From Planctomycetes bacterium syqfu (GTDB lineage Bacteria > Planctomycetota > Phycisphaerae > Phycisphaerales > Phycisphaeraceae): a DNA stretch of 64,000 nucleotides. A program made the position numbers and the translations under genes. Shown here piece by piece: positions 1-64,000 of this stretch; position 1 is the stretch's first letter, and each line of letters begins with the position of its first letter. Under the pieces are notes generated by a model. It did no database searches. It was not told the origin of the DNA and saw only the letters and a list, made by a program, of their open reading frames with translations. The DNA lies in assembly GCA_020974905.1 (NCBI GenBank), contig CP087563.1, positions 2,976,001-3,040,000 on the forward strand. The letters run 5' to 3'.

Positions 1-2405
1 TGTTTTGTAAAAAGTGAGAGTATCTCCTGAAATGCAGGCTCATGCTCAATCACTTCGTTGGCATGCCATCTCTTGAAAACAAAATCATGCAGATAGCGGT
101 CAGTCAGTTCCTGACGGTAGCCAGACGTTTCCATACCATAAGCTTTGGGGCCAAGGTAAATCGCAGCGTATTCTGTCAAAAAAGGTTCGGTTGCACTTGC
201 CTTAACATAATTGCTGCGACCACGTAACAATGTGGTGTACAATGGCAACCCAAACTCAACAACCATATATGGTTTATCACCATGCACCGACCAGTCACTT
301 AACCAGTTCTCACGTTCCTGTAACGGGATCATGTTCAGATAACAATTGGTAGTCTGGTAATCACCGACATTTCCACCAGAGTGCGAGGTGACAGGGCGGG
401 TCGGATCCATAGCATGAATCATGTCGACGGCCTGATAAGCTGGCTTGACGCGATGTTGGTAGACAGGACTGCCGGAGAGAAATTCTGATTGTCCGATGCG
501 TTTGGGATTTTGATCATCTCTGAAGCCGAATCGGTTGGCTGTAAAAACCCATGAAACAATCGAAGGATGATTGCTGACTCTTCGATAAGTTTCGTCAACC
601 TGTGTTTGCCACTGCCTCTGTACTTGTGGATCATCCCAATGAGACAGGTACGAGTTAATTTTGGGCAAGGGATAAATCAACAGCATGCCCTGTTCGTCAG
701 CGATATCTGCCCAGTGTCTGGCAAAACGATATGCTCCGCGTTGCTCGGGGCGTTGATGATCGGTGTAGAGTTCCAGTACATTAAAATTTGAGTGCAGATA
801 GCCACGAATTGCATTGGTAATCAGATGTCTATTTGATGCGTAAAACTGATGGCTATATACACGGTTGGGTTTCAAATGAATCAGCTTTTCATTGAGCAGA
901 AACTCTCGTCCATCAATACGAAATTCCCTGTAACCAAAACGCTGAGTATATTCATCCAGCAAATCGTCGGAGGTCATTTGCACATGGAGAGTATAAAGAT
1001 AAGGCTTGCCAACTTCCCATAAAATGGGATCCGACCAATTTTGGGTCAGATCAACGGTCTGCGATTCTGAAGGTTGCAACAGGCAGTTCTTCGAAAAGCG
1101 CAATACCTCCTTATTATCAGAATCCTTCACAATGGCAGTCAGTTCGACTGTTTGTGCCCGGCTAATTTTCGCAATATCAACCGCAACATCCAAACGTTTC
1201 TGTCGTACACTGGTCTGGATTACAACGCTTTGGACATGCATATTTTCAGGGCGTGATTCAAGCCAAACATCATCTGTCAGACCGCGTGTCTGCATGCTGG
1301 ATTTGATCTTGACCACCACGTCAGCGTCCATGTACTGATCAATGAACTTTTCATCACCAGTCGCTATGACTAATAGATCGAGCGTCGCTTCCTTCCCGGG
1401 TTGGACAACCCCGGTCAAGTCGACATCGCCTCCACCGGGCCAATGAACTTCACCAACCTCCCGTCCGTCAATAAATATTTTGGCATCCGTGGAAATTGAT
1501 TCGAAATGCAGGATGATCCGTCGCCCATGCCAATCAGTCGGCACTTTGATCCGACGTCTGTACCAAGCTCGATTTAATGTTTTCAATTGCATATCTTGCC
1601 AAGGCGACCCATTACCCTGAGCAATCACACCATCCAGTGACAGTCGCGTATCTGGCGAATACCATGAGCCGGGAACACGGATATAGCCCCATCCGTAAGC
1701 CAGTGGCTGGCTGTCGGACTTGAGCCTTGCAGGCATAAAGCCCCACAAACCGTTTAGTACTTGTCGAGATCGCGTAGCTGAAACGGTTTGAACCGGCTCC
1801 TGCCCCCAATACATTTTTTCGTCATCAGGCAGCACCGCATCAATCAATGCACCACGTTCAAAGGCAATCATCTTGAGATCTGAACACTCCAATGATCCAG
1901 TGGCATGTAAAAGCCCCGGCACGATCGTCAGGGTTTTGGCACCTTTGGGGATCGAATAATCCATTGTGAAGGTGAACCAATCCGTATCAGTTTTTATGTC
2001 CGGGCGTTTGGGCCATCCCCCAATCTGCTTGTTGTCAGCATTTTTAAAATACACTCCAACCTGCGCTGTCTGCCATCCGAGTTTGCCGACTTTAAGGTCA
2101 GTGGTTTTCAAACGTATACTCATGTGAAGTTTGACCCAGTGAGGATCAAGCGGGACTGTACGACTGAGCTTGACTTGTTGTTTGGGCTGGTCATTGGTTA
2201 GCCGAACGATATTGGAACCTGTATCCTGCCGAATAATCGAAATACAATTCTTCGTATACGTCGACCAGCCCACAATGTCATTGCTTTGGTCTTGGCCAGT
2301 TTGAAATGTGCCGTTAACATCCACTTCATGCACCCCGCTGGAGGATGCTCCAAAGCTATATGGACATAGGATAAGTAATAGAATTACTGAAAATCGATAA
2401 TACAT
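1..2405 (-). CDS. Secreted glycoside hydrolase family 2 protein (beta-galactosidase-like), 3' end outside window
   Basis: The frame is open from the ATG at 2405 to the left edge (801 residues visible), so the C-terminus is missing. A signal peptide (hydrophobic residues 5-19) points to export. The middle reads as a GH2 enzyme: a jelly-roll sugar-binding region with the motif GRRIILHF, then the TIM barrel with NHPSIVSW at residues 612-619 and the nucleophile-type motif VVEFG with Glu717. The acid/base Glu normally found a few residues after the NHPS..W motif is not seen; the stretch reads VFTANRFG with Arg625 near that place. The family hydrolyses beta-galactosides or glucuronides, but the altered site leaves the substrate open. 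The gene is followed upstream by a pseudopilin-like gene and a LacI regulator, as in planctomycete sugar-use loci. Confidence 0.8.
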   Translation of the reverse strand, partial: MYYRFSVILLLILCPYSFGASSSGVHEVDVNGTFQTGQDQSNDIVGWSTYTKNCISIIRQDTGSNIVRLTNDQPKQQVKLSRTVPLDPHWVKLHMSIRLKTTDLKVGKLGWQTAQVGVYFKNADNKQIGGWPKRPDIKTDTDWFTFTMDYSIPKGAKTLTIVPGLLHATGSLECSDLKMIAFERGALIDAVLPDDEKMYWGQEPVQTVSATRSRQVLNGLWGFMPARLKSDSQPLAYGWGYIRVPGSWYSPDTRLSLDGVIAQGNGSPWQDMQLKTLNRAWYRRRIKVPTDWHGRRIILHFESISTDAKIFIDGREVGEVHWPGGGDVDLTGVVQPGKEATLDLLVIATGDEKFIDQYMDADVVVKIKSSMQTRGLTDDVWLESRPENMHVQSVVIQTSVRQKRLDVAVDIAKISRAQTVELTAIVKDSDNKEVLRFSKNCLLQPSESQTVDLTQNWSDPILWEVGKPYLYTLHVQMTSDDLLDEYTQRFGYREFRIDGREFLLNEKLIHLKPNRVYSHQFYASNRHLITNAIRGYLHSNFNVLELYTDHQRPEQRGAYRFARHWADIADEQGMLLIYPLPKINSYLSHWDDPQVQRQWQTQVDETYRRVSNHPSIVSWVFTANRFGFRDDQNPKRIGQSEFLSGSPVYQHRVKPAYQAVDMIHAMDPTRPVTSHSGGNVGDYQTTNCYLNMIPLQERENWLSDWSVHGDKPYMVVEFGLPLYTTLLRGRSNYVKASATEPFLTEYAAIYLGPKAYGMETSGYRQELTDRYLHDFVFKRWHANEVIEHEPAFQEILSLFTK

Positions 2406-2458
2406 TAGTGCGGCCTTAAAATAAGTGGTTTTACAGTGTCTTTGACAGGCTGTATTAA

Positions 2459-3265
2459 TCACGGTACGGAATAAACCTGATTACTGCTATATGAAACTGA
2501 ATCTATGAGCGCCTGTTCACCCATCAATTTGACATGCCCATCGGGAAAAGCAGCATTAGCGCTATCGCTGTGTCGGCGTTGTACGACGCCATGATGTGGA
2601 GAGGGTGTACCAGATTTAAATGTAGGAGCCTGCAATGGTATCGTCGAGTTCCCAAGTACATAATTTCCCGTTATCGTATCTGCCATATAGGGCCTATCGT
2701 TAATTAATGTTGAAAAACGAGGGAACCAAGCTGAGTCACTGGTATCATGCCCGATCATCCAAGTCTCTGCTTTATAACGATCATGGACGCGCACGCCATA
2801 TGACCAGGCACCACAAACCTCACCTGGATCAAAAGTCATTCCACTGACTGTCGCACCACCCCAAGTAAAATCCGGACAAAAACTGACAGTCTTGTGTGAA
2901 ACTTCCGTAACGCCGACACAATCCCGACCGCCCTTGGTCCATGTATTTTTACGTATGAATGTTTTGGGCAGATATCCGCAGACACGAAGCAGATCAGACC
3001 AATACCGTGCTGCGCATGCCGGCGGGTCGCTGGAACTGGCAGTTGATGTAAATGGACTCCAACCATTGCTGGGCATGCCAAAATCATTAAAATCATTGGC
3101 ATACATCTGCACGCCTATCATGCATTGCCGCATTCCACTCATGCATTTGGCTGTCATGGCAGCTTTGCGCGCTTTACCCAATGCCGGCAGCAAAATGGAT
3201 ATCAGAATAGAAATGATGGAAATCACCACCAACAGTTCAATGAGTGTAAAACCTTTGCGTTTCAC
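2459..3265 (-). CDS. Pseudopilin-like protein, type II secretion N-terminal methylation motif and H-X9-DG signature
   Basis: The start is taken as the GTG at 3265 because GGAGG lies 7 bases upstream; a longer in-frame start at 3304 lacks a good ribosome site. The protein begins VKRKGFTLIELLVVISI, the class III leader cleaved at G/F with the conserved Glu at +5, followed by a hydrophobic helix. Near the C-terminus a His is followed nine residues later by DG (PDGHVK), the H-X9-DG pattern typical of the large planctomycete and Lentisphaerae family of pilin-like proteins. Its role is unknown; the family is probably assembled or anchored at the membrane and often sits beside sugar-use genes, as here. 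Several Cys residues occur in the globular part. Confidence 0.85.
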   Translation of the reverse strand: MKRKGFTLIELLVVISIISILISILLPALGKARKAAMTAKCMSGMRQCMIGVQMYANDFNDFGMPSNGWSPFTSTASSSDPPACAARYWSDLLRVCGYLPKTFIRKNTWTKGGRDCVGVTEVSHKTVSFCPDFTWGGATVSGMTFDPGEVCGAWSYGVRVHDRYKAETWMIGHDTSDSAWFPRFSTLINDRPYMADTITGNYVLGNSTIPLQAPTFKSGTPSPHHGVVQRRHSDSANAAFPDGHVKLMGEQALIDSVSYSSNQVYSVP

Positions 3266-3343
3266 GATATTTCCTCCAATACTCTTTTCATTCTTGTATT
3301 GCATGAGAACTGATTAATATCAACCACAATTCTACCCCTTGCG

Positions 3344-4360
3344 TTATGTTCGTTTCGGTCCCCATGCCGTGTTGCCGATGATCCATTGCCCAGGTATCCG
3401 GCGGGATGCGACCTGATGTGTTTTGTTATTTAAAACCGAAAGCATCATGTCCGCGGCCTGACGCCCCATTTCAAAACGGTCGTTGGTCACTCTGCACAAA
3501 CCCGGCCAAGCTTCGTAAACTTCCGGCGTCTCATCACAGCAAACCAACCCATAATCCCGACCAATCGTCAAACCCAAAGATGAAGCCCCGACCAACACAG
3601 CTTGAGCAGCATGCGTGTTGTATGCCACCACCACCGTATCAGGCTTAAGCAGTTGCGGCAGTTGTGTGTAGATCCAACGTTTCTGCTCCGGTTTGGACCA
3701 TGGGGTCAGTGTATCAAACGCAATACCACGAGCCGCACATGTCTCAACGATGGCATCTGAACGATCGTGCAAACTGAAATGCCCGGAGGGTGATACAGAC
3801 ATCCCCGCCCAAAGCACGCGACGATACCCCAGGCTCACGATATGTTCAGCGACACATCGGCCGACCTGCGACTCATCACGCCTCAGACAGTTGTGTTCAT
3901 CATCACGATTCGAATCCACCCAAAGGCAACGCGGCATCTGCTCGGTGACCCAATCCACCACCGTATCGGGGAAGTGACTAAAGGCAATCAGACCGTCAAG
4001 GACATGCTCACGAAAGACACGTGAACGGCGACGATTGCCCAAATCGCCAATGCGCACCACATTCAGCAAGTAGTCCTCGGGTTCCAACCGTGAATTGATA
4101 CCCAGCAAAAGTGTGAATGCAGCGAGATTATGAAAGCGATGCCCATCTTCATTTCGCAGCAAAAGCCCGATCTGACGGGTCTTTTGACTCCTCATAGTGC
4201 GCGCAGCAGCATTGGGGACATACCCCATCTCATGCGCGGTACTGATCACACGCTGGCGTGTTTCAGGTCGAAACAGATGACCCTGGCCATTTAAAACCTT
4301 ACTGACAGTCTGCCAGGACAATCCAGCTTGCTCTGCAACATTCTTGAGCGTAACGGTCAT
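3344..4360 (-). CDS. LacI/GalR-family transcriptional regulator
   Basis: A 338-residue protein of typical family length. The N-terminal helix-turn-helix reads TLKNVAEQAGLSWQTVSKVL (residues 4-23), with the hinge region at about 46-58, followed by a periplasmic-binding-protein-like sugar-sensing domain (RQIGLLLRNED onward, RRVLWAGMS, and the C-terminal VTNDRFEMGRQAADMML). The family represses sugar-use genes until an inducer binds. The neighbouring GH2 and pseudopilin-like genes on the same strand are the likely targets, and a near-perfect palindrome 16 bp upstream of the start suggests autoregulation. Confidence 0.93.
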   Translation of the reverse strand: MTVTLKNVAEQAGLSWQTVSKVLNGQGHLFRPETRQRVISTAHEMGYVPNAAARTMRSQKTRQIGLLLRNEDGHRFHNLAAFTLLLGINSRLEPEDYLLNVVRIGDLGNRRRSRVFREHVLDGLIAFSHFPDTVVDWVTEQMPRCLWVDSNRDDEHNCLRRDESQVGRCVAEHIVSLGYRRVLWAGMSVSPSGHFSLHDRSDAIVETCAARGIAFDTLTPWSKPEQKRWIYTQLPQLLKPDTVVVAYNTHAAQAVLVGASSLGLTIGRDYGLVCCDETPEVYEAWPGLCRVTNDRFEMGRQAADMMLSVLNNKTHQVASRRIPGQWIIGNTAWGPKRT

Positions 4361-4376
4361 GAAATCCTCAAAATTA

Positions 4377-4404
4377 GAACGTGATAATCAATATTATTAC
4401 GTTC
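4377..4404. promoter_or_regulatory. Candidate LacI-family operator (12-bp arms, 4-bp spacer)
   Basis: GAACGTGATAAT at 4377-4388 and ATTATTACGTTC at 4393-4404 are inverted copies with a single mismatch. The site sits just upstream of the LacI-type gene start, the usual position for an autoregulatory operator. No second copy was noticed before the pseudopilin or GH2 genes. Confidence 0.6.
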
Positions 4405-4544
4405 GCATTATACTATGCTTTATTTTCAGGATGTCAAGATGCCCCATGAAAAATGTGATCATCGGGCTTTGCGTTCACAATGCTGACTGATCGTCTTGTT
4501 TTGATCCATTGCTCTTGAAAAGAGCTCTGGATCTGAGATATCCC

Positions 4545-4704
4545 TTACCGTCCAACAAAATCCGGAAGCGCATTGACCGCCCCATTGACATCGAGCAAGG
4601 CCGGATCGGTATAGAAGTTGGTGGTCAACTCGATCCGGCTGTGCCGCATGGCAGCTTGTGCGACGCGGGGATGGACACCGGCTACGGCCAGGTGTGTGCC
4701 GAAC
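4545..4704 (-). pseudogene. 3' remnant of a tyrosine integrase (C-terminal about 52 codons)
   Basis: On the minus strand this piece reads in frame from FGTHLAVAGVHPRV through MRHSRIELTTNFYTD to NALPDFVGR and a stop at 4545-4547. It matches the ends of the two full integrases at 19391 and 51814 almost residue for residue, including the catalytic His and Tyr region, but homology stops abruptly at about 4704 and the N-terminal 400 residues are absent. It has the same orientation as the two full copies. I infer a relic left boundary of an older, decayed integrative element whose cargo may be the metal-resistance block that follows. Confidence 0.85.
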
Positions 4705-4934
4705 GGAGGGGGTATGGCAGTTTCCCGAGTTGATAATAAACTCTGTTCTTGGAATCATAATATTTTTCGCAATGTGATTTCGACACGATTTTCATGCCGA
4801 GCATCCTTGGCCATTGGACACTTGAGTTGCCGACATCGCTAATTAGACGTGGCAGTTCAATCAAGCCTTATTTGCAGATTGCATCGCATTAATCGACTGG
4901 ATCATATCAAACATCAAAAAAAATGAGGCAGGAT

Positions 4935-4963
4935 GGAACCTTAGCACCCTTGTGACTCGTTGA
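4935..4963 (+). promoter_or_regulatory. Predicted ECF sigma promoter before the efflux operon (GGAAC-N18-CGTTGA)
   Basis: GGAAC at 4935-4939 and CGTTGA at 4958-4963 with an 18-base spacer. The same pattern precedes the ECF sigma gene itself and four other genes of this island. It lies 10-16 bp before the first gene of the cluster, giving a short leader. Confidence 0.65.
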
Positions 4964-4978
4964 TCTGAGTGAGTGCGT

Positions 4979-5404
4979 ATGTCGATTAAACCAACCATCC
5001 TGTCCTGCATGGCCATCCTTGCAGTGTTTGCAGCCCCGTTGCAAGCTGCCTGTTGCCTATCAATGTCCCCAGTACCGGACCAGAATCATGCTGCACATGC
5101 GTGTTGTGATTCGCATCAGCAAAAGACTGCTGCCCCGTCTTTTACCCCGGACATGCAAGCAACTGCATCACCAATGCATTGCGATACATGCAATATGGGA
5201 CCACGACCGCAGCATCACCACAGCCATGATGGCAGCCGCATCGCTCCTGAACCCCCAACAGAGCCTGTTGCATGCTTTGCAAGCACCATGTTCATGACAC
5301 ACCAACTGGAATGGTCGAATCAGGTATATTATTCAAACGCTTTGTCCATCAGCGTCCCTGCGACAGCAACACTCGTTGCCCTGAACTGCCAATTCCGAAA
5401 TTAA
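4979..5404 (+). CDS. Exported Cys/His-rich protein, probable metal-binding
   Basis: About 141 residues with a signal peptide (TILSCMAILAVFAAPLQA) and then a small secreted body rich in Cys and His: AACCLSM, ACCDSHQQ, HCDTCNMG and HHHSHDG. No family is recognised. It is the first gene after a predicted ECF promoter and precedes the CusC-like gene, so a periplasmic role in metal binding or delivery to the efflux pump is likely. A GTG two codons earlier (4973) is an alternative start; neither has a strong ribosome site. Confidence 0.6.
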   Translation: MSIKPTILSCMAILAVFAAPLQAACCLSMSPVPDQNHAAHACCDSHQQKTAAPSFTPDMQATASPMHCDTCNMGPRPQHHHSHDGSRIAPEPPTEPVACFASTMFMTHQLEWSNQVYYSNALSISVPATATLVALNCQFRN

Positions 5405-5525
5405 AGAGGCGCAATAACCAGATTTCTGCGTCTTTGGCAGGTTATCGACTTGATGATCCCACCTATTTATCCGATGACATTTGCATGTTTCTATGCCAAT
5501 CGCTTTCTCAAACACGGACCAACCC

Positions 5526-6890
5526 ATGAGACATTTACTGACCATCGGGTGTCTTGGCAGTGCCTTGTTCCTGCTTGGCTGCCAATCACCATTTGACGAT
5601 TCGTTATACCAGCAATGGCAACGGGATCAATCACATGCTGCCCCGAGTGTACAAGCGCCAAATGCTGCGTCCGATACTCTCCCGGCTGATTCATTTTCCA
5701 AACCGCAATCCCTGGCAGATTTGATTGCTTATGCTCAAGCTCACAATCCGTCGCTTGAGGTTGCCCGGCATCGCATCGAGCAAGCCCAGCAAAGTATTGC
5801 CCAGGTGACCAGCCTGGATGACCCCATGTTCACACTGGCCCCAGTCGGGCAGATGGCACAAACCGCTGACGGTGAAGTCACATTGATGAGTTCACTGAGC
5901 CAGAAGCTGCCACTCTCGGACAAGCTCCAGGTTCGGGGGGATGTCGCCAAGCAACAGGTCAAAATTGCCACCGAGCAGTTACGGCAGACTCAACTGACCG
6001 TCACACGCGATGTCAAGCAAGCGTACTGGCGACACCAGTTGGCGATCAACACGCTTGACGTGCTGAACGAACAGCGCCAATTGATGCAGCAGTTTAATGA
6101 GTCAGCCAACGCAGCCTATCGTGCGGGGAAAACAGATCAGCAGGATTTACTGCGTATTGCCGTGGAAATTAGTTCGCTGGATAATCGCATCACCACGGCA
6201 ACCCAGCAACGTCAAAGTGCCTTGGCACGCCTGAACAGTCTGCTCAATCGTCCGGCATCGGCCCCGTTAACCATTGACAAACCAACCGAAGACTCGCAAG
6301 ACCCTTCGAGCCTTGATGATTGGCAGAAGCTGGCCTTCGACAACGATCCGCAACTGCGCATGGTTCACCTTGCCATTGAGCAGGCACGCAAACAACTGAA
6401 ACTGGCTCACCTTCAGCGTATTCCTGATCTGACTGTCATGCTTAACTATGCAGCGGTCTCTGACACCGGTACATCCATGGCAGCCGATGGCACCGATCAA
6501 CTTTATGCTGGCTTTGGGATCAATCTCCCCATCTGGCAGGACAAACTTGATGCCGCAGAAAAACAGGCCATCGCCCGCATCCGCGAATTAATCTCGCAGT
6601 TGGTTCAAGTGAATAACCAGTTGCAATACAGCGTGGCCGATGCTTACGAACGTGTTGAATCACAACGCAAGCAGGACGCACTGTATCACAGCACGATTCT
6701 GCCCCAGGCTCAACAAGCTGTGGACAGCGCATTAAGCCAATACCGTGCGGGGCGTGGCAACTTTCTGAATCTCATCGACAACTGGCGCAAGCTGCTGGAA
6801 ATCGAACTCATGACCCATCGCAATCATTCACTCTGGAAACAGGATCTGGCCCAATTGCAGTTCCTGGCATCCGTCGAGTCGATCCATTGA
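5526..6890 (+). CDS. cusC: CusC/CzcC-type outer-membrane efflux lipoprotein (TolC family)
   Basis: The start at 5526 puts a lipoprotein signal with lipobox LLGC at the N-terminus; an in-frame ATG 45 bases upstream would spoil it. The mature part has the TolC-family pattern of two long alpha-helical repeats (SLADLIAYAQAHNPSLEVARH and, in the second half, the equivalent stretch ending in DPQLRMVHLAIEQARKQLK). Family members form the outer-membrane channel of tripartite RND pumps. It is followed directly by adaptor and pump genes. The symbol marks the likely role; a divalent-metal CzcC role is not excluded. Confidence 0.88.
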   Translation: MRHLLTIGCLGSALFLLGCQSPFDDSLYQQWQRDQSHAAPSVQAPNAASDTLPADSFSKPQSLADLIAYAQAHNPSLEVARHRIEQAQQSIAQVTSLDDPMFTLAPVGQMAQTADGEVTLMSSLSQKLPLSDKLQVRGDVAKQQVKIATEQLRQTQLTVTRDVKQAYWRHQLAINTLDVLNEQRQLMQQFNESANAAYRAGKTDQQDLLRIAVEISSLDNRITTATQQRQSALARLNSLLNRPASAPLTIDKPTEDSQDPSSLDDWQKLAFDNDPQLRMVHLAIEQARKQLKLAHLQRIPDLTVMLNYAAVSDTGTSMAADGTDQLYAGFGINLPIWQDKLDAAEKQAIARIRELISQLVQVNNQLQYSVADAYERVESQRKQDALYHSTILPQAQQAVDSALSQYRAGRGNFLNLIDNWRKLLEIELMTHRNHSLWKQDLAQLQFLASVESIH

Positions 6891-6922
6891 CACAACCCAA
6901 AAGAACAAGTGAGGACAAACCC

Positions 6923-9220
6923 ATGTCTACGGAACCATCAACACATAAAATCCCACGTTCCATACCCTTTAAAACCATGTCACTACTGCTGGTCGCAAGC
7001 CTGGTCTCGCTTGCCATCGGTGTGTACTTTGCCAAGCCGATCGGTAAGACCGTCGCCAAACTCAAACCGCAATCGCAGACCTCAGACGATGGCCACGATC
7101 ATGCTGGTGTGACGCAATATTCCACCTGCGGTATGCACCCGTGGATCATCCTGCCCAATCCCGGTGCGTGCCCGATTTGCGGGATGGACCTGGTCCCCCT
7201 GGACCCGGCCAAGTTCACCGGCGAGATTGCCATCGACCCGGTCGTGGTACAGAACATGGGCGTGCGCACCGAAAAAGTTGCTGCCGGCCCGTTGGTCAAA
7301 AATATTCGCACCGTGGGCACAGTCGATTACAACGAAACACTCGTCCGTGACATCAACATCAAGATTTCCGGGTGGATTGAAAAATTACACATTGATTACC
7401 TCGGTGCCAAGGTCAAGCAAGGCGATCCTTTGATGGAGATTTATTCGCCAGACCTGTATGCCGCCCAGGAAGAATATCTCATCGCCTACCGCGCCCAACA
7501 ACAGCAGGCTCAAGCCAATTCCACGCTGCTTGAATCAGCCCAAACGCGCTTGCGTTACTACGACATCACCGATGCCCAGATCGCCCAACTGCAAAATGAT
7601 GACAAACCCAGTAAGACGATGACGCTGCAAAGCCCGTACACCGGCGTGGTCATTGCCAAGCATGCCAACGAAGGCATGAAAGTCGATCCGGGCATGCAGG
7701 TGCTGCGCATCGCCGACCTTTCCAAAATCTGGGTCATTGTCACCCTATACGAATATCAACTGCCCTATATCCAGCTGGACAATAAGGCGACGATGAGTTT
7801 GCCTTACATTCCCGGTCATACCTTTGAAGGCACGGTGGTCTACATCTACCCGTTCCTGGATAAGAAAACACGTGAAGTGCAGGTCCGTCTTGAATTCGAT
7901 AACCCCGATGGTCTGCTCAAGCCGGGCATGTTCGCCAATGTCTCGCTGGAAAATCGACTGGCAGATGAACGCACACTCGCACCACGTGAAGCCATCATCG
8001 ACACCGGCGCAAGACAGGTTGCTTTTGTCGCCCTGGGGAAAGGACGTTTTGAACCGCGTGATGTCATCACCGGCGTACGGACCGAAAATGATCGCATCGA
8101 AGTTCTCCAGGGACTCAAACCCGGTGAAACCGTCGTGACCTCCGGCCAATTCCTGCTGGACAGCGAAGCCAAAATCCGTGCAGCATTGGCCCGCATGATC
8201 CAGGGAGATAATGGCAATGACGTTCAAGTCGTCTCCGATACCCAGGCGGCTGGCACCATGCCCGCTTTACCCGATGCATTTGCTAACGCCTTGAACCAGG
8301 TGATCGATGCGTACCTGGCCATCGGCAAGCAATTGTCCAATGACAGCATCGAACATGTCGCCCATCATGCGACAACACTCACACAAGCCATCAACACGTT
8401 GACCGCACAATCCATGCCGGGTAATGAACACTTCTGGCATCAGCACATGCAGATCAAGGATGCCTTACAGGCTTCCGAAGTCTTGACCAATGTTAAAGAC
8501 ATCAAGCAGGCACGTGAGCAGTTTGCACTCGTCAGTATCAACCTGCAACAACTGCTCAAGGACACCGGCGTGCCAGCCAGTCTCGGGCAGACCATTGATG
8601 CCCTGCACTGCCCGATGTTCCGTAACACCCAAGGCGGTAGCCATTGGTTGCAGACGCATGGCGATGTCAAGAATCCATACTTCGGCCAATCCATGCTCGA
8701 CTGCTCGGACAAACAGGAATCATTGCCCATTGCCGGTCAAGCATCGCAGCAAATGACTGATGCCATGTCGAGCAACTTACCCGACGATCCGGCTCAGTTG
8801 CTTGGCCAACTCATTGACCGTTACCTTGCCATACAACACCAATTGACACTGAATCAGATGGACGGGATTGTCGAACAGCTTGCTTCATTCAAACAGCTCA
8901 CCGGACAACTGGCATCAAAACTGCCTGCAAAACAAGCCCCAAACGCAACAGCGATCCTTCAGACATCAGACCTGGACACGCGTGATATCAAGTCCTTGCG
9001 TCGTGGCTTTGCCGATCTCTCGGATGCGATGATCACTTTGGTTCAAGCCAGTAAATCGGAACTGCCGTTACAGCGGAACCTGTACCAGGCTTATTGCCCG
9101 ATGGTCAAAAAGAACTGGTTGCAGGCGGACGAAACAATCCGCAATCCCTACGCCCCACAGATGCTTGACTGTGGCAGCATCAAGACACAACTGACTCAAA
9201 CGGATGGGGGTGAAAAATGA
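6923..9220 (+). CDS. cusB: CusB-type RND periplasmic adaptor with N-terminal heavy-metal-binding domain and duplicated C-terminal Cys motifs
   Basis: The ATG at 6923 is preceded by GAGGA and is preferred to an upstream TTG (6887). Order: one N-terminal membrane segment (about residues 20-36), a heavy-metal-binding domain (YSTCGMHP..., then CPICGMDLVPL), a membrane-fusion-protein core with barrel-sandwich and beta-barrel parts (SPDLYAAQEEYL, LRIADLSKIWVI, GMFANVSL), and an unusual C-terminal extension of about 330 residues holding two repeats of the DUF3347 kind, each with CPM ... NPY ... MLDC. The adaptor links pump and outer channel and hands metal to the pump. The stop overlaps the pump start by 4 bases, suggesting translational coupling. 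Confidence 0.92.
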   Translation: MSTEPSTHKIPRSIPFKTMSLLLVASLVSLAIGVYFAKPIGKTVAKLKPQSQTSDDGHDHAGVTQYSTCGMHPWIILPNPGACPICGMDLVPLDPAKFTGEIAIDPVVVQNMGVRTEKVAAGPLVKNIRTVGTVDYNETLVRDINIKISGWIEKLHIDYLGAKVKQGDPLMEIYSPDLYAAQEEYLIAYRAQQQQAQANSTLLESAQTRLRYYDITDAQIAQLQNDDKPSKTMTLQSPYTGVVIAKHANEGMKVDPGMQVLRIADLSKIWVIVTLYEYQLPYIQLDNKATMSLPYIPGHTFEGTVVYIYPFLDKKTREVQVRLEFDNPDGLLKPGMFANVSLENRLADERTLAPREAIIDTGARQVAFVALGKGRFEPRDVITGVRTENDRIEVLQGLKPGETVVTSGQFLLDSEAKIRAALARMIQGDNGNDVQVVSDTQAAGTMPALPDAFANALNQVIDAYLAIGKQLSNDSIEHVAHHATTLTQAINTLTAQSMPGNEHFWHQHMQIKDALQASEVLTNVKDIKQAREQFALVSINLQQLLKDTGVPASLGQTIDALHCPMFRNTQGGSHWLQTHGDVKNPYFGQSMLDCSDKQESLPIAGQASQQMTDAMSSNLPDDPAQLLGQLIDRYLAIQHQLTLNQMDGIVEQLASFKQLTGQLASKLPAKQAPNATAILQTSDLDTRDIKSLRRGFADLSDAMITLVQASKSELPLQRNLYQAYCPMVKKNWLQADETIRNPYAPQMLDCGSIKTQLTQTDGGEK

Positions 9221-12200
9221 TTGCCAAACTCATTCGTTGGTGTGTCAATAATCGCATGATGGTGATGTTACTGACCGGCTTTCTGCTGATCGGTGGTGTT
9301 TGGGCAGCCCGTCACATCACCGTCGATGCCATCCCCGATCTGTCGGACGTACAGGTCATCATCAAGACCGAGTATCCCGGCCAAGCCCCGCGCATCGTCG
9401 AGGACCAGGTGACCTACCCGCTGACCACGGCCATGCTCGCGGTCCCGCAAGCCAAGGTTGTGCGCGGCTACAGCATGTTCGGCACCAGCTTCGTCTATAT
9501 CATCTTTGAAGATGGCACCGATCTTTACTGGGCACGCAGTCGCGTCCTCGAACAACTCAACTTTGTCTCCGGGCAGTTGCCATCCAATGTCAGCCCGCAA
9601 CTGGGCCCCGATGCCACCGCTGTAGGCTGGGTTTACCAATACGTGCTCAAGACCGGCAACTACTGCCCGGATCACCCGCAGGGACTCTGGTACGACCCGG
9701 TCGCTGACACGTGGTATGCCAATAAACACGAAGCGCCCGAGGACGAAGCAATCCAGCGCCGCCTGATCCTTAAGCGCACATTCGCGGATCGTACCGACTG
9801 CCCGTTGGGGCATAAGCCATTGGTTGAACCCCAGATCGACATGGCCCAACTGCGCAGCTTACAGGACTGGTATTTGCGTTATGAATTGACCAGTGTCGAT
9901 GGTGTAAGTGAAGTCGTTCCCATCGGCGGGTTCGTCAAGCAGTACCAGGTTGTTGTCGACCCGGTCAAGCTGTTGGCTCTGAATCTACCTTTAAACAAGG
10001 TCAAAATGGCGATCCGCAATGCCAACGTCGATGTGGGCGGACGCCTGATTGAAATGAGTGAAACCGAGTACATGGTGCGCGGCATCGGCTATCTCGGATC
10101 ACTGGACAGCAAGCAAGCGCCCAATGCTGCTCTGCGGACTTCCCAGACTTTGTCTGATCTTCAGCAGATTGCCCTGGGAGCCAACGAAGACGGCAAACCG
10201 ATTTACCTGCAGGACGTGGCGGACATACGCACCGGCTCGGAAATCCGGCGTGGTGTAGCAGACTGGAATGGTGAAGGTGAAACTGTCGGTGGCGTGGTGG
10301 TGATGCGTTTCGGCGAAAATGCCAAACGAACCATTGAGATGGCCAAAGAAAAACTACAGACACTGGCTCAGGGTTTACCGGCAGGTGTATCGCTTGATGT
10401 GGCCTACGACCGCAGCGACCTGATTGAACGTGCCGTGAGTACCGTCTATCACACGCTGCTTGAAGAAGTCAGCGTTGTTGGTCTGATCATCATCCTGTTT
10501 TTGCTGCATGCACGCAGTGCGTTGGTGGCCGCATTTGTGCTTCCCACAGGTGTCTTGCTGACGCTTCTGGTGATGTACACCATGGGCATCAACGCCAACA
10601 TCATGAGTCTGGGTGGCATTGCGATTTCCATCGGTGTGATGGTGGACAGCAGCATTGTCATGGTGGAGAACGCGCACAAACACCTGGAACACCGCGATGA
10701 AAAAATAGCCAAGGGCCTCGACGCTCCAAGTCGGATTGAGGCCATCGGTGAAGCGGCAGCGGAAGTCGGGCCGACCTTGTTTTTCAGCCTGCTGATCATT
10801 ACGGTCAGCTTCCTGCCGATTTTTGTACTCGGCGAACAGTCCGGGCGCATGTTCAAACCATTGGCCTACACCAAGACCTTTGCCATGACATCCGCAGCGT
10901 TGTTGGCAATTACTATCATCCCGGTCTTGATGGTCTATTTGATCTCCGACCGCATGCTGCCTCAAACCTGGAGCAAGACCAAGCGTTACACGGTGTATGC
11001 GTTGACAATCGGCCTGCCGGTTGTGTTGCTGGCAGTGGTCCCGTTACCGCATCTGGCTGCCTACCGTCTGTGGCTGTGCATTGGTTGGGCGGCGGCATCG
11101 AGCATGATCCTGCTACCCCAGAAAATATATCCCGAAGCGAAAAACCCGATCAGCCTGATTCTCCAGAAAGCCTACAACCCGTTTTTTGTCTTTGCGATGC
11201 AGTATCGCTGGGGGATGCTCATTGGTGCAGCGTTGCTCATCGGCGTGACGATCATTCCACTTAGGCAACTGGGCAGCGAGTTCATGCCTCCTCTTGAAGA
11301 AGGTGACCTGCTGTACATGCCGACGACCGACCCTGGGATCAGCGTCAGCAAAATAGGCCAAATCCTTCAGCAGACGGATCGACTCATCAAACAGTACCCG
11401 GAAGTCAAAAGTGTCTTTGGCAAAGCCGGTCGCGCGGATACTGCAACCGACCCGGCACCACCGAGTATGCTCGAAACCACGATCATTCTGCATCGTGACA
11501 AATCCAAATGGCGAAACAAACCGGTGTCTCGGTTTTACGATCACTGGCCGAACTGGCTGGCTGCCATCCCTCGGAAAATCTGGCCCAACACCGAAAAAAT
11601 CACCATTGACGAATTGGTGTATGGTTACAACCTGCCCGATGGAACGCACGTTCCCGGACTCAATGACACGATCCAATTCCCGGGTCTGACCAATGCCTGG
11701 ACGATGCCGATCAAGACGCGCATCGACATGCTTTCGACGGGCATCAAGACGCCGGTGGGGATCAAAGTAATGGGGCCGGATTTGCAAACACTGGCAAACC
11801 TGGCGGAAAAGACTGCCACGGCAGTCAAGTCCGATCCCAAGTTAAGCAAGTACACCACCAGCGCCTTTGCAGAAAAAAGTGTCGGTGGCAATTACTTTGA
11901 CATCCGCATCAATCGGGAACTGATCGCGCGCTACGCTTTGTCCGTCAGTGATGTACAGGACGTGATCATGAGCGCGATCGGCGGGATGAGTATCACTTCC
12001 ACCGTCGAAGGTCTGGAACGTTACCCGGTGAATCTGCGATACCCACAAGAACTGCGTGACGACATCGACAAATTACGTCAGACACTTGTCAGTACACCTT
12101 CTGGCGCACAGGTCCCGTTGGGTCAACTCGCCGAGATTGATCTGCACAAGGGGCCACCGATGATCAAGAGTGAAAACGCTCGACTCACGGCATGGGTGTA

Positions 12201-12861
12201 CGTGGACATTGCTGGTCTGGATGTCGGCACGTATGTCAAGCAGGCTCAACAGGTCGTTGCTTCGCAGGTTCCGTTACCCCAAGGCTACAACATCGTCTGG
12301 TCAGGGCAGTACGAATACATGCAGGCAGCACGCAAGCGTCTGATGATGGTCGTGCCAATCGCAGCAGTACTGATTCTGTTGTTACTCTACCTGGCAACGA
12401 ACAGTTGGCTGCGCGTGGGCATCGTACTGCTGGCTGTACCGTTTAGCCTGGTGGGTGCGATCTGGCTGCTTTACTTCCTGGATTACAATTTGTCATTGGC
12501 TGTCTGGGTCGGCGTAATCGCACTGGCTGGGCTCGATGCCGAAACCGGCCTGGTGATGTTGCTGTACCTGGAAAACAGTTATGACCAATTCAAGTCCGAA
12601 GGTCGCATGAAAGATCGCGTGGACCTTTGGCATGCGATTCATGATGGTGCGGTACAGCGTATCCGTCCCAAGACAATGACCGTGGTCACCACCTTCATCG
12701 GCCTGGTTCCACTGCTTTGGGCCTCGGGTGCCGGTGCCGACACCATGCGTCGTCTGGCGGCCCCCATGATCGGTGGCCTGGGCACCAGCTTCATCATGGA
12801 ACTACTGCTTTACCCGGTAATCTTCTACCTGGTCAAACTACACAGCGTCAAGCACGATTGA
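9217..12861 (+). CDS. cusA: CusA/CzcA-type heavy-metal efflux RND transporter
   Basis: A 1214-residue inner-membrane RND pump. It opens with the typical segment LIRWCVNNRMMVMLL and carries the periplasmic porter loops, two sets of membrane helices, and in the proton-relay region GLDAETGLVMLLYL, the acidic motif characteristic of heavy-metal RND pumps and closest to the monovalent Cu/Ag group. It is about 170 residues longer than the classic CusA; one insertion at about residues 145-205 brings YCPDHP and DCPLGH, possibly extra metal ligands. It follows channel and adaptor genes, so a complete tripartite pump is encoded. Metal specificity (Cu/Ag rather than Zn/Co/Cd) is inferred. Confidence 0.94.
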   Translation: MIAKLIRWCVNNRMMVMLLTGFLLIGGVWAARHITVDAIPDLSDVQVIIKTEYPGQAPRIVEDQVTYPLTTAMLAVPQAKVVRGYSMFGTSFVYIIFEDGTDLYWARSRVLEQLNFVSGQLPSNVSPQLGPDATAVGWVYQYVLKTGNYCPDHPQGLWYDPVADTWYANKHEAPEDEAIQRRLILKRTFADRTDCPLGHKPLVEPQIDMAQLRSLQDWYLRYELTSVDGVSEVVPIGGFVKQYQVVVDPVKLLALNLPLNKVKMAIRNANVDVGGRLIEMSETEYMVRGIGYLGSLDSKQAPNAALRTSQTLSDLQQIALGANEDGKPIYLQDVADIRTGSEIRRGVADWNGEGETVGGVVVMRFGENAKRTIEMAKEKLQTLAQGLPAGVSLDVAYDRSDLIERAVSTVYHTLLEEVSVVGLIIILFLLHARSALVAAFVLPTGVLLTLLVMYTMGINANIMSLGGIAISIGVMVDSSIVMVENAHKHLEHRDEKIAKGLDAPSRIEAIGEAAAEVGPTLFFSLLIITVSFLPIFVLGEQSGRMFKPLAYTKTFAMTSAALLAITIIPVLMVYLISDRMLPQTWSKTKRYTVYALTIGLPVVLLAVVPLPHLAAYRLWLCIGWAAASSMILLPQKIYPEAKNPISLILQKAYNPFFVFAMQYRWGMLIGAALLIGVTIIPLRQLGSEFMPPLEEGDLLYMPTTDPGISVSKIGQILQQTDRLIKQYPEVKSVFGKAGRADTATDPAPPSMLETTIILHRDKSKWRNKPVSRFYDHWPNWLAAIPRKIWPNTEKITIDELVYGYNLPDGTHVPGLNDTIQFPGLTNAWTMPIKTRIDMLSTGIKTPVGIKVMGPDLQTLANLAEKTATAVKSDPKLSKYTTSAFAEKSVGGNYFDIRINRELIARYALSVSDVQDVIMSAIGGMSITSTVEGLERYPVNLRYPQELRDDIDKLRQTLVSTPSGAQVPLGQLAEIDLHKGPPMIKSENARLTAWVYVDIAGLDVGTYVKQAQQVVASQVPLPQGYNIVWSGQYEYMQAARKRLMMVVPIAAVLILLLLYLATNSWLRVGIVLLAVPFSLVGAIWLLYFLDYNLSLAVWVGVIALAGLDAETGLVMLLYLENSYDQFKSEGRMKDRVDLWHAIHDGAVQRIRPKTMTVVTTFIGLVPLLWASGAGADTMRRLAAPMIGGLGTSFIMELLLYPVIFYLVKLHSVKHD

Positions 12862-12888
12862 TCAATCCCATAACCTGTAAACTCACTG

Positions 12889-12928
12889 CCCGCGAGAAGA
12901 CATCCGTTGCGTCTTCTCGCGGGTTTTT
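12889..12928 (+). terminator. Rho-independent terminator of the efflux operon
   Basis: CCCGCGAGAAGAC and GTCTTCTCGCGGG form a 13-bp stem, followed by TTTTTGTT, 28 bases after the pump gene stop. Confidence 0.92.
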
Positions 12929-13054
12929 GTTGGATTGACCGTCCGTCTTCATTGGCGAAGCAATCAGTAATTGGCAATAAGATGTTGGAAGTCATCCCAG
13001 GATAATGAATCAGAAAGTTGTCTATCCAAAAGCATGAGCATCATCATCCGCCCA

Positions 13055-13092
13055 ACAAAAAAGCATCGGCATAATTTACCGATGCTTTATGA
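13055..13092 (-). terminator. Rho-independent terminator of the sigma/anti-sigma operon
   Basis: AAGCATCGG and CCGATGCTT pair around a 9-base loop; read on the minus strand the stem is followed by a run of T. It lies 30 bases past the anti-sigma gene stop. Confidence 0.85.
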
Positions 13093-13120
13093 TGACGGGG
13101 AGTATCGTTTGTCTGACGTG

Positions 13121-13801
13121 TTACATGGCAATGCCCTGAGCAACCGCGAGTAATTCTTCCATATCAGCACTGCCCATCACGCACAGCCAACGGTCACCTT
13201 TATGAGCCATAACCATATTGACCTTATCGACGGTATGCGTGCAAAATTCACGACCATCACGAATGACCGTTTCCCCTTCGGGACAATGCAGTTTTTTGCC
13301 ATCAGCCAAGGCAACGGTGATCAGGTGGCCATTGCGTTGGAGACTAACGCAAGTCAAGGTGACACCCTTGTGTTCATGCAGACAATAGGATTGCATCTGC
13401 CCCGGCAGATCAGGCACCGGCATGGCACCCTTGGCCTGGGCTGCCAGCATGGCGTTGGCTTGCTCGACGCTGGTTACTTTCATCTGTTCAGCCATGTCGC
13501 CTGAAACTTCGTGGTAAATCTGCGCCAATCCCGCAGGCGCAGCAATCACGGGTTGCGTTGTGTTTTGCATCACAAGCAGGCCCAGCATTACAGTAATCAG
13601 AATCATGGCTGCGGCCGACATGGGTCGCCATCTCAGCCAGGTTGGTATCCGCAGCGTTTGCGGTTCATCCTGCTGCACCACGTCACGCATCAGCGTTTGA
13701 AGATGCTCTGCCAAATGCGATGTATCCACCGGCTTGGAGGCTAATTTACCAAGCCGTGCGGATGTTGCCTGATCCAATTTGTCATGGGTGTTGTCGTTCA
13801 T
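13121..13801 (-). CDS. Probable membrane-anchored anti-sigma factor
   Basis: The ATG at 13801 overlaps the sigma-factor stop by 4 bases (ATGA), so the two are translationally coupled. About 226 residues: a cytoplasmic N-terminal part of about 65 residues, one membrane helix (MSAAAMILITVMLGLLVM), and an extracytoplasmic domain with several Cys and His (YCLHEHKG, TLTCVSL, LHCPEG, EFCTHTVD). This is the usual build of an ECF anti-sigma factor that releases its sigma on an outside signal; the Cys/His content suggests that the signal is metal. No classic zinc-finger anti-sigma motif is evident at the N-terminus, so the sigma-binding part is of an unrecognised type. Confidence 0.75.
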   Translation of the reverse strand: MNDNTHDKLDQATSARLGKLASKPVDTSHLAEHLQTLMRDVVQQDEPQTLRIPTWLRWRPMSAAAMILITVMLGLLVMQNTTQPVIAAPAGLAQIYHEVSGDMAEQMKVTSVEQANAMLAAQAKGAMPVPDLPGQMQSYCLHEHKGVTLTCVSLQRNGHLITVALADGKKLHCPEGETVIRDGREFCTHTVDKVNMVMAHKGDRWLCVMGSADMEELLAVAQGIAM

Positions 13802-14400
13802 GGCGTTGACTCCCTGGCCGCAACCCAACCGCGTTGCAAAGCCAATTGGTAAAGACGATCCCGCAGCATGCTGCGCCCGCGATGGGTTCGACTCTTGATC
13901 GTGCCCAGAGCGACATTGAGGATCGCTGCCACCTCAACTTGTTCCATTTTCTCCACATCCACGAGCAGCAATGTCCAGCGGATGTCCTCGGGCAACTCAC
14001 CCAAGGCTTTGATGATTGCGTCATCTTCAAACCGGCCCATCAAGGCTTCAGGTTCCTCCCACTGTTCATCAAACTCGCCAGCCGCCTTCGACGAATCAGG
14101 CACGGTCACTTCAAGCACATCGGAAGCCACCGACACTTCGTCAGGCCTGTTGCGGCCAACGCGCATCTGGTCGATGTACGTCCGTCGGAGTATGGTCATC
14201 AGCCATGCCTTGAGATTCGTATCATCCTGGTAGGAATCAATCCCACGCATCGCTTTAACCATGGTCTCCTGGGCCAAATCCTCAGCCTGCTGGCTGTGCC
14301 GGGTCAGGTACTGGGCAGTCCGCAACACCATCGGCATCAACGGCCAAACCAGTTGCTTGAATCTCTGAGCCTGAGCTTGGCTGATCGGCCCGTCACGCAT
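13798..14400 (-). CDS. ECF-type RNA polymerase sigma factor
   Basis: The start is taken at the second Met (14400) because AGAAGG lies 9 bases upstream, while the first ATG (14409) touches that site. The protein has region 2 (DLAQETMVKAMRGIDSY, AWLMTILRRTYID) and region 4 with its helix-turn-helix (EKMEQVEVAAILNVALGTIK, SRTHRGRSMLRDRL), joined by an acidic linker and lacking regions 1 and 3, which defines an ECF sigma. It is predicted to read the GGAAC-N17/18-CGTT promoters found before itself, the efflux operon and four other genes of this island. Confidence 0.92.
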   Translation of the reverse strand: MRDGPISQAQAQRFKQLVWPLMPMVLRTAQYLTRHSQQAEDLAQETMVKAMRGIDSYQDDTNLKAWLMTILRRTYIDQMRVGRNRPDEVSVASDVLEVTVPDSSKAAGEFDEQWEEPEALMGRFEDDAIIKALGELPEDIRWTLLLVDVEKMEQVEVAAILNVALGTIKSRTHRGRSMLRDRLYQLALQRGWVAARESTP

Positions 14401-14414
14401 CGGCTCCATCCTTC

Positions 14415-14443
14415 TAAACGAGTTTCACCGGCCCAAAAGTTCC
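14415..14443 (-). promoter_or_regulatory. Predicted ECF autoregulatory promoter (GGAAC-N18-CGTTTA)
   Basis: Read on the minus strand, GGAAC at 14443-14439, an 18-base spacer, and CGTTTA at 14420-14415, ending 15 bases before the chosen sigma start. Confidence 0.65.
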
Positions 14444-14515
14444 ATAAACGCAAAGAGATTGTAGTCGATGTGGCATGACGGCAAAAGATCATCAATCAGC
14501 ATACCCAAGCCAGCT

Positions 14516-14587
14516 AAAAGAAAAAGACCGTGTTGACCGCAGCAACCGGCTACTGATCATTGAGCCTGTTGCTGCGGAACACGGTCT
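14516..14587 (-). terminator. Rho-independent terminator of the lipoprotein gene
   Basis: A long inverted repeat with arms AGACCGTGTT and GTTGCTGCGG pairing with their complements across a 21-base loop; on the minus strand it is followed by TTTTTCTTTT. It lies between the lipoprotein stop and the sigma promoter and separates the two units. Confidence 0.85.
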
Positions 14588-14668
14588 ATACACAACGGAG
14601 TTTGATTGGATATGAACGCTACGCATGCTATCTGTCATGCCTGCGAAAATCACACGCCACTGGAGCAA

Positions 14669-14998
14669 TCAGGGGGTGTATGTATCCATCATGCTTTTTT
14701 CAATATGGCATATCTTCAGACGACCGCCACAGGATTCGCAGGCTTCACCCATGGGGTTGTATTCGACTTCACCACGTGCGGCCTTATCACATTTGGCGCA
14801 AACGATTTGCTTTTCTTCCTGAATCCGCATGACGTTGGTCTTACCGTCCTTGTTAACGGTTTTCACCCAGACGGTCTTGCAGGAATCACACTTGACGGCT
14901 TGCGCATTGCCCGTGGCTTGGGTCGATGCACATCCTGCAAACAGGAAGGCCATGCCCAATAACGTGATGGACAACAAAAGGGTTTTGACTGATTTCAC
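14669..14998 (-). CDS. Small lipoprotein with a double CxxC (zinc-ribbon-like) core
   Basis: The start is a GTG at 14998 with AAGGAGC five bases upstream. A lipoprotein signal peptide ends in the lipobox FAGC. The 85-residue mature part holds CDSCKTVWV, CAKCDKA and CESCGG, three Cys pairs that fit metal binding. No family recognised. It has its own predicted ECF promoter (15044-15071) and its own terminator, so it is a single-gene unit of the metal regulon, probably displayed on a membrane as a metal scavenger or sensor. Confidence 0.75.
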   Translation of the reverse strand: MKSVKTLLLSITLLGMAFLFAGCASTQATGNAQAVKCDSCKTVWVKTVNKDGKTNVMRIQEEKQIVCAKCDKAARGEVEYNPMGEACESCGGRLKICHIEKSMMDTYTP

Positions 14999-15043
14999 AA
15001 GAAGCTCCTTATGGCAGAAATGTTCGCCCCCACATACCAGTTA

Positions 15044-15071
15044 TCAACGATCCTTAATCACCTGACGTTCC
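15044..15071 (-). promoter_or_regulatory. Predicted ECF promoter of the lipoprotein gene (GGAAC-N17-CGTTGA)
   Basis: On the minus strand GGAAC at 15071-15067 and CGTTGA at 15049-15044, 17-base spacer, about 45 bases before the GTG start. The rest of the 14999-15242 gap shows nothing else. Confidence 0.6.
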
Positions 15072-15242
15072 ACAAAACACTCTTTCCATAAAGCTAAACG
15101 TAAGGTGTTGTGTTTGTATCGAATGAAATCAATGTGACATTAACCATTGTGGAAAAAGTTCTTCAATATTGCTCAAAACCTTCATACGGTGTAACAGATC
15201 CGGACGAATCGTGTTCAAGATCATACCTGTACAAAACCGTCT

Positions 15243-15689
15243 TCAGCTTTCATTGAGGGTACCTGTATGTTTAGCCGGCATGATTCCGCGAAAAACCTTT
15301 ACATTGACCTGAGCAGGCGCGGCCGAGTCAATCGGCAGGTCCAGAGAAAATGGTGCGCGTCGCAATCCCTTGACGATCAAAAGCGTTTGCGGGTACGACA
15401 CCAGTTGCCGTGCCAGGACCTGCCTACGGGCATCAAGCACGGTGATCTGGACATAGCCATGGATATCCGCAGGGAACAACCATGTGCGCCGGACAGTACC
15501 TGTAACATGCAACTGCTTGTCCTGTAATTGAGCCTGAGCACGACTGATGTACAAACCGGACGTATCGACGATCTTGACATCAAGGACTTGTCCAGGTTCC
15601 TGGGGAATCTGGGCATGGGTCATACTGACGAACCCCAGCAATAAAACAAGCGTAGCAACACCATACAAACGTGCGCGTGAATGAAACAT
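15243..15689 (-). CDS. Exported protein of unknown function
   Basis: A 148-residue protein with a clear signal peptide (LYGVATLVLLLGFVSMTHA) and a mature part of alternating hydrophobic residues that reads as a beta-sandwich (LQDKQLHVTGTVRRT, GYVQITVLDARRQVLA). No Cys and no family recognised. AAAGGATG lies upstream of the ATG. A predicted ECF promoter at 15795-15823 places it in the metal regulon; a periplasmic chaperone-like role is only a guess. Confidence 0.6.
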   Translation of the reverse strand: MFHSRARLYGVATLVLLLGFVSMTHAQIPQEPGQVLDVKIVDTSGLYISRAQAQLQDKQLHVTGTVRRTWLFPADIHGYVQITVLDARRQVLARQLVSYPQTLLIVKGLRRAPFSLDLPIDSAAPAQVNVKVFRGIMPAKHTGTLNES

Positions 15690-15794
15690 GGCTGACTCAT
15701 CCTTTCAACTTGCGGACCTTTGATAGGGGACAAAGAAAATAAGTACGGCTGATATCAACGATAGCCTGACAACGATGAACTCCCATAACAAGAA

Positions 15795-15823
15795 AGAACG
15801 AGTCCATGCCTCCATAAAGTTCC
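15795..15823 (-). promoter_or_regulatory. Predicted ECF promoter of the exported-protein gene (GGAAC-N18-CGTTCT)
   Basis: On the minus strand GGAAC at 15823-15819 and CGTTCT at 15800-15795. It is arranged back to back with the plus-strand site at 15880-15907 in the 319-base gap 15690-16008, which holds no gene. Confidence 0.6.
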
Positions 15824-15879
15824 ATGTCACGGTCACATTGGGGAATTGTCCAGAAATTTCTCAATTTTCATGCTTACGT

Positions 15880-15907
15880 GGAACCTTTCACGGTTGCCAC
15901 ACGTTTT
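15880..15907 (+). promoter_or_regulatory. Predicted ECF promoter of the TRASH-domain gene (GGAAC-N17-CGTTTT)
   Basis: GGAAC at 15880-15884 and CGTTTT at 15902-15907, 17-base spacer, about 100 bases before the ATG at 16009. Confidence 0.6.
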
Positions 15908-16008
15908 GATAGTTGAACGACTACTGGAACGGGATACTGTCAATTCCCACCCAAACACATTGCACCTTCAAGTGCGTTCCAGATATTGCACAAATGAAAG
16001 GGTTTTTC

Positions 16009-16731
16009 ATGCTTCGAACAATCACTTGCATCCTAACCGTACTGACAATGACCATGGTTTCCTACTCCGTCACATTCGCGGCAGATGACAGCCATGATTC
16101 TCACAACCAGGGCAAACACATGGATATGAGCCATGCAGCATCACCGAACCATGATCCTTACACATTGTCCGTCGACCCTTTGGGTGATTCACTGACCAAC
16201 GTCAACAAACCTGTTGCCGTGATCCATGACGGACGCCAACTGCTCTTTGCCAGCAATGAAAATGCACACACTTTCAAACAGCATCCCGACAAGTATCTGG
16301 CCGATGTGGATGCGATGATCATCAAGCAACAGGCACCGACCTATCCGCTGACCACCTGCGTCGTTTCCGGCGAAAAACTCGGAGAAATGGGCAAACCCAT
16401 ACAGCGCGTGATCGGTAACAGGCTTGTGACATTCTGCTGCTCGGGTTGTATTGGCAAAGCTCAAAAAGAACCCGCAAAATACCTTGCCAAAATCGATGCA
16501 GCGGTCATCGAAACTCAAATGAAAGATTATCCTCTGACAACGTGCCTTGTCTCCGGCGAGAAACTCGGTGACGAGATGGGCGCACCAATCAATTATGTGG
16601 CCGGCACACAACTCGTTGAATTCTGCTGCAAGGGCTGCATCAAAAAGTTTGAAAAGAATCCCGCCCAATATCTGGGCAAACTCAGTCAAACCACTCAACC
16701 GCAAGATTCACATTCAAACCACAACCATTAA
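16009..16731 (+). CDS. Exported metal-binding protein with two TRASH/YHS-like modules
   Basis: The ATG at 16009 is chosen because AAAGGG lies 6 bases before it; a start at 15994 would disturb the signal peptide (TITCILTVLTMTMVSYSVTFA). After a His-rich linker the protein has two copies of a YHS/TRASH-type unit: LTTCVVSGEKLG ... TFCCSGC and LTTCLVSGEKLG ... EFCCKGC, plus one degenerate unit before them. A His-rich tail (HSNHNH) ends it. The family binds heavy metals through such Cys clusters. It probably works in the periplasm as a metal buffer or chaperone for the efflux pump, under ECF control. Confidence 0.8.
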   Translation: MLRTITCILTVLTMTMVSYSVTFAADDSHDSHNQGKHMDMSHAASPNHDPYTLSVDPLGDSLTNVNKPVAVIHDGRQLLFASNENAHTFKQHPDKYLADVDAMIIKQQAPTYPLTTCVVSGEKLGEMGKPIQRVIGNRLVTFCCSGCIGKAQKEPAKYLAKIDAAVIETQMKDYPLTTCLVSGEKLGDEMGAPINYVAGTQLVEFCCKGCIKKFEKNPAQYLGKLSQTTQPQDSHSNHNH

Positions 16732-16751
16732 CACAGGATCATTTACATGAG

Positions 16752-16979
16752 TTGTGTTCAAAACATAAAAAGCGGTGGCCGATGATTGTTTTTCTGATCG
16801 TGCTTGGGAGTGTGATCCTGATTGCGGTCCTTGCGGACGCCCAGACACGTAACACTTCGACGGAAATAACACCTACCGATCAATCACAGGTGTTGGATGC
16901 TGCCTCTTCAGAACAAGCCTGTTCCGGCCATGCGGCTTCTGAACCATCCTGCTGTGCCAAACCGCCACAGAAGAAGTAA
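16752..16979 (+). CDS. Small single-pass membrane protein with a Cys-rich tail
   Basis: 75 residues from a TTG start, or about 65 from the ATG at 16782: one membrane helix (MIVFLIVLGSVILIAVLA) and a short outward tail with CSGHAASE and PSCCAKPPQKK. An ATG with a ribosome site (16747) opens a different frame of only 12 codons, so either a weak TTG start is used or the 5' end carries a frameshift. It lies 20 bases after the TRASH-domain gene and probably shares its transcript. The terminal CC motif suggests metal binding. No family recognised. Confidence 0.55.
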   Translation: MCSKHKKRWPMIVFLIVLGSVILIAVLADAQTRNTSTEITPTDQSQVLDAASSEQACSGHAASEPSCCAKPPQKK

Positions 16980-17067
16980 TGACAAATGAATCACCCATGT
17001 CTTGACAAGACCATCTGCCTGCCATCAAGCATCATGATTGATGCATGACACCGTTTTCTACCTCACG

Positions 17068-17107
17068 CCGAGTGGTGTTCCCGTCGCACCGCTCGGTTTT
17101 TTATTTT
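17068..17107 (+). terminator. Rho-independent terminator
   Basis: CCGAGTGGTG and CACCGCTCGG form a 10-bp stem with one G-T pair, followed by TTTTTTATTTT. It closes the TRASH-domain/small membrane protein unit. Confidence 0.88.
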
Positions 17108-17169
17108 CACCGCAGAAATCAATTGGCCAATACATTCTCCATTTACGCCATATCGAAGGAGATTTCACA

Positions 17170-18054
17170 ATGCACAGTCATACAATTTGCATGAGAAAGC
17201 GCATTATCTTCCTGATGAGTCTATCAGTTGTTGCCGGCACGATGTTGGATCAACCACTCCATGCACAGCAATCGCCAGACATGGCATCTGACAACATGCA
17301 ACTGACCAACAAGACTTGCCCGGTGACAACAGGAGAAGCTGTTGATCCCCAACAATGGGTTGATTACCAGGGCCAGCGAATCTATTTCTGTTGTGGAACC
17401 TGCAAACGCAAATTTGAACGCAATCCCCAAGCATACATGGATAACCTGCCGAAGCTGGCCACGGTGACTCCCGCCACAAGTCCCGAGGCGAACGCACATG
17501 ATGACCACGACCATGAGGCTGCAGTTGCCAACGGCCACGATTCACAAGAACCCAGCAACGAAGCAGTAGAGCATGATCACAGTGCTCATCAACATGCTGA
17601 TAATCAGACTGGCATTGCAAAACTCATCGCATGGTTAGGCAAGTTCCATCCACCATCAGTACATTTCCCGATCGCCTTGCTCATCAGTGCTGCTCTGGCC
17701 GAGTTATTGCTGATCATCACAAAACGTACCTTGTTTGATGCTGCTGCCCAGTTCTGCGTTTGGGTCGGTAGTATCGGCACGTTCAGTGCTGTCACGTTGG
17801 GATGGTTCCTGGCCGGTTTTCGGCTCAATGACCCGGATTGGATCATGACCGCCCATCGTTGGTTAGGTACAGCCGTCGGTTTGTCTGCTGTCTTAATCCT
17901 GATGTTGTGCATCGCATCTCACGAAGGTGGCACACGTCAATTACAGTGGCGATGGTGGTTTCGCGTCATGCTTTTTATCACTGCAATTGCAGTAGCCATG
18001 AATGGATTCCTTGGCGGTGCCCTGATATATGGTTTGAACCATTATGCATGGTAA
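17170..18054 (+). CDS. Exported TRASH-domain protein fused to a DUF2231-type membrane domain
   Basis: The ATG at 17170 has AGGAG 8 bases upstream. About 294 residues: signal peptide, a TRASH/YHS-like unit (NKTCPVTTGEAVDP ... IYFCCGTCKRKFERNP), a His/Asp-rich linker (HDDHDHEAA, HDHSAHQHAD), then four membrane helices beginning KFHPPSVHFPIALL, the opening of the DUF2231 family. Such fusions occur in metal-resistance islands of Planctomycetota and Bacteroidota; the membrane domain may be redox- or metal-linked but has no established reaction. It lies after a terminator and no ECF-type site precedes it, so it is separately transcribed. Confidence 0.75.
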   Translation: MHSHTICMRKRIIFLMSLSVVAGTMLDQPLHAQQSPDMASDNMQLTNKTCPVTTGEAVDPQQWVDYQGQRIYFCCGTCKRKFERNPQAYMDNLPKLATVTPATSPEANAHDDHDHEAAVANGHDSQEPSNEAVEHDHSAHQHADNQTGIAKLIAWLGKFHPPSVHFPIALLISAALAELLLIITKRTLFDAAAQFCVWVGSIGTFSAVTLGWFLAGFRLNDPDWIMTAHRWLGTAVGLSAVLILMLCIASHEGGTRQLQWRWWFRVMLFITAIAVAMNGFLGGALIYGLNHYAW

Positions 18055-18174
18055 TCCCATCGTTAGCAGACAGCATTCGCAACTTCGTGCGTCATGCCAT
18101 AGTAACGTCTGTGGCTGAGTCGATTTAATCTGTCACGATTCCCTGTTGCATAGACACATTGCTTTTATGATCAA

Positions 18175-18210
18175 ACAAAAAGACCCGGCAAGACCAAAGT
18201 CATTGCCGGG
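18175..18210 (-). terminator. Rho-independent terminator of the small exported protein
   Basis: CCCGGCAA (18184-18191) and TTGCCGGG (18203-18210) pair; on the minus strand the stem is followed by TCTTTTTG. The sequence beyond (18213-18231) carries CATCCGGGGATTCCGGGGG, an occurrence of the TTCCGGGGG motif that breaks the IS21 gene further on. Confidence 0.85.
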
Positions 18211-18287
18211 CGCATCCGGGGATTCCGGGGGCATGAGTGAAAATTTATTGATGGACTGGTGCGTTTATGCCGGGGTGTACCGGGCAA

Positions 18288-18554
18288 TCACTGAGCAGAT
18301 GGCACACGAACATGAATCACACGCGACGACCTGTGTGGGGCGATCCAGCGAAGCTCCGTTTCATAGCGGTAGTTGCCAGCATCAAGTTGAGCCTGATTGC
18401 CTTTGAACGCAAAGGGTTTCTGGTCGACCTTAGTATGCGTCCGGGCAAAGCTTGAGGAGCGGTAGTGGGTACTGCCGATCCCCGGGCCGGCATAGGCCAC
18501 TGTCGAAAGGCTGAACAAAGCCACAAAGGCGGTGAGGGAAAGAATGCGTTTCAT
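18288..18554 (-). CDS. Small exported protein of unknown function
   Basis: The ATG at 18554 has TAGGAG 7 bases upstream. 88 residues: a signal peptide (MKRILSLTAFVALFSLSTVA) and a short basic mature part (HYRSSSFARTHTKVDQ, ETELRWIAPHRSSRV). No family recognised. It is preceded by a predicted ECF promoter and followed by its own terminator, so it is probably a small periplasmic member of the metal stress regulon. Confidence 0.6.
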   Translation of the reverse strand: MKRILSLTAFVALFSLSTVAYAGPGIGSTHYRSSSFARTHTKVDQKPFAFKGNQAQLDAGNYRYETELRWIAPHRSSRVIHVRVPSAQ

Positions 18555-18627
18555 ATCGAGTCTCCTAAAGGCATCGGATGTCCATGAGCTGACGTGTGAT
18601 GCCAAGCCGTTCGTCATCTCATCCATC

Positions 18628-18656
18628 TAAACGAACGGCAATGAGGTGAAGGTTCC
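18628..18656 (-). promoter_or_regulatory. Predicted ECF promoter (GGAAC-N18-CGTTTA)
   Basis: On the minus strand GGAAC at 18656-18652 and CGTTTA at 18633-18628, about 75 bases before the small exported protein. Confidence 0.6.
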
Positions 18657-18801
18657 AAAAGGGTCAGTTTTTTCTTAAATTTTTTGACTAAAAAATAGAC
18701 AGCTCAATCAGGTAAACTGACGGATTGCCTGAATATTGTGCTACGGTTGACACAAATTCCCCACTTATAAGCCTGGCACATGTCTTGCGTTTGATCTCAT
18801 C

Positions 18802-19386
18802 ATGAGGTTTTGGCAATTTTCAATTCTCTTTTCAATCATGTTGTTAACTGGATGCAGCACCATCGGGCAAACACCTGACGTGATATCACACCATAAGAAG
18901 TGGGCTCTCCAGCATGGCGGTATTCTGGTTGATCAAAGACACCAACGATTGAATCAAACCTGTCATCGTCTGGCCCCTGCATGTCACGACATTGTCATTG
19001 ATCCCCATGTTCTGGATAGCAACAATTTGGCTGCTTATTCCTGGCCCAACGGGGAACTGTATGTCACACGGGGTATGATCGACGCAGCCAGCCCGGACGA
19101 ATTGGCATCCGTGGTTGCACATGAAATTGGACATCTCATTGCCCATCACAATCATTCAGATGCCACAACCATGTTGCTTGGGCAAAAGCATGATGTAAAT
19201 CCTGAAATTCAATCAGATGCATTGGGATGCCGCATCCTGGCAGCCTGCAACATTTCAACGACAGCCATGCTACATACTCTCCAGAAGGTCAAGCAATCCA
19301 CCCCAACCCACGATCCAGCGCATGCTCTGCTCAACCAACGAATTCTACGACTTCAATCAGACATGAGCAATCCGTTTCCCAATTGA
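18802..19386 (+). CDS. M48-type metalloprotease-like lipoprotein
   Basis: 194 residues with a lipoprotein signal (lipobox LTGC), then the zinc motif HEIGH in ASVVAHEIGHLIAHH and a downstream EIQSDALGCRIL that supplies the third ligand Glu, the arrangement of M48 (BepA/LoiP-like) proteases. It is shorter than most family members and lacks the TPR tail. The likely role is periplasmic quality control of damaged outer-membrane or secreted proteins, fitting the metal-stress context. Its stop lies 4 bases from the convergent integrase stop, so the element A boundary abuts it. Confidence 0.85.
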   Translation: MRFWQFSILFSIMLLTGCSTIGQTPDVISHHKKWALQHGGILVDQRHQRLNQTCHRLAPACHDIVIDPHVLDSNNLAAYSWPNGELYVTRGMIDAASPDELASVVAHEIGHLIAHHNHSDATTMLLGQKHDVNPEIQSDALGCRILAACNISTTAMLHTLQKVKQSTPTHDPAHALLNQRILRLQSDMSNPFPN

Positions 19387-19390
19387 TCAT

Positions 19391-20800
19391 CTAAAGCGTT
19401 TTACCCGCCCAATCCGGCAGCGCATTAACCGCCCCATTGACGTCCAGCAAGGCAGGATCGGTGTAGAAGTTGGTGGTCAACTCGATCCGGCTATGCCGCA
19501 TGGCAGCTTGGGCAACGCGGGGATGGACACCGGCAACGGCCAGGTGGGTGCCGAAGGTGGTGCGGAGAGCGTGAATGTCGACGACTCGGCCACGGGCATC
19601 GTTCTTTGCAATCCCAGCGGCCTTGCAGTCAGCGTCAAAGACACGAATGCCAGGCGGGTTATCGAATAGTATTGCCTTGTAGCCCTGTTTGCTGCGATGT
19701 TCGAGGTGTTGTTTGATTTTTTCAACCACATCGGCCCGCAATGGTAACCGACTTTCCTTACCGCTCTTGGACTGGCTAGCATAGAGTTCAAAGTACGGCG
19801 CGGGCTTGGCATCCAGGAACAACTGGCCAAGCGTTAAGCTGCGCAGTTCTTTGTGGCGAAGACCTGTGGAAACGGCCATCAGGTAGAACAACGCGCGTTC
19901 CCGGCCAAGGCGTTCGAGTTTTTTGATGTGGGGTTGCTTGAGCTTGGCCAAGCCGCGTTCGTAACAGGCAGCCAGATTATCCTGCGTGATGGTTTCGTAT
20001 TTCCAGGTTTGACGGCCTTTGCGTTTGGGCTTGGGGATTTCAATCTTGCCTCGGCCCCATTCGGCGATGGGACGTAGCGCCGCAGCCCGAAGCAGTTTGC
20101 CCACTTCCTCAATGGTCAGTGCTCTGCGGATGTGGCGACGGTCACTGGCGCGATCTGCTTTCTGCACCATCGTCACTGGATTGGCGACGATGCGCTGTTC
20201 ACGCACGAGCCAATTGCAGAACGCGTGCATTGAGATCACGTATTCGTTGCGCGTGGCAGCGGCCATGTCTTTGTCTTCAGCCTTACTTAACCAACGGTTC
20301 ATGGCGTCGCTGGTGATGTCAGACAGTTTCTTGATCTTCAAATCTTGCACCAAACGGTTGAGTCGACACTTCACGTTCTTGCGATAGTTCTCTGAGACTT
20401 TGCGGCCACGGACGCGCTTGATTTTCAGGTGATCCAGGTATTTTTCAATGTGGATTGTGATCGCTGCCTTGCTGTGTTCAGCGACTTCAATCTCTTTGGG
20501 TGTGATGAACCCAGCACGAATCTTTTCCTGCTCAGCCAGGACATCGGAGAGGACACGTTGGGCAGCCTGCTCGTCGCGGCAGCCGGTGGAGATGCGTTTA
20601 TCGTTACCAGCATGATCGGTGTAGCGGGCGTACCAGACTTCCGAGACATACATCATGCGCTTGCCGTCTTCAGCCAGCGGTGCGGTTCTGAGCTTGCCGT
20701 GTTTGGTTCGCCATTGGACGACGGGTTTATTGCGTCGGGTAACGATTTCCGCACCGTCGGGCATGGGGATCGGATAGGTTTTCTTATACAGGTTGGCCAT
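19391..20800 (-). CDS. int: Tyrosine recombinase (integrase) of element A
   Basis: 469 residues. The N-terminal half has an SAM-like core-binding domain (IEKYLDHLKIKRVRGRKVS ... YVISMHAFCNWLVREQRI) and the C-terminal half the catalytic domain with the R-H-R-H-Y set: Arg in STGLRHKELRSL, HALRTTFGTHLAVAG, MRHSRIELTTNFYTD. It integrates and, with a partner, excises the element. It is nearly identical to the copy at 51814; they differ most at the last few residues (PDWAGKTL here), which lie at the presumed attachment junction. It is placed at the left end facing outward, convergent with the M48-like gene. Confidence 0.95.
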   Translation of the reverse strand: MANLYKKTYPIPMPDGAEIVTRRNKPVVQWRTKHGKLRTAPLAEDGKRMMYVSEVWYARYTDHAGNDKRISTGCRDEQAAQRVLSDVLAEQEKIRAGFITPKEIEVAEHSKAAITIHIEKYLDHLKIKRVRGRKVSENYRKNVKCRLNRLVQDLKIKKLSDITSDAMNRWLSKAEDKDMAAATRNEYVISMHAFCNWLVREQRIVANPVTMVQKADRASDRRHIRRALTIEEVGKLLRAAALRPIAEWGRGKIEIPKPKRKGRQTWKYETITQDNLAACYERGLAKLKQPHIKKLERLGRERALFYLMAVSTGLRHKELRSLTLGQLFLDAKPAPYFELYASQSKSGKESRLPLRADVVEKIKQHLEHRSKQGYKAILFDNPPGIRVFDADCKAAGIAKNDARGRVVDIHALRTTFGTHLAVAGVHPRVAQAAMRHSRIELTTNFYTDPALLDVNGAVNALPDWAGKTL

Positions 20801-21020
20801 GATTTTTTACGCATGCCTTTCATGTTGGTGTCGTGTTGTGTGACACCATTCAGGCTCATGTCCGCTCGGATTGCAAGACCCAATCTGGCATCGTCGGCAA
20901 AATATTCTCACATGCCGTCAATATTCAAAAACACCTGAAAAATAAGACTCAAATGATCGAATGATGCCTTGATTCATGTCTGTTTTCATGGCTTGATGTG
21001 TCCGTAGAAAGGACATCAAC
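20801..21020. other. Conserved divergent control region between integrase and the plus-strand unit
   Basis: About 220 bases almost unchanged between element A and element B (53221-53452). It holds GGTGTC and GACACC as an inverted pair around a 9-base spacer, and an AT-rich stretch (AAAAACACCTGAAAAATAAG). It must contain the integrase promoter and that of the divergent small genes. No excisionase gene is recognised beside it. Confidence 0.5.
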
Positions 21021-21215
21021 GTGAAAACAAAAACCACCAAACGTCAACAGGCCTACAAAGACGCGACGGTCAATGAAATCGCCCAACGCATTCTGCGCAT
21101 CGACACCTTGCAAACGCGTAAGAGCGACTCTTTGGACTTTCACGACGTCGCGGTCTGGAGCATCAAAGAAGCCTTGGAAGCAGCCTTTGAAGCCGGACGC
21201 AAAGCAGATCATTAA
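21021..21215 (+). CDS. DUF6900-like small protein (element A)
   Basis: 64 residues with the signature NEIAQRILRIDTLQTRKSDS followed by LDFHDVAVWSIKEAL, which matches what I recall of the DUF6900 family found on phages, plasmids and conjugative elements. Function unknown. It is conserved in element B (53453) with about ten substitutions, and is first in a plus-strand unit with the next two genes. Confidence 0.75.
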   Translation: MKTKTTKRQQAYKDATVNEIAQRILRIDTLQTRKSDSLDFHDVAVWSIKEALEAAFEAGRKADH

Positions 21216-21237
21216 CCATTCGCAACAGGAGAAACAT

Positions 21238-21498
21238 ATGCGAATCACACGTATTGAATTTGCCGGACAAACGGGCATCTTCGCCATCATTAAACGACCC
21301 CATGAAGCCAAGCAGATCGAAGTTGATATTCTGCAATCCAACAAAGAAGGCACCCATTGGGTGAAGGCCGATGATGAAGATGAACTCTTCTCGATGGCAG
21401 CTTTTCTGCAACAAGTACTCGATGGCTACGAGGGAACCATGGAAGAGACCGCCCGGTATTACAACCCACTGCTCTGCATAAGCGACATCGGAATTTGA
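21238..21498 (+). CDS. Small conserved protein of element A, unknown function
   Basis: 86 residues from the ATG at 21238, which has AGGAG 5 bases upstream. No family recognised. The protein is acidic in the middle (KADDEDELFSMAAFLQQVLD) and ends YYNPLLC.SDIGI; element B has a counterpart at 53673 with about 70 percent identical residues by eye and the same length. Conservation in both elements at the same place suggests a core element function, such as an excision factor or regulator, but nothing in it looks like a DNA-binding helix pair. Confidence 0.65.
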   Translation: MRITRIEFAGQTGIFAIIKRPHEAKQIEVDILQSNKEGTHWVKADDEDELFSMAAFLQQVLDGYEGTMEETARYYNPLLCISDIGI

Positions 21499-21536
21499 GC
21501 CAACACCATTTTCATTTCACGAAAGGCAAAATCATC

Positions 21537-22058
21537 ATGGAACAAACAGACGTACAACTCGGCGAAACCTACCTTGTCAAAGTGGTCGGTAATTGGGTGC
21601 CCGTGCAGATCACCGAAGATCACCCATCCGGCAAAGGTTGGAACGGCACCACCACGACTGGCAAAACCATTCGCATTGCCAGTGCCCAACGCTTGCAGCA
21701 AAAATTGAACCACGACGATGGCGACACGACAAACCCCATGACCAAGCAAACCAAGGCGACAACAGGCACCACCGATATGCCCAAACGCGACACATCCAAA
21801 CGTGTGGCGACTGACGCTAAGCCTATGAGCTTGATCAATGCAGCAGCCCATATCCTGGCTCATGGCAACCGAGAGTCCATGCGTTGTAAAGAGATCGTTG
21901 AGCAGGCCATCAGCCAGAACCTCTGGCAACCCGGCGAGGGCCTCACTCCTTCGGCCACCCTTTCAGCCGCGATCATGAGGGAGATCAAAGCCAAGGGTGA
22001 CGATAGCCGATTCCGCAAGGCCGAGCGCGGTAAATTCACCGTGTCCACCAAAGCTTGA
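21537..22058 (+). CDS. HARE-HTH-type winged-helix protein (element A cargo slot)
   Basis: 173 residues from the ATG at 21537. The N-terminal part (TYLVKVVGNWVPVQITEDHP) looks like a small beta-fold; the C-terminal part (MSLINAAAHILAHGNRESMR ... RFRKAERGKFTV) has the layout of a HARE-HTH domain, known from chromatin proteins, RNA polymerase delta and restriction systems, where it is thought to sense DNA modification. In element B the same position holds an unrelated, frameshifted gene, so this is a variable slot. Confidence 0.65.
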   Translation: MEQTDVQLGETYLVKVVGNWVPVQITEDHPSGKGWNGTTTTGKTIRIASAQRLQQKLNHDDGDTTNPMTKQTKATTGTTDMPKRDTSKRVATDAKPMSLINAAAHILAHGNRESMRCKEIVEQAISQNLWQPGEGLTPSATLSAAIMREIKAKGDDSRFRKAERGKFTVSTKA

Positions 22059-22087
22059 GCATTCACCTTCATTCCATTCCTTCCGCA

Positions 22088-22107
22088 GCCCCGGCATCGT
22101 CGGGGTT
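22088..22107 (+). terminator. Short GC stem after the plus-strand unit of element A
   Basis: CCCCGGCATCGTCGGGG forms a compact hairpin but is followed by TTGTC rather than a T-run. The element B counterpart (54537-54559) has TTTT, so it is a terminator weakened here. Confidence 0.5.
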
Positions 22108-22159
22108 GTCTCAGTCAGCCGAGTCCGCTGGCAACCCCAACCATGTCTCAATCAATTGA

Positions 22160-22340
22160 TGTGCGGAATTTCCGCAGATGAACTTGCTCTATTTTGTGAT
22201 CGATCACAAGATGCATCTTCGTTTTGCCAACGCGTCCCTTCCTTTGCCCATCAGCGGCTTAACCGCAGATCACGCCAGTATCTTGTAGCCGCCTACAAGA
22301 TGCGCGGCCATCGTTTCACTGGGGAATTCCCCCGTTTAAA
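22160..22340. repeat. Cluster of short perfect palindromes before the toxin gene (element A)
   Basis: Within 180 bases: TGCGGAATTTCCGCA (22162), TTGTGATCGATCACAA (about 22194), ATCTTGTAG paired with CTACAAGAT (about 22271) and GGGGAATTCCCC (about 22321). Equivalent palindromes with changed cores sit at 54630-54720 in element B. They could be folded RNA or DNA hairpins; the gap to the toxin gene holds nothing else but its promoter. Confidence 0.6.
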
Positions 22341-22435
22341 AAAACAATCTGCACTCGGCATCATTGGAAAAATTGACCAATGAGAACGGGGCCTTGGCTT
22401 TTTATATGCGCGTAGCGATCAGGTCATTATAGCTC

Positions 22436-22463
22436 TTGATGAATATAGATGATTGGCTATAAT
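22436..22463 (+). promoter_or_regulatory. Sigma-70 promoter of the toxin-antitoxin pair, nearly leaderless
   Basis: TTGATG at 22436-22441, a 16-base spacer, and TATAAT at 22458-22463. The toxin ATG begins at 22470, the expected transcription start, so the mRNA is predicted to be leaderless. The arrangement is unchanged in element B. Confidence 0.8.
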
Positions 22464-22469
22464 ATCAAC

Positions 22470-22826
22470 ATGTGGCAGATTGAATTCACAGATGAGTTTG
22501 AACTTTGGTGGAATGGCCTAAGCGAAACCGAGCAGGATGCCCTGGCGGCCAGCGTACAGGTGCTTGAGCAGTTGGGACCGGGCTTGACGCGCCCGCATTC
22601 TGACGCGGTGAAAGGTTCGAAGCATGCCAACATGAAGGAACTGCGAACCCAATGCCAGGGCAGGCCGCTTCGCACGTTTTATGCATTCGATCCCAGGCGA
22701 TCAGCCATTTTGTTGATCGGCGGTGACAAGACGGGCAATGACCGTTTTTACGATGAGATGCTTCCCGTAGCTGACTGTCTGTACGACGAACATCTTCAGC
22801 AACTGTCCGAGGAAGGACTGATATGA
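22470..22826 (+). CDS. higB: HigB/RelE-superfamily toxin (Gp49-like), element A
   Basis: 118 residues from MWQIEFTDEFELWWNGL, the opening of the phage Gp49-like/HigB group, with the core KELRTQCQGRPLRTFYAFDP and LLIGGDKTGNDRFYDEM. Family members cut mRNA on the ribosome until neutralised by the partner. The order toxin then antitoxin, the 4-base ATGA overlap and the XRE partner are typical of HigBA. Probably stabilises the element in the genome. The B copy (54840) is nearly identical. Confidence 0.88.
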   Translation: MWQIEFTDEFELWWNGLSETEQDALAASVQVLEQLGPGLTRPHSDAVKGSKHANMKELRTQCQGRPLRTFYAFDPRRSAILLIGGDKTGNDRFYDEMLPVADCLYDEHLQQLSEEGLI

Positions 22827-23146
22827 TGGCACGCAACTTTAACGAACTTCGCAACAAGATGTCACCCGAACGTCGCGCTCGCATTGATGGCATGACACGC
22901 GAGATGATGGTGGAGATGCTGCTAGCTGAGATTCGCCAGGAAGCAGGCTTGACGCAGAATGATCTTGCCGACGTGCTGGGCATCAAGCAGCCGACGCTGT
23001 CCAAGCTCGAATCTCAGGACGACATGCAGATCAGCACGTTGCGCCGGATCATCCACGCGCTGGGCGGCGAACTGGAACTCGTGGCCAAGATGCCGCGCGG
23101 CACGATTCGCCTGGGGCAATTCAAGGACGATCTGAAAACGGCGTAA
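22823..23146 (+). CDS. higA: HigA-type XRE antitoxin, element A
   Basis: 107 residues starting at the ATG that overlaps the toxin stop; GGAAGGA lies upstream. A coiled N-terminal part (NFNELRNKMSPERRARID) is followed by an XRE helix-turn-helix (GLTQNDLADVLGIKQPTLSK) and LRRIIHALGGELELVAKMP. It is predicted to bind HigB and repress the shared promoter. The element B copy (55193) differs at only a few residues. Confidence 0.9.
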   Translation: MMARNFNELRNKMSPERRARIDGMTREMMVEMLLAEIRQEAGLTQNDLADVLGIKQPTLSKLESQDDMQISTLRRIIHALGGELELVAKMPRGTIRLGQFKDDLKTA

Positions 23147-23865
23147 CCAACCCTTTTAACACTGCCCCAATCCGGAGGGCAAGGGGAAGATGGCTGCTCG
23201 GCTTAATTGGTTCGGGCAAAATGAACGGGCTCACTAATAAAATATATTAATGAGGACGTGCCAGCGGCGTGGCCAATGAACATTCGGCAGAATTCTGCCG
23301 GAAGTGGCGAGGGGCATACTGCGATTAAATCACAGTATGGGCACGTGTGGGCGAGCCATGTGGATCAAACCTCAGCCTCAACGTTCGCACCGGCAACTCT
23401 AACGTACGGATTCGATGGCCCTCATGATTAATATGCAATTGTGACGATGACGTGGCCATAGCATGCCGACAGTGCATCTGCGCCATTAGCGCAGATAAGC
23501 TTGGCAATCGTGCCCCCTGAGATTGCGTCAAGGTTCAGGTGATCGGCATTACGACATCCGCGACATGCCATGCTGCGTCTAAGACGCAGTATGAAAAAGC
23601 GGCCAAGCCTTCACGCTCAATCGGCCATCTGCGTCTTAGACGCAGATAAACCCATTCGCACGGCCCACTGTTGCAAAGCAACAGGGCGACGTATGCCGGG
23701 ATTGTTGAGGCCATTGGGCACTCGCATGCGGGCATACTGCGTAATGTGCGCAGTATGGGTGGCCATGGGGTTGTGCTTTAGTTTTTTCGTACGGCCTTAC
23801 GATGGCCTCTGCGGCATTTCGAGCATCCGACAGCGCCAACACACAGATTGGTCGACTCATTCCTG
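23147..23865. repeat. Gene-free field of short palindromes (element A)
   Basis: No convincing gene in about 720 bases. At least seven palindromes with shared outer ends and variable cores occur: CGGCAGAATTCTGCCG (23285), CATACTG...CAGTATG around GCGATTAAATCA (23317), CATCTGCGC...GCGCAGAT (23477), CATGCTGCGTCTAAGACGCAG (about 23568, 20-base core), ATCTGCGTCTTAGACGCAGA (23628), CTGTTGCAAAGCAACAG (23665) and CATACTGCG...CGCAGTATG (23730). Element B has the same series (55660-56160) with altered cores. Confidence 0.65.
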
Positions 23866-24297
23866 TCAGACAATCGCCTTAATTTCAACAGCCTCAGAGC
23901 TGTCACCAAAGACTGCTTCGTTGATGATTCTCTGGGCGGTGTCATTGATATGCCCCGTCAGTTCCCTGTCAAGTTCCAGGAACTCCGGCCACAATGTGTT
24001 GTCCACAAACGTCCTGGAAACTTTTACCATCACGGTGGTGTGCCGTTGACGCGTATAGCGGTAGGGTTCCAAGTCGTAACGGCGTAGTAAAGCCACAAAC
24101 AACTTTCTGGACCACATATTTTGCAAAGTGAATTTATACTCGACCGGCGGATCGGCTTGTCTGTATTGTTCGATTTTGTCTCTGATTCTTTGCCGGGCAC
24201 AGTCAGCTGCGGAGCGTTCACCAGGCGTCGCGGCACCAGCATGGAGCGCTTCAATCCGTTTTAATTTTTCGATCAATTTTGAAATTTCAGTCATCAA
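23866..24297 (-). CDS. Hypothetical protein, N-terminus resembling DUF2786 (element A only)
   Basis: 143 residues. The N-terminal helical part (IEKLKRIEALHAGAATPGER ... ADCARQRIRDKIEQY) recalls the DUF2786 helical pair seen in phage and plasmid proteins; the rest (FVALLRRYDLEPYRYTRQRH, TLWPEFLELDRELTGHIN) is unrecognised. It is oriented against the toxin-antitoxin pair and has no counterpart in element B. Function unknown. Confidence 0.55.
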   Translation of the reverse strand: MMTEISKLIEKLKRIEALHAGAATPGERSAADCARQRIRDKIEQYRQADPPVEYKFTLQNMWSRKLFVALLRRYDLEPYRYTRQRHTTVMVKVSRTFVDNTLWPEFLELDRELTGHINDTAQRIINEAVFGDSSEAVEIKAIV

Positions 24298-24530
24298 TCC
24301 ATTCCACTATCAAAACAGGGCTCGCCAGTGTACGCCATGGACGATTGTTCGGAAAATCGATCGGATCGCAAAAGCAACCAACCCGACTACAACTCCGGGC
24401 GGATGTTTTGTTGATTTTCACCGAACAAGCCGTGATCGTCAGAAGGCAGACATGCCTTCGAGGTGCCTATCGTTGTTGTCAATCCCTGTCACATGCTGAC
24501 AATGTGCATGAATACCCATGGCACCCAAAA

Positions 24531-24702
24531 TAGTTATAAACCCTTGTCAAATAACAATCCCGTATTTTGCGGCGCGTTTTTCGGCAACTCTGTCTAACTA
24601 TGCGTGTTGTTCCCGTGCCATCAAAAAGTTTTACGCCCGGAAGTACCTAAATAATAATGATTTAAAACTTTAACAATTTTCACTTTTGTATCTTTTTCCG
24701 TC
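24531..24702. other. Conserved non-coding block shared by elements A and B
   Basis: About 170 bases from ATAAACCCTTGTCAAATAAC through GCGGCGCGTTTTTCGG, CGTGTTGTTCCCGTGCCATC and TTTTACGCCCGGAAGTACC to TATCTTTTTCCGTC are nearly identical at 56301-56468, though the flanks differ and no reading frame is conserved. It lies in the gap between the plus-strand and minus-strand units. Such conservation fits an origin, an attachment or transfer site, or a non-coding RNA; the sequence does not decide. Confidence 0.55.
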
Positions 24703-24778
24703 ACGACTTATCCTGTCCACAATCGCTGCAGGATCGCCTGTGAGGCCACTCTGATTGCACGGCGACGTTTGGACGTCC

Positions 24779-25160
24779 GAACTCACAAACGCCGCACAGG
24801 CCAACACGGTGCGATGCTAACAAAACCAAGACACTTATCGTCTGTGACACTCCAGACGCGTGGTGACAGTGGGGCAGATAACCCGACTTATCTGCGATTT
24901 TATCGCGGATGGATCGCATCGCCCATGAGCACAAAAGCCATCCAGTTGGTGGTGCCCGTTGGCGCGGGCAGCGCTTGTGTTCGCTAACCAAAGTCGGCGG
25001 GGAACATGCCTGGGAGATATCGCAAAAACCGCTTGCTTGTAATCGCCACAGAATCGGCTCTGAGGGCGTTGTAAATTCCAGGCAGTCGTCAGGCGTCTGA
25101 GCATACAGAACGCCACACAGGCCAACACGAGGCGATACGAACAAAACCAAGACAAACGAC
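24779..25160. repeat. Two direct repeats flanking about 260 bases (element A)
   Basis: About 60 bases at 24779-24838 (cores CGCACAGGCCAACACGGTGC and AACAAAACCAAGACAC) recur at 25099-25160 (CACACAGGCCAACACGAGGC, AACAAAACCAAGACAA). Element B has one such copy (56556-56620). The gap 24298-25184 holds no convincing gene; the intervening segment may be a duplication or an insertion. Confidence 0.55.
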
Positions 25161-25184
25161 ACATTGCCCGTCACTCTGGCTCAT

Positions 25185-25246
25185 GCAAAAAAAGCCAAGA
25201 CCGCCCTGCCAGGGATGAGAGTGCGTTGGCAGGGACGGCCTTGGCT
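25185..25246 (-). terminator. Strong terminator of the element A replication operon
   Basis: AGCCAAGACCGCCCTGCCA and TGGCAGGGACGGCCTTGGCT pair across a short loop; on the minus strand the stem runs into TTTTTTT. It is conserved at 56651-56709 in element B, after a different last gene. Confidence 0.92.
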
Positions 25247-25314
25247 CAGTTCAAGATGCGCCGTGGTGATGGGTTCAGTCAACAGGGCGGACATGATACA
25301 CCAATGGCCGCGAT

Positions 25315-25656
25315 TCAGTGGATGGTGCCCACCATCTCGGTTGCCATTGTGGCCAACGCGTGGCCATCGTCAGCTTGCGGCGTGCCATCCGAAGTGGGCT
25401 TGTATTGACGAATGTGTTTAACAGCTTCATTGATCTTTGGAGCCAAGCGCGGATATTCCTTGGCAAGCCAGGAAGCCGGGGCGTAAACATGGCCTTCGTG
25501 TGGCAACTGCCGCTGGCAGTCGTAACTCAGACACAAGGCCAACTGCAACTCATCGCCAAAGACGCCTGCGGGCATATACACCTCCCCGTCATCATCAAGG
25601 AAGACGGTGGTTTGCCAGGGCTTGGCTTTGGGATCGGTTGCTGAAATCTGGAGCAT
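25315..25656 (-). CDS. Hypothetical protein, last gene of the element A operon
   Basis: 113 residues, no family recognised. It has a possible beta-rich N-terminal part (WQTTVFLDDDGEVYMPAGVF), a middle with CLSYDCQRQLP and an acidic C-terminus. It lies about 270 bases below the primase gene and directly before the operon terminator. Element B has an unrelated Cys-rich protein here, so this is a variable position. The 25657-25922 gap has GC hairpins (GGGGGCG paired with CGCCCC at about 25753) but no gene. Confidence 0.5.
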   Translation of the reverse strand: MLQISATDPKAKPWQTTVFLDDDGEVYMPAGVFGDELQLALCLSYDCQRQLPHEGHVYAPASWLAKEYPRLAPKINEAVKHIRQYKPTSDGTPQADDGHALATMATEMVGTIH

Positions 25657-25922
25657 GGTTTTTTCCTTTCTGGAAGTTCAATGGCCAATGGGCCGTTGTA
25701 AAAAAAATCTGTTGTCGTCTGAGATTTGATCCCCCTTTCCCTTCGGGGTTATGGGGGCGGTTTAACACGCCCCATACCCCCGTAGGGGGTGAAATGTGCG
25801 CTGTTCCGCAGATAGTTCCGCGATAAAATTTTGTAACGTGTTATTTTTAAGGCTCTTGTCATTTTGCAGGTCGCGGAACAAATCCACCTGGAACAAACAG
25901 GGAATTGTTCCGCCGTAAGTCC

Positions 25923-28064
25923 TTATTTTTTGCTGCGAATTTGACGCAGATATCGCTCGGTAATTCCCAACTCAGCAGCCGTTTTCGGGATGTCCAGATC
26001 GGGATCATGAGCCAGAAGAGCAGCTGCCCAGAGGGCACTGTCACTACTGTGCCCATCGCGACACTTGACGAATTTGCCGGGTGAACCGGCACGGATTTTG
26101 GCGACCAACTTGCGTTCGATGGCCAGCCCAAGCATCTCGCTGGCTTTACGCTTGGACAGCTTCAGATGCTCGGTTGCTTCATAAACAATGGCCTGCTTTG
26201 TACACGGATCGTTGATGGCAACACACTGATCAACGAATTGCTCAAGGGTGATGTCACTTGGTTTGGCTTTGGGTTTGGCAGAGCCCAACAGCGCGGACGT
26301 GTCCACTTCCTCGGTGGGTACAAACAATGGCCACTCCAAATACAGGGCTTTGGGTTGCATAGCAGGCCAACTACGGACCGCGGCTTCCAGCACGACGATG
26401 TCATCTTCTGCATGGGGACGAATCACCAAGTGCGTATCAGCAGCGCGCGATTGGCTACCTGCACCTGCACCGACATCGGTGACAGCTTTGCCTGACTGAT
26501 TGCCCTTGCTGGTGTGGTGGATCATCGCAAAGGCGCATTGCAGCTTGGCGGCATAGTGATCGATCCGGTTGTACAAACTGGCAATGGCACCGTTATCGTT
26601 TTCATCGGTGTCCTTGGGTAAGGCACGGTAAAACGCATCAATGATGATGAGCTTGTATTGGCCGGGTTCGATCTTGTCGAACATCGAACCCATGGCCACC
26701 AGATCCTTGAGTTTGCCACGATGACAGACAATGTCGATGTTGTCGCTGAACAGGTGGTGTGGCAAGTTCATCGCCCGGGTGATTTTCAGGTAACGATCCG
26801 TGATGGTGGGTACATGCAGTTCATTGTCGATGTGCAGAACCTTGCCTTGTTCAACGTTCATGCCGAACCAGTCCATGCCGGTTGCAATGGAGATAGCCAA
26901 CCCGGAAACCAGCAGACTCTTACCCATCTTCGGGCTGGCAATGATGTTCATGGTTTCACCTTCACGCAGCAGCCCGTGGACGATGGGTTTATTCAGAGCG
27001 TTAAAGGTGTGGATCAAATCCTTGAGCTTGACGATGGGAACTTTGGTATCAGATGACGATTCGATGGATTTGCTATTGGCAAGGATGCCACTGAGATCGA
27101 CACCATTGTCATTTGAAGGATCGGATACGTCGTCGCTGCCATAACCTTGCACACTCAGCGCCCGCGCAGCCGCGGAGAAATCACCGCCTTGTTCTAACAT
27201 CGTGTAGACACCAAAAGGCGAATAGGGTTTGAGCGGTTCAAAGGGATGGGCGTTGGTGGAGAAGACGTAGAACACACCGTGTTTGAGCGTCGCCGAATAA
27301 TCCTTGTCCTTGCCGGGGCGTCGCCAACGTTCGTTTTCACCGGGTTTGTCCAATACCCAACCGTGCTTGCGCAGGATCTCACGCGAATCGCCACGCCGAT
27401 TAAAATCATCACCCGGTCTGTCGGTACGCAGTGGAACATGCTTACTACCTGGGGATTTTTCGTAAACGGGTTCGTTGACGCTCTGCTCCACTTCATCCAC
27501 CGGCTCGGGCCAATGCTCGTTGAGTTGCCAGGCAGCACTCAGCAAGGTGTCTCGCTCGCTCTCCGTCAGAATGGGCAAGTTGGTGATATCGCCTTGCTGC
27601 AAGACATAGCCGTCCGTCGAGGCGCATAACACCAGGCCACCTTCGCCACGTGTTTCGATCAGCGTCTGCACCTTGCCATCTGTTTTACGTTGAGCGAGTT
27701 TGAGATTGCCACAGACGGCTGCCTCGCATCGGTAAAGCACATGGTTACCACCGGAAGGTGTGGATTCGATCACCAGTCTCTCGCGCAGATCATCGGGGAT
27801 GGATGCGAGCCATGCTTCCTGCAATTCACCATCGTCGTCAAAATCGATGACCTCCATGTTGCCGGATACTTTGCCGCAGATGATGCAGATTCCGTCATGC
27901 CAATCCCCGATGGCAAACTCCGTCGGCAGGGGCAATCGATGCTGATACTGTTTCCACTTGCCGACAGCGGGCCGTTTTTCGTCACGTATTGCAGGCAACG
28001 CACACAAACCTGCATTCCAATAGTCCTGAGCGACTTCCGTTAAGAGTTCTTCAATCAGTTGCAC
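25923..28064 (-). CDS. Primase-polymerase fused to a RepA-type AAA ATPase (element A)
   Basis: 713 residues from a GTG with AGGAG 5 bases upstream. Residues about 1-190 form a bifunctional primase/polymerase-type domain (YWNAGLCALPAIRDEKRPAV, GICIICGKVSGNMEVIDFD with the acidic metal ligands, TPSGGNHVLY). Residues about 365-570 are a RecA-fold ATPase of the AAA_25/RepA kind: Walker A ASPKMGKS, Walker B KLIIIDAFYR, then FAMIHHTSKGNQSG. The C-terminus looks like a helix-turn-helix (AAELGITERYLRQIRSKK). This is the replication module of the element. The first about 310 residues match element B; the rest does not. Confidence 0.85.
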   Translation of the reverse strand: MQLIEELLTEVAQDYWNAGLCALPAIRDEKRPAVGKWKQYQHRLPLPTEFAIGDWHDGICIICGKVSGNMEVIDFDDDGELQEAWLASIPDDLRERLVIESTPSGGNHVLYRCEAAVCGNLKLAQRKTDGKVQTLIETRGEGGLVLCASTDGYVLQQGDITNLPILTESERDTLLSAAWQLNEHWPEPVDEVEQSVNEPVYEKSPGSKHVPLRTDRPGDDFNRRGDSREILRKHGWVLDKPGENERWRRPGKDKDYSATLKHGVFYVFSTNAHPFEPLKPYSPFGVYTMLEQGGDFSAAARALSVQGYGSDDVSDPSNDNGVDLSGILANSKSIESSSDTKVPIVKLKDLIHTFNALNKPIVHGLLREGETMNIIASPKMGKSLLVSGLAISIATGMDWFGMNVEQGKVLHIDNELHVPTITDRYLKITRAMNLPHHLFSDNIDIVCHRGKLKDLVAMGSMFDKIEPGQYKLIIIDAFYRALPKDTDENDNGAIASLYNRIDHYAAKLQCAFAMIHHTSKGNQSGKAVTDVGAGAGSQSRAADTHLVIRPHAEDDIVVLEAAVRSWPAMQPKALYLEWPLFVPTEEVDTSALLGSAKPKAKPSDITLEQFVDQCVAINDPCTKQAIVYEATEHLKLSKRKASEMLGLAIERKLVAKIRAGSPGKFVKCRDGHSSDSALWAAALLAHDPDLDIPKTAAELGITERYLRQIRSKK

Positions 28065-28118
28065 GTGGTCTCCTGTTGTTGTTGAATCACTGAATTGGTC
28101 GAATACTTGAAAATGGAA

Positions 28119-29222
28119 TTACGCCTGCTGCCTGGCGACATAGCACACATCTCCCAAGTCCTTAAACGCGTGGGTAAAACCATCGATGTTGTCACCGAGA
28201 CACAGCACTGCCTGCCCTTGCAACGGTGCGGAGGTTTTGTCCGGATGCCAGAAACGAACCCGCCCCGTTGGAAAGCACACTGCCGATGCCACGGACAATA
28301 ATGCATGAAACCAGCGCGTTTCCGTGGCGTTGTTCACTAAAACAACAGCTTGCGTAACGTTGCCGGACTGGAATTCGTGGACGAGTTTTTCACAGAACTG
28401 TTGGATCAGCGGTTGCGCATACGGCGGGTTCATGAACACGCGGCCGTGCCACGATTGTTGCAGCCCATCATCATCGGCAGTAAAGATTCGCGTTGCACCG
28501 ACAACCTTGTTGGCCGCTACGCTGGATGCCGGATCAAGATCGATCCCACCCATGACATCCATCGCACGCTCGATGTACTGCGCCGGGGTATACCATTCAT
28601 TATCGCCGGTGTTGTTGGCCACGTGGGGATTCTTGAGCTTGGTGTACTCGGCATGGATTGTTGTTTCGCCACGACGCAGTTGTTCCTTGGTCGCAGCATC
28701 GGCATGTTGCAAAATGTAATCTGCCTTTGAAATGGTATCCCTCGAAACATCCGCTCTTCTTGCCAGGCGATCTCGCGTCTGACTTCCGGCAGAATTCTGC
28801 TGGATGTCGGAACCAAGATCATTGCGCGTTCCCTGATGAGCTTTAGCCTGAGCTGCCCAAACAGGCTTGAGCTTCAGAGCCAACTCAATCCACTGAAACG
28901 GCTTGAGATTCCGGCGTCCAAATTGATGTTCAATAATCCACTGCTTGGCTTCATTACGATCAGCAAAACTGACACTGCGTAATTCGTAATCAATGCCATA
29001 CCGATCACAGATGGCCTTCCGATTGTGACCATCCAACAGAACCCGCTGCTCAGACCACACAATCAATGGATCGATGCAGCCATCACGTAAAAGGTTCTCT
29101 TCCAGGCCGGACAGTTCCTCCTCCGTGAGCGGTGGAATCAGGCTCTGGAACTCCTCGTCAATGATGACACCCAACGATGCATCAAGGACATCCGAACGGT
29201 TTTCAAGGCAAGATGTTGTCAT
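28119..29222 (-). CDS. ParB-fold protein fused to a phage-type adenine-N6 DNA methyltransferase (element A)
   Basis: 367 residues from the ATG at 29222 (AAAGGA 6 bases upstream). The N-terminal half is a ParB/Srx-type domain (PPLTEEELSGLEENLLRDGC, VLLDGHNRKAICDRYGI) with a helical region after it; the C-terminal half is a Dam-like methyltransferase: NEWYTPAQYIERAMDV, GIDLDPASS, and the catalytic motif FMNPPYAQP (NPPY type). It methylates adenine, probably to protect the element or mark its origin; the ParB-type part may bring sequence or nuclease specificity. The element B copy is nearly identical. The palindrome CCGGCAGAATTCTGCTGG lies within the coding sequence. Confidence 0.88.
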   Translation of the reverse strand: MTTSCLENRSDVLDASLGVIIDEEFQSLIPPLTEEELSGLEENLLRDGCIDPLIVWSEQRVLLDGHNRKAICDRYGIDYELRSVSFADRNEAKQWIIEHQFGRRNLKPFQWIELALKLKPVWAAQAKAHQGTRNDLGSDIQQNSAGSQTRDRLARRADVSRDTISKADYILQHADAATKEQLRRGETTIHAEYTKLKNPHVANNTGDNEWYTPAQYIERAMDVMGGIDLDPASSVAANKVVGATRIFTADDDGLQQSWHGRVFMNPPYAQPLIQQFCEKLVHEFQSGNVTQAVVLVNNATETRWFHALLSVASAVCFPTGRVRFWHPDKTSAPLQGQAVLCLGDNIDGFTHAFKDLGDVCYVARQQA

Positions 29223-29302
29223 AGAACATCCTTTCAAAAAATGAAATGGAGTGAAGTGCGAAATGGGTTGGAAAAACAATGCCGATGTGACTTGTCTTAA
29301 CG

Positions 29303-30106
29303 TCAATTCGAGATCACCTGATCGTGCATTGCCTGATCCTTGACGTCATGTTCCCGAATGATTCGAACCAGTTCCCCTGTCATCCGGCGGATGTATTGAG
29401 CGTCATAGAGACCGAACATACACCGGGCAGCTTTGACTGGATTGTTCAACGGCAGCGAAATCGCCCGCATTGGAACAGACCCGGTTTCACCATGGAATCG
29501 CTTGGGACGATAAGCATTCTTGCCAAAACGTGGCGATTGTTGTGTCGTTGCCTTGGACTTCGCAGCGCGACCGATCTTCTCGGTTTTCATCTTGCTGGGC
29601 TTGCCGGTGCGTGGATGAATAAAAGTTCGCTCGCTGTTTTCATACTGCGTCTTAGACGCAGTATGGCTGGCGCGGAGACTGCGAGCCATTTTTTCACTCA
29701 CACCACATTGCCTGGCGATTTCACGTGTCGACCACTGCGCCCATTCCTCGTCCTCAAGCATGATCAGCACGGCCTTACGTTTGTCGGCATTGCTCCGACG
29801 CAAACCATGAGCGGCGTTGGCACCCACCGCATGCAGAATCGCATCACGCTGTGTCCCCTGGTGAATGTCAGCCATGACGACATCGCAGCCAGCCTTCTTC
29901 TGAGCCCAGTAGCGATGGAAGCCATCGGCAAGCCAATAGTCTGTGCCATCGTAAAACACGGTGACCGGCGGCAACTGAATGCCTTGGTGATACAGGTCGG
30001 CATACTCAGCCACCACCTGCTCATCAATGTCGACACGTGATTGCGTACCACCATCGATGCGAATCTGATTCAACTTGAGGGTTTGAGTTTGAACTACAGT
30101 TGTCAT
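29303..30106 (-). CDS. ParB-like nuclease-domain protein (element A)
   Basis: 267 residues from the ATG at 30106 (GGAGG 7 bases upstream; longer in-frame starts lack a site). The N-terminal half is a ParB-type domain (LNQIRIDGGTQSRVDIDEQV, YWLADGFHRYWAQKKAG) followed by a helix-turn-helix (TREIARQCGVSEKMARSLRA). A low-complexity basic linker follows, in which the stretch SHTASKTQYE is encoded by a perfect palindrome (29641-29665). First gene of the minus-strand replication operon; the promoter-like module at 30143-30215 is directly upstream. Likely acts in DNA binding or partition rather than chromosome segregation. Confidence 0.85.
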   Translation of the reverse strand: MTTVVQTQTLKLNQIRIDGGTQSRVDIDEQVVAEYADLYHQGIQLPPVTVFYDGTDYWLADGFHRYWAQKKAGCDVVMADIHQGTQRDAILHAVGANAAHGLRRSNADKRKAVLIMLEDEEWAQWSTREIARQCGVSEKMARSLRASHTASKTQYENSERTFIHPRTGKPSKMKTEKIGRAAKSKATTQQSPRFGKNAYRPKRFHGETGSVPMRAISLPLNNPVKAARCMFGLYDAQYIRRMTGELVRIIREHDVKDQAMHDQVISN

Positions 30107-30241
30107 GGCAAGCCTCCAATGCTTGGGTTTAAAATCTGACAAACGGTACGCCTACTACTTCCGCACCTAGCCCCGGAAAATCCGCGCGGTTTTCGCTGAA
30201 AAAATGAATTTTGTTGAAATTCATGCCGACAACGGTTGCTG

Positions 30242-30502
30242 TCATGTCGTCGTGGCATGGACGTTGAGTCTGATGTCATTCCTTGCAAACATCGATTTCC
30301 CACTTCCGGCACTGTCTATATCTGCAGCTGGAGCAAATGTGTCCCACAAAAAATGAATTCCCCTATTAATTACATACACGGCGCAGCGACGATCTATCGG
30401 AAAAATGGCGGCAATTTTGGCAAATCGTTGAAATTGTCCAGCACGCAGGGCTTTGGCCTGAGCAGCGTGCTCGCTGTTGTTGGTGATGGTGGTTTGTGTC
30501 AT
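30242..30502 (-). CDS. Short conserved ORF inside the module array (element A)
   Basis: 86 residues from the ATG at 30502 (an ATG two codons earlier is also possible). Element B has a matching frame at 62555 with one fewer codon; most residues agree, including FQRFAKIA, IFPIDRRCAVYVINRGIHF and WDTFAPAADIDS. Two of the array modules lie within it, so the frame may be conserved only because the DNA is. No family recognised and no strong ribosome site, so its coding status is uncertain. Confidence 0.35.
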   Translation of the reverse strand: MTQTTITNNSEHAAQAKALRAGQFQRFAKIAAIFPIDRRCAVYVINRGIHFLWDTFAPAADIDSAGSGKSMFARNDIRLNVHATTT

Positions 30503-30887
30503 GGTCATTATTGGATGCGGTCGTTATGTTGGTCTGTCTACCTACTACACCCGCACTTGAGCCGAAAAATCCGCGCAAAATCTGCCGGAAAAATGTTTTT
30601 GGTGGAAATTCCTGTTTCTCAGAGTCCGTATCCTGGCCGCCGCTGCATGTCGAAGCGTTCCATACATAGCTTCAATTGTTCCCATCTACATATCCCCCAC
30701 ACTGTCTATATCTGCAACTGGAACGAATTTGTCCCAGGGTTTTTCAAAAAAATCTGAAAATACTTATCAAACCAGGTGACCACGCACCCCGTCGTTGGTA
30801 ATCGCTCATGAAAATACGCATGCCCTCTATATAGTTATTACCCGCCGAACAGGTGAATTTGCGCGCCACGATCAAAAATAGTGACTT

Positions 30888-31004
30888 TCACCTAACCTGC
30901 CGCACCGTGTCGTCCTGCCACATCCACGTGCTGATCGTCACCCAACACATCAGTCGGTGCGGCAACGTCTCACTCAATAGCGTTTCCATTGTGTCGTCTG
31001 TCAT
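30888..31004 (-). CDS. Very short ORF with a strong ribosome site in the array (element A, probably frameshifted)
   Basis: 38 codons from the ATG at 31004, preceded by AGGAG with a 5-base spacer and by the module ending at about 31026. The element B counterpart (63177-63302) is 41 codons; A and B share the first residues (MTD) and then again in another frame (GDDQHVDVAGRR in A, GDGQHLDVAGQR in B), which shows real coding drift with one frameshift. Function unknown. Confidence 0.4.
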   Translation of the reverse strand: MTDDTMETLLSETLPHRLMCWVTISTWMWQDDTVRQVR

Positions 31005-31032
31005 GATTTCTCCTGAGCCTATTGTGGCGTCC

Positions 31033-31239
31033 CTATATTACTAGTTGCCGATACCCCGATTTTTCACGAGTGATTTTGGCCAAAAAAATGAAAAAAGTGC
31101 AGATTGTTGGCATGCGCTGTCGTGCAGGCTCAAAAATGCCATTGCTGCCTGACAGAACGTCGCAGACATGGGCACACGGCATGGTGCTTCCACGCTTCAT
31201 CCAGTGCTTCAGCACCCCTTGGATGCTGGCATCAGACAT
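31033..31239 (-). CDS. Short ORF in the array (element A)
   Basis: 68 residues starting MSDASIQGVLKHWMKRG, with GGGGA upstream. The nucleotide sequence of its second half (GTTCTGTCAGGCAGCAATGG region) is conserved in element B, but there the start and frame are lost. No family recognised; coding status uncertain. Confidence 0.3.
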   Translation of the reverse strand: MSDASIQGVLKHWMKRGSTMPCAHVCDVLSGSNGIFEPARQRMPTICTFFIFLAKITREKSGYRQLVI

Positions 31240-31240
31240 A

Positions 31241-31585
31241 TCAATTCCCCAACCCCGCAAATATGAAACCCACCCACTTATTACATAACCGGCGCAGACC
31301 AAAACTGTCCGTGATTTTGATCGAAAAAATGAAAATAGTTAAAAAACCATAAACATCGCCCGCGTTGCAGCGTTTCCATCGATGGTACTGTCCAACATAT
31401 CCAATCCAGAAATCGACAAAAATAATTCTCTCCCCATTTATTACATACACGGCGTAGATCAAAACTGTCCGCAATTTTGAAGGAAAGTACGAAAATAGTT
31501 GGTTACCACTGATAAATACCCTGGCCTTCACCTTTCGGATCGGTTTCCAGTCATTCGGATTGATGGACACCATGCTGTCATTCAT
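31241..31585 (-). CDS. Short ORF in the array with a good ribosome site (element A)
   Basis: 114 codons starting MNDSMVSINPNDWKPIRKVK; GAGGGG lies 5 bases upstream and a module precedes it. The frame runs through two further modules, so the true product may be only the first 30 or so residues with the rest fortuitous. No family recognised. Confidence 0.3.
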   Translation of the reverse strand: MNDSMVSINPNDWKPIRKVKARVFISGNQLFSYFPSKLRTVLIYAVYVINGERIIFVDFWIGYVGQYHRWKRCNAGDVYGFLTIFIFSIKITDSFGLRRLCNKWVGFIFAGLGN

Positions 31586-32112
31586 TGGATCCCCTCGCTA
31601 TTGCCGGGCACACTCTCTATATCTGCAACTGAAGCAAAAATGTTGCGCTGCATATCCAAAAATTTTTAAACCGCCTCGACAAGGCGCTCCCGATACCGAA
31701 TTCAATCAACCACAGTGTGCCCTGCCTGCGGGGACTGCACCACCTTCAAGGGCAAAAACACATGCCCCTCTATTTGTTACCTATGCCATTTCGGATTGCG
31801 AAATTTAAAAATTCTCAATTTAAGCCCGTTTTTCCCATCAATTCACAAATTCTTGCCAAAAAAGTCGTTCACTTGGAGCACGTGTGAGCCCCAATCGCCT
31901 GCGGAACGGTACTGGGGCCATCGCTTCCCAATCGGAGATATGCCCCATGGGTTCGAGCAGCGGGTTCATCGCGGATTCAAGATGTGTCTGAGCGTGAAAG
32001 GTTGTGACATAGGGAAGCGGATGCCTTTGTGCTTACGAATCCCACATCCTGTTGAATCGCCCATGCGTCTGCCCGTAAGATGAGCCAAACCATCCACCAT
32101 CAGGATCATGCC

Positions 32113-33177
32113 ATGGCCAAACTCAAACATACTGGATACCAATGGGTACGAACTGACAATCGATTATTCACACTGGACGTGTTCATTCTCGACGGGCCGT
32201 TGACAGAAGCGTTCGTTCAAGCCAATCCGATCATGTGTCGGACGATTCAGATTCGTGCGGATCAGACGCTTGAGGATTTGCATCACGCGATCTTCGATGC
32301 CTTCGACCGTGAGAACGAACACTGGTATGAATTTCAGGTCGGTGGCGATGCGCCGCAGGATCCCAAGGCTAAGCGCTATATGCTGCCCGCAGCCTTGCGT
32401 CACGAGAAAACAATGGGGCCGGAGCTTGGACACGATGGGCCGGACAGTCCCGCACCGGCAACGATTGATGCCACCATCGGCTCGCTGGGCTTGCAGGTGG
32501 AAGACATCGTCGGCTACTGGTTCGACTTCGGCGATGACTGGTGGCATCAGATCAACGTCGTGGCCATTGAAGACAAAGCTGGCAAAGGCAAGTATCCCCG
32601 AATCACCAACCGCATCGGTGCCAGCCCGCCCCAGTATGTGGATTGGGATGAGGAAGATGATCTGGAACTTGATGACGACGAAATGGACGCGGAGGACTAC
32701 GATCCATCTGCGCATCTGAAAAAACTCAAAGCCCTAGTCCCCGATCACTGCGTTGAACGTTTTGTCGAGTTGGTGCAGTTGACAGATACGTTCTGTGACA
32801 AACATCTGAATGCAGGCTATCAGATGCACAGTCGCGAGATGCTGGCTGAACTGTGCCTGCAAGACGTGCCGCTACACAAGGGCAAACCCCAGAGCTGGAC
32901 AGCTGGCGTTGTCTATGTCATCGGGCAGGCTAATTTCCTGGGCGATCCAAGTTTTGAGCCGTACATAAAGTCCGAGGACTTGGCCAAACAGATGGGCGTC
33001 TCCATCGCCACCGTGCATGCCAAGGCCGCCATCATCCGCAAGGTCGTGGAGATATCACCGCTCGAACCGCGTTGGCTGATGAATGGCCACCCCACCATGC
33101 AAGTGATGCAGGGACTGGTCGGCCAATTCCTCGCAGCACACCCAGAACTTGGGAATAACGAAGCTTGGGACGAATGA
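32113..33177 (+). CDS. Plasmid pRiA4b ORF-3-like protein with DUF6398-type C-terminus
   Basis: 354 residues from the ATG at 32113 (AGGA 8 bases upstream). The N-terminal 200 residues follow the pRiA4b ORF-3-like family (FTLDVFILDGPLTEAF, IQIRADQTLEDLHHAIFDAF, GDAPQDPKAKRYMLP, VGYWFDFGDDWWHQI), a fold found on plasmids and mobile islands. The C-terminal 120 residues (SWTAGVVYVIGQANFLGDPS, LAKQMGVSIATVHAKAAIIR) fit DUF6398 with a helix-turn-helix. Function unknown; probably regulatory. The 31827-32112 gap before it shows nothing recognisable. Confidence 0.8.
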   Translation: MAKLKHTGYQWVRTDNRLFTLDVFILDGPLTEAFVQANPIMCRTIQIRADQTLEDLHHAIFDAFDRENEHWYEFQVGGDAPQDPKAKRYMLPAALRHEKTMGPELGHDGPDSPAPATIDATIGSLGLQVEDIVGYWFDFGDDWWHQINVVAIEDKAGKGKYPRITNRIGASPPQYVDWDEEDDLELDDDEMDAEDYDPSAHLKKLKALVPDHCVERFVELVQLTDTFCDKHLNAGYQMHSREMLAELCLQDVPLHKGKPQSWTAGVVYVIGQANFLGDPSFEPYIKSEDLAKQMGVSIATVHAKAAIIRKVVEISPLEPRWLMNGHPTMQVMQGLVGQFLAAHPELGNNEAWDE

Positions 33178-33256
33178 AGTTTGTTGGCGTGATTTTATTG
33201 ATGGACCACACACAAGATGAAGGACACGCCGTACCCTGCCACCCCAAACACGTTGA

Positions 33257-33817
33257 TCAATCGACGTTGAACTTGAATTCGGTCAGCAACTGATCCATGT
33301 CATCGCCAACACCATAACCATATCGGTGCCCTTGTGAACGGATGACTTCCAATCGCTTGATAAAAGCACGCTGGTTCGTAGCATCCAATTGAGCAATGGC
33401 CTTGAGTGCCTGGGCAAACATCCGTACCCATGCGTCGTAGTAATGCTCATCATCCAAACCACAACCGCTTAAAAAGCAATCGCACTGCTCGCAGTAAAAC
33501 ACTGTCAATTCAGCCGTGTCTTCCGCACGCCCCAGCGCCTTGCGATAATCAGCAATGGCTTTCTTGGCTTTGCTCACGGCGTAATCCTGATTCCTGAAAA
33601 TATCCGGGCAAACCCAACGTGAGATCGTTGCTTTATACGGCTCAAGCACATCCTTGCCCAACGCAAATCTCGCACGCAAAAACGCCTGATTGTCCTTGCT
33701 AGCGTCATACAAATCCTTAACCAATCCCAGCAAAGCGTTCTGATCCATCTCCCGAAGCTGGCTTTTCAGATCGCTCCATGTTGGCTGCTTCGATGTTGTT
33801 CTGCGTTTTCGTGGCAT
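33257..33817 (-). CDS. Hypothetical protein cut off from its upstream region by IS21
   Basis: 186 residues starting MPRKRRTTSKQPTWSDLKSQ, mostly helical, with CEQCDCFLSGCG near the middle and ALKAIAQLDATNQRAFIKRL near the end. No family firmly recognised. The left end of the IS21 element lies 4 bases before the start codon, so the native promoter and ribosome site have been displaced; an apparent longer N-terminus reading into the IS end is an artefact. Its expression now depends on the IS end. Confidence 0.6.
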   Translation of the reverse strand: MPRKRRTTSKQPTWSDLKSQLREMDQNALLGLVKDLYDASKDNQAFLRARFALGKDVLEPYKATISRWVCPDIFRNQDYAVSKAKKAIADYRKALGRAEDTAELTVFYCEQCDCFLSGCGLDDEHYYDAWVRMFAQALKAIAQLDATNQRAFIKRLEVIRSQGHRYGYGVGDDMDQLLTEFKFNVD

Positions 33818-33945
33818 AAGATGGAAGTGCGCACGCAAAATGGTCCCAGTTTGAATAGTTGACGCGCACGCAAAAGAGGCCCACCCAGCAGGCCGACTCG
33901 AGAGTATGGGCAATTGTGTCCATCTGATCGAGAGGCCGATAAGGA

Positions 33946-35545
33946 ATGCTGACAGTGGACCATTACGAACTGATTCGACGTAAATATTTGATTGAAGGGA
34001 TGAGTATCCGGGCGATCAGCCGGGAGCTTCATCATTCTCGCCAGACGATTCGCAAAGCCCTGAAGTTAGTTAATCCGCCGGGTTATCGGCGGCAGCAGCC
34101 GGTGAGTTTGCCGGTGATGGCCAAGTACGGGCACATCGTGGAAGCGTGGCTGGAGCAGGATGCCAAGCGTCCGGTCAAGCAGCGGCATACGGCACAACGG
34201 ATTTATGAACGGCTTCGAGATGAGCATGGGTTTACCGGCGCGGCCAGCACGGTGCGTCGGTAAGTGGCCAAGATGCGGACGCGCCAGCAGGAGGTGTTCA
34301 TGCCTTTCCGGGGGTGGCGTTCGACCCGGGGCAGGAAGGCCAAGTGGACTGGCACAGCGGTTGGATCGTCGAAAACGGCGAGCAACGCAACCCCCGGAAG
34401 TGCAGTTCTTCTGCATGCGGCTGTGTTATTCCAAAGCGTCATTCGTGTGGGCGTATGAGCATGCCGACCTCACGTCGTTCCTCGATGGGCATGTGCGGGC
34501 GATGGCCTACTTCGGTGGCGTGCCACGACGATTGGCGTATGACAATCTCAGGAGCGCCGTGCTTCGCGTCGGTAAAGGTAAGGAGCGCGTGCTCAACGAG
34601 CAGTTCAAGAAGCTGCGTAATCACTACCTGTTTGAGTCGCGGTTCTGCAATGTGGCGCGTGGCAACGAGAAGGGTAACGTTGAGAACTTAGCTAAGCGCA
34701 GTGAGCGGACGTATCTGACGCCCATGCCCGAGGTCACATCGTTGGATGAACTCAACGCGCACCTAGCCAAGTGTTGTCAACGCGATTTACAACTTCCGGG
34801 GGCTAAGCCGCAACACGAACAGTTACGCAGCGTACTGCTCGAAGAAGAACGCACTGCGATGTTGGCGTTACCGGAGACTGCGTTTGAAGCCTGTGAGTTG
34901 ATCGACACGCAGATCGATAAACGTTCGCTGGTGACGGTCAAGACCAACTGTTATTCCGCCCCGGTGCGTTGGGCACACCATCCGGTGCGCATCAAGTTAT
35001 TCGTGAATCGCGTGGAACTGTGGTGCGAACATCAGTTGGTTGCTCAGCATGTTCGCAATCACGGCAAAGGTCAATATATTCTCGAGCCGACGCATTATCT
35101 GAACCTGTTGAAGATCAAGCCCGGCAGCCTGGACAACGCGCGTCCGTTCAAAGGAATGCTCGGTAAAAAGGCTTCCGGGGCAGCTTCCGGAGGTTCCGGG
35201 GGCGGGGGTTCCGGGGGTTGGGGACGTGACTTTGATCAGTTGCGCAGCGAGCTGGAATATCGTTACGAAGATCAAGGCACGAAGAAGTTCATCAACGTGT
35301 TGTTGCTGTTGGCTGAGCACGATGAACAACAGGTACGCGACGCGGTATCGATCTGCGTGAAGCGTCGAGCCTTCAGTGATGAAGCGGTGGCCGGTGTGTT
35401 GAGCAATGAGCCATTGGACACCACGCATCATCGGCTGGATCTGTCGCATCGCCCGGAGTTATGCAACGTCAGCGACGGCATTCGCCCCGCATCCATCTAT
35501 GATGATCTGTTCAACAGCCAAGAGCCAGTGGAGGTGATCGCATGA
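33946..35545 (+). pseudogene. istA: istA transposase of IS21, interrupted by one stop and two frameshifts
   Basis: The N-terminal helix-turn-helix (IRRKYLIEGMSIRAISRELH) is intact in frame 1. An in-frame TAA at 34261-34263 sits where VRRYVAKMR is expected. At 34306 the DNA TTCCGGGGG shifts the frame; removing 8 bases restores EVFMPVAFDPGQEGQVDW. At 34391 CCCCCGGAA shifts it again; removing 8 bases restores GEQRKVQFFCMRL. The rest (DDE core, GVPRRLAYDNL, NEKGNVENL) is intact to 35545. A Gly/Ser-rich stretch at about 35170-35220 is built of further TTCCGGGGG copies. Confidence 0.9.
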
Positions 35546-36375
35546 CCCCCGCCCCCGGAAGTAAAACATCATCAACCAACACCGACAGTACGAAGCAACA
35601 CACCGAGCACTTGCTCAAGAGTTACCTCAAAACGCTGCGTATGCCCACGATGCATCGTGAGTCTTCAACGGTTGCCCGACAGATCGGCCAACAACATGGC
35701 AGCTATGAACTCTACCTTCAGCAGTTGGCTGAACTGGAAGTCGCTCAACGCAAGGCCGGTGCCATTGCCCGTCGTTTGAAGCAAGCCAAATTCCCGGTGA
35801 CCAAGGAGATCAGCGACTTCGACTTTGCCGCGGTCCCCAAGCTCAACAAGAAGCGATTGATCGATTTGGCTCAGTGCGACTTCGTCCCCCTGCGCAGCAA
35901 CATCATCTTCAACGGTCCCCCCGGAACAGGTAAGACGCATTTAGCGGTGGCGTTGGGTCGTGAAGCCTGTCGCCGCGGCTATCAGGTCCGCTTCTTCACC
36001 GCCTCGGGCCTGGCCAACCTCTATCGTGAAGCGCGTGAAGAACGACAGGTGCTCAAGCTGGAAAAACAAATCCAGAAGCAGGACCTGATCATCGTCGACG
36101 AATTGGGCTATATTCCCCTGGACCGTCATGGTGCGGAGCATCTGTTCGGCTTCTTCAGTCAATGCTACGAGCAAGTGAGCCTGATCCTGACGACGAATCT
36201 ACCGTTCGCCGATTGGCCGCAGATCTTCGCTGACGACCAACGCATGACCGGCGCGTTGCTCGACCGTCTGACCCACCACGTGCACATCATTGGCATTGAA
36301 GGCCAGAGCTTCCGTCTCAAGACCAGCCAACAGGACAAGAAAGGAGGCCCACCCACCCAGGAACAAGACAAATAA
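35542..36375 (+). CDS. istB: IstB-type ATP-binding transposition protein
   Basis: 277 residues overlapping the istA stop by 4 bases. An N-terminal helical region (HLLKSYLKTLRMPTMHRES) is followed by the AAA+ core: Walker A NGPPGTGKTH, Walker B LIIVDELGYIPLD, sensor-type LILTTNLPFADW, and a C-terminal HVHIIGIEGQSFRLK. IstB assembles on target DNA and helps IstA. The reading frame is complete, unlike istA. The first codons contain another CCCCCGGAA (35552). Confidence 0.93.
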   Translation: MTPAPGSKTSSTNTDSTKQHTEHLLKSYLKTLRMPTMHRESSTVARQIGQQHGSYELYLQQLAELEVAQRKAGAIARRLKQAKFPVTKEISDFDFAAVPKLNKKRLIDLAQCDFVPLRSNIIFNGPPGTGKTHLAVALGREACRRGYQVRFFTASGLANLYREAREERQVLKLEKQIQKQDLIIVDELGYIPLDRHGAEHLFGFFSQCYEQVSLILTTNLPFADWPQIFADDQRMTGALLDRLTHHVHIIGIEGQSFRLKTSQQDKKGGPPTQEQDK

Positions 36376-36669
36376 TGTTATCGGACCCCCACCCCATGGG
36401 GTGGGGCATGTGGACAACACCTACCAAGGTGTTATTCTTTGATCATCGGTGGTCCTCATTTACTTGCGCATACTGGGACCCATTCTCTTGCGCACTTCCA
36501 ATTCTTACCTTCATCCAATTCCAGTGCCAAATCCGGTGCCAGAAAAACCACCCAAGTGCCAGAAATGGTGCCAAACGTCAGTCTGGGATAGGTGTTTGCT
36601 GTCAAGAATTGACAAAAGAACCGCGCCCCGAGATCGAACCCCAATCGCCCTAACTCTCGCCCCATGCGC
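36376..36669. other. IS21 right end and iterated GTGCCA motifs
   Basis: After istB the IS21 right terminal repeats run to 36500. Beyond it GTGCCA recurs (36516, 36528, 36550, 36562 and again at about 36854), as GTGCCAAATCC, GTGCCAGAAAAACC, GTGCCAGAAATG and GTGCCAAACG. Such iterons beside a tRNA 3' fragment could be arm sites of a recombinase or the remains of an integrase tail. No gene is supported. Confidence 0.4.
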
Positions 36670-36705
36670 AAAATAAACAACGGCTGACAATTGCTGTCAG
36701 CCGTT
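36670..36705 (-). terminator. Terminator downstream of the tRNA-Gly fragment
   Basis: AACGGCTGACA and TGTCAGCCGTT form a perfect 11-bp stem with a 5-base loop; on the minus strand GTTTATTTT follows. It stands right after the tRNA-like 3' end, as a native tRNA terminator would. Confidence 0.8.
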
Positions 36706-36711
36706 GGCAAA

Positions 36712-36755
36712 AGCGGGTGAACGGACTCGAACCGTCGACAATCACGTTGGCAACG
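36712..36755 (-). tRNA. 3' half of a tRNA-Gly(GCC); 5' half missing
   Basis: On the minus strand CGTTGCCAACG (anticodon loop with GCC), a short variable part, the T-arm GACGG-TTCGAGT-CCGTT, the 3' acceptor strand CACCCGC and discriminator T can be read. The expected 5' half (GCGGGTG, D-arm) does not precede it. A 3'-half copy of a tRNA is the classic mark left by an element that integrates in a tRNA gene, so this is probably an attachment-site remnant rather than an active tRNA. Confidence 0.75.
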
Positions 36756-37029
36756 GGGTGTTGTGGGTTGCAAGTAGCGATATATCAAATATTTAAGTGA
36801 CGCGCGTCAAGCGGTGCCGGATTCGGTGACATGAGGGCCAATTCGCGTAAAACACAGTGCCAAAAGGCGTTGCAAAAATTGTCCCACGGTGCCGATTCTG
36901 CCAGGTTCGGTCCCTTGGCCACGACGTTCGCCCGTGTGGCGTTTGGACGGCTGGGGTGGTCATGGGCACCATTTTAGCAACCAGACACCCGTGGGCAAAA
37001 TCTCGCAACAAGTCACCCACATTCCCCCA
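36756..37029. other. Intergenic stretch, no gene recognised
   Basis: Contains GACGCGCGTC (a perfect 10-base palindrome at about 36798) and two more GTGCC motifs. Frames on both strands look like noise. It joins the tRNA fragment to the transposase remnant and may be a chain of decayed ends. Confidence 0.4.
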
Positions 37030-37262
37030 CGTCCGTGTTCAACGCAGCCGATTCGGCAGCGATGCCAATCTGCAAGTGATCAAAATAACTGTGCACCATC
37101 TTGCGGCTTAAGAACCCGATCAAAATCCGCATATCCACTGAACAAAACGTGAAGATGCGAATGCTGCCGCATGCGCGTTACCTGTTTATTAATGAGAATT
37201 AAGGGGAATCAGGTGTTTCAAAGACGAGGTGAACGCGTCAAACCAGCACAACAGCCCGCTGC
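37030..37262 (+). pseudogene. Truncated 3' end of a DDE transposase and its flank
   Basis: The codons for VQRSRFGSDANL.VIKITV and ending LAA-stop match the last 24 residues of the full transposase at 44009-45259, and the about 150 bases after the stop (AACCCGATCA, ATCCGCATATCCA, CAGCGC/CAGCAC) match the downstream flank of that copy. Only the end survives. Together the two form direct repeats on either side of the defence-like cluster. Confidence 0.8.
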
Positions 37263-37266
37263 ACCG

Positions 37267-38265
37267 CTACCCCCCTAACGGTCGAGGAAGCTTGAGGAGA
37301 TCAAAGTTAGCATCAAATAGACTTAAAACGTTACAGCCATATTCATTAGCTGCCTGCCAGAGCATGTGTGGGTCATTACAGAGCCGGGATAACTTAGTAT
37401 CGCGTGAAACCGCAACTGTCGCAATGCAAGGAGTATTTTCATTTACCATTTGCCCAACGGCAACTTCACGGATTTTTTTATCGTTAATATGATACTGTCG
37501 AAGTAGCCCCCATCTTCGATGATTCAACCTACCGTAGATCACATTAAAGATCAGTCTCTGCAAGATGGTGCTTGCTTGTCTAACGTAGTCTACTGGGCGA
37601 GATTGCATCACAAATAAATGAGTACATCCACTTTGAATTGCAGGAACCAAAGGCAATGGATGATGAAATCCACCATCAATAAAACGACGCTCTCCAACCA
37701 TTACTGCCTTGTTGTAAAACACAGGCAATGCCATTGATGCCTTTAGCTTATCCAATGGATTACCTAGCCCATGCTGTACATCCAAGATTTCAGGAGCTCC
37801 AGTATCATGATCAGTTGCCATCACAAAAAAACGTGTGTTTGAGCGAAGCAAATTCTCAACATTAAGACACTTGTGTTTGCAGATAACCTGTTCAAAGAGC
37901 CAATCAACATCCAACATTTTCCAAAAACGGGATAAATTAATGAATTCTTTTCCCACACAGTGATCGTAATACACTCTAATGCCCAAATCCGGTTGTCCGG
38001 TGAGCATATATGCAGCAGTCATCACGCCAGCTGAAGAAGCATACACCTCATCAAAAATGCTCGCCATACCTAATCTGCTTAAAGCGACGCCGCCGCCGGC
38101 AGGTAATACACCGCGCATTGCACCACCTTCGACAACAAGTCCGAGCTTACACCCATCAATAAACGCTCCACCCCGCTGATAACGAGCCAATCTTTCACGC
38201 ATTAGCTGTAATACATGATCACTCTGATGACCAACGAGAATGCCATTATCCGAATTGTTTTTCAA
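37267..38265 (-). CDS. Patatin-like phospholipase, third gene of the defence-like cluster
   Basis: 332 residues from a TTG at 38265 with AGGAG 5 bases upstream; TTGA overlaps the stop of the TIR-ATPase gene, so translation is coupled. Patatin features: oxyanion-hole motif GGAMRG (47-52), the nucleophile Ser78 in ASSAG (the usual first Gly of GxSxG is Ala), and catalytic Asp197 in DGG. The family cleaves membrane lipids; in known anti-phage systems (CapV, patatin-bearing cassettes) this kills the infected cell. The last residues run into the transposase remnant, so the natural C-terminus may be altered. Confidence 0.85.
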   Translation of the reverse strand: MKNNSDNGILVGHQSDHVLQLMRERLARYQRGGAFIDGCKLGLVVEGGAMRGVLPAGGGVALSRLGMASIFDEVYASSAGVMTAAYMLTGQPDLGIRVYYDHCVGKEFINLSRFWKMLDVDWLFEQVICKHKCLNVENLLRSNTRFFVMATDHDTGAPEILDVQHGLGNPLDKLKASMALPVFYNKAVMVGERRFIDGGFHHPLPLVPAIQSGCTHLFVMQSRPVDYVRQASTILQRLIFNVIYGRLNHRRWGLLRQYHINDKKIREVAVGQMVNENTPCIATVAVSRDTKLSRLCNDPHMLWQAANEYGCNVLSLFDANFDLLKLPRPLGG

Positions 38266-41200
38266 AGTGGCTCCTGTCGTGGTTCCAAATATATACCTCG
38301 ATAAATGATCAGTAAGCCAAAACAACTGCCAATTGTCGCGGCAATGGCACCAACAGCCTGCGTTGCAGCATCTCCCAAGGCACTCAAGAAAACCCATTGA
38401 CTGCTAACCAGAGCATGCTCACCGGGGATTACGATTAACCAGACCATGAAGATAGCCGGTATTTGTGTCAAAATCAGAGGCCACGCATTTGGCAACACAA
38501 TTCCTGTTAATTCCTGAATCCTATCGCAGACCTCTTGTAGTTTGGACATGGCTTGCTTTTCCTTGACAAGATCATCAAACTCACGTTTGGCTTTGATACG
38601 ATTGGCAACCAACGCAAACCCTAATCCCAAGGCAGTACCCAGAATCATTTCCGACCATCCCATTCGAGTTGTCCAGAATAGTTCTTTGAAAAAAATCAAC
38701 GTGCCATGCCGGTTCTCATCATAGGTATCGACCCATCCCATAGTCCTTAAAGTCTCAGATGAATACACACCAAGGATGGATGCCGTCACGATGCAACTTG
38801 ATATGAATCCTGAGATCAAACCGGCAACGAGTGTGCCCAAAGGACGCAATGTTGAGGCGCGTTGACCGCATCGCCAGAATACCATGCGATAAAGCATCAA
38901 CCCCGTCGGTATCAGACCTCCCCACAAAACGCCAGCCACAATGCCGTGAAACAGTCCTTTGCCAACACCGGGTGTGTCTTGTGCTAAAGCATAACCAAAG
39001 CCGGCGGGCAACGTTTTAAACAGTCCGGCGACTACGGCGGAGAACAAGGCCGCGGGCAGAAAAACCCCGGACAAAACAGGCATACAATCATAAAATCGTT
39101 GTCCCCAAGCACGCGTGCGCACAAGCGTCCGAATGGACATCGGCAATTGCCGGTAGCACTTTTCATATTCCGGATCAAGTTTCACATCAGCAATCGCGCG
39201 TAAAAGCGATATCGCGCGAATGAATGGCAACTGCTCGGCCCCCTGTGCCTTCTGCACACTATCGATGAGGTCGCCAAAAATTTCCTGGCGTCCGAGTTTC
39301 AAAATACTGATTGCCGTACTTCGCCGCACTTTGGGTGACAGATCCTTGCAAATCAGTTCCAAAAGCCTTTCATTGGTCTGGTCATCTGAAATGCTTGCTG
39401 AAACTTCGGCGACATGTGATCGCACCGATGCATCGTCGCAGTTCATTGCACAGTCCAGCACGTGTTGCATCACACCGGGATGGTCTGCCTGAACTCGTTG
39501 TGACCATGCAACCAAGTCAATTCCCGTTGCCAAACTGATACGTAACACAAACTCGGCTTCATCTTCAAACAAACCAGGTTGTTTCTGAAAAGGCTGGCAA
39601 GCCGTGAGTGTATCAGGAAGACTGGGAAACAGGTTGTCAATCCCCTGATGATCTGTGTCTTTATGCTTCTTGAGTTGATTTTCCAACATTTCCGCAGCAT
39701 AAAGCAGGTTGTCAACACGGTAATCAATCTCCCGGCTGATTGTCTCCGCCAGCAAGTCATGCGACAACTCATACCATCGCTCATTGCCCGCGCTTTCAAT
39801 GCGTAACAGGTATCGATCCACCAATTGCTTTACGATCCAACTGGGCAATCGGCCGGTTCGAGAGTTGTATTCCTGCACGGGAACGCGTGTTCCATCGCGT
39901 GTAACAAATTTCATGCAACCGAATTTAATCAATTCAGGACTAAAGCCCCCATTCGACTCCGTAATACGGCTATTAGCAACCTCCACCACACAATCATTAT
40001 AAAAAATCTCCAATGCACTCTTGACGAATGTACTGAATTGAGTGCCAGCGACCGATTGTGAAATTTCGTTAAGGTGCTTTAATTCGATACGCTTTGTTCC
40101 ATGCGGCAAGGACTTCCATAGCTTCCTGCAAACAATCTGCAGGTGGCATAACTCCACGTACTCGCCTGGTGTCTCGACGGTACTGCCATCGGGCTGCACA
40201 ATACGAATGATCCTTAATTGCCGCAATATTTCTTCGACGACCTCCGGCGCATACTGCACATATCGAGCAGCAGGTTGCTCAATGACCTCAGTTAATGCTT
40301 TTCCCTTTAACCGATTGATTTGAATTTGAGCAGGTTTGAATTCGATCGGAACATTTTCAAACAGAATCGTAGAATCCACGTAGTATTCTTGACGCATGGC
40401 CAGCACGATACGCAAATCGGGGTCTTTCTGCACGGCCTCTACAATTTGCCGGACCCATTCGGATCGCTGCTTATAACAGTCACGGTGTTGCGTAAAAATC
40501 TCTTCAAACTGATCAAAAAGCAATATACGAAGACGCCCTGGATTGCGCTGTGGGATGGCCTGTAAATATTCGTGAATCGACATCTCCAGGCGTGGCACTT
40601 CTTCCAAACCGCCGAGGCCAAATATCGATGAAAATGTAAATACATTATGTATCTCACTGAGACGATCCCGGTACTTGTCAGGCAAAGAGCGTCCCACTCG
40701 AATACCGGGAAAAACCTGATCGCCATGCTGACGAAAAATCGGAACCAGCCCCGCAGAAAGCAGTGAACTTTTGCCTGCGCCAGACGGCGATGTCAGAAGG
40801 ACGATTGAATGTTCTTTGAGTTTATTGATGATGTTGTTGATTTCATTGCTTCTGCCATAAAAATAGTCTTCCATGCCATCTGGATAAGGCCGGGGGCCAA
40901 CATAAACTTCAGCATCCTGGTTTACACCCATTGGTGAATGAACCACTTTGTCGTTCAAGTGGACTGCCTGAAACGATTCAACTTTAGCGGGCCCCAGTAA
41001 CCGGTTGGTGGCATCAATAACATGCTGCAATGTTTCATCTGTCAATACTTGATCTGCATCAATTCGTTGCGTCGAAGGGAACAATATTCCTTTCCCAGGG
41101 GGCATTGAGATCTTTCCGAGAAAAACAGGAATAATTTTAATTTCATTACTGACCGCGTAAGTGATTTCATTGATCACCCAAGGTGATTTCAACGATTCAT

Positions 41201-41498
41201 CTGACACCAGAACAAGAACGATCGTAGCTTGCCTGAGTGCGAGTTCAATCTGCTCTAAAAAATCTCCACCATGTTGGATGAATTTCGGCGCAAGCCAGAA
41301 TCGGATTCCATTTTCGTGTAACTTACGCCCAAGTTTGAATGCTTCATCTTCCTGCGCAGTGCTATAGCTGATAAAGACATCTTCACCTGGAGAACACTGG
41401 ATTTCAGCAAAGCACTCCGAACATTGGTGTTGGCCTGGAGATTCAGAAGCAATCTTTGTGATTTGGCCACATGATGTGCAATACACCGGAATCATCAT
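38262..41498 (-). CDS. Zinc-ribbon/TIR/nSTAND ATPase with C-terminal membrane segments
   Basis: 1078 residues from the ATG at 41498 (AAGGAG upstream). Order: zinc ribbon (C7xxC10, C26xxC29); TIR domain about 38-175 (DVFISYS at 40-46, conserved W107 and Glu111 in SPWVINEI, the place of the NADase Glu); nSTAND-type NTPase with Walker A SPSGAGKSS at about 235 and Walker B ILLFDQFEEIF at about 328; helical, HEAT-like region; about six membrane helices from about 800 to the end. Known TIR-STAND proteins sense phage and degrade NAD. The membrane tail is unusual. Coupled to the patatin-like gene. Confidence 0.85.
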   Translation of the reverse strand: MMIPVYCTSCGQITKIASESPGQHQCSECFAEIQCSPGEDVFISYSTAQEDEAFKLGRKLHENGIRFWLAPKFIQHGGDFLEQIELALRQATIVLVLVSDESLKSPWVINEITYAVSNEIKIIPVFLGKISMPPGKGILFPSTQRIDADQVLTDETLQHVIDATNRLLGPAKVESFQAVHLNDKVVHSPMGVNQDAEVYVGPRPYPDGMEDYFYGRSNEINNIINKLKEHSIVLLTSPSGAGKSSLLSAGLVPIFRQHGDQVFPGIRVGRSLPDKYRDRLSEIHNVFTFSSIFGLGGLEEVPRLEMSIHEYLQAIPQRNPGRLRILLFDQFEEIFTQHRDCYKQRSEWVRQIVEAVQKDPDLRIVLAMRQEYYVDSTILFENVPIEFKPAQIQINRLKGKALTEVIEQPAARYVQYAPEVVEEILRQLRIIRIVQPDGSTVETPGEYVELCHLQIVCRKLWKSLPHGTKRIELKHLNEISQSVAGTQFSTFVKSALEIFYNDCVVEVANSRITESNGGFSPELIKFGCMKFVTRDGTRVPVQEYNSRTGRLPSWIVKQLVDRYLLRIESAGNERWYELSHDLLAETISREIDYRVDNLLYAAEMLENQLKKHKDTDHQGIDNLFPSLPDTLTACQPFQKQPGLFEDEAEFVLRISLATGIDLVAWSQRVQADHPGVMQHVLDCAMNCDDASVRSHVAEVSASISDDQTNERLLELICKDLSPKVRRSTAISILKLGRQEIFGDLIDSVQKAQGAEQLPFIRAISLLRAIADVKLDPEYEKCYRQLPMSIRTLVRTRAWGQRFYDCMPVLSGVFLPAALFSAVVAGLFKTLPAGFGYALAQDTPGVGKGLFHGIVAGVLWGGLIPTGLMLYRMVFWRCGQRASTLRPLGTLVAGLISGFISSCIVTASILGVYSSETLRTMGWVDTYDENRHGTLIFFKELFWTTRMGWSEMILGTALGLGFALVANRIKAKREFDDLVKEKQAMSKLQEVCDRIQELTGIVLPNAWPLILTQIPAIFMVWLIVIPGEHALVSSQWVFLSALGDAATQAVGAIAATIGSCFGLLIIYRGIYLEPRQEPL

Positions 41499-41578
41499 GT
41501 CAGGCATCTCCTTTGGAATGCAGAACAAACGCAAAATCCACCGCCATCAAGCATTGTATCTGTATAAATGCTGTGAAT

Positions 41579-43387
41579 TCAGGATAGATCATATTCTGCG
41601 GGACGATCCATATGCAACATATACCACTCGGAATTCTCATCGCTGGCTAAGTATCCAAGGTTTAACAACTCGGTCTTCACCCTGTCCATGTCGTTGTTTG
41701 CCAAAGCAAAATCAATCACCCGTTTGACGCGTTTGAACCGTTGATAAGCGACCTGGTAACGGTTTCGATGCTCATGGTAGGCTTGATAGTGTGACCACTG
41801 ACTTACCAGACCTGCCGCAAGCAATAGCATGACAGATACAAAGAGAAGGTACGTCGCGAGGTTGCTTCCGGTATCTTGTAAAATCAGCCCAATCGCCCAG
41901 AGGGTTATCATCAACGATCCTGCAAGACAAACTTTGGAAGTGGTATCGGTATCTTTTTCACGTTTGGCGTCTCGAGAGGTCCGATTGTTGTAGTAATGGA
42001 TCTGACCATTGAGCCAATATTCGCAGACATGATCAATTGTTTGCCGATCAGGCTTAATCTCATGATCAGGCAGGCTTAATTCGTCCAGCACCTCCCAAGA
42101 CCGAACCACCGACATGACCCAGTTTCTGGCGTCATGCTGAACCAACGCTGCATCAACCAAATCTACAAACTGATTGCTGATCTGGACGATGTACATCCGA
42201 ATCCGTGCATACTCGGCAAGCGTGCGCAAAAGCAGATATTTTTCATCACTGGGATTACAGATCAATTTAAAGCCAACAATGCTTATTCCCGCCAATGCGG
42301 CATACGCCATTAAAAAATATGCATTGGGATTTTGAGGTGGCCCAGTGGTGTATTCAAATAGAACAACAGCCAGGACGACGAGTAAAAAAAACAATTTTGC
42401 AAATCTGATTCTTTGATCATGAATGTGTCGCGCCGCAAGATCAACCAATACATATCGGGCTCCCCATCTGGCAGCTTTGAGATTTCCAACACCTTCCAGA
42501 CGCAGGCCCATACTGTTGCAGGCGATAAAGTCATCGCTGTCAAATCCTGAAGATCGAGCTTCTTTGATGAGTTGCTCGCGATGCTTGTTTAAGAAAGCCA
42601 TTGCGGTTTGATTGAGACAAACGGTACTCTGGGCATCTTTAAGTACAGGTGCAAGCAGACGTGGTAACTCGGCTTCAAATTCAAATGATTGAGTCATATG
42701 ACTGGCAACGTTTCTCTCCACATCATCATAAGCGCATGGTTTTAGCATACTCGCCTTCGCCGCCAAATGTTGGGGGATGGGACGGATCCCCTGCTTGGCA
42801 TTGGAACAACGAATCCAGCACACATATGAACGATACAGCTTATGTTCAATGACTGCCCGTGGCGGATGACACCCGTCATACAATTCCCCACAAAGTGTCG
42901 AATGTACGACTTCACCTGTTCCACCCACACTGCCTTTCCTGCCATCCCACAATGCGATCATCCAATGACAGCGTGAAGCGAGTGTCAAACCAAGATCACG
43001 AAATGCCAGTGCCTGATTATCCTGGCCGCCTTGAAGTGTTTCCACCCAATCCGCCCTGTCAATCAATTCATGCAAACCTTGAAGAGCAACCGTTCCTGAC
43101 TCAGAATCTGTGAAAGTCTTGGCATAGTCTGACGGTTCAAATGGAAGTACAACATAGAGTTTATAACCCAAGTTCAAAGCTTCTTCTGCAACCAACTGGT
43201 CAGCCCCCTCTGCCAATCCCGAAACCAATATCAAGGGGGAATCCGGCACAGAATTCTTAAATTGCTTCAGTATCGATGCAACCGTCATCCTAATCTTGGG
43301 TACTTCATACTCATCAAGATAACGATGACCGGTAACTCCAACGATGACAGGTGTCATGCCTTCGTAGCTGTCTCTTGATTGCTGCAT
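41579..43387 (-). CDS. SLOG-domain protein with C-terminal SLATT-like membrane domain
   Basis: 602 residues. The N-terminal 150 residues have the SLOG Rossmann-type pattern: VGVTGHRYL (16-24), VSGLAEGADQLVAEEAL (about 57-73), and MIALWDG. The C-terminal half has two membrane pairs (FFLLVVLAVVLF / FLMAYAALAGISIVGF; SLMITLWAIGLIL / LLFVSVMLLLAAGLV) around QIHYYNNRTSRDAKREK, recalling the RxxYY region of SLATT effector domains. SLOG domains bind or make nucleotide-derived signals and SLATT domains are predicted pore-forming effectors in defence. First gene of a three-gene minus-strand unit, 80 bases before the TIR-ATPase. Confidence 0.8.
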   Translation of the reverse strand: MQQSRDSYEGMTPVIVGVTGHRYLDEYEVPKIRMTVASILKQFKNSVPDSPLILVSGLAEGADQLVAEEALNLGYKLYVVLPFEPSDYAKTFTDSESGTVALQGLHELIDRADWVETLQGGQDNQALAFRDLGLTLASRCHWMIALWDGRKGSVGGTGEVVHSTLCGELYDGCHPPRAVIEHKLYRSYVCWIRCSNAKQGIRPIPQHLAAKASMLKPCAYDDVERNVASHMTQSFEFEAELPRLLAPVLKDAQSTVCLNQTAMAFLNKHREQLIKEARSSGFDSDDFIACNSMGLRLEGVGNLKAARWGARYVLVDLAARHIHDQRIRFAKLFFLLVVLAVVLFEYTTGPPQNPNAYFLMAYAALAGISIVGFKLICNPSDEKYLLLRTLAEYARIRMYIVQISNQFVDLVDAALVQHDARNWVMSVVRSWEVLDELSLPDHEIKPDRQTIDHVCEYWLNGQIHYYNNRTSRDAKREKDTDTTSKVCLAGSLMITLWAIGLILQDTGSNLATYLLFVSVMLLLAAGLVSQWSHYQAYHEHRNRYQVAYQRFKRVKRVIDFALANNDMDRVKTELLNLGYLASDENSEWYMLHMDRPAEYDLS

Positions 43388-43761
43388 GTTATAAATTCTC
43401 GATCAAATTAATCGTCACATCATACATATCTTTTGAGACCTTTCCGCATTGCATTACAGTACTCAAAATTCTGTTTCCACAGGATCTTATCCAACCAAGC
43501 AACCTCAATCGACCTAACGATGTTTCCCATACACAAAATATAACCTTAAGTCTGCGATCTGTAACCTCAAAAAATTTCATATACCTGATATTTCCGCAAT
43601 ATATCGCTATAATTTCCCACTCACTGCATTGCTTGTCGATATTTTTGTCTGCAAGTTAAAAAAGCCTGCCGTATTGGCCTGCCCCTCAAATCTAGTCCAA
43701 GATTTATGCGAGAATCTCGAGATTCTCGTGAATCTGGACGCTATTTGAAAGGCAGGTCACC
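43388..43761. other. AT-rich gap upstream of the defence-like unit, with a 20-base palindrome
   Basis: Must hold the promoter of the SLOG gene, but no clear boxes are seen. At 43709-43728 CGAGAATCTC and GAGATTCTCG form a perfect 20-base palindrome just before the IS3-type remnant. No gene is supported. Confidence 0.5.
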
Positions 43762-43851
43762 ATGGCCCGAATTCGACACGCCTCAGAACAGATCATCAGC
43801 AAGTTTCGTGTAGCGAAGGTGCTGTTTGGCCCAAACCAGTCAATGGGGTGG
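43762..43851 (+). pseudogene. 5' remnant of an IS3-family orfA
   Basis: MARIRHASEQIISKFRVAKV reads like the start of IS3-type orfA (RHSEEQIISKLREAEV in the family), with GGCAGG upstream. After about 27 codons the similarity ends and the frame runs on with no recognisable sequence. A truncated insertion. Confidence 0.55.
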
Positions 43852-44008
43852 CCAGGTAACATTTCAACATACATCAATAGACATCCGCGTGACCACCCCT
43901 CGCAACAAATCACAAGCACCATTTACAAACAAACCATGTCCTTCCAGACTTTGAACTTCCCAGCTCACCGTCAACTATAATCACCCCCCTTAAATGTGGA
44001 GGGTACCC

Positions 44009-45259
44009 ATGCCTTGGTTCAACAATACTGCCTATCTGATGATGATCGATTCCATGGCGATCATCATCGCTCAGTCCTACCAGTTGGCACGCAGCCGACT
44101 GGCATCTGCCAGTTCGCCTGTCATGCGCGCAATGATGCAGCGGGACCAGTTGTTCTCCCAAATTCAATGGCTCAAACGCGAACTGGAGATTCTCCGTCAG
44201 CAACGTGCGGACTGCCCAGCCAACAAGCGACCAGAGTTTTCGCCCGAACAACGACTGGCCATTCTTCAACTGATGCGGCAACGTAATTGGAGCGCTGCTG
44301 TTACTGCCAAACGCTTTGTTGTGCATCCCAACACAATCCGCAAATGGATCAGGGCGATTGATGGACGGGGGGATTCCAAGTCGCTTCTACCACAAATTTC
44401 ATGGAACCGCATGGATGATGCAGTTCGTTGGGCGGTACATGAATTGCGGCAATTGTGTCCTGAGCCTGAAATGGGCACGCGAACCATCGCCATGCAAATG
44501 GTTCGTTCTGGCATTCAAATCAGTCGAAGATCAGTCCAACGCATCCTGCGAGAGACCAAGCCGAAAAAGTCCAGAAAAACCAAAAAGCGTTGGCCAAAAT
44601 TGAACCAAGCAAAAGGCGTTGAGCCTTATCATCTGCTGACACCTTCAAACCTCAATCAAACCTGGCACATGGACATCATGACATTCCGAGTGCTTTGGAC
44701 CACTTACTCGGCAGTCGCCATTCTTGACGGTGCAACCAGAAAACTATTGCGTCTTCGCGCATACCGCAGCAAGGCACTCGACTCTCAACAGATGATTCAA
44801 TTGGTCAAAGTCACAACCAAGAAACATGGCGTACCGGCCAATCTGATTACGGATCATGGCGTCCAGTTTCGCAACAGATTCAAGGTGGGTTTAAAGACGT
44901 TAGGCATAAAGCATGTGCGAGGCCAAGTCCGCACGCCATCCTTCAATGGCAAAGTCGAACGTTTCTTCAAAACACTTCGCCTGTGGCAACGCCCAGCATT
45001 GTGGCCAACAACATTGCGTAGCATTCAACAACGCCTTAACCAGTACCAAGCTTGGTACAACACCGAGCGTCCGCACCAAGCACTCAAGGGTCTGACGCCC
45101 GAAGAAGCCTGGCATTCAGTCCAGCTCGCTGAACCAATCCCGATCAGGGCTGTTGATTGTCCTTCCCGCACTCCTAATATCCGCGTTCAACGCAGCCGCT
45201 TCGGCAGCGATGCCAACCTGCCGGTGATCAAAATCACCGTACACCGTCTTGCTGCGTAA
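44009..45259 (+). CDS. DDE (rve-type) transposase
   Basis: 416 residues from the ATG at 44009, with GGAGGG upstream. N-terminal helix-turn-helix pair (RLAILQLMRQRNWSAAVTAK, VHPNTIRKWIRAID), then an integrase-core catalytic domain with Asp in WHMDIMTF, Asp in ITDHGVQF and Glu in GKVERFFKT, and the usual end RPHQALKGLTPEEAW. The group is close to IS481/IS3 relatives; the exact family and the terminal repeats could not be fixed. The last 24 codons and about 150 bases beyond are repeated at 37030. Confidence 0.88.
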   Translation: MPWFNNTAYLMMIDSMAIIIAQSYQLARSRLASASSPVMRAMMQRDQLFSQIQWLKRELEILRQQRADCPANKRPEFSPEQRLAILQLMRQRNWSAAVTAKRFVVHPNTIRKWIRAIDGRGDSKSLLPQISWNRMDDAVRWAVHELRQLCPEPEMGTRTIAMQMVRSGIQISRRSVQRILRETKPKKSRKTKKRWPKLNQAKGVEPYHLLTPSNLNQTWHMDIMTFRVLWTTYSAVAILDGATRKLLRLRAYRSKALDSQQMIQLVKVTTKKHGVPANLITDHGVQFRNRFKVGLKTLGIKHVRGQVRTPSFNGKVERFFKTLRLWQRPALWPTTLRSIQQRLNQYQAWYNTERPHQALKGLTPEEAWHSVQLAEPIPIRAVDCPSRTPNIRVQRSRFGSDANLPVIKITVHRLAA

Positions 45260-45413
45260 AACCCGATCAGAATCCGCATATCCAATGAACAAAGCAATCA
45301 AATGCAAATACTGTCACATGCGCATTACGTGTTTTGTGAACAGGTTTAAGCTGAATCGGGAATGCCTGGGACTCGCAAAACCCGCCGAACCAGCGCGACA
45401 ATCCGCTGCGCCA

Positions 45414-45908
45414 CTACAATGAGCCACCTCGTAAAAAACCCGGTGGGCCAAGACTCACACCCTCACTATTGCTGGATTTCTCAGTTCTGTTCCGAAATCC
45501 ATCTTGCGATATTAAGGACTTTAGAAATGATTGCTGATCAGTTTTTGATTCATCTAAATCATTGTCTGCTACCAACTCTTGATTAAAATTAATTTGTGAT
45601 GCGGCAATTTGAAATGATGCCAAATCTTTTAGTGAGGTCAATTTGTCTACTAGCTTTGTTTTTTCAAATGCTTCTTCTTGCAATTTGTCTGGAAAATTTT
45701 CAATGTTTTTGATTTCTTCATAAAGCTCTGGTGCGACTTTTTTGTACTGCAGATTTTTAAAATCTACAACACTAACAACAACAGTACCTAAATACGCCTG
45801 TGATTCATCTCGTCTTGTAAACAGCAACATCATAAAAACCGCTGTTGTATACAAAACCAATGCTGGCAACATTAAGAAACAAGCTGGGTGTTTATTGTTA
45901 GGCTGCAT
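45414..45908 (-). CDS. Membrane-anchored hypothetical protein, last gene of the secreted operon
   Basis: 164 residues with one N-terminal membrane helix (CFLMLPALVLYTTAVFMMLL) and a helical, acidic body (YEEIKNIENFPDKLQEEAFE). No family recognised. The C-terminal GPPGFLRGGSL is encoded at the edge of the transposase flank and may not be original. Last of four genes with visibly AT-rich codon use. Confidence 0.5.
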   Translation of the reverse strand: MQPNNKHPACFLMLPALVLYTTAVFMMLLFTRRDESQAYLGTVVVSVVDFKNLQYKKVAPELYEEIKNIENFPDKLQEEAFEKTKLVDKLTSLKDLASFQIAASQINFNQELVADNDLDESKTDQQSFLKSLISQDGFRNRTEKSSNSEGVSLGPPGFLRGGSL

Positions 45909-46058
45909 CTAAATTTTCAATCCAAACACACAATATCAAACATTTACTCAATAAAAATTGGCAAAAATATCAAAGCTATTCAAGAAAAATCCTTTCAGCC
46001 CCATTTACTACATTCCTATTTGACACAACATTCAAAAACTCACGATCATAAGTAGGAT

Positions 46059-47195
46059 TCATTTGCTCCATTCACGTATGGCCTGACCTGCAATATTATC
46101 TGCCATGGCGAAAGGATCGTCGCTTTTTCCTTGATTTTTGTTCATATTTTCAAGAAATTTGTTTTTTCTAAAAGAAGCAAGGTAATGGCTGAAGTAATCT
46201 AGGGTTTTAATATTTTTTCCGAACTTATACAATGCCAAATGCATCATTCCGAGCAATGTGGGATCAGTCGCAGTACCTTTATTTTCTGTAATATCAGAAG
46301 CTACAAAACGGCACAAAGATATCACACCACCCACCAACTCTGTATCTCCATTTTCTTGTACATTTTTTCCGAGTTCATACAACGTTGCAATCGCATAATA
46401 CAACCGCATCCTATCGTTTCTTTTTTCCTCCATCCATTGAAGTACTAGTGGAATAAACCTTAAATCTTTTTTTTTAATACCATATTGGATTAATACTGTT
46501 TTCCCAAAATCTCCTCCGCCATGTTGTATTTCCTCAAACTCCTTATCAGTAGGCGCAAACAACTTATTCGTAGCCATAAGCATCGCAAGATCAGCCATCC
46601 CTCCATATGGAAAACCTCTAGAGTTAGCAAAGCCATATGTAATTGACGAATTGTTTAATAATTTATATAAATCAGGACGAACCATTTCACCAAGTTCGGA
46701 AATTTTTTCAACACCAACACGAGTGCTTAATCTCACCGGCGGGTCAGGCATAACACCAAACAATGCAGTTTCAATTTTTTTATCTTTACTAGCATCCTGC
46801 CACTTAATTGCATACCAAACTCTGGATGCATCATCTCGTATCGATGAAATAACCTTTGCGTCTTGACTTAAAGGGAAATTATTGTACACACTCACATCAA
46901 GCAATTCTTCAATGGCTCCCAATGATTCATCACTTTTATATTTTATCAACTCATTAAGGCATTTTTGATAAAAGACAATCTGTTCTTGCGGCGACTCAGA
47001 TAACCTTGATAAGAATTTTAATTGTATATGATATATCGACTCAGGATGTTTAGACAATTGCGAAATCGTACTCATATCATTCAATAAATCGGTTGTTTTT
47101 TTCCCTTCAACAATAATAGAATCTTGGCCGTAAACACTCGAAAATATTGAGGTTAACACAAAACAAAAATACAACACAACTCTATTTAAAAGCAT
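46059..47195 (-). CDS. Exported hypothetical protein of the secreted operon
   Basis: 378 residues with a signal peptide (VVLYFCFVLTSIFSSVYG). The mature part is helical with repeated paired-helix stretches (DESLGAIEELLDVSVY, LRFIPLVLQWMEEKRNDRMR, LLGMMHLALYKFGKNI), like a HEAT-type solenoid. No family recognised. It follows the 666-residue protein by 14 bases and probably shares its transcript. Confidence 0.6.
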   Translation of the reverse strand: MLLNRVVLYFCFVLTSIFSSVYGQDSIIVEGKKTTDLLNDMSTISQLSKHPESIYHIQLKFLSRLSESPQEQIVFYQKCLNELIKYKSDESLGAIEELLDVSVYNNFPLSQDAKVISSIRDDASRVWYAIKWQDASKDKKIETALFGVMPDPPVRLSTRVGVEKISELGEMVRPDLYKLLNNSSITYGFANSRGFPYGGMADLAMLMATNKLFAPTDKEFEEIQHGGGDFGKTVLIQYGIKKKDLRFIPLVLQWMEEKRNDRMRLYYAIATLYELGKNVQENGDTELVGGVISLCRFVASDITENKGTATDPTLLGMMHLALYKFGKNIKTLDYFSHYLASFRKNKFLENMNKNQGKSDDPFAMADNIAGQAIREWSK

Positions 47196-47209
47196 TTAGA
47201 ATCCCTCCA

Positions 47210-49210
47210 CTAATTATTCCAGTTTATGCTACCTTTAGACCAATCATTTGCAATAGTTGGTGCTTCTGGCTTTACACCATAATACGTTACCGTAGCATTC
47301 TCACCCTCACTATCAGTTATACTTCCAAAGGTATATGCTCCTCCCAAAACACAATAAAACTCCTCATCTCTTTCTGCTCCGCTTGTTCCACTTAATTTAA
47401 AATTGTTTCCAAAACTATCTTTGTTGAGTATGTTCATACCGGGCACTGCCGCTTCATATGTATCTGGAATCCCATCACCATCAGAATCTGTTTGAGAGCC
47501 CCATGAATCTGCCATTTTATGCGTAGACTCATGTGCATGTGTCAAATTTACTGTTTCGGGACCATTCGTAGTATTGATTGAAAACCTCACCCAATCAGAT
47601 GACGCTCCACTACCTTCAGGAAAAGAATAACTAAATCCTGTACTATTAGCAGCCTTGTCGGAAATGTAAATTTTTCCCGAAGCATATTTACCGTATGCTG
47701 TTGTAGTATTCCAGTAAGCTGCATACTGAGAATCGGATAAATCTCGACTAAAACTGCATACAGCAGGATTACCCTCTTTAGACCAATAATAATACCAATT
47801 TGGTGTTGATCCGTTACCTGGATCTGGATGTGTTTTCCTGCTCATATCATAAAACAATCGTACATTTCTTGAAATTGGCTCTACTCCAAATCCAGACAAA
47901 GCCAATTCTAATTTTTTCACACCTAAACCTTTATTAGACGCAGGAAGAACTTGCAATTGTATATATTTAGTACTACTTGGCAGTCCGACGCCATATGCTC
48001 TTACAGCATCTAGTGGATAATATGGTATCCAGTTGCTTCCCGTCACCCCATCAACTTGTTCAAGTGACCATACAAAGCTTTTATTCAGTGTTGTTATTAT
48101 TTTTGCTGTGTTTGGTTGAATTTCCGAAAAAAACTTAACTTTTGCTGCAGACAAAAACAAAAACCGATCTTGTCCAACTTCGTCAATTCCGTTTTTATTT
48201 AATCCATACAATTGAATATTATAATCCAAGCAAACAACTTTGATAAATTTATTAGATTTATCTCCACAACTTACACTAAGTACATATTCATTAGGCTGTT
48301 GTATTTTTATTGTTTTTGATTCACCTGGCGTTACTGGATTTTCGGCTGGAACAAGTGTAACACCGGATGGTATACTCCAAACTGGCTGATTATCCGGCCA
48401 CGAAGCATCTTCAGGCTCTTTTTGAGCTGATACAACAGCAGTGCCATTTTTCAAAACAAACTGCATCCCGATATTTGTATCATCAGCAGATGTTGAATCA
48501 CTAACAATTGTTTCTCTAGTACCACTTGCTGCCGAAACTGTTTTAACACCCACTACAGTGATACTAGACGACGCTGTTTTATCTTTATCAAATTTCAATC
48601 TCCCCTGAAGCAAATATTTACCAGGATTATCCATTTTGAATGGGTACCCAGATGCATGCCCTGTATCCCAATTTTCTGGATAACTTACCCCTTCACTATC
48701 TTCTTTATATCTCCAATCACTACCTTGAACTTCACCATCCACCATACCACTAACTGTCTCTTGCTGAGCAGTTGCGAGTACCAGTGGCGTTGGCTCAACC
48801 GAGTAACTCAAGTCTGGTATTACAGATACCTCCCATGCAACTGCACCACCCCCACCGGAACCTGAACCATTGTCAGGCAAGGTACTACCACTTAATATAC
48901 AAGTAAACGTAAGTCCCAATCCTGTCCATCTTCCCTCTGCATACCCCTCATCATCGGGTTCTGATGTCACTTGCGAATTTCCACTTCCACTAGCCGAGGT
49001 AGTTTCCTTTACAAAATGCCATCCTGACATAGGCGTAGCAGATACAGAATTAGTGCTATCTTCTTTCGAATAATCAGCACTTGCACCACCTACATTCTTC
49101 TGTGTTTTTTTCTTGTACGAATCACCAGCATAACAGAGCTGTGTAACCAACATCATGCACATCAAACATAACAGTAGTCTCAACACTTTCATTTCCCCGA
49201 ATTTAGTCAT
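47210..49210 (-). CDS. Exported protein with an HExxH motif and a calcium-type repeat
   Basis: 666 residues. The ATG at 49210 overlaps the upstream stop by 8 bases and has AAGGTGG before it. After a signal peptide (LLLCLMCMMLVTQLCYA) come Ser/Gly-rich and beta-rich stretches, then at about residues 545-560 THAHESTHKMADSWG, an HExxH that could be a zinc site, and right after it DSDGDGIPDTYEA, a thrombospondin-type-3-like calcium loop. A secreted metalloprotease-like or cell-surface protein is possible, but no peptidase family is recognised and the third ligand is not evident. Confidence 0.6.
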   Translation of the reverse strand: MTKFGEMKVLRLLLCLMCMMLVTQLCYAGDSYKKKTQKNVGGASADYSKEDSTNSVSATPMSGWHFVKETTSASGSGNSQVTSEPDDEGYAEGRWTGLGLTFTCILSGSTLPDNGSGSGGGGAVAWEVSVIPDLSYSVEPTPLVLATAQQETVSGMVDGEVQGSDWRYKEDSEGVSYPENWDTGHASGYPFKMDNPGKYLLQGRLKFDKDKTASSSITVVGVKTVSAASGTRETIVSDSTSADDTNIGMQFVLKNGTAVVSAQKEPEDASWPDNQPVWSIPSGVTLVPAENPVTPGESKTIKIQQPNEYVLSVSCGDKSNKFIKVVCLDYNIQLYGLNKNGIDEVGQDRFLFLSAAKVKFFSEIQPNTAKIITTLNKSFVWSLEQVDGVTGSNWIPYYPLDAVRAYGVGLPSSTKYIQLQVLPASNKGLGVKKLELALSGFGVEPISRNVRLFYDMSRKTHPDPGNGSTPNWYYYWSKEGNPAVCSFSRDLSDSQYAAYWNTTTAYGKYASGKIYISDKAANSTGFSYSFPEGSGASSDWVRFSINTTNGPETVNLTHAHESTHKMADSWGSQTDSDGDGIPDTYEAAVPGMNILNKDSFGNNFKLSGTSGAERDEEFYCVLGGAYTFGSITDSEGENATVTYYGVKPEAPTIANDWSKGSINWNN

Positions 49211-51233
49211 CGCTTACCACCTTTTCCTTATTTCTTGAGGATTTCCAAGGAGAACCCGTTTCAGTTAACCGCCTAAAGTCACCAACTAAAATTTTGTAGA
49301 AAACTTCATCTTTTTCATTGCTCTTGTAATACTTATCAAACTCACTTTTGGCTTCTTCGTACTTTTTTAAGTAAAACAAGCTTTGTATCAAACCAAAAAT
49401 TGCATTTGCCTTTTGCTCAGGTCTTAATGTTTTCTCGTATTTATTGACATACAAAAGCTTTCTGTACATCTGGATTGATTCTGCTTTCCCATATTGTGTG
49501 CCAAGTAATGAACCAGCATAATTGAGCATATTGTTTGCATACATTGCTACGCCACACGCATTTTCATCCTGATCCAAGACCCATTTGTAACGTTTTTCCG
49601 CACTTTTTTTACTTTCAATACCACCCCCTGTCAGTACGCCGGTGTCAATTGCTAAACCTATTGCAGTTGTTGCTACAGCTTTTTCTGCTGGTGAATCTGA
49701 ATTAGCCAGGATGTCCTGATAAATTTCAATAGCTTCTTCAAAGCGTTCTAAAAAGTACAGATACTCGGCATACAAAATTTTGAGCCGCATTCTTGGATTT
49801 TGTATTTTCTTCTTCTCATCTTGAGAAAAGGTTATAAATTTTTGATCGCATGCACCTAAAAGACGCGTTCGTACATTGGGTAGGTGCGAAGGCATAGCCT
49901 GCATACCTTCATCCAAAGAAAGTATTTTTGACCAATGCTCTTTGGCTTCGTCATATTTTTCATCATTAAATAGAAGGAAGCCTATGGCAAGATGACAAGC
50001 CTTCTCCTGCTCGTTTCGGTACCACGGGGGTGAAGATGATGTATTGTACAATTTCAGAGGAGCCTGATCATGCCTTACAACACGATACCATTGATTGTAG
50101 GTTGTCAGCTTTCCCTTGGGCTGAGCATATGATTGCAAATCGCCGCTAATAGGCGCATACAGACTCAGTGCATTGGCGTTTTCTCTAGCTTTGACAAAGT
50201 ATGCCAAAGCACGCTGATAATATTCCATAGCATGCTTTGCATCCCAAAGTTTTTCCATTGCAACCTTACCAACCAAAAGCAAAGCTTCACCCCGATATAA
50301 ACCATCCGGGTCTTCTGCAACAAATCGTTGCATCCACTGAATCATGTTCTGAATGCGTTTTACCTCATTGGGCTCAGATTGATCTTGTAGCAGGTATACT
50401 CCATAGGAATAACCAGCCGCTGCCGAAAAAACACTTTGCGGAAACTCTTGTATTATCTGCTTTGCAATCTCAGATGCTTTGGAATAATGCTTCATATCCG
50501 CGTACAAACGCATCATGACATACAAACCATATTCCTTGCCAAATTGCAATGTTGCCCGTTGCGATTGGACTTCCGCTTCTACAAGCCCCACACGGTATCG
50601 CAGTTCTGCCCAAACTGATGATACGTCTAAATTTGATGATCCTTGCCCAATAGAAGCTCCAGATTTTCTTTGTTCGGAAAGATGCTTGTTGCTCGCTTCC
50701 TTGACCTTTCGGCAATAGGCCTCAGCACGATCAGCTTCTTGCATCCCGACCAAAATTTCAGCGTATTTGGTACAAGATAGCGCTCTGTCGTAATCACGTG
50801 GTAGGGTTTCCGCCCAATTCAGCAGGGGCAACGCTTCAGTTATTTTTTTCTGGATTACCAAGACATGTGCAGATTCAAGCAAACATCGCAGATATTGAAC
50901 TGCAACAGCTGGATGCATATCGGAATAACCTGCTGTTTGCTGAAAGTCCTTGGTTAGCGATTCAGCTTTATCCAATGCACCGTGCTGACGACAGTATGCT
51001 GCCAGTGTCGAACTCGCAGCATAAGACACTGCCTTGTTGTCAGATCTGATCAAATAATTGAGTGTCGCTACCCCATCTTTGATGGTGGACTCGTTCCGTA
51101 GGAGTTTTGAAGCCACACCAACATCACCAAGTGTGTTTTCTGTAGCTGGGGCTGCGAAAACTAGAGTTGAAACTGATAGAAGAACAATTGCTGGCAAAAC
51201 ACAAAGCACCAAGCAATATATTGATCTCAACAT
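49203..51233 (-). CDS. Exported TPR-repeat protein, first gene of the secreted operon
   Basis: 676 residues from the Met at 51233, which opens a signal peptide (YCLVLCVLPAIVLLSVSTLV); the longer frame adds 24 unlikely residues. The mature protein is a series of tetratricopeptide-like helix pairs (ALDKAESLTKDFQQTAG, EEAIEIYQDILANSDSPAEK, YEEAKSEFDKYYKSNEKDE), suited to holding partner proteins. No enzyme motif. It heads a unit of four secreted or anchored proteins and may be their scaffold. Confidence 0.7.
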   Translation of the reverse strand: MLRSIYCLVLCVLPAIVLLSVSTLVFAAPATENTLGDVGVASKLLRNESTIKDGVATLNYLIRSDNKAVSYAASSTLAAYCRQHGALDKAESLTKDFQQTAGYSDMHPAVAVQYLRCLLESAHVLVIQKKITEALPLLNWAETLPRDYDRALSCTKYAEILVGMQEADRAEAYCRKVKEASNKHLSEQRKSGASIGQGSSNLDVSSVWAELRYRVGLVEAEVQSQRATLQFGKEYGLYVMMRLYADMKHYSKASEIAKQIIQEFPQSVFSAAAGYSYGVYLLQDQSEPNEVKRIQNMIQWMQRFVAEDPDGLYRGEALLLVGKVAMEKLWDAKHAMEYYQRALAYFVKARENANALSLYAPISGDLQSYAQPKGKLTTYNQWYRVVRHDQAPLKLYNTSSSPPWYRNEQEKACHLAIGFLLFNDEKYDEAKEHWSKILSLDEGMQAMPSHLPNVRTRLLGACDQKFITFSQDEKKKIQNPRMRLKILYAEYLYFLERFEEAIEIYQDILANSDSPAEKAVATTAIGLAIDTGVLTGGGIESKKSAEKRYKWVLDQDENACGVAMYANNMLNYAGSLLGTQYGKAESIQMYRKLLYVNKYEKTLRPEQKANAIFGLIQSLFYLKKYEEAKSEFDKYYKSNEKDEVFYKILVGDFRRLTETGSPWKSSRNKEKVVSDD

Positions 51234-51305
51234 CAATTCACCAGAACGTTGGAACGCCCCCTTAGCCACCATATACCCCAGTCTATGTGATAACATCATC
51301 ACCAA

Positions 51306-51710
51306 TAAACAAGCACTTAGGAATGCAATTGCATATCATCAACAAAGATATGAAATTGCCGTATCCGTAATAATTTCAACAGCACCGTAATAAACATCTC
51401 AGCGGTTTTTCACATCTATCTAATTACAGCCAATCGGCTTAGGGACGGAAGCAACCATTGCGGTTTCACCTAAGCAGACTTCAATAATTCATGATAACAG
51501 CGTGCCGACGAAATGGAAGATGAAATATGGGCCAAACATGGCCATTTGAATAAATACCCTACTGAGAAACACATCTCAACCCACGCAACCCGCTCAAGTC
51601 AAGTTGAATCTGCAAGTTACCTTAATATTCATGTCAACTCCAGCCCACTTATGTTTTTATGGAACGCCCGCTACTGTTGTTCAGCACAACCTGTTGAACA
51701 GCAGCACATA
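51306..51710. other. Gene-free stretch between the secreted operon and element B
   Basis: About 400 bases without a convincing gene. It should hold the promoter of the secreted operon; no clear boxes are seen. Confidence 0.5.
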
Positions 51711-51752
51711 AAAAAGGCCCGGCCTTTCCGAAGAAAAGTGCCGAGCCATTCC
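51711..51752 (-). terminator. Terminator of the element B integrase gene, TTCG tetraloop
   Basis: On the minus strand GGCTCGGC pairs with GCCGGGCC and TTTC with GAAA around a TTCG loop, followed by TTTTTT. TTCCGGGGG occurs at 51749-51757 at the base of the stem. Confidence 0.75.
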
Positions 51753-51813
51753 GGGGGCTGTGTTATGGCTTTCAATGTATCCGTCCCACCCGGCCATGTA
51801 AAGCCCAACACCC

Positions 51814-53220
51814 TCATCCTTTGAAAGCAAAATCCGGCAACGCATTGACCGCCCCATTGACATCGAGCAAGGCAGGATCGGTGTAGAAGTTGGTGGTTAA
51901 CTCGATCCGACTGTGCCGCATGGCGGCCTGGGCGACTCGGGGATGGACACCTGCAACAGCCAAGTGGGTGCCGAAAGTGGTGCGCAGGGCATGGATGTCG
52001 ACGACTCGGCCACGCGCGTCGGTTTTGGAGATTCCCGCGGCCTGGCAGTCAGCGTCGAATACACGAATGCCAGGTGGGTTGTCGAAGAGCAGTGCCTTGT
52101 AGCCTTGTTTGCTGCGATGTTCGAGGTGCTGCCTGATCTTCTCAACGACATCCGCTCGCAATGGCAACCGACTTTCCTTACCGCTCTTGGACTGGCTAGC
52201 AAAGAGTTCAAAATACGGTGCGGGTTGAGCATCCAGGAACAACTGCCCAAGCGTCAGGCTGCGCAGTTCCTTGTGGCGTAGGCCAGTCGAGACGGCCATC
52301 AGGTAGAACAACGCGCGTTCCCGGCCCAAGCGTTCGAGCTTCTTGAGATGGGGTTGCTTGAGTTTAGCAATGCCACGTTCGTAACAAATGTCCAGACTCA
52401 ACTGCGTGATGGTTTCGTAATGCCAGGTTTGACGGCCTTTGCGTTTGGATTTGGGAATCTCCACTTTGCCTCTGCCCCACTCAGCAATGGGACGCAGCGA
52501 TGCAGCGTGGAGCAGGTTACCGACTTCCTCAATCGTCAGTGCTCTGCGGATGTGGCGGCGGTCACTGGCGCGATCTGCTTTCTGCACCATGGTCAGTGGA
52601 TTGGCGACGATGCGTTGTTCGCGCACGAGCCAGTTACAGAACGCATGCATTGAGATCACGTATTCGTTGCGCGTGGCAGCGGCCATGTCTTTGTCTTCAG
52701 CTTTGCTGAGCCAACGATTCATGGCATCGCTGGTGATGTCAGCGAGTTTCTTGATCTTCAAATCTTGCACCAAACGGTTGAGTCGGCACTTCACATTCTT
52801 GCGGTAGTTCTCCGAGACTTTGCGACCACGCACCCGCTTGATCTTCAGATGCTCCAGATACTTCTCGATGTGATCGGTGATGGTAGCCTTGCTATGTTCG
52901 GCGACTTCGATCTCTTTGGGAGTGATGAAGCCAGCACGAATCTTTTCCTGTTCGGCCAGGACGTCAGAGAGTACACGCTGGGCAGCCTGCTCATCGCGGC
53001 AACCGGTGGAGATGCGTCTGTCGTTGCCAGCATGATCGGTATACCTGGCATACCAGACTTCTGAAACATACATCATGCGTTTGCCGTCTTCGGCCAAAGG
53101 TGCTGTTTTGAGCTTGCCGTGTTTCGTGCGCCATTGGACGACGGGTTTGTTACGTCGAGTAACGATCTCCGCGCCGTCGGGCATGGGGATCGGGTAGGTT
53201 TTCTTGTACAGGTTGGCCAT
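51814..53220 (-). CDS. int: Tyrosine recombinase (integrase) of element B
   Basis: 468 residues, nearly identical to the integrase at 19391: same core-binding domain and the same catalytic set in STGLRHKELRSL, HALRTTFGTHLAV and MRHSRIELTTNFYTD. The last residues are PDFAFKG against PDWAGKTL in element A and PDFVGR in the 4.5 kb remnant, so the end of the gene seems to be completed by the flanking DNA at each site. It marks the left end of element B. Confidence 0.95.
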   Translation of the reverse strand: MANLYKKTYPIPMPDGAEIVTRRNKPVVQWRTKHGKLKTAPLAEDGKRMMYVSEVWYARYTDHAGNDRRISTGCRDEQAAQRVLSDVLAEQEKIRAGFITPKEIEVAEHSKATITDHIEKYLEHLKIKRVRGRKVSENYRKNVKCRLNRLVQDLKIKKLADITSDAMNRWLSKAEDKDMAAATRNEYVISMHAFCNWLVREQRIVANPLTMVQKADRASDRRHIRRALTIEEVGNLLHAASLRPIAEWGRGKVEIPKSKRKGRQTWHYETITQLSLDICYERGIAKLKQPHLKKLERLGRERALFYLMAVSTGLRHKELRSLTLGQLFLDAQPAPYFELFASQSKSGKESRLPLRADVVEKIRQHLEHRSKQGYKALLFDNPPGIRVFDADCQAAGISKTDARGRVVDIHALRTTFGTHLAVAGVHPRVAQAAMRHSRIELTTNFYTDPALLDVNGAVNALPDFAFKG

Positions 53221-53452
53221 GGGTTTTTACGCAAGCCTTTCATGTTGGTGTCGTGTTGTGTGACACCATTCAGGCTCATGTTCGCTCGGATTGCAAGGCC
53301 CAATCTGGCATCGTCGGCAAAATATTCTCACATGCCGTCAACATTCAAAAACACCTGAAAAATAAGTCTCAAATGCTCGAATGATGCCTTGATTCGTGTC
53401 TGAATTCATGGCACATGTGTGTCTGTCACGCGAACGATGAAGGACACCACAC

Positions 53453-53647
53453 ATGAACGCCAAAACCACCAAACGCACGCAGGCATACAAGGACGCAACA
53501 ATCAACGAGATCGCCAAAAGCATCCTTGGCATCGACACCTTGCAGACACGCAAAAGTGATTCATTGGATTTTCACGACCTTGCCGTCTGGAACCTCAAGG
53601 AGGCGTTGGAAGCTGCCTTTGAGGCCGGGCGCAAGGCCAACCAGTAA
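53453..53647 (+). CDS. DUF6900-like small protein (element B)
   Basis: 64 residues, counterpart of the gene at 21021: NEIAKSILGIDTLQTRKSDS then LDFHDLAVWNLKEALEAAF. The conserved 230-base region with the integrase promoter precedes it. Function unknown. Confidence 0.75.
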   Translation: MNAKTTKRTQAYKDATINEIAKSILGIDTLQTRKSDSLDFHDLAVWNLKEALEAAFEAGRKANQ

Positions 53648-53672
53648 CACCTCGCATAGGAGAAACACATAC

Positions 53673-53933
53673 ATGCGAATCACACGGATTGATTTTGAAG
53701 GACGCGAAGGCATCTTTGCCATCGCAAAACGCCAGCGCGATGCCAAGCAGATTGAGGTGGAGATTCTTCAACCCACCATGCAGGCCAGCCACTGGGTGGA
53801 TGCGGGCGACGAAGACGAACTCTTTGCCATGGCGGTATTCCTGCAGGAACTGCTCGATGGTTACCAAGGCACGATGCAGGAGGCTGCCTGTTATTACAAC
53901 CCACTGCTTTGTATGAGCGACATCGGAATCTGA
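53673..53933 (+). CDS. Small conserved protein of element B, unknown function
   Basis: 86 residues from the ATG at 53673 (AGGAG upstream). Counterpart of the 21238 gene with the same length and the same end (YYNPLLCMSDIGI); the DNA differs at many third positions while the protein is kept, a sign of real coding and selection. Confidence 0.65.
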   Translation: MRITRIDFEGREGIFAIAKRQRDAKQIEVEILQPTMQASHWVDAGDEDELFAMAVFLQELLDGYQGTMQEAACYYNPLLCMSDIGI

Positions 53934-53942
53934 GGAACCACC

Positions 53943-54505
53943 ATGACCACCAAACACAAAAAACCAACCGCGTCCGACGCCTACGCCCAGCACTGCAAAG
54001 ACATCACCAGTCTGATGCTCTGGCTTGAACTCGAACTGGAAAAGCATCGCATCAATGCCAAAGGCAAACCTGAGAACTGGGGCGCAACAGGAGACCTTGA
54101 ACTCACTCGAAAACAAATGATCGACACGCTCGCCTCGCTCTCCCATAGCGAACCACAAGAAATCCAAGACCTGCTCAGCAACGCGTTGTCACTTTTCGCG
54201 TACAGGACGATTACCTGGAGATGCTTGTCACCTTCAAGCAACAACCCGAGCGCAACTACACGCATCGCTGCACGCGCGACGTGTTCCGCGAGGTGGCCTA
54301 CGCCATCGAAGACCACGCCGCTGGCGGGACCACGCTTGAGCAAATCGTCGATGCCATCGACGCCCCGTACACACAGGTCAACGTCGCACTGGCTTTCATG
54401 AAGGAGCGCGGATGCGTCGAGATTCGACACCGTCGCACCTTCCCGGCATCTGACATTGTGTATGAAGATGCCATGATCGAATTCATGCATCTGGCAGATC
54501 ACTGA
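53943..54505 (+). pseudogene. Frameshifted gene in the variable slot of element B
   Basis: The first 80 codons (HCKDITSLMLWLELELEKHR ... EIQDLLSN) are in one frame, then from about 54180 the sensible sequence continues in another (RVVTFRVQDDYLEMLVTFKQ ... EQIVDAIDAPYTQVNVALAF, RGCVEIRHRRTF, a winged-helix-like end). One lost base near 54180 (AAC-GCG where AAC-CGC is expected) explains it. It sits where element A has the HARE-HTH gene; both look like DNA-binding proteins. Alternatively two genes overlap, but the joint reading is more natural. Confidence 0.65.
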
Positions 54506-54536
54506 TCGCAGATCGCATGCAACCAACTTTTCCTTC

Positions 54537-54559
54537 ACCCCGGCATTCGTCGGGGTTTT
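54537..54559 (+). terminator. Terminator after the plus-strand unit of element B
   Basis: ACCCCG and CGGGGT pair around an 8-base loop, followed by TTTTAT. The following 280 bases before the toxin gene hold three short palindromes (CTGCGGAAATTCCGCAG at 54637, ATCTTGTA...TACAAGAT at 54658, CATACTGG...CCAGTATG at 54691) and the toxin promoter. Confidence 0.75.
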
Positions 54560-54805
54560 ATCAGTCAGCCACTCTCGTTGGTTGACTCGTCGTCCCCCTC
54601 TCTCATGCCATCACCGCTTTGGCCTTCTGCGGAAATTCCGCAGATGATTCGTCTGCATCTTGTAAGCGCCTACAAGATGCGCAGCCATTGGCATACTGGG
54701 GAAATTCTCCAGTATGAAAAATCTGCCCTTCCCCGTCACTTATACATTTTAAGTGAGAACAGAGTCTTGGTTTTTATGCCCCTAGCGATTCGGCCACTAT
54801 AGCCC

Positions 54806-54833
54806 TTGATGAATATAGACGATTGGCTATAAT
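54806..54833 (+). promoter_or_regulatory. Near-leaderless promoter of the element B toxin-antitoxin pair
   Basis: TTGATG, a 16-base spacer and TATAAT end 6 bases before the toxin ATG at 54840, exactly as in element A. Confidence 0.78.
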
Positions 54834-54839
54834 ACCAAT

Positions 54840-55196
54840 ATGTGGCAGATTGAATTCACGGACGAGTTTGAGCATTGGTGGAATGAACTCACCGAAGTTG
54901 AGCAGGATACCTTGGCGGCCAGTGTGCAGGTGCTTGAACAGCTGGAACCGGGCTTGACGCGACCGCATTCTGACACGGTGAAAGGTTCGAAGCATGTCAA
55001 CATGAAGGAACTGCGAACCCAATGTCAGGGACGACCACTCCGAACGTTTTATGCATTCGATCCCAGGCGATCAGCTATTTTGTTGATCGGCGGTGACAAG
55101 ACGGGCAATGATCGTTTTTACGATGAGATGATTCCCGTAGCTGATCGTCTGTATGACGAGCATCTTCAGCAACTGGCTGAGGAAGGACAGATATGA
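54840..55196 (+). CDS. higB: HigB/RelE-superfamily toxin, element B
   Basis: 118 residues, MWQIEFTDEFEHWWNELTEV onward, differing from the element A toxin at about ten positions. Same core (KELRTQCQGRPLRTFYAFDP, GGDKTGNDRFYDEM) and the same overlap with its antitoxin. Two close HigBA pairs in one genome may cross-neutralise, which would favour keeping both elements or allow loss of either. Confidence 0.88.
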   Translation: MWQIEFTDEFEHWWNELTEVEQDTLAASVQVLEQLEPGLTRPHSDTVKGSKHVNMKELRTQCQGRPLRTFYAFDPRRSAILLIGGDKTGNDRFYDEMIPVADRLYDEHLQQLAEEGQI

Positions 55197-55516
55197 TGGC
55201 ACGCAACTTTAACGAACTTCGCAACAAGATGTCACCTGAACGTCGCGCTCGGGTTAACAACATGACGCGCGAGATGATGGTGGAGATGCTGTTGGCCGAA
55301 ATCCGCCAGGAAGCCGGCTTGACGCAAAACGATCTGGCCGACGTGCTGGGCATCAAGCAGCCGACGCTGTCCAAGCTTGAATCTCAGGACGATATGCAGA
55401 TCAGCACATTGCGCCGGATTATTCAAGCGCTAGGCGGTGAACTGGAACTGGTGGCCAAGATGCCGCGCGGCACGATTCGTCTGGGGCAATTCAAGGACGA
55501 TCTGAAAACTGCGTAA
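55193..55516 (+). CDS. higA: HigA-type XRE antitoxin, element B
   Basis: 107 residues with the XRE helix-turn-helix GLTQNDLADVLGIKQPTLSK, differing from the element A protein at about four positions. Starts within the toxin stop (ATGA). Confidence 0.9.
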   Translation: MMARNFNELRNKMSPERRARVNNMTREMMVEMLLAEIRQEAGLTQNDLADVLGIKQPTLSKLESQDDMQISTLRRIIQALGGELELVAKMPRGTIRLGQFKDDLKTA

Positions 55517-56300
55517 TCAACCCCTTCAAGGACAAGGGAAAACTGTCTGCTTGGCCGAATCGGCTCAGGCAAAATGGGCGGGCTCACTAATAAAATGTGT
55601 GTTTTAGTGACGATGGCTCAGTGGCACGCGGCACGCCAACTCGTTGGCGCAGTGATGGCGTGGCCCAGGAACATTCGGCAGGATTCTGCCGGAAGTGGTG
55701 ATGGCCATACTGAGGAAATTCCGAAGTATGGACACACATGGGCGGGCCATGTGGATCAAACCTCAGCCTCAACGTTCACACCAGCAACTCTGGTGTACGG
55801 ATTCGATGGCCCTCATTATTAAAATGCAATTGTGACGATGACGTGGCCATAGCCTGCCGACAGTGCATCTGCGCCAGTGGCACAGATAAGCTTGGCAATC
55901 GTGCCCCCTGAGATTGCGTCAAGGTTCAGGTGATCGGCCTTACGACCTCCGCGACATGCCATACTGCGTCTAAGACGCAGTATGAAAAAGCGGCCAAACC
56001 TTCACGCTCAATTGGCCATCTGCGTTTTAGACGCAGATAAACCCAGTCACATGCCTCACTGTCGCAAAGCAACCGTGGCGACGTATGCCGGGGATTGGTT
56101 GAGGCCATTTGGTGCTCGCGTGTGGGCATACTGCGCACTATGCGCAGTATGGGTGGCCACGGGCTTGTGCCTTGACGTTTTCATACGGCCTTGTGTTGGC
56201 TTCTGTGACGTTCAGAGCAATCCGCTGGGCATATCGCCGCTGTCATCTCCTGTCACTCGCTGACAAAATGCGGGCATGCTTACGACACTCCCATATCGTT
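55517..56300. repeat. Gene-free field of short palindromes (element B)
   Basis: Counterpart of 23147-23865. Palindromes include CGGCAGGATTCTGCCG (55674), CATACTG...AGTATG (55706), ATACTGCGTCTAAGACGCAG (about 55959), ATCTGCGTTTTAGACGCAGA (56017) and CATACTGCG...CGCAGTATG (56127). Outer ends match element A; several cores differ, some on both arms. No gene is supported in these 780 bases. Confidence 0.62.
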
Positions 56301-56468
56301 ATAAACCCTTGTCAAATAACAATCCTGTATTTTGCGGCGCGTTTTTCGGAAACTCTGTCTAACTATGCGTGTTGTTCCCGTGCCATCGGAAAGTTTTACG
56401 CCCGGAAGTACCTAAATAATAATGACTTAAAATTTTAACAAATTTTCATTTTTGTATCTTTTTCCGTC
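56301..56468. other. Conserved non-coding block (element B copy)
   Basis: Matches 24531-24702 with few changes, while the flanks differ. The gap 56469-56650 after it holds one copy of the repeat that is doubled in element A (CACACAGGACAACGTGTGAC region). Confidence 0.55.
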
Positions 56469-56650
56469 ATGGCCTATTCCAGCATTTCTCTGGCCCACAA
56501 TCGCCACCGGATCGCCTGTGAGGCCGCACCGATTTCAGAGCGGCGTTTGGACGTCCGAGTGTGCAGAACACCACACAGGACAACGTGTGACGACGCGAAC
56601 AAACCATGACAAACAAGGCCTTGCCCTTCGGCCTGACTGACTCAAGCAAC

Positions 56651-56709
56651 GAAAAAGCCAAGACCGCCCTGCCAGGGATGAGAGTGCGTTGGCAGGAACG
56701 GCCTTGGCT
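56651..56709 (-). terminator. Strong terminator of the element B replication operon
   Basis: Same long stem as at 25185-25246 (AGCCAAGACCGCCCTGCCA with TGGCAGGAACGGCCTTGGCT), running into a T-run on the minus strand. Confidence 0.9.
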
Positions 56710-56782
56710 CAGTTCAAAATGCTACGTGGCGATGAGTTCAGTCAACGGGGCGGACATGATACACCAATTTGCTGCGATTCAG

Positions 56783-57037
56783 TTAGTTAATGGTGCCACG
56801 CATCGGCCTTCGCAACGGGCCGTGCATGTGCTTGCCGCACCAGTCGGTGGCGATCACCATGGGCCAGCATGCTTCCCGGAGCAACTTGTCATCATCGCCC
56901 ACGGAACCCGGTGTCGGCGCGTTGCAGCGACAGCTACCTTGGATCGGGTCGGTCACCTGATTACGTTTCGGATTGCCATGGCGATCCCGACGAATGGGCA
57001 CGAAGTACTGACAATCAAAACAACACGGTACAGTCAT
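56783..57037 (-). CDS. Small Cys-rich, probably zinc-binding protein (element B)
   Basis: 84 residues with CCFDCQYFVP, GSCRCNAP, REACWPMV and DWCGKHMHG, a spacing that suggests one or two zinc sites. No family recognised. It holds the last place in the operon, where element A has an unrelated 113-residue protein. GGAG lies upstream of the ATG. Confidence 0.55.
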   Translation of the reverse strand: MTVPCCFDCQYFVPIRRDRHGNPKRNQVTDPIQGSCRCNAPTPGSVGDDDKLLREACWPMVIATDWCGKHMHGPLRRPMRGTIN

Positions 57038-57373
57038 TCAAAATCTCCTTTACATAGGTTGGGCGACGGCCTACCTCAGGCCGCCATCAGGGGTGTGTGA
57101 TCAGGCAAATAAGTCCATTGCCAAGTGGCTTGAAAGAAGTTGAAGGAAGTGAAAAAGATATGTATATAAATAACTAATATATATATACATACATTACTAC
57201 TACCCCTTCTTTCTTTTTTCATGGACTGTTTTTCTCCTCAATATTTCTCCTTGGGTCAATAACAGGGGTTGAAAAAAGAATTAAGGGTCGACATATTTTT
57301 AAACTCACCTTTTATATAGTGTTAAATAGAAAACCTTTTTTCATACACAGACCTTTCTTCAAGGCACCTGGCA
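57038..57373. other. AT-rich gap before the element B primase end
   Basis: Notable for a run of alternating AT (AACTAATATATATATACATA at about 57170) and TTCTTTCTTTTTTC. No gene seen and no match to element A. Confidence 0.5.
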
Positions 57374-59641
57374 TTAAATGGCTTCATACTCCGTGCGGGA
57401 ACGGCCACGCGTATCCACCTGTTTGGTTCGGATCAAGCCGGCCAGAGTCAGGTTGTCCAGAATTTCCGTGCGATCCTTGGGCGTTAAGAACTGCGTGCGA
57501 CGACACAACTCACCCTTGGAGATCGATCCTGTATCACAGATCACACGCAGTACCTTTTTCTGCTTGGCATCGAACACCCCCTCAGCAATCCACTGACTGG
57601 CCATGAAGATGGTGCGACGCGTGGTGTACTCGGAAACACCACAGGCCCATCGCGCTGCATCGGCATCGATGACGGGTTCCTCCTTGCACCGGCTGCATGC
57701 ATAGATCAATGCCAGGCGACAGGCTTTCTCCTCGGTGCGGCCCCAGATCGGTGCGTAGTTTTCATCTTGGGACATCTGTGCATCGGAGCGTTCGGCCAAG
57801 TCGTCAAAAATGGCATTGGCCTTATCGGTGTTTTCAATGACACGCGGGTTGGGATAGACGGATTCGATGTTGCCGCCGGTGGGTGAATACTGCTTCCACC
57901 AGCGCGCGGTTTCAATCAGGTGCTCCGGCGGATCGAACATTTTCCGACGTCTGCGCGGCGGGCGGGTCAAGGCATCAAAGAAAAGCAGGCGGCCAACAAA
58001 ACCATCTTCAATGCCCTCCTTGGTCAGGCTGTCATACATCGCCCCTGGCGTGCTGGTGCCATAGATACACGCACATGGCTGCACGATGCTCTTGTTGCGT
58101 TTGGCATCGGCATAACCCTTGCCCCGATACGTGCGATTGGCATTGCTGTAAAGCCGCATGAACGTGGTGATGGCACCGTAGAGATTGGGCGCATGACGTG
58201 GATCACCCATCGTTCGCAGGAAGCGTCCAAACTCGTCGAACTGGAACAAGATGGCTGGACGTTCGTCCAACGCCGTCAACACCGCTGCATCGCTGGTGAC
58301 TTCCTCATTGCCCAGTAGATCAGCATCAGCCCGATCAAGAATACTGTCGTTGACTTCACGCGGCTTCTCCTTGCCGGCACTGGAGAGCCCCACACCGACA
58401 ACGTAGAGGTTGGTGCGATTGCCACGTTCATCGCGCACCTTGCGTGCGGCCAGCACGGCCTGAAGCATGATCGCCCCAGCCAATGCCAGGACAGGTTGAT
58501 AGCGATGAGCAACCTTCAGGGTGTAATCCACCACATCGCCGACAAACCCAGGCACAATGAGTAAATCCTCAGGAAATGGCCCCGGATCAATGATCTTCTG
58601 GCGAGTGGAGAGATCGTCCATATCGTCATCCGCTTCATGGCGACCCTGCCCCAAAATACCTGAGATATCAACATCCCCCATGTGATCCTCCAATGGATTG
58701 ATTGCAATGTCGCTTCCATAGCCCTGCGCACTCAGCGCCCGCGCCGCTGCGGAAAAATCACCGCCTTGTTCTAACATCGTGTAGACACCAAACGGCGAAT
58801 AGGGTTTGAGCGGTTCGAAGGGATGGGCGTTGGTGGAGAAGACATAGAACACGCCGTGCTTGAGCGTCGCAGAATAATCCTTGTCCTTGCCGGGTCGACG
58901 CCAACGTTCGTTCTCTCCGGGTTTGTCCAATACCCAACCGTGTTTGCGCAGGATCTCCCGGGGATCGCCACGCCGATTAAAATCGTCGCCGGGCCTGTCG
59001 GTGCGCAGTGGGACATGCTTACTACTTGGGGATTTTTCGTAGACGGGTTCATTGACGATCTGCTCCACTTCATCAACCGGCTCGGGCCAATGTTCATTGA
59101 GTTGCCAGGCCGCGCGCAGCAAAGTCTCCCGCTCGGCCTCCGTCAGAATGGGCAGGTTGATGATATCGCCTTGCTGCAAGACATAACCGTCCGTCGGGGC
59201 GCATAACACCAGGCCGCCTTCGCCGCGGGTTTCGATCAGGGTTTGGACTTTGCCATCCATTTTGCTTTGAGCGAGTTTGAGATTGCCACACACTTCATCC
59301 TCACACTGGTAAAGCACATGACTGCCGCCGGAAGGTGTGGATTCGATCACCAGTTTTTCGCGCAGTTCATCGGGGATGGATGACAACCATGCTGCCTGTA
59401 ATTCACCGTCGTCATCAAAATCAATGACTTCCAGGTTGCCGGATACTTTGCCGCAGATGATGCAGATTCCGTCATGCCAATCCCCAATAGCAAACTCTGT
59501 CGGCATGGGTAATCGCTGCTGATACTGTTTCCACTTGCCGACAGCGGGCCGTTTTTCATCACGTATTGCAGGCAAAGCACACAAACCTGCATTCCAATAG
59601 TCTTGAGCGACTTCCGTTAAGGGTTCTTCAATCAGTTGCAC
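57374..59641 (-). CDS. Primase-polymerase fused to a DUF3987-type helicase-like domain (element B)
   Basis: 755 residues from a GTG with AGGAG upstream. The first about 310 residues (primase/polymerase domain, KSPSSKHVPLRTDRPGDDF, SPFGVYTMLEQGGDF) are nearly the same as element A. After QGYGSD the protein changes completely to a DUF3987-like module: GFVGDVVDYTLKVAHRYQPV, VGLSSAGKEKPREVND (Walker A-like place), ILFQFDEFGRFL (Walker B-like), GTSTPGAMYDSL, DGFVGRLLFFDA. A winged-helix-like end (FLTPKDRTEILDNLTLAGLI) closes it. Same role in initiating element replication, with a different motor. Confidence 0.85.
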   Translation of the reverse strand: MQLIEEPLTEVAQDYWNAGLCALPAIRDEKRPAVGKWKQYQQRLPMPTEFAIGDWHDGICIICGKVSGNLEVIDFDDDGELQAAWLSSIPDELREKLVIESTPSGGSHVLYQCEDEVCGNLKLAQSKMDGKVQTLIETRGEGGLVLCAPTDGYVLQQGDIINLPILTEAERETLLRAAWQLNEHWPEPVDEVEQIVNEPVYEKSPSSKHVPLRTDRPGDDFNRRGDPREILRKHGWVLDKPGENERWRRPGKDKDYSATLKHGVFYVFSTNAHPFEPLKPYSPFGVYTMLEQGGDFSAAARALSAQGYGSDIAINPLEDHMGDVDISGILGQGRHEADDDMDDLSTRQKIIDPGPFPEDLLIVPGFVGDVVDYTLKVAHRYQPVLALAGAIMLQAVLAARKVRDERGNRTNLYVVGVGLSSAGKEKPREVNDSILDRADADLLGNEEVTSDAAVLTALDERPAILFQFDEFGRFLRTMGDPRHAPNLYGAITTFMRLYSNANRTYRGKGYADAKRNKSIVQPCACIYGTSTPGAMYDSLTKEGIEDGFVGRLLFFDALTRPPRRRRKMFDPPEHLIETARWWKQYSPTGGNIESVYPNPRVIENTDKANAIFDDLAERSDAQMSQDENYAPIWGRTEEKACRLALIYACSRCKEEPVIDADAARWACGVSEYTTRRTIFMASQWIAEGVFDAKQKKVLRVICDTGSISKGELCRRTQFLTPKDRTEILDNLTLAGLIRTKQVDTRGRSRTEYEAI

Positions 59642-59698
59642 GTGTTCTCCTGTTGTTGTTGTTGAATCGCTGAATGAGTCGAATACTTGAAAATGGAA

Positions 59699-60802
59699 TT
59701 ACGCCTGTTGCTTGGCGACATAGCACACATCTCCCAAGTCTTTAAACGCGTGAGCAAAGCCATCGATGTTGTTGCCGACGTACAACACTGCTTGTCCTTG
59801 CAACGGTGCGGAAGTTTTGTCCGGATGCCAGAAACGCACGCGCCCCGTTGGAAAACACACAGCCGATGCAACAGACATTAATGCATGGAACCAGCGCGTC
59901 TCCGTTGCGTTGTTCACCAGGACGACCGCCTGCGTGACGTTGCCGGACTGATATTGCTCAACCAGCTTTTCGCAGAACTGCTGGATCAGTGGTTGAGCGT
60001 ATGGCGGGTTCATGAAGACGCGACCATGCCAGCCATGTTGCAAACCGTCATCGTCAGCAGTAAAGATGCGCGTCGCACCGACAATCCGATTTGCAGCCGG
60101 ACTGGACGCTGGATCAAGGTCGATCCCGCCCATGGTGTCCGTTGCCCGCTCGATGTATTGCGCCGGGGTATACCATTCATTGTCACCAGAATTGCTGGCC
60201 ACATGAGGTTGTTTGAGCTTGGTGTACTCGGCATGAATCGTTGTTTCACCACGACGAAGCTGTTCCTTGGTCGCAGCATCGGCATGTTGCAAAATGTAAT
60301 CAGCCTTTGAAATGGTATCCCTCGAAACATCCGCCCTGCTTGCCAGGCGATCTCGCGTCTGACTTCCGGCAGAATTCTGCTGGATGTCGGGAAGAAGATC
60401 GTTGCGCGTTCCCTGATGTTCTTTGGCCTGAGCAGCCCAAACAGGCTTGAGCTTCAGAGCCAACTCAATCCGCTGAAACGGCTTGAGATTCCGGCGACCA
60501 AATTGGTGTTCAATAATCCACTGCTTGGCTTGATTACGATCAGCAAAACTGATGCTGCGCAATTCGTAATCGATGCCATACCGATCACAGATGGCCTTGC
60601 GATTGTGCCCATCCAACAGAACCCGTTGCTCAGACCACATGATCAGCGGATCGATACAGCCGTCGCGTAACAAATTCTCTTCCAGGCCGGATAGTTCCTC
60701 CTCCGTGAGCGGTGGAATCAGGCTCTGGAATTCCTCGTCAATGATGACACCCAACGATGCATCAAGGACATCCGAACGGTTTTCAAGGCAAGATGTTGTC
60801 AT
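59699..60802 (-). CDS. ParB-fold protein fused to adenine-N6 DNA methyltransferase (element B)
   Basis: 367 residues, near-identical to the element A protein: ParB-type domain, NEWYTPAQYIERATDT, GIDLDPASS, FMNPPYAQP. AAAGG lies before the ATG at 60802. It is the third ParB-fold protein in a row in this operon. Confidence 0.88.
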   Translation of the reverse strand: MTTSCLENRSDVLDASLGVIIDEEFQSLIPPLTEEELSGLEENLLRDGCIDPLIMWSEQRVLLDGHNRKAICDRYGIDYELRSISFADRNQAKQWIIEHQFGRRNLKPFQRIELALKLKPVWAAQAKEHQGTRNDLLPDIQQNSAGSQTRDRLASRADVSRDTISKADYILQHADAATKEQLRRGETTIHAEYTKLKQPHVASNSGDNEWYTPAQYIERATDTMGGIDLDPASSPAANRIVGATRIFTADDDGLQHGWHGRVFMNPPYAQPLIQQFCEKLVEQYQSGNVTQAVVLVNNATETRWFHALMSVASAVCFPTGRVRFWHPDKTSAPLQGQAVLYVGNNIDGFAHAFKDLGDVCYVAKQQA

Positions 60803-60870
60803 AGAACAACCTTTCAAAAAAATGAAATGGAACAACAGAGCAATCGGGGCGGGGTAAGAGGACACCTGCG

Positions 60871-61692
60871 TCAATCTGCAATTGCCGCAGGCAGGGGGAA
60901 CAGTTCAGACGTTGCCGTTACGAGGCGGTTGGGGTTCTCACCCTTGAGCCAGGCGGACAACAGGTATTCGACCTTGCCGCAACGTTGAGCACGCAGGCTG
61001 CGCGAACTGCCACGATTGGCCATCAGGTATTGGCGCAGCTGGATGATGGCACTTTCATTGGCCGAGGACACCAGACCGCTGCCGAGCTTGCGGCAAAAAT
61101 CCCTGAGCATCGTGTGATCCACCGAGTACGTGGCCCGCGCCATGACTGCCCGGACATCCGCCGTGCTCAAGCCCCGCGCATAAGCAACCGTCGGCAGATG
61201 CTCCATGGCAAACGCGATGGCATCGTGGTGCAACAGCAGCAGGTCAGAGGTTGCTGAGGCAGACAATGACAAGCCGCCGAGCATGTTGCGCAGAATGGCC
61301 AAGTGTTGCGGGCGCACCGCCCCGTTCTGCCCGGCAAGATTGAGAATGTCTGCCATCGAGCGGGGCTTGCCACAATCGATGGCCATCTTGGATTGCGGGC
61401 AGACGTTGTGCCAGACGAACATGTCCACGGGCACATCGGCCATGCAGACGGCCCACAGCCGGTGTTGGCCGTCGAGCAGAATGCCGTTGGAATCAAAGGC
61501 AATGCCCACGTGCGTCAGCTGCCATTGCCCCTTGGTCATGTCGCAAGCCAGACGTTGGACATGCTTCTGGGATACCGCGCGGTTGGTGGTGTTGGCGGTT
61601 TCAAGCCAGTGTTTGGCCATCTCCGGCGTGATCCGGATACGCGCAACCGTCGGGACGTTGGGGGTGGATGTGGATGGGGAAGTAGCGATCAT
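60871..61692 (-). CDS. ParB-superfamily-like protein with DGQHRL motif (element B only)
   Basis: 273 residues. The start overlaps the stop of the upstream ParB-type gene (ATGA). The N-terminal half has SQKHVQRLACDMTKGQWQLT and LLDGQHRLWAV, the DGQHR motif seen in ParB-like and DndB/DGQHR-type proteins of phages and defence islands. The C-terminal half is helical and unrecognised. Element A lacks it, so it was gained here or lost there. Possible roles are DNA binding or counter-defence. Confidence 0.65.
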   Translation of the reverse strand: MIATSPSTSTPNVPTVARIRITPEMAKHWLETANTTNRAVSQKHVQRLACDMTKGQWQLTHVGIAFDSNGILLDGQHRLWAVCMADVPVDMFVWHNVCPQSKMAIDCGKPRSMADILNLAGQNGAVRPQHLAILRNMLGGLSLSASATSDLLLLHHDAIAFAMEHLPTVAYARGLSTADVRAVMARATYSVDHTMLRDFCRKLGSGLVSSANESAIIQLRQYLMANRGSSRSLRAQRCGKVEYLLSAWLKGENPNRLVTATSELFPLPAAIAD

Positions 61693-62420
61693 GCAGCACC
61701 TTCTTTCTGTTCCTGTGCATGGAGATAGTGACTCAACGATTCGAGTAATTGATGGGCATAACGCATGCCCATGGCCGACACGATGGCCCGGGCACCGTAG
61801 GCTGGATCGTGCGGCAAATTGAAGTTGGTTTGTGCCAGCGCCGGGCGTGGCTGACGGATGGGATTCAGTGAATGGGAACGACGAGCACGCGGTTTGCCGC
61901 GGGACTTCTGCTTGTGCGTTTTGCCGCCGCGCTTGTACTTGACCACCTGAGGTTGGGAATCTGTCTGCGGCTTAGCCGCAGATAAACTGTCACGGAGGCG
62001 GCGGATCAGTTTTTCATCGACACCGCACTGCCTGGCAATTTCACGATTTGACCACTGCGACCACTCCGTGTCTTCAAGCATGATCAACACGGCCTTGCGC
62101 TTGTCGGCATTGCTCCGACGCAAACCATGAGCGGCATTGGCACCCACCGCATGCAGAATCGCATCACGCTGTGTCCCTTGGTGAATGTCAGCCAAGACGA
62201 CATCGCAACCGGTCTTCTCCTGAGCCCAGTAGCGATGAAACCCATCGGCAAGCCAGTGATCGCTGCCATCGTAAAACACGGTGATCGGCGGCAACTGAAT
62301 GCCTTGGTGATACAGGTCGGCATACTCAGCCACCACCTGTTCATCGATGGACACACGTGATTGTGTCCCCCCATCAATTCGAATCTGATCAAATAGAAGT
62401 GTTTGGGGCTCAGTGGCCAT
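61689..62420 (-). CDS. ParB-like nuclease-domain protein (element B)
   Basis: 243 residues from the ATG at 62420 (GGAGG upstream). Counterpart of 29303-30106: FDQIRIDGGTQSRVSIDEQV, WLADGFHRYWAQEKTG, NREIARQCGVDEKLIRRLRD. The C-terminal part diverges from element A. The linker DSLSAAKPQTDS is encoded by a palindrome (about 61966-61987), at the same place as in element A but with another core. Confidence 0.85.
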   Translation of the reverse strand: MATEPQTLLFDQIRIDGGTQSRVSIDEQVVAEYADLYHQGIQLPPITVFYDGSDHWLADGFHRYWAQEKTGCDVVLADIHQGTQRDAILHAVGANAAHGLRRSNADKRKAVLIMLEDTEWSQWSNREIARQCGVDEKLIRRLRDSLSAAKPQTDSQPQVVKYKRGGKTHKQKSRGKPRARRSHSLNPIRQPRPALAQTNFNLPHDPAYGARAIVSAMGMRYAHQLLESLSHYLHAQEQKEGAA

Positions 62421-62554
62421 AGCAATCCTCCACTCGTTGGGTTTGAAATCTGATGTGCGGTATGCCTACTACATCCGCACCTGGCCCGGAAAATCCGCGC
62501 GGTTTTCGCTGAAAAAATGATTTTTGTTGAAATTCATGCCGACAACGATTGCTG

Positions 62555-62812
62555 TCATGTCGTCGTGGCATGGACGTTGTGTCTGATGTCATCCCTTGCA
62601 AACATCGATTCCCCACTTCCGTCACTGTCTATATCTGCAGCTGGTGCAAATGTGTCCCACGAAAAATGAATCCCCCTATTTATTACATACACGGCGCAGC
62701 GACGATCTATCGGAAAAATGACGGCAATTTTGGCAAATCGTTGAAATTGTCCAGCGCGCCGGGCGCTGCCTTGAGTAGCGTGTTCGTCGATGGTGCTGAT
62801 GCTTTGAGTCAT
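62555..62812 (-). CDS. Short conserved ORF inside the array (element B)
   Basis: 85 residues, counterpart of 30242-30502 with the shared core FQRFAKIA, IFPIDRRCAVYVINRGIHF. Frame kept despite an indel of one codon, which supports coding; no ribosome site, which does not. No family recognised. Confidence 0.35.
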   Translation of the reverse strand: MTQSISTIDEHATQGSARRAGQFQRFAKIAVIFPIDRRCAVYVINRGIHFSWDTFAPAADIDSDGSGESMFARDDIRHNVHATTT

Positions 62813-63176
62813 GGTCATTATTGGATGCTGTCGTTGGGTTAATCTGGCTACCTACTACACCCGCACTTAAGCCGAAAAATCCGCGCGAAATCTGCCGAAA
62901 AAATGTTTTTTGTTGAAATTCCTGTTTGAAGGAGTTCGCGTCTTGCCCAACGCTTCGTATTTATGCGTGAGTACGACTGCACCCCTTTTACATATCCCCT
63001 ACACTGTCTATATCTGCAGCTGGAGCGAATTTGTTTGTCCCAGAGTTTTTCAAAAAAATCTGAAAATACTTGTCCAACCAGATCATCACACACCCGTCGT
63101 TGGTAATCGCTCATGAAAATACGCATGCCCTCTATATAGTTATTACCCGCCGAACCGGTGATTTTGCGCGCTGCGG

Positions 63177-63302
63177 TTAAAAATAGTGAATTTCACCTAA
63201 CCCGCCGGCACCACGTTGCCCTGCGACATCCAAGTGCTGACCGTCACCAGGCACCTCCGCAGGTGCAACAGCGTTTTCCCCAACGGCGTTTTCGTCTGTC
63301 AT
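63177..63302 (-). CDS. Very short ORF with ribosome site in the array (element B)
   Basis: 41 residues from the ATG at 63302 with GGGGA upstream, following the module at 63325. Acidic start (MTDENAVGENAV) and a Gly-rich end (DVAGQRGAGGLGEIHYF). Counterpart of 30888-31004, which is frameshifted. Function unknown. Confidence 0.42.
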   Translation of the reverse strand: MTDENAVGENAVAPAEVPGDGQHLDVAGQRGAGGLGEIHYF

Positions 63303-64000
63303 GATTTCCCCTTGACCTTTTGTGGCGTCCCTACATTACTAGTTGCCGATACCTCGATTTTTGACGAGTGGTTTTTGCCAAAAAAATGAAAAAAGTGCAG
63401 ATTGTTGGGATACGGTGTGGTGAATGGCTCTAAAATGCCATTGCTGCCTGACAGAACGTCGCAGGCACGGGCACATGGCATGGTGCATCAACACCTTGGT
63501 CAATCCGACAGCGTCCTCTTGGATGTTGTACCCAGGTATATCAATTCCCCAACCCCGAAAAATATGAAACCCTCCCACTTATTACATAACCGGCGCAGAC
63601 CAAAACTGTCCGTGATTTTGACGAAAAAAATGAAAATAGTTACAAAAACCAAACCATCGCCCCGTGTAGCTGCGTTTCCATCGATGGTACAGTCCAACAT
63701 ATCCAATCCAGAAATCGACAAAAATGATTCCCCCCCATTTATTACATACACGGCGCAGAGCAAAACTGTCCACAATTTTGAAGGAAAGTATGAAAATAGT
63801 TGGTGACCACTGATAAATACCCTGTACTTGGTTCGATATTAACCTCCCATATCTATTCCAGGTGCATGCAGGTTGATGGACAACATTCCTCCTTTCATAC
63901 CATCTCCTTATTGCTGGGCACACCCTCTATATCTGCATCTGGAGCAAAAATGTTGCGCTGTTTTTCAATTTTTTTTAAATAATCCTCGATAAGGCGCTCC

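Follow-up and report, generated by a model that had tools for sequence, protein, structure and literature searches.

The window (the whole 64-kb stretch of DNA that was analysed) contains an island in which a gene for an ECF sigma factor and the overlapping gene for a predicted anti-sigma factor lie between a CusCBA-like operon and several genes for exported proteins. The genes and predicted promoters are listed below, the promoter scores being those of an independent matrix trained on other genera only.

4935-4961, plus strand: cus operon promoter, predicted ECF type (spacer N18; 30.4 bits)
4979..5404, plus strand: small exported Cys/His/Met-rich protein, first behind the cus promoter (open reading frame; no Pfam family)
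5481..6890, plus strand: CusC-like outer-membrane protein (NCBIfam outer-membrane efflux models, below cut-off)
6887..9220, plus strand: CusB-like adaptor (NCBIfam CusB 3.7e-59, below cut-off; RND_mfp over cut-off)
9217..12861, plus strand: CusA-like RND pump (TIGR00914 over cut-off)
13124..13801, minus strand: predicted anti-sigma factor, overlapping the end of the sigma gene
13798..14400, minus strand: ECF sigma factor, sigma2 + sigma4 (Pfam Sigma70_r2 8.4e-17, Sigma70_r4_2 2e-10; sigma70-ECF over cut-off)
14417-14443, minus strand: sigma/anti-sigma promoter, predicted to be autoregulatory (N18; 30.6 bits; motif kept in 33 of 38 loci)
14669..14998, minus strand: Cys-rich lipoprotein, zinc-ribbon-like (weak matches only; target in relatives)
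15046-15071, minus strand: predicted lipoprotein promoter, weak (N17; 10.9 bits, within noise)
15243..15689, minus strand: exported protein of 148 aa (no family matched)
15797-15823, minus strand: predicted promoter facing the 148-aa exported protein (N18; 22.0 bits)
15880-15905, plus strand: predicted promoter of the YHS/TRASH protein, divergent to 15797-15823 (N17; 29.2 bits)
16009..16731, plus strand: exported YHS/TRASH-domain protein (Pfam YHS 4e-15; start at 15994 or 16009)
17170..18054, plus strand: YHS + DUF2231 membrane protein (DUF2231 over cut-off; YHS 29.6 bits, cut-off 30.3)
18288..18554, minus strand: small exported protein, a target kept in relatives (in 9 of 39 loci its family follows matrix sites)
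18630-18656, minus strand: promoter predicted for the small exported protein (N18; 31.2 bits, the best in the window)
19391..20800, minus strand: tyrosine recombinase, island edge (recombinase models below cut-off)

The 3' end of the tyrosine recombinase gene is repeated at 4559-4703. The pump matches E. coli CusA at 2.5e-298 and ZneA at 4.7e-118, and has Met aligned at all three positions of the CusA methionine triad, which we take to be M573/M623/M672 in native numbering (the chain number is the native number + 8).

An exact scan of the window recovered all six GGAAC-N17/18-CGTT sites of the preliminary description, in which the plus-strand positions were right and the minus-strand positions were 2 too low because CGTTNN had been counted. 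A seventh exact match lies outside the island (44403-44429, plus strand); seven matches compare with 0.97 expected and were reached in none of 100 shuffles. Five of the six sites are strongly supported as predicted promoters by the independent matrix, being its top five in the window (22.0-31.2 bits), with the reservation that one of five Markov background sequences reached 21.5 bits, near the 22.0 of the fifth site (15797-15823). Taken alone, the lipoprotein site of this genome scores weakly, and its counterpart in a second island has CATT as the -10; lipoprotein homologues in the relative loci L034, L069, L083, L085 and L086 have matrix sites of 18.1-35.0 bits. The sites had been described as lying just before gene starts, which is a fair account of the cus leader gene, the sigma gene (from its second ATG) and the lipoprotein, where 17, 16 and 47 nt, respectively, separate the end of CGTT from the likely start codon, and a looser one of the small exported protein (75 nt), the YHS protein (88 or 103 nt, for its two candidate starts) and the 148-aa exported protein (107 nt). 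The YHS + DUF2231 gene (17170..18054) has no matrix site of its own.

The sigma open reading frame opens at 14409, with a second ATG at 14400, and the predicted transcription start is near 14407. The second ATG is the likely start of the protein, as the second island reads ATA at the first. A leaderless sigma mRNA, with the first ATG at the predicted start, was considered and dropped, given this ATA and a next ATG that leaves a leader of ~7 nt. The protein consists of sigma2 and sigma4 only. To place it in a named ECF subgroup, NCBIfam models were compared, and among the best 25 of 88 matches only the general sigma70-ECF model is over its cut-off; the best match, SigH_actino, scores 114.7 bits, under its cut-off of 251.55. 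It does not fit the CorE-like group (ECF238), which is marked by a Cys-rich C-terminal extension and the lack of an anti-sigma, as there is no Cys anywhere in the translation and a membrane partner exists. With a threshold of E 0.001, the genome gives nine sigma-like matches, two of which are the island copies.

The preliminary description placed the ECF gene with a membrane anti-sigma in the middle of the island. BLAST finds the partner gene at 38 of 39 sigma loci. The predicted anti-sigma factor has a Cys-free N-terminus, one hydrophobic helix (residues ~60-78) and a periplasmic beta domain with Cys, Met and His, and no named Pfam or NCBIfam family matched it. It does not fit the zinc-binding anti-sigma factors (ZAS), which carry a Cys/His motif in the cytoplasmic N-terminus; residues 1-60 are without Cys in the window protein, and of 38 members 31 have none there and seven have one. 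The conserved periplasmic residues are C140 (38/38), C139 (36/38), M196 (33/38) and C207 (32/38), and Met198, Met209 and His189 are also conserved. In the window copy Tyr stands at the C139 position, breaking the CC pair, and Tyr96 at a position where 31 of 38 have His; the copy in the second island has the CC form.

Structure predictions, each from an alignment of three near-identical sequences, gave a mean pLDDT of 48.4 for the full-length anti-sigma and 77.5 for the periplasmic part alone. The model of the latter superposes on the RseB C-terminal domain with Z 9.6 (2.6 Å, 91 aligned residues); the six top rows, all RseB/MucB C-terminal domains, have Z 9.2-9.6 and the next 8.6, where rows within 1 are to be read as tied. 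Foldseek returned nothing at E < 0.001 for the anti-sigma models, its first ranks being a lupin PR-10 protein in one search and TM1622 in the other. PF17188 matched in 3 of 30 anti-sigma members (best 0.0011), and a sequence search found no solved structural relative, the REST corepressor (from 0.019) and CarD (0.96) being taken as chance matches. Based on the model, the periplasmic domain is predicted to resemble the C-terminus of RseB.

The sigma promoter is conserved in relatives. [GT]GAAC-N18-CGTT lies upstream of sigma in 33 of 38 relative loci, compared with 0.015 matches per set of shuffled upstream regions, and among the remaining spacer lengths between 10 and 26 the sole match was one at 25. 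The exact promoter was not found in L101, L077, L082, L096 and L099. L101 belongs to another family of the phylum and its sigma is 33% identical. Across 627 kb of loci the matrix found 98 sites and none in the reversed control; six loci left out of the training gave 30 and none, respectively. A shared gene family lies downstream of 84 of the 98, and the recurring families are YHS/TRASH (16 of 39 loci), CusC, CusB, CopA, multicopper oxidases, the lipoprotein and the small exported protein. The divergent site that corresponds to 15797-15823 faces copA in the second island, L034 and L035; some targets belong to no copper family, such as a cytochrome c protein in L088 and a 295-aa protein in L085. 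The ECF regulon reading of the preliminary description is strongly supported by the sigma promoter in these 33 loci, with a spacer that is essentially constant, and by the target families common to different genomes; for use of the predicted promoters, too, this conservation is strong support.

Among the genomes searched, strong anti-sigma scores were confined to one planctomycete order, and a close-relative search of genome contigs for sigma relatives outside the phylum gave two loci, both of that same order. A class-level anti-sigma relative (E 8e-13) was found in G287, with an RND pump and a P-type ATPase close by, as judged from translations only, and without [GT]GAAC-N16 to 19-CGTT within the 20 kb of the locus. 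Six further matches at the level of phylum or order had E values of 1.7e-4 to 7.4e-4.

Genome-wide the bare pattern is not in excess (137 matches and 244 in the reversed control); the regulon therefore looks local. The notable feature is the clustering, as eleven of the 137 matches fall in the two islands, which make up 0.46% of the genome, and these are not all independent because the islands share a recent duplication. The second island, diverged and elsewhere in the genome, has five GGAAC/CGTT sites, but its Cus part agrees with that of the window island at 99.5% identity, such that the two cus sites do not count as independent. For a refined pattern with spacer 18, five of 11 genome matches are in the islands (two of the five identical by duplication), the total again being lower than in the reversed control (31); with spacer 17 there are 18 matches, four of them in the islands, and 21 in the control. 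Ten other genomes have 0-14 matches each to the refined spacer-18 pattern: 3-14 in the six with the sigma/anti-sigma pair and 0-4 in the four where no pair was detected (G401 4, G364 3, G095 2 and G034 0). As these ranges are not clearly separated, the location of the matches is informative and the count per genome is not. Matches are located at the locus of the pair in G419, G394, G397, G413 and G657, and all three of those in G407 are away from it.

Taken together, a local, autoregulated copper/silver regulon, in which the sigma factor is freed when the RseB-C-like domain of the anti-sigma binds metal, is the reading that we consider likely. The ECF sigma would be tethered at the inner membrane by the single-pass anti-sigma until a rise in periplasmic Cu(I) or Ag(I) led to binding at the conserved Cys, Met and His of the RseB-C-like domain and to release of the sigma, which may occur through cleavage or a change of shape. 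The freed sigma, with RNA polymerase, would then recognise GGAACYT-N15/16-CGTT promoters and start transcription ~10 bases past CGTT. Its targets would be the sigma/anti-sigma operon, the CusCBA operon, the YHS/TRASH protein and the small exported protein, with the Cys-rich lipoprotein as a weaker target and CopA as one in sister islands. The sites, their conservation, the target families and the conserved ligands are sequence findings; that this sigma reads the GGAAC/CGTT sites, and how it is released, is inferred, and Cu(I)/Ag(I) as the trigger is suggested indirectly by the CusA methionines, the copper-gene targets in relatives and the conserved soft-metal ligands of the anti-sigma.

The same sigma could use these promoters under an inhibitor that responds not to the metal itself but to oxidised thiols, or to the damage that copper and other stresses do to the envelope. 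The CC pair, the best conserved of the periplasmic residues, the predicted fold, which is that of an envelope-stress sensor, and the reliance of the metal-linked anti-sigma NrsF on two conserved cysteines, as described in PMC3511200, would all be consistent with this. It is nevertheless unlikely, as the conserved Met196, Met198, Met209 and His189 are needless for a simple disulfide switch, many targets are copper-type genes and the window copy lacks an intact CC pair. GGAAC/CGTT is a common type of ECF promoter, and seven of the nine sigma-like matches in the genome are not island copies, such that another ECF factor might read the motif and the neighbouring sigma have another target; this is very improbable, however, given that at 33 of 38 loci the motif stands ahead of the gene for this very sigma and that refined-pattern matches lie at the locus of the pair in five of the six scanned genomes that have it. 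Chance matches or remnants of duplicated DNA, for which the near-identical Cus parts and the lack of genome-wide enrichment might speak, are scarcely credible in view of the cross-genus conservation, the zero matches in reversed loci and the ranking of the window sites by the independent matrix, all of which already contradict them.

The known copper control of Cus systems is exerted by CusRS, CueR and their relatives. No match over its family cut-off was found in the genome for the CueR-type or the CopR/SilR-type family, cut-offs that are strict, each being passed in one of 14 control genomes. Sixty response-regulator stretches match the CopR/SilR-type family below its cut-off, three of them at 156-230 bits, and none of the 60 is inside the two islands.

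The proposed metal-sensing regulon has parallels in known systems. RpoE-RseA-RseB likewise has a membrane anti-sigma, but RseB is a separate protein, whereas here the domain predicted to resemble its C-terminus would sit within the anti-sigma and bear Cys, Met and His. CnrYXH, which responds to nickel and cobalt, is also an ECF system at the membrane that controls an RND metal pump, the metal response here being presumed; it differs in that its periplasmic sensor, CnrX, is separate from CnrY, a tiny anti-sigma. CnrYXH belongs to Cupriavidus, and CnrH-CnrY is named in PMC8103513. Copper-linked ECF factors are already known, namely CorE and SigAb. CorE of Myxococcus xanthus, as described in PMC10141476, is an ECF factor behind copper genes, as here, driving a multicopper oxidase and a copper ATPase; unlike the present sigma, for which the membrane anti-sigma is the likely sensor, it is governed by its own Cys-rich C-terminal extension. 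SigAb-AabA/AabB of Acinetobacter baumannii is copper-induced and required for copper resistance and, as is predicted for the present pair, is autoregulated with anti-sigma genes (here a single gene) in the sigma operon; in the account of PMC12153292, its metal genes are affected indirectly and three targets only are direct, in contrast to the copper genes here, which bear the predicted promoter. Sigma-F/NrsF of Caulobacter shares a small heavy-metal regulon and, in NrsF, two conserved cysteines that are probably periplasmic; according to PMC3511200 it answers chromium and cadmium, uses GTAACC-N16-CGAA and its sigF is not strongly autoregulated, unlike the GGAAC/CGTT promoter and autoregulation predicted here. 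No study of a copper ECF factor in Phycisphaerales was recognised in the open literature searched.

It is conceivable, if somewhat doubtful, that an inhibitor of the RseA type has been fused with a sensor like the RseB C-terminus in one membrane protein of an unnamed anti-sigma family, the sensor now being a direct periplasmic receptor for Cu(I)/Ag(I) and the whole a portable copper switch on duplicated islands. In that case the Tyr-for-Cys variant of the window copy may have altered its sensitivity. The promoters, targets and sensor residues are defined clearly enough for testing, and the compact promoter set is possibly copper-inducible. There is also some reason to think that several unnamed Cys-rich exported proteins are products of copper genes. 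The sigma/anti-sigma pair seems to control Cus in many members of one planctomycete order, and its inhibitor may represent a new type of metal-sensing anti-sigma factor.

The preliminary description had placed six GGAAC-N17/18-CGTT promoters in the metal island under the control of its ECF sigma factor (gene 13798..14400, minus strand). A scan of the window returned all six, listed here with the gene behind each:

4935-4961, plus strand, cus operon
14417-14443, minus strand, ECF sigma gene
15046-15071, minus strand, Cys-rich lipoprotein
15797-15823, minus strand, 148-aa exported protein
15880-15905, plus strand, YHS/TRASH protein
18630-18656, minus strand, small exported protein

With a further copy at 44403-44429 there are seven exact matches, compared with 0.97 expected, and none of 100 shuffles gets to seven. 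The seventh lies outside the island, in repeated DNA that recurs twice elsewhere in the genome, once identically and once nearly so, and is probably a chance match. Genome-wide (7.38 Mb) the bare motif is not enriched, with 137 exact matches against 244 in the reversed control. As the bare motif is rarer than its control, the signal is the clustering itself: 11 of the 137 matches fall within two islands that make up 0.46% of the genome, six in the window island and five in a second island (island B) about 176 kb upstream. Between the two islands identity is 99.5% for the cus genes, 94% for 16078-19546, 90% for sigma/anti-sigma and 77% for the lipoprotein region. The cus site was counted once because of the near-identity of the cus genes; other sites are still recognisable despite changed spacer and flanks, and the spacer of the small exported protein site differs (N18 to N17).

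Relatives were collected using the predicted membrane anti-sigma (13124..13801, minus strand). As a probe it matched 8 of the 392 phylum genomes and 36 of the 400 from the order (the window's own counted); a profile search matched 14 of the 392: seven at 1e-71 or better, all within the order, one in the class at 8e-13 and six at 1.7e-4 to 7.4e-4. The locus set comprises 39 loci from 36 genomes, window included, among them Phycisphaerales bacterium UBA7800 and Phycisphaeraceae isolate NAT22; left out were one match from the order-level search (G646, E 5.7e-5) and a second, short one in G500. BLAST found a sigma homologue in all 39 loci and the anti-sigma in 38, L100 having no BLAST match yet being matched by the anti-sigma probe in the order search. 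As the sequence of L092 ends before the promoter, 38 loci were counted. In 33 of them the 150-base stretch at the sigma start contains [GT]GAAC-N18-CGTT (it is absent from L077, L082, L096, L099 and L101), although these loci are partly dependent (L090/L091 have the same sites; the two islands, L035/L087 and L080/L086 are within-genome pairs). Other spacers from 10 to 26 gave a single match, at 25, shuffled sigma-start windows gave 0.015 matches per set, and other gene starts of the same loci, a control that contains real targets, gave 34 of 452. Downstream of CGTT, the sigma promoters have T at nine bases (25/33) and a purine at ten (28/33), which we read as the putative transcription start; in the window the sigma start would then fall near 14407, and the second ATG at 14400 would leave a leader of about 7 nt.

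A promoter weight matrix was trained on 54 spacer-18 sites in loci from genera other than the window's, excluding L068 and L087 (of that genus) and L091 (twin of L090). The first five ranks in the 64 kb window are 18656-, 14443-, 4935+, 15880+ and 15823- (31.2 to 22.0 bits), followed by 44403 (16.7 bits); the lipoprotein site 15071- scores 10.9 bits. The reversed window reaches 14.0 bits at most and the best of each of five Markov sequences 10.0-21.5, so 15823- is near noise on its own and draws its support from a corresponding divergent site that precedes copA in island B, L034 and L035. At 15 bits or more the matrix gives 98 sites across the 39 loci (627 kb), compared with zero in the reversed sequences. 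Training sites came from most of these loci; the six loci that contributed none (both islands, L034, L035, L068 and L087) hold 30 against none reversed. Among the 137 bare matches, the first 30, all located elsewhere in the genome, score -5.2 to 17.7 bits, two exceeding 15.

Of the 98 sites, 84 precede an ORF of a shared family, 10 another ORF only and four no ORF of at least 55 aa.

Matrix sites by target family (loci out of 39)
Sigma: 29
YHS/TRASH protein: 16
Small exported protein: 9
CopA label: 7
Lipoprotein: 5
CusC: 5
Multicopper oxidase: 3
First gene of cus operon: 3
CusB: 2
CusA: 1
SpoIIE phosphatase: 1
148-aa exported protein: 1

Apart from the 148-aa exported protein, every kind of window target recurs behind matrix sites in other loci; the first cus gene does so solely inside the window's genus. 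The proteins under three CopA labels (L070, L087, L088) are short, at 65-225 aa, and are not ATPases, that of L087 having a YHS domain; two CopA sites (island B 20946, L035 5647) and the CusA site (L083 3159) lie within coding sequence and may be false positives. Pfam identified multicopper oxidases (L085, L087), CopA-type ATPases (island B, L069), CusB with heavy-metal domains (L093) and OEP (L072, L093). YHS or TRASH models matched targets in L071, L074, L080, L087 and L090, weakly in L078 and not in L079, and another L087 protein falls slightly below the Metal_resist cut-off. Three other proteins behind sites showed no copper family: the cytochrome c protein of L088, the 295-aa protein of L085 and the 150-aa protein of L075.

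Between its lipoprotein and sigma genes, island B encodes a membrane protein that combines HAMP and SpoIIE phosphatase domains (L031:16715-18217), and a homologue stands behind a matrix site beside sigma genes in L068 (4193-5635); none was seen in the window island. It might provide a second, partner-switching input at these two loci.

The window RND pump matches E. coli CusA at 2.5e-298 and the zinc pump ZneA at 4.7e-118, and aligns Met with all three of M573, M623 and M672, which we take to be the metal-site methionines of CusA. No match in the genome passes the family cut-offs for CueR or CopR/SilR-type regulators, which are strict (each passed by one of 14 control genomes); 60 stretches give CopR/SilR-type matches below cut-off, three at 156-230 bits, none within the islands.

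The metal island is bounded by a 145-base repeat, the 3' end of the island tyrosine recombinase gene, present in the window at:

4559-4703, repeat copy
19411-19555, repeat copy
51831-51975, repeat copy

Across the genome 22 matches to it were found, some of them partial, with identities of 74-100%; 21 share a strand and 21 lie in the 2.27-3.17 Mb interval, a pattern that resembles a long island array with a common attachment sequence. In the region 2798000-2831999 of the same contig, island B is bordered by arsenic-type genes, assigned solely from their ORF translations, and by a second RND pump gene that has a repeat copy of its own; its surroundings are a cluster of metal islands.

Neither Pfam nor NCBIfam has a family that the window anti-sigma matches above cut-off, and within a 30-sequence set no Pfam match is better than 0.001. 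In the N-terminal part there is a conserved LDxAT-RL--L---PVD motif and almost no Cys, and the most hydrophobic 19-residue stretch starts at residue 60. Among 38 sequences the conserved residues are C140 (38), C139 (36), C207 (32), M196 (33), M198 (29), M209 (28), H96 (31) and H189 (28). Residue 139 is Tyr in the window copy and the first Cys of a CC pair in 36/38 relatives, including island B; the two anti-sigmas may differ in sensitivity. Tyr at residue 96 is shared with island B, L035 and L068. Modelled alone, the periplasmic part (mean pLDDT 77.5) has two helices, seven strands and a final helix, with C139/C140 predicted on strand 1 and H189, M196/M198 and C207/M209 on the last three strands; should these form hairpins, the side chains of Met, Cys and His would share one face. 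VIA-align ranked the RseB and MucB C-terminal domains best with this model (Z 9.2-9.6, next 8.6) and likewise with the full model (9.8-10.7 against 9.1), rows no more than 1 apart being treated as tied. Foldseek gave no E below 0.001 and ranked other proteins first, and PF17188 matched three of the 30 members weakly. The models suggest a probable resemblance to the RseB C-terminal domain.

In the mechanism that we consider most likely, the sigma factor would be kept at the membrane by the anti-sigma when metal is absent. A periplasmic soft metal would bind the Cys/Met/His patch and release sigma, by proteolysis as for RseA or by a change of shape, and released sigma would raise production of itself and the anti-sigma, the Cus pump, and the YHS/TRASH and other exported proteins. 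CorE is described as controlled by its own tail (PMC10141476), SigAb as having anti-sigma partners and a copper response, with metal genes affected indirectly (PMC12153292), and NrsF as having two conserved, probably periplasmic cysteines and a sigma factor that answers chromium and cadmium (PMC3511200). The window system would be of the same kind but differs from these in its predicted sensor architecture and in having copper genes directly behind the promoter.
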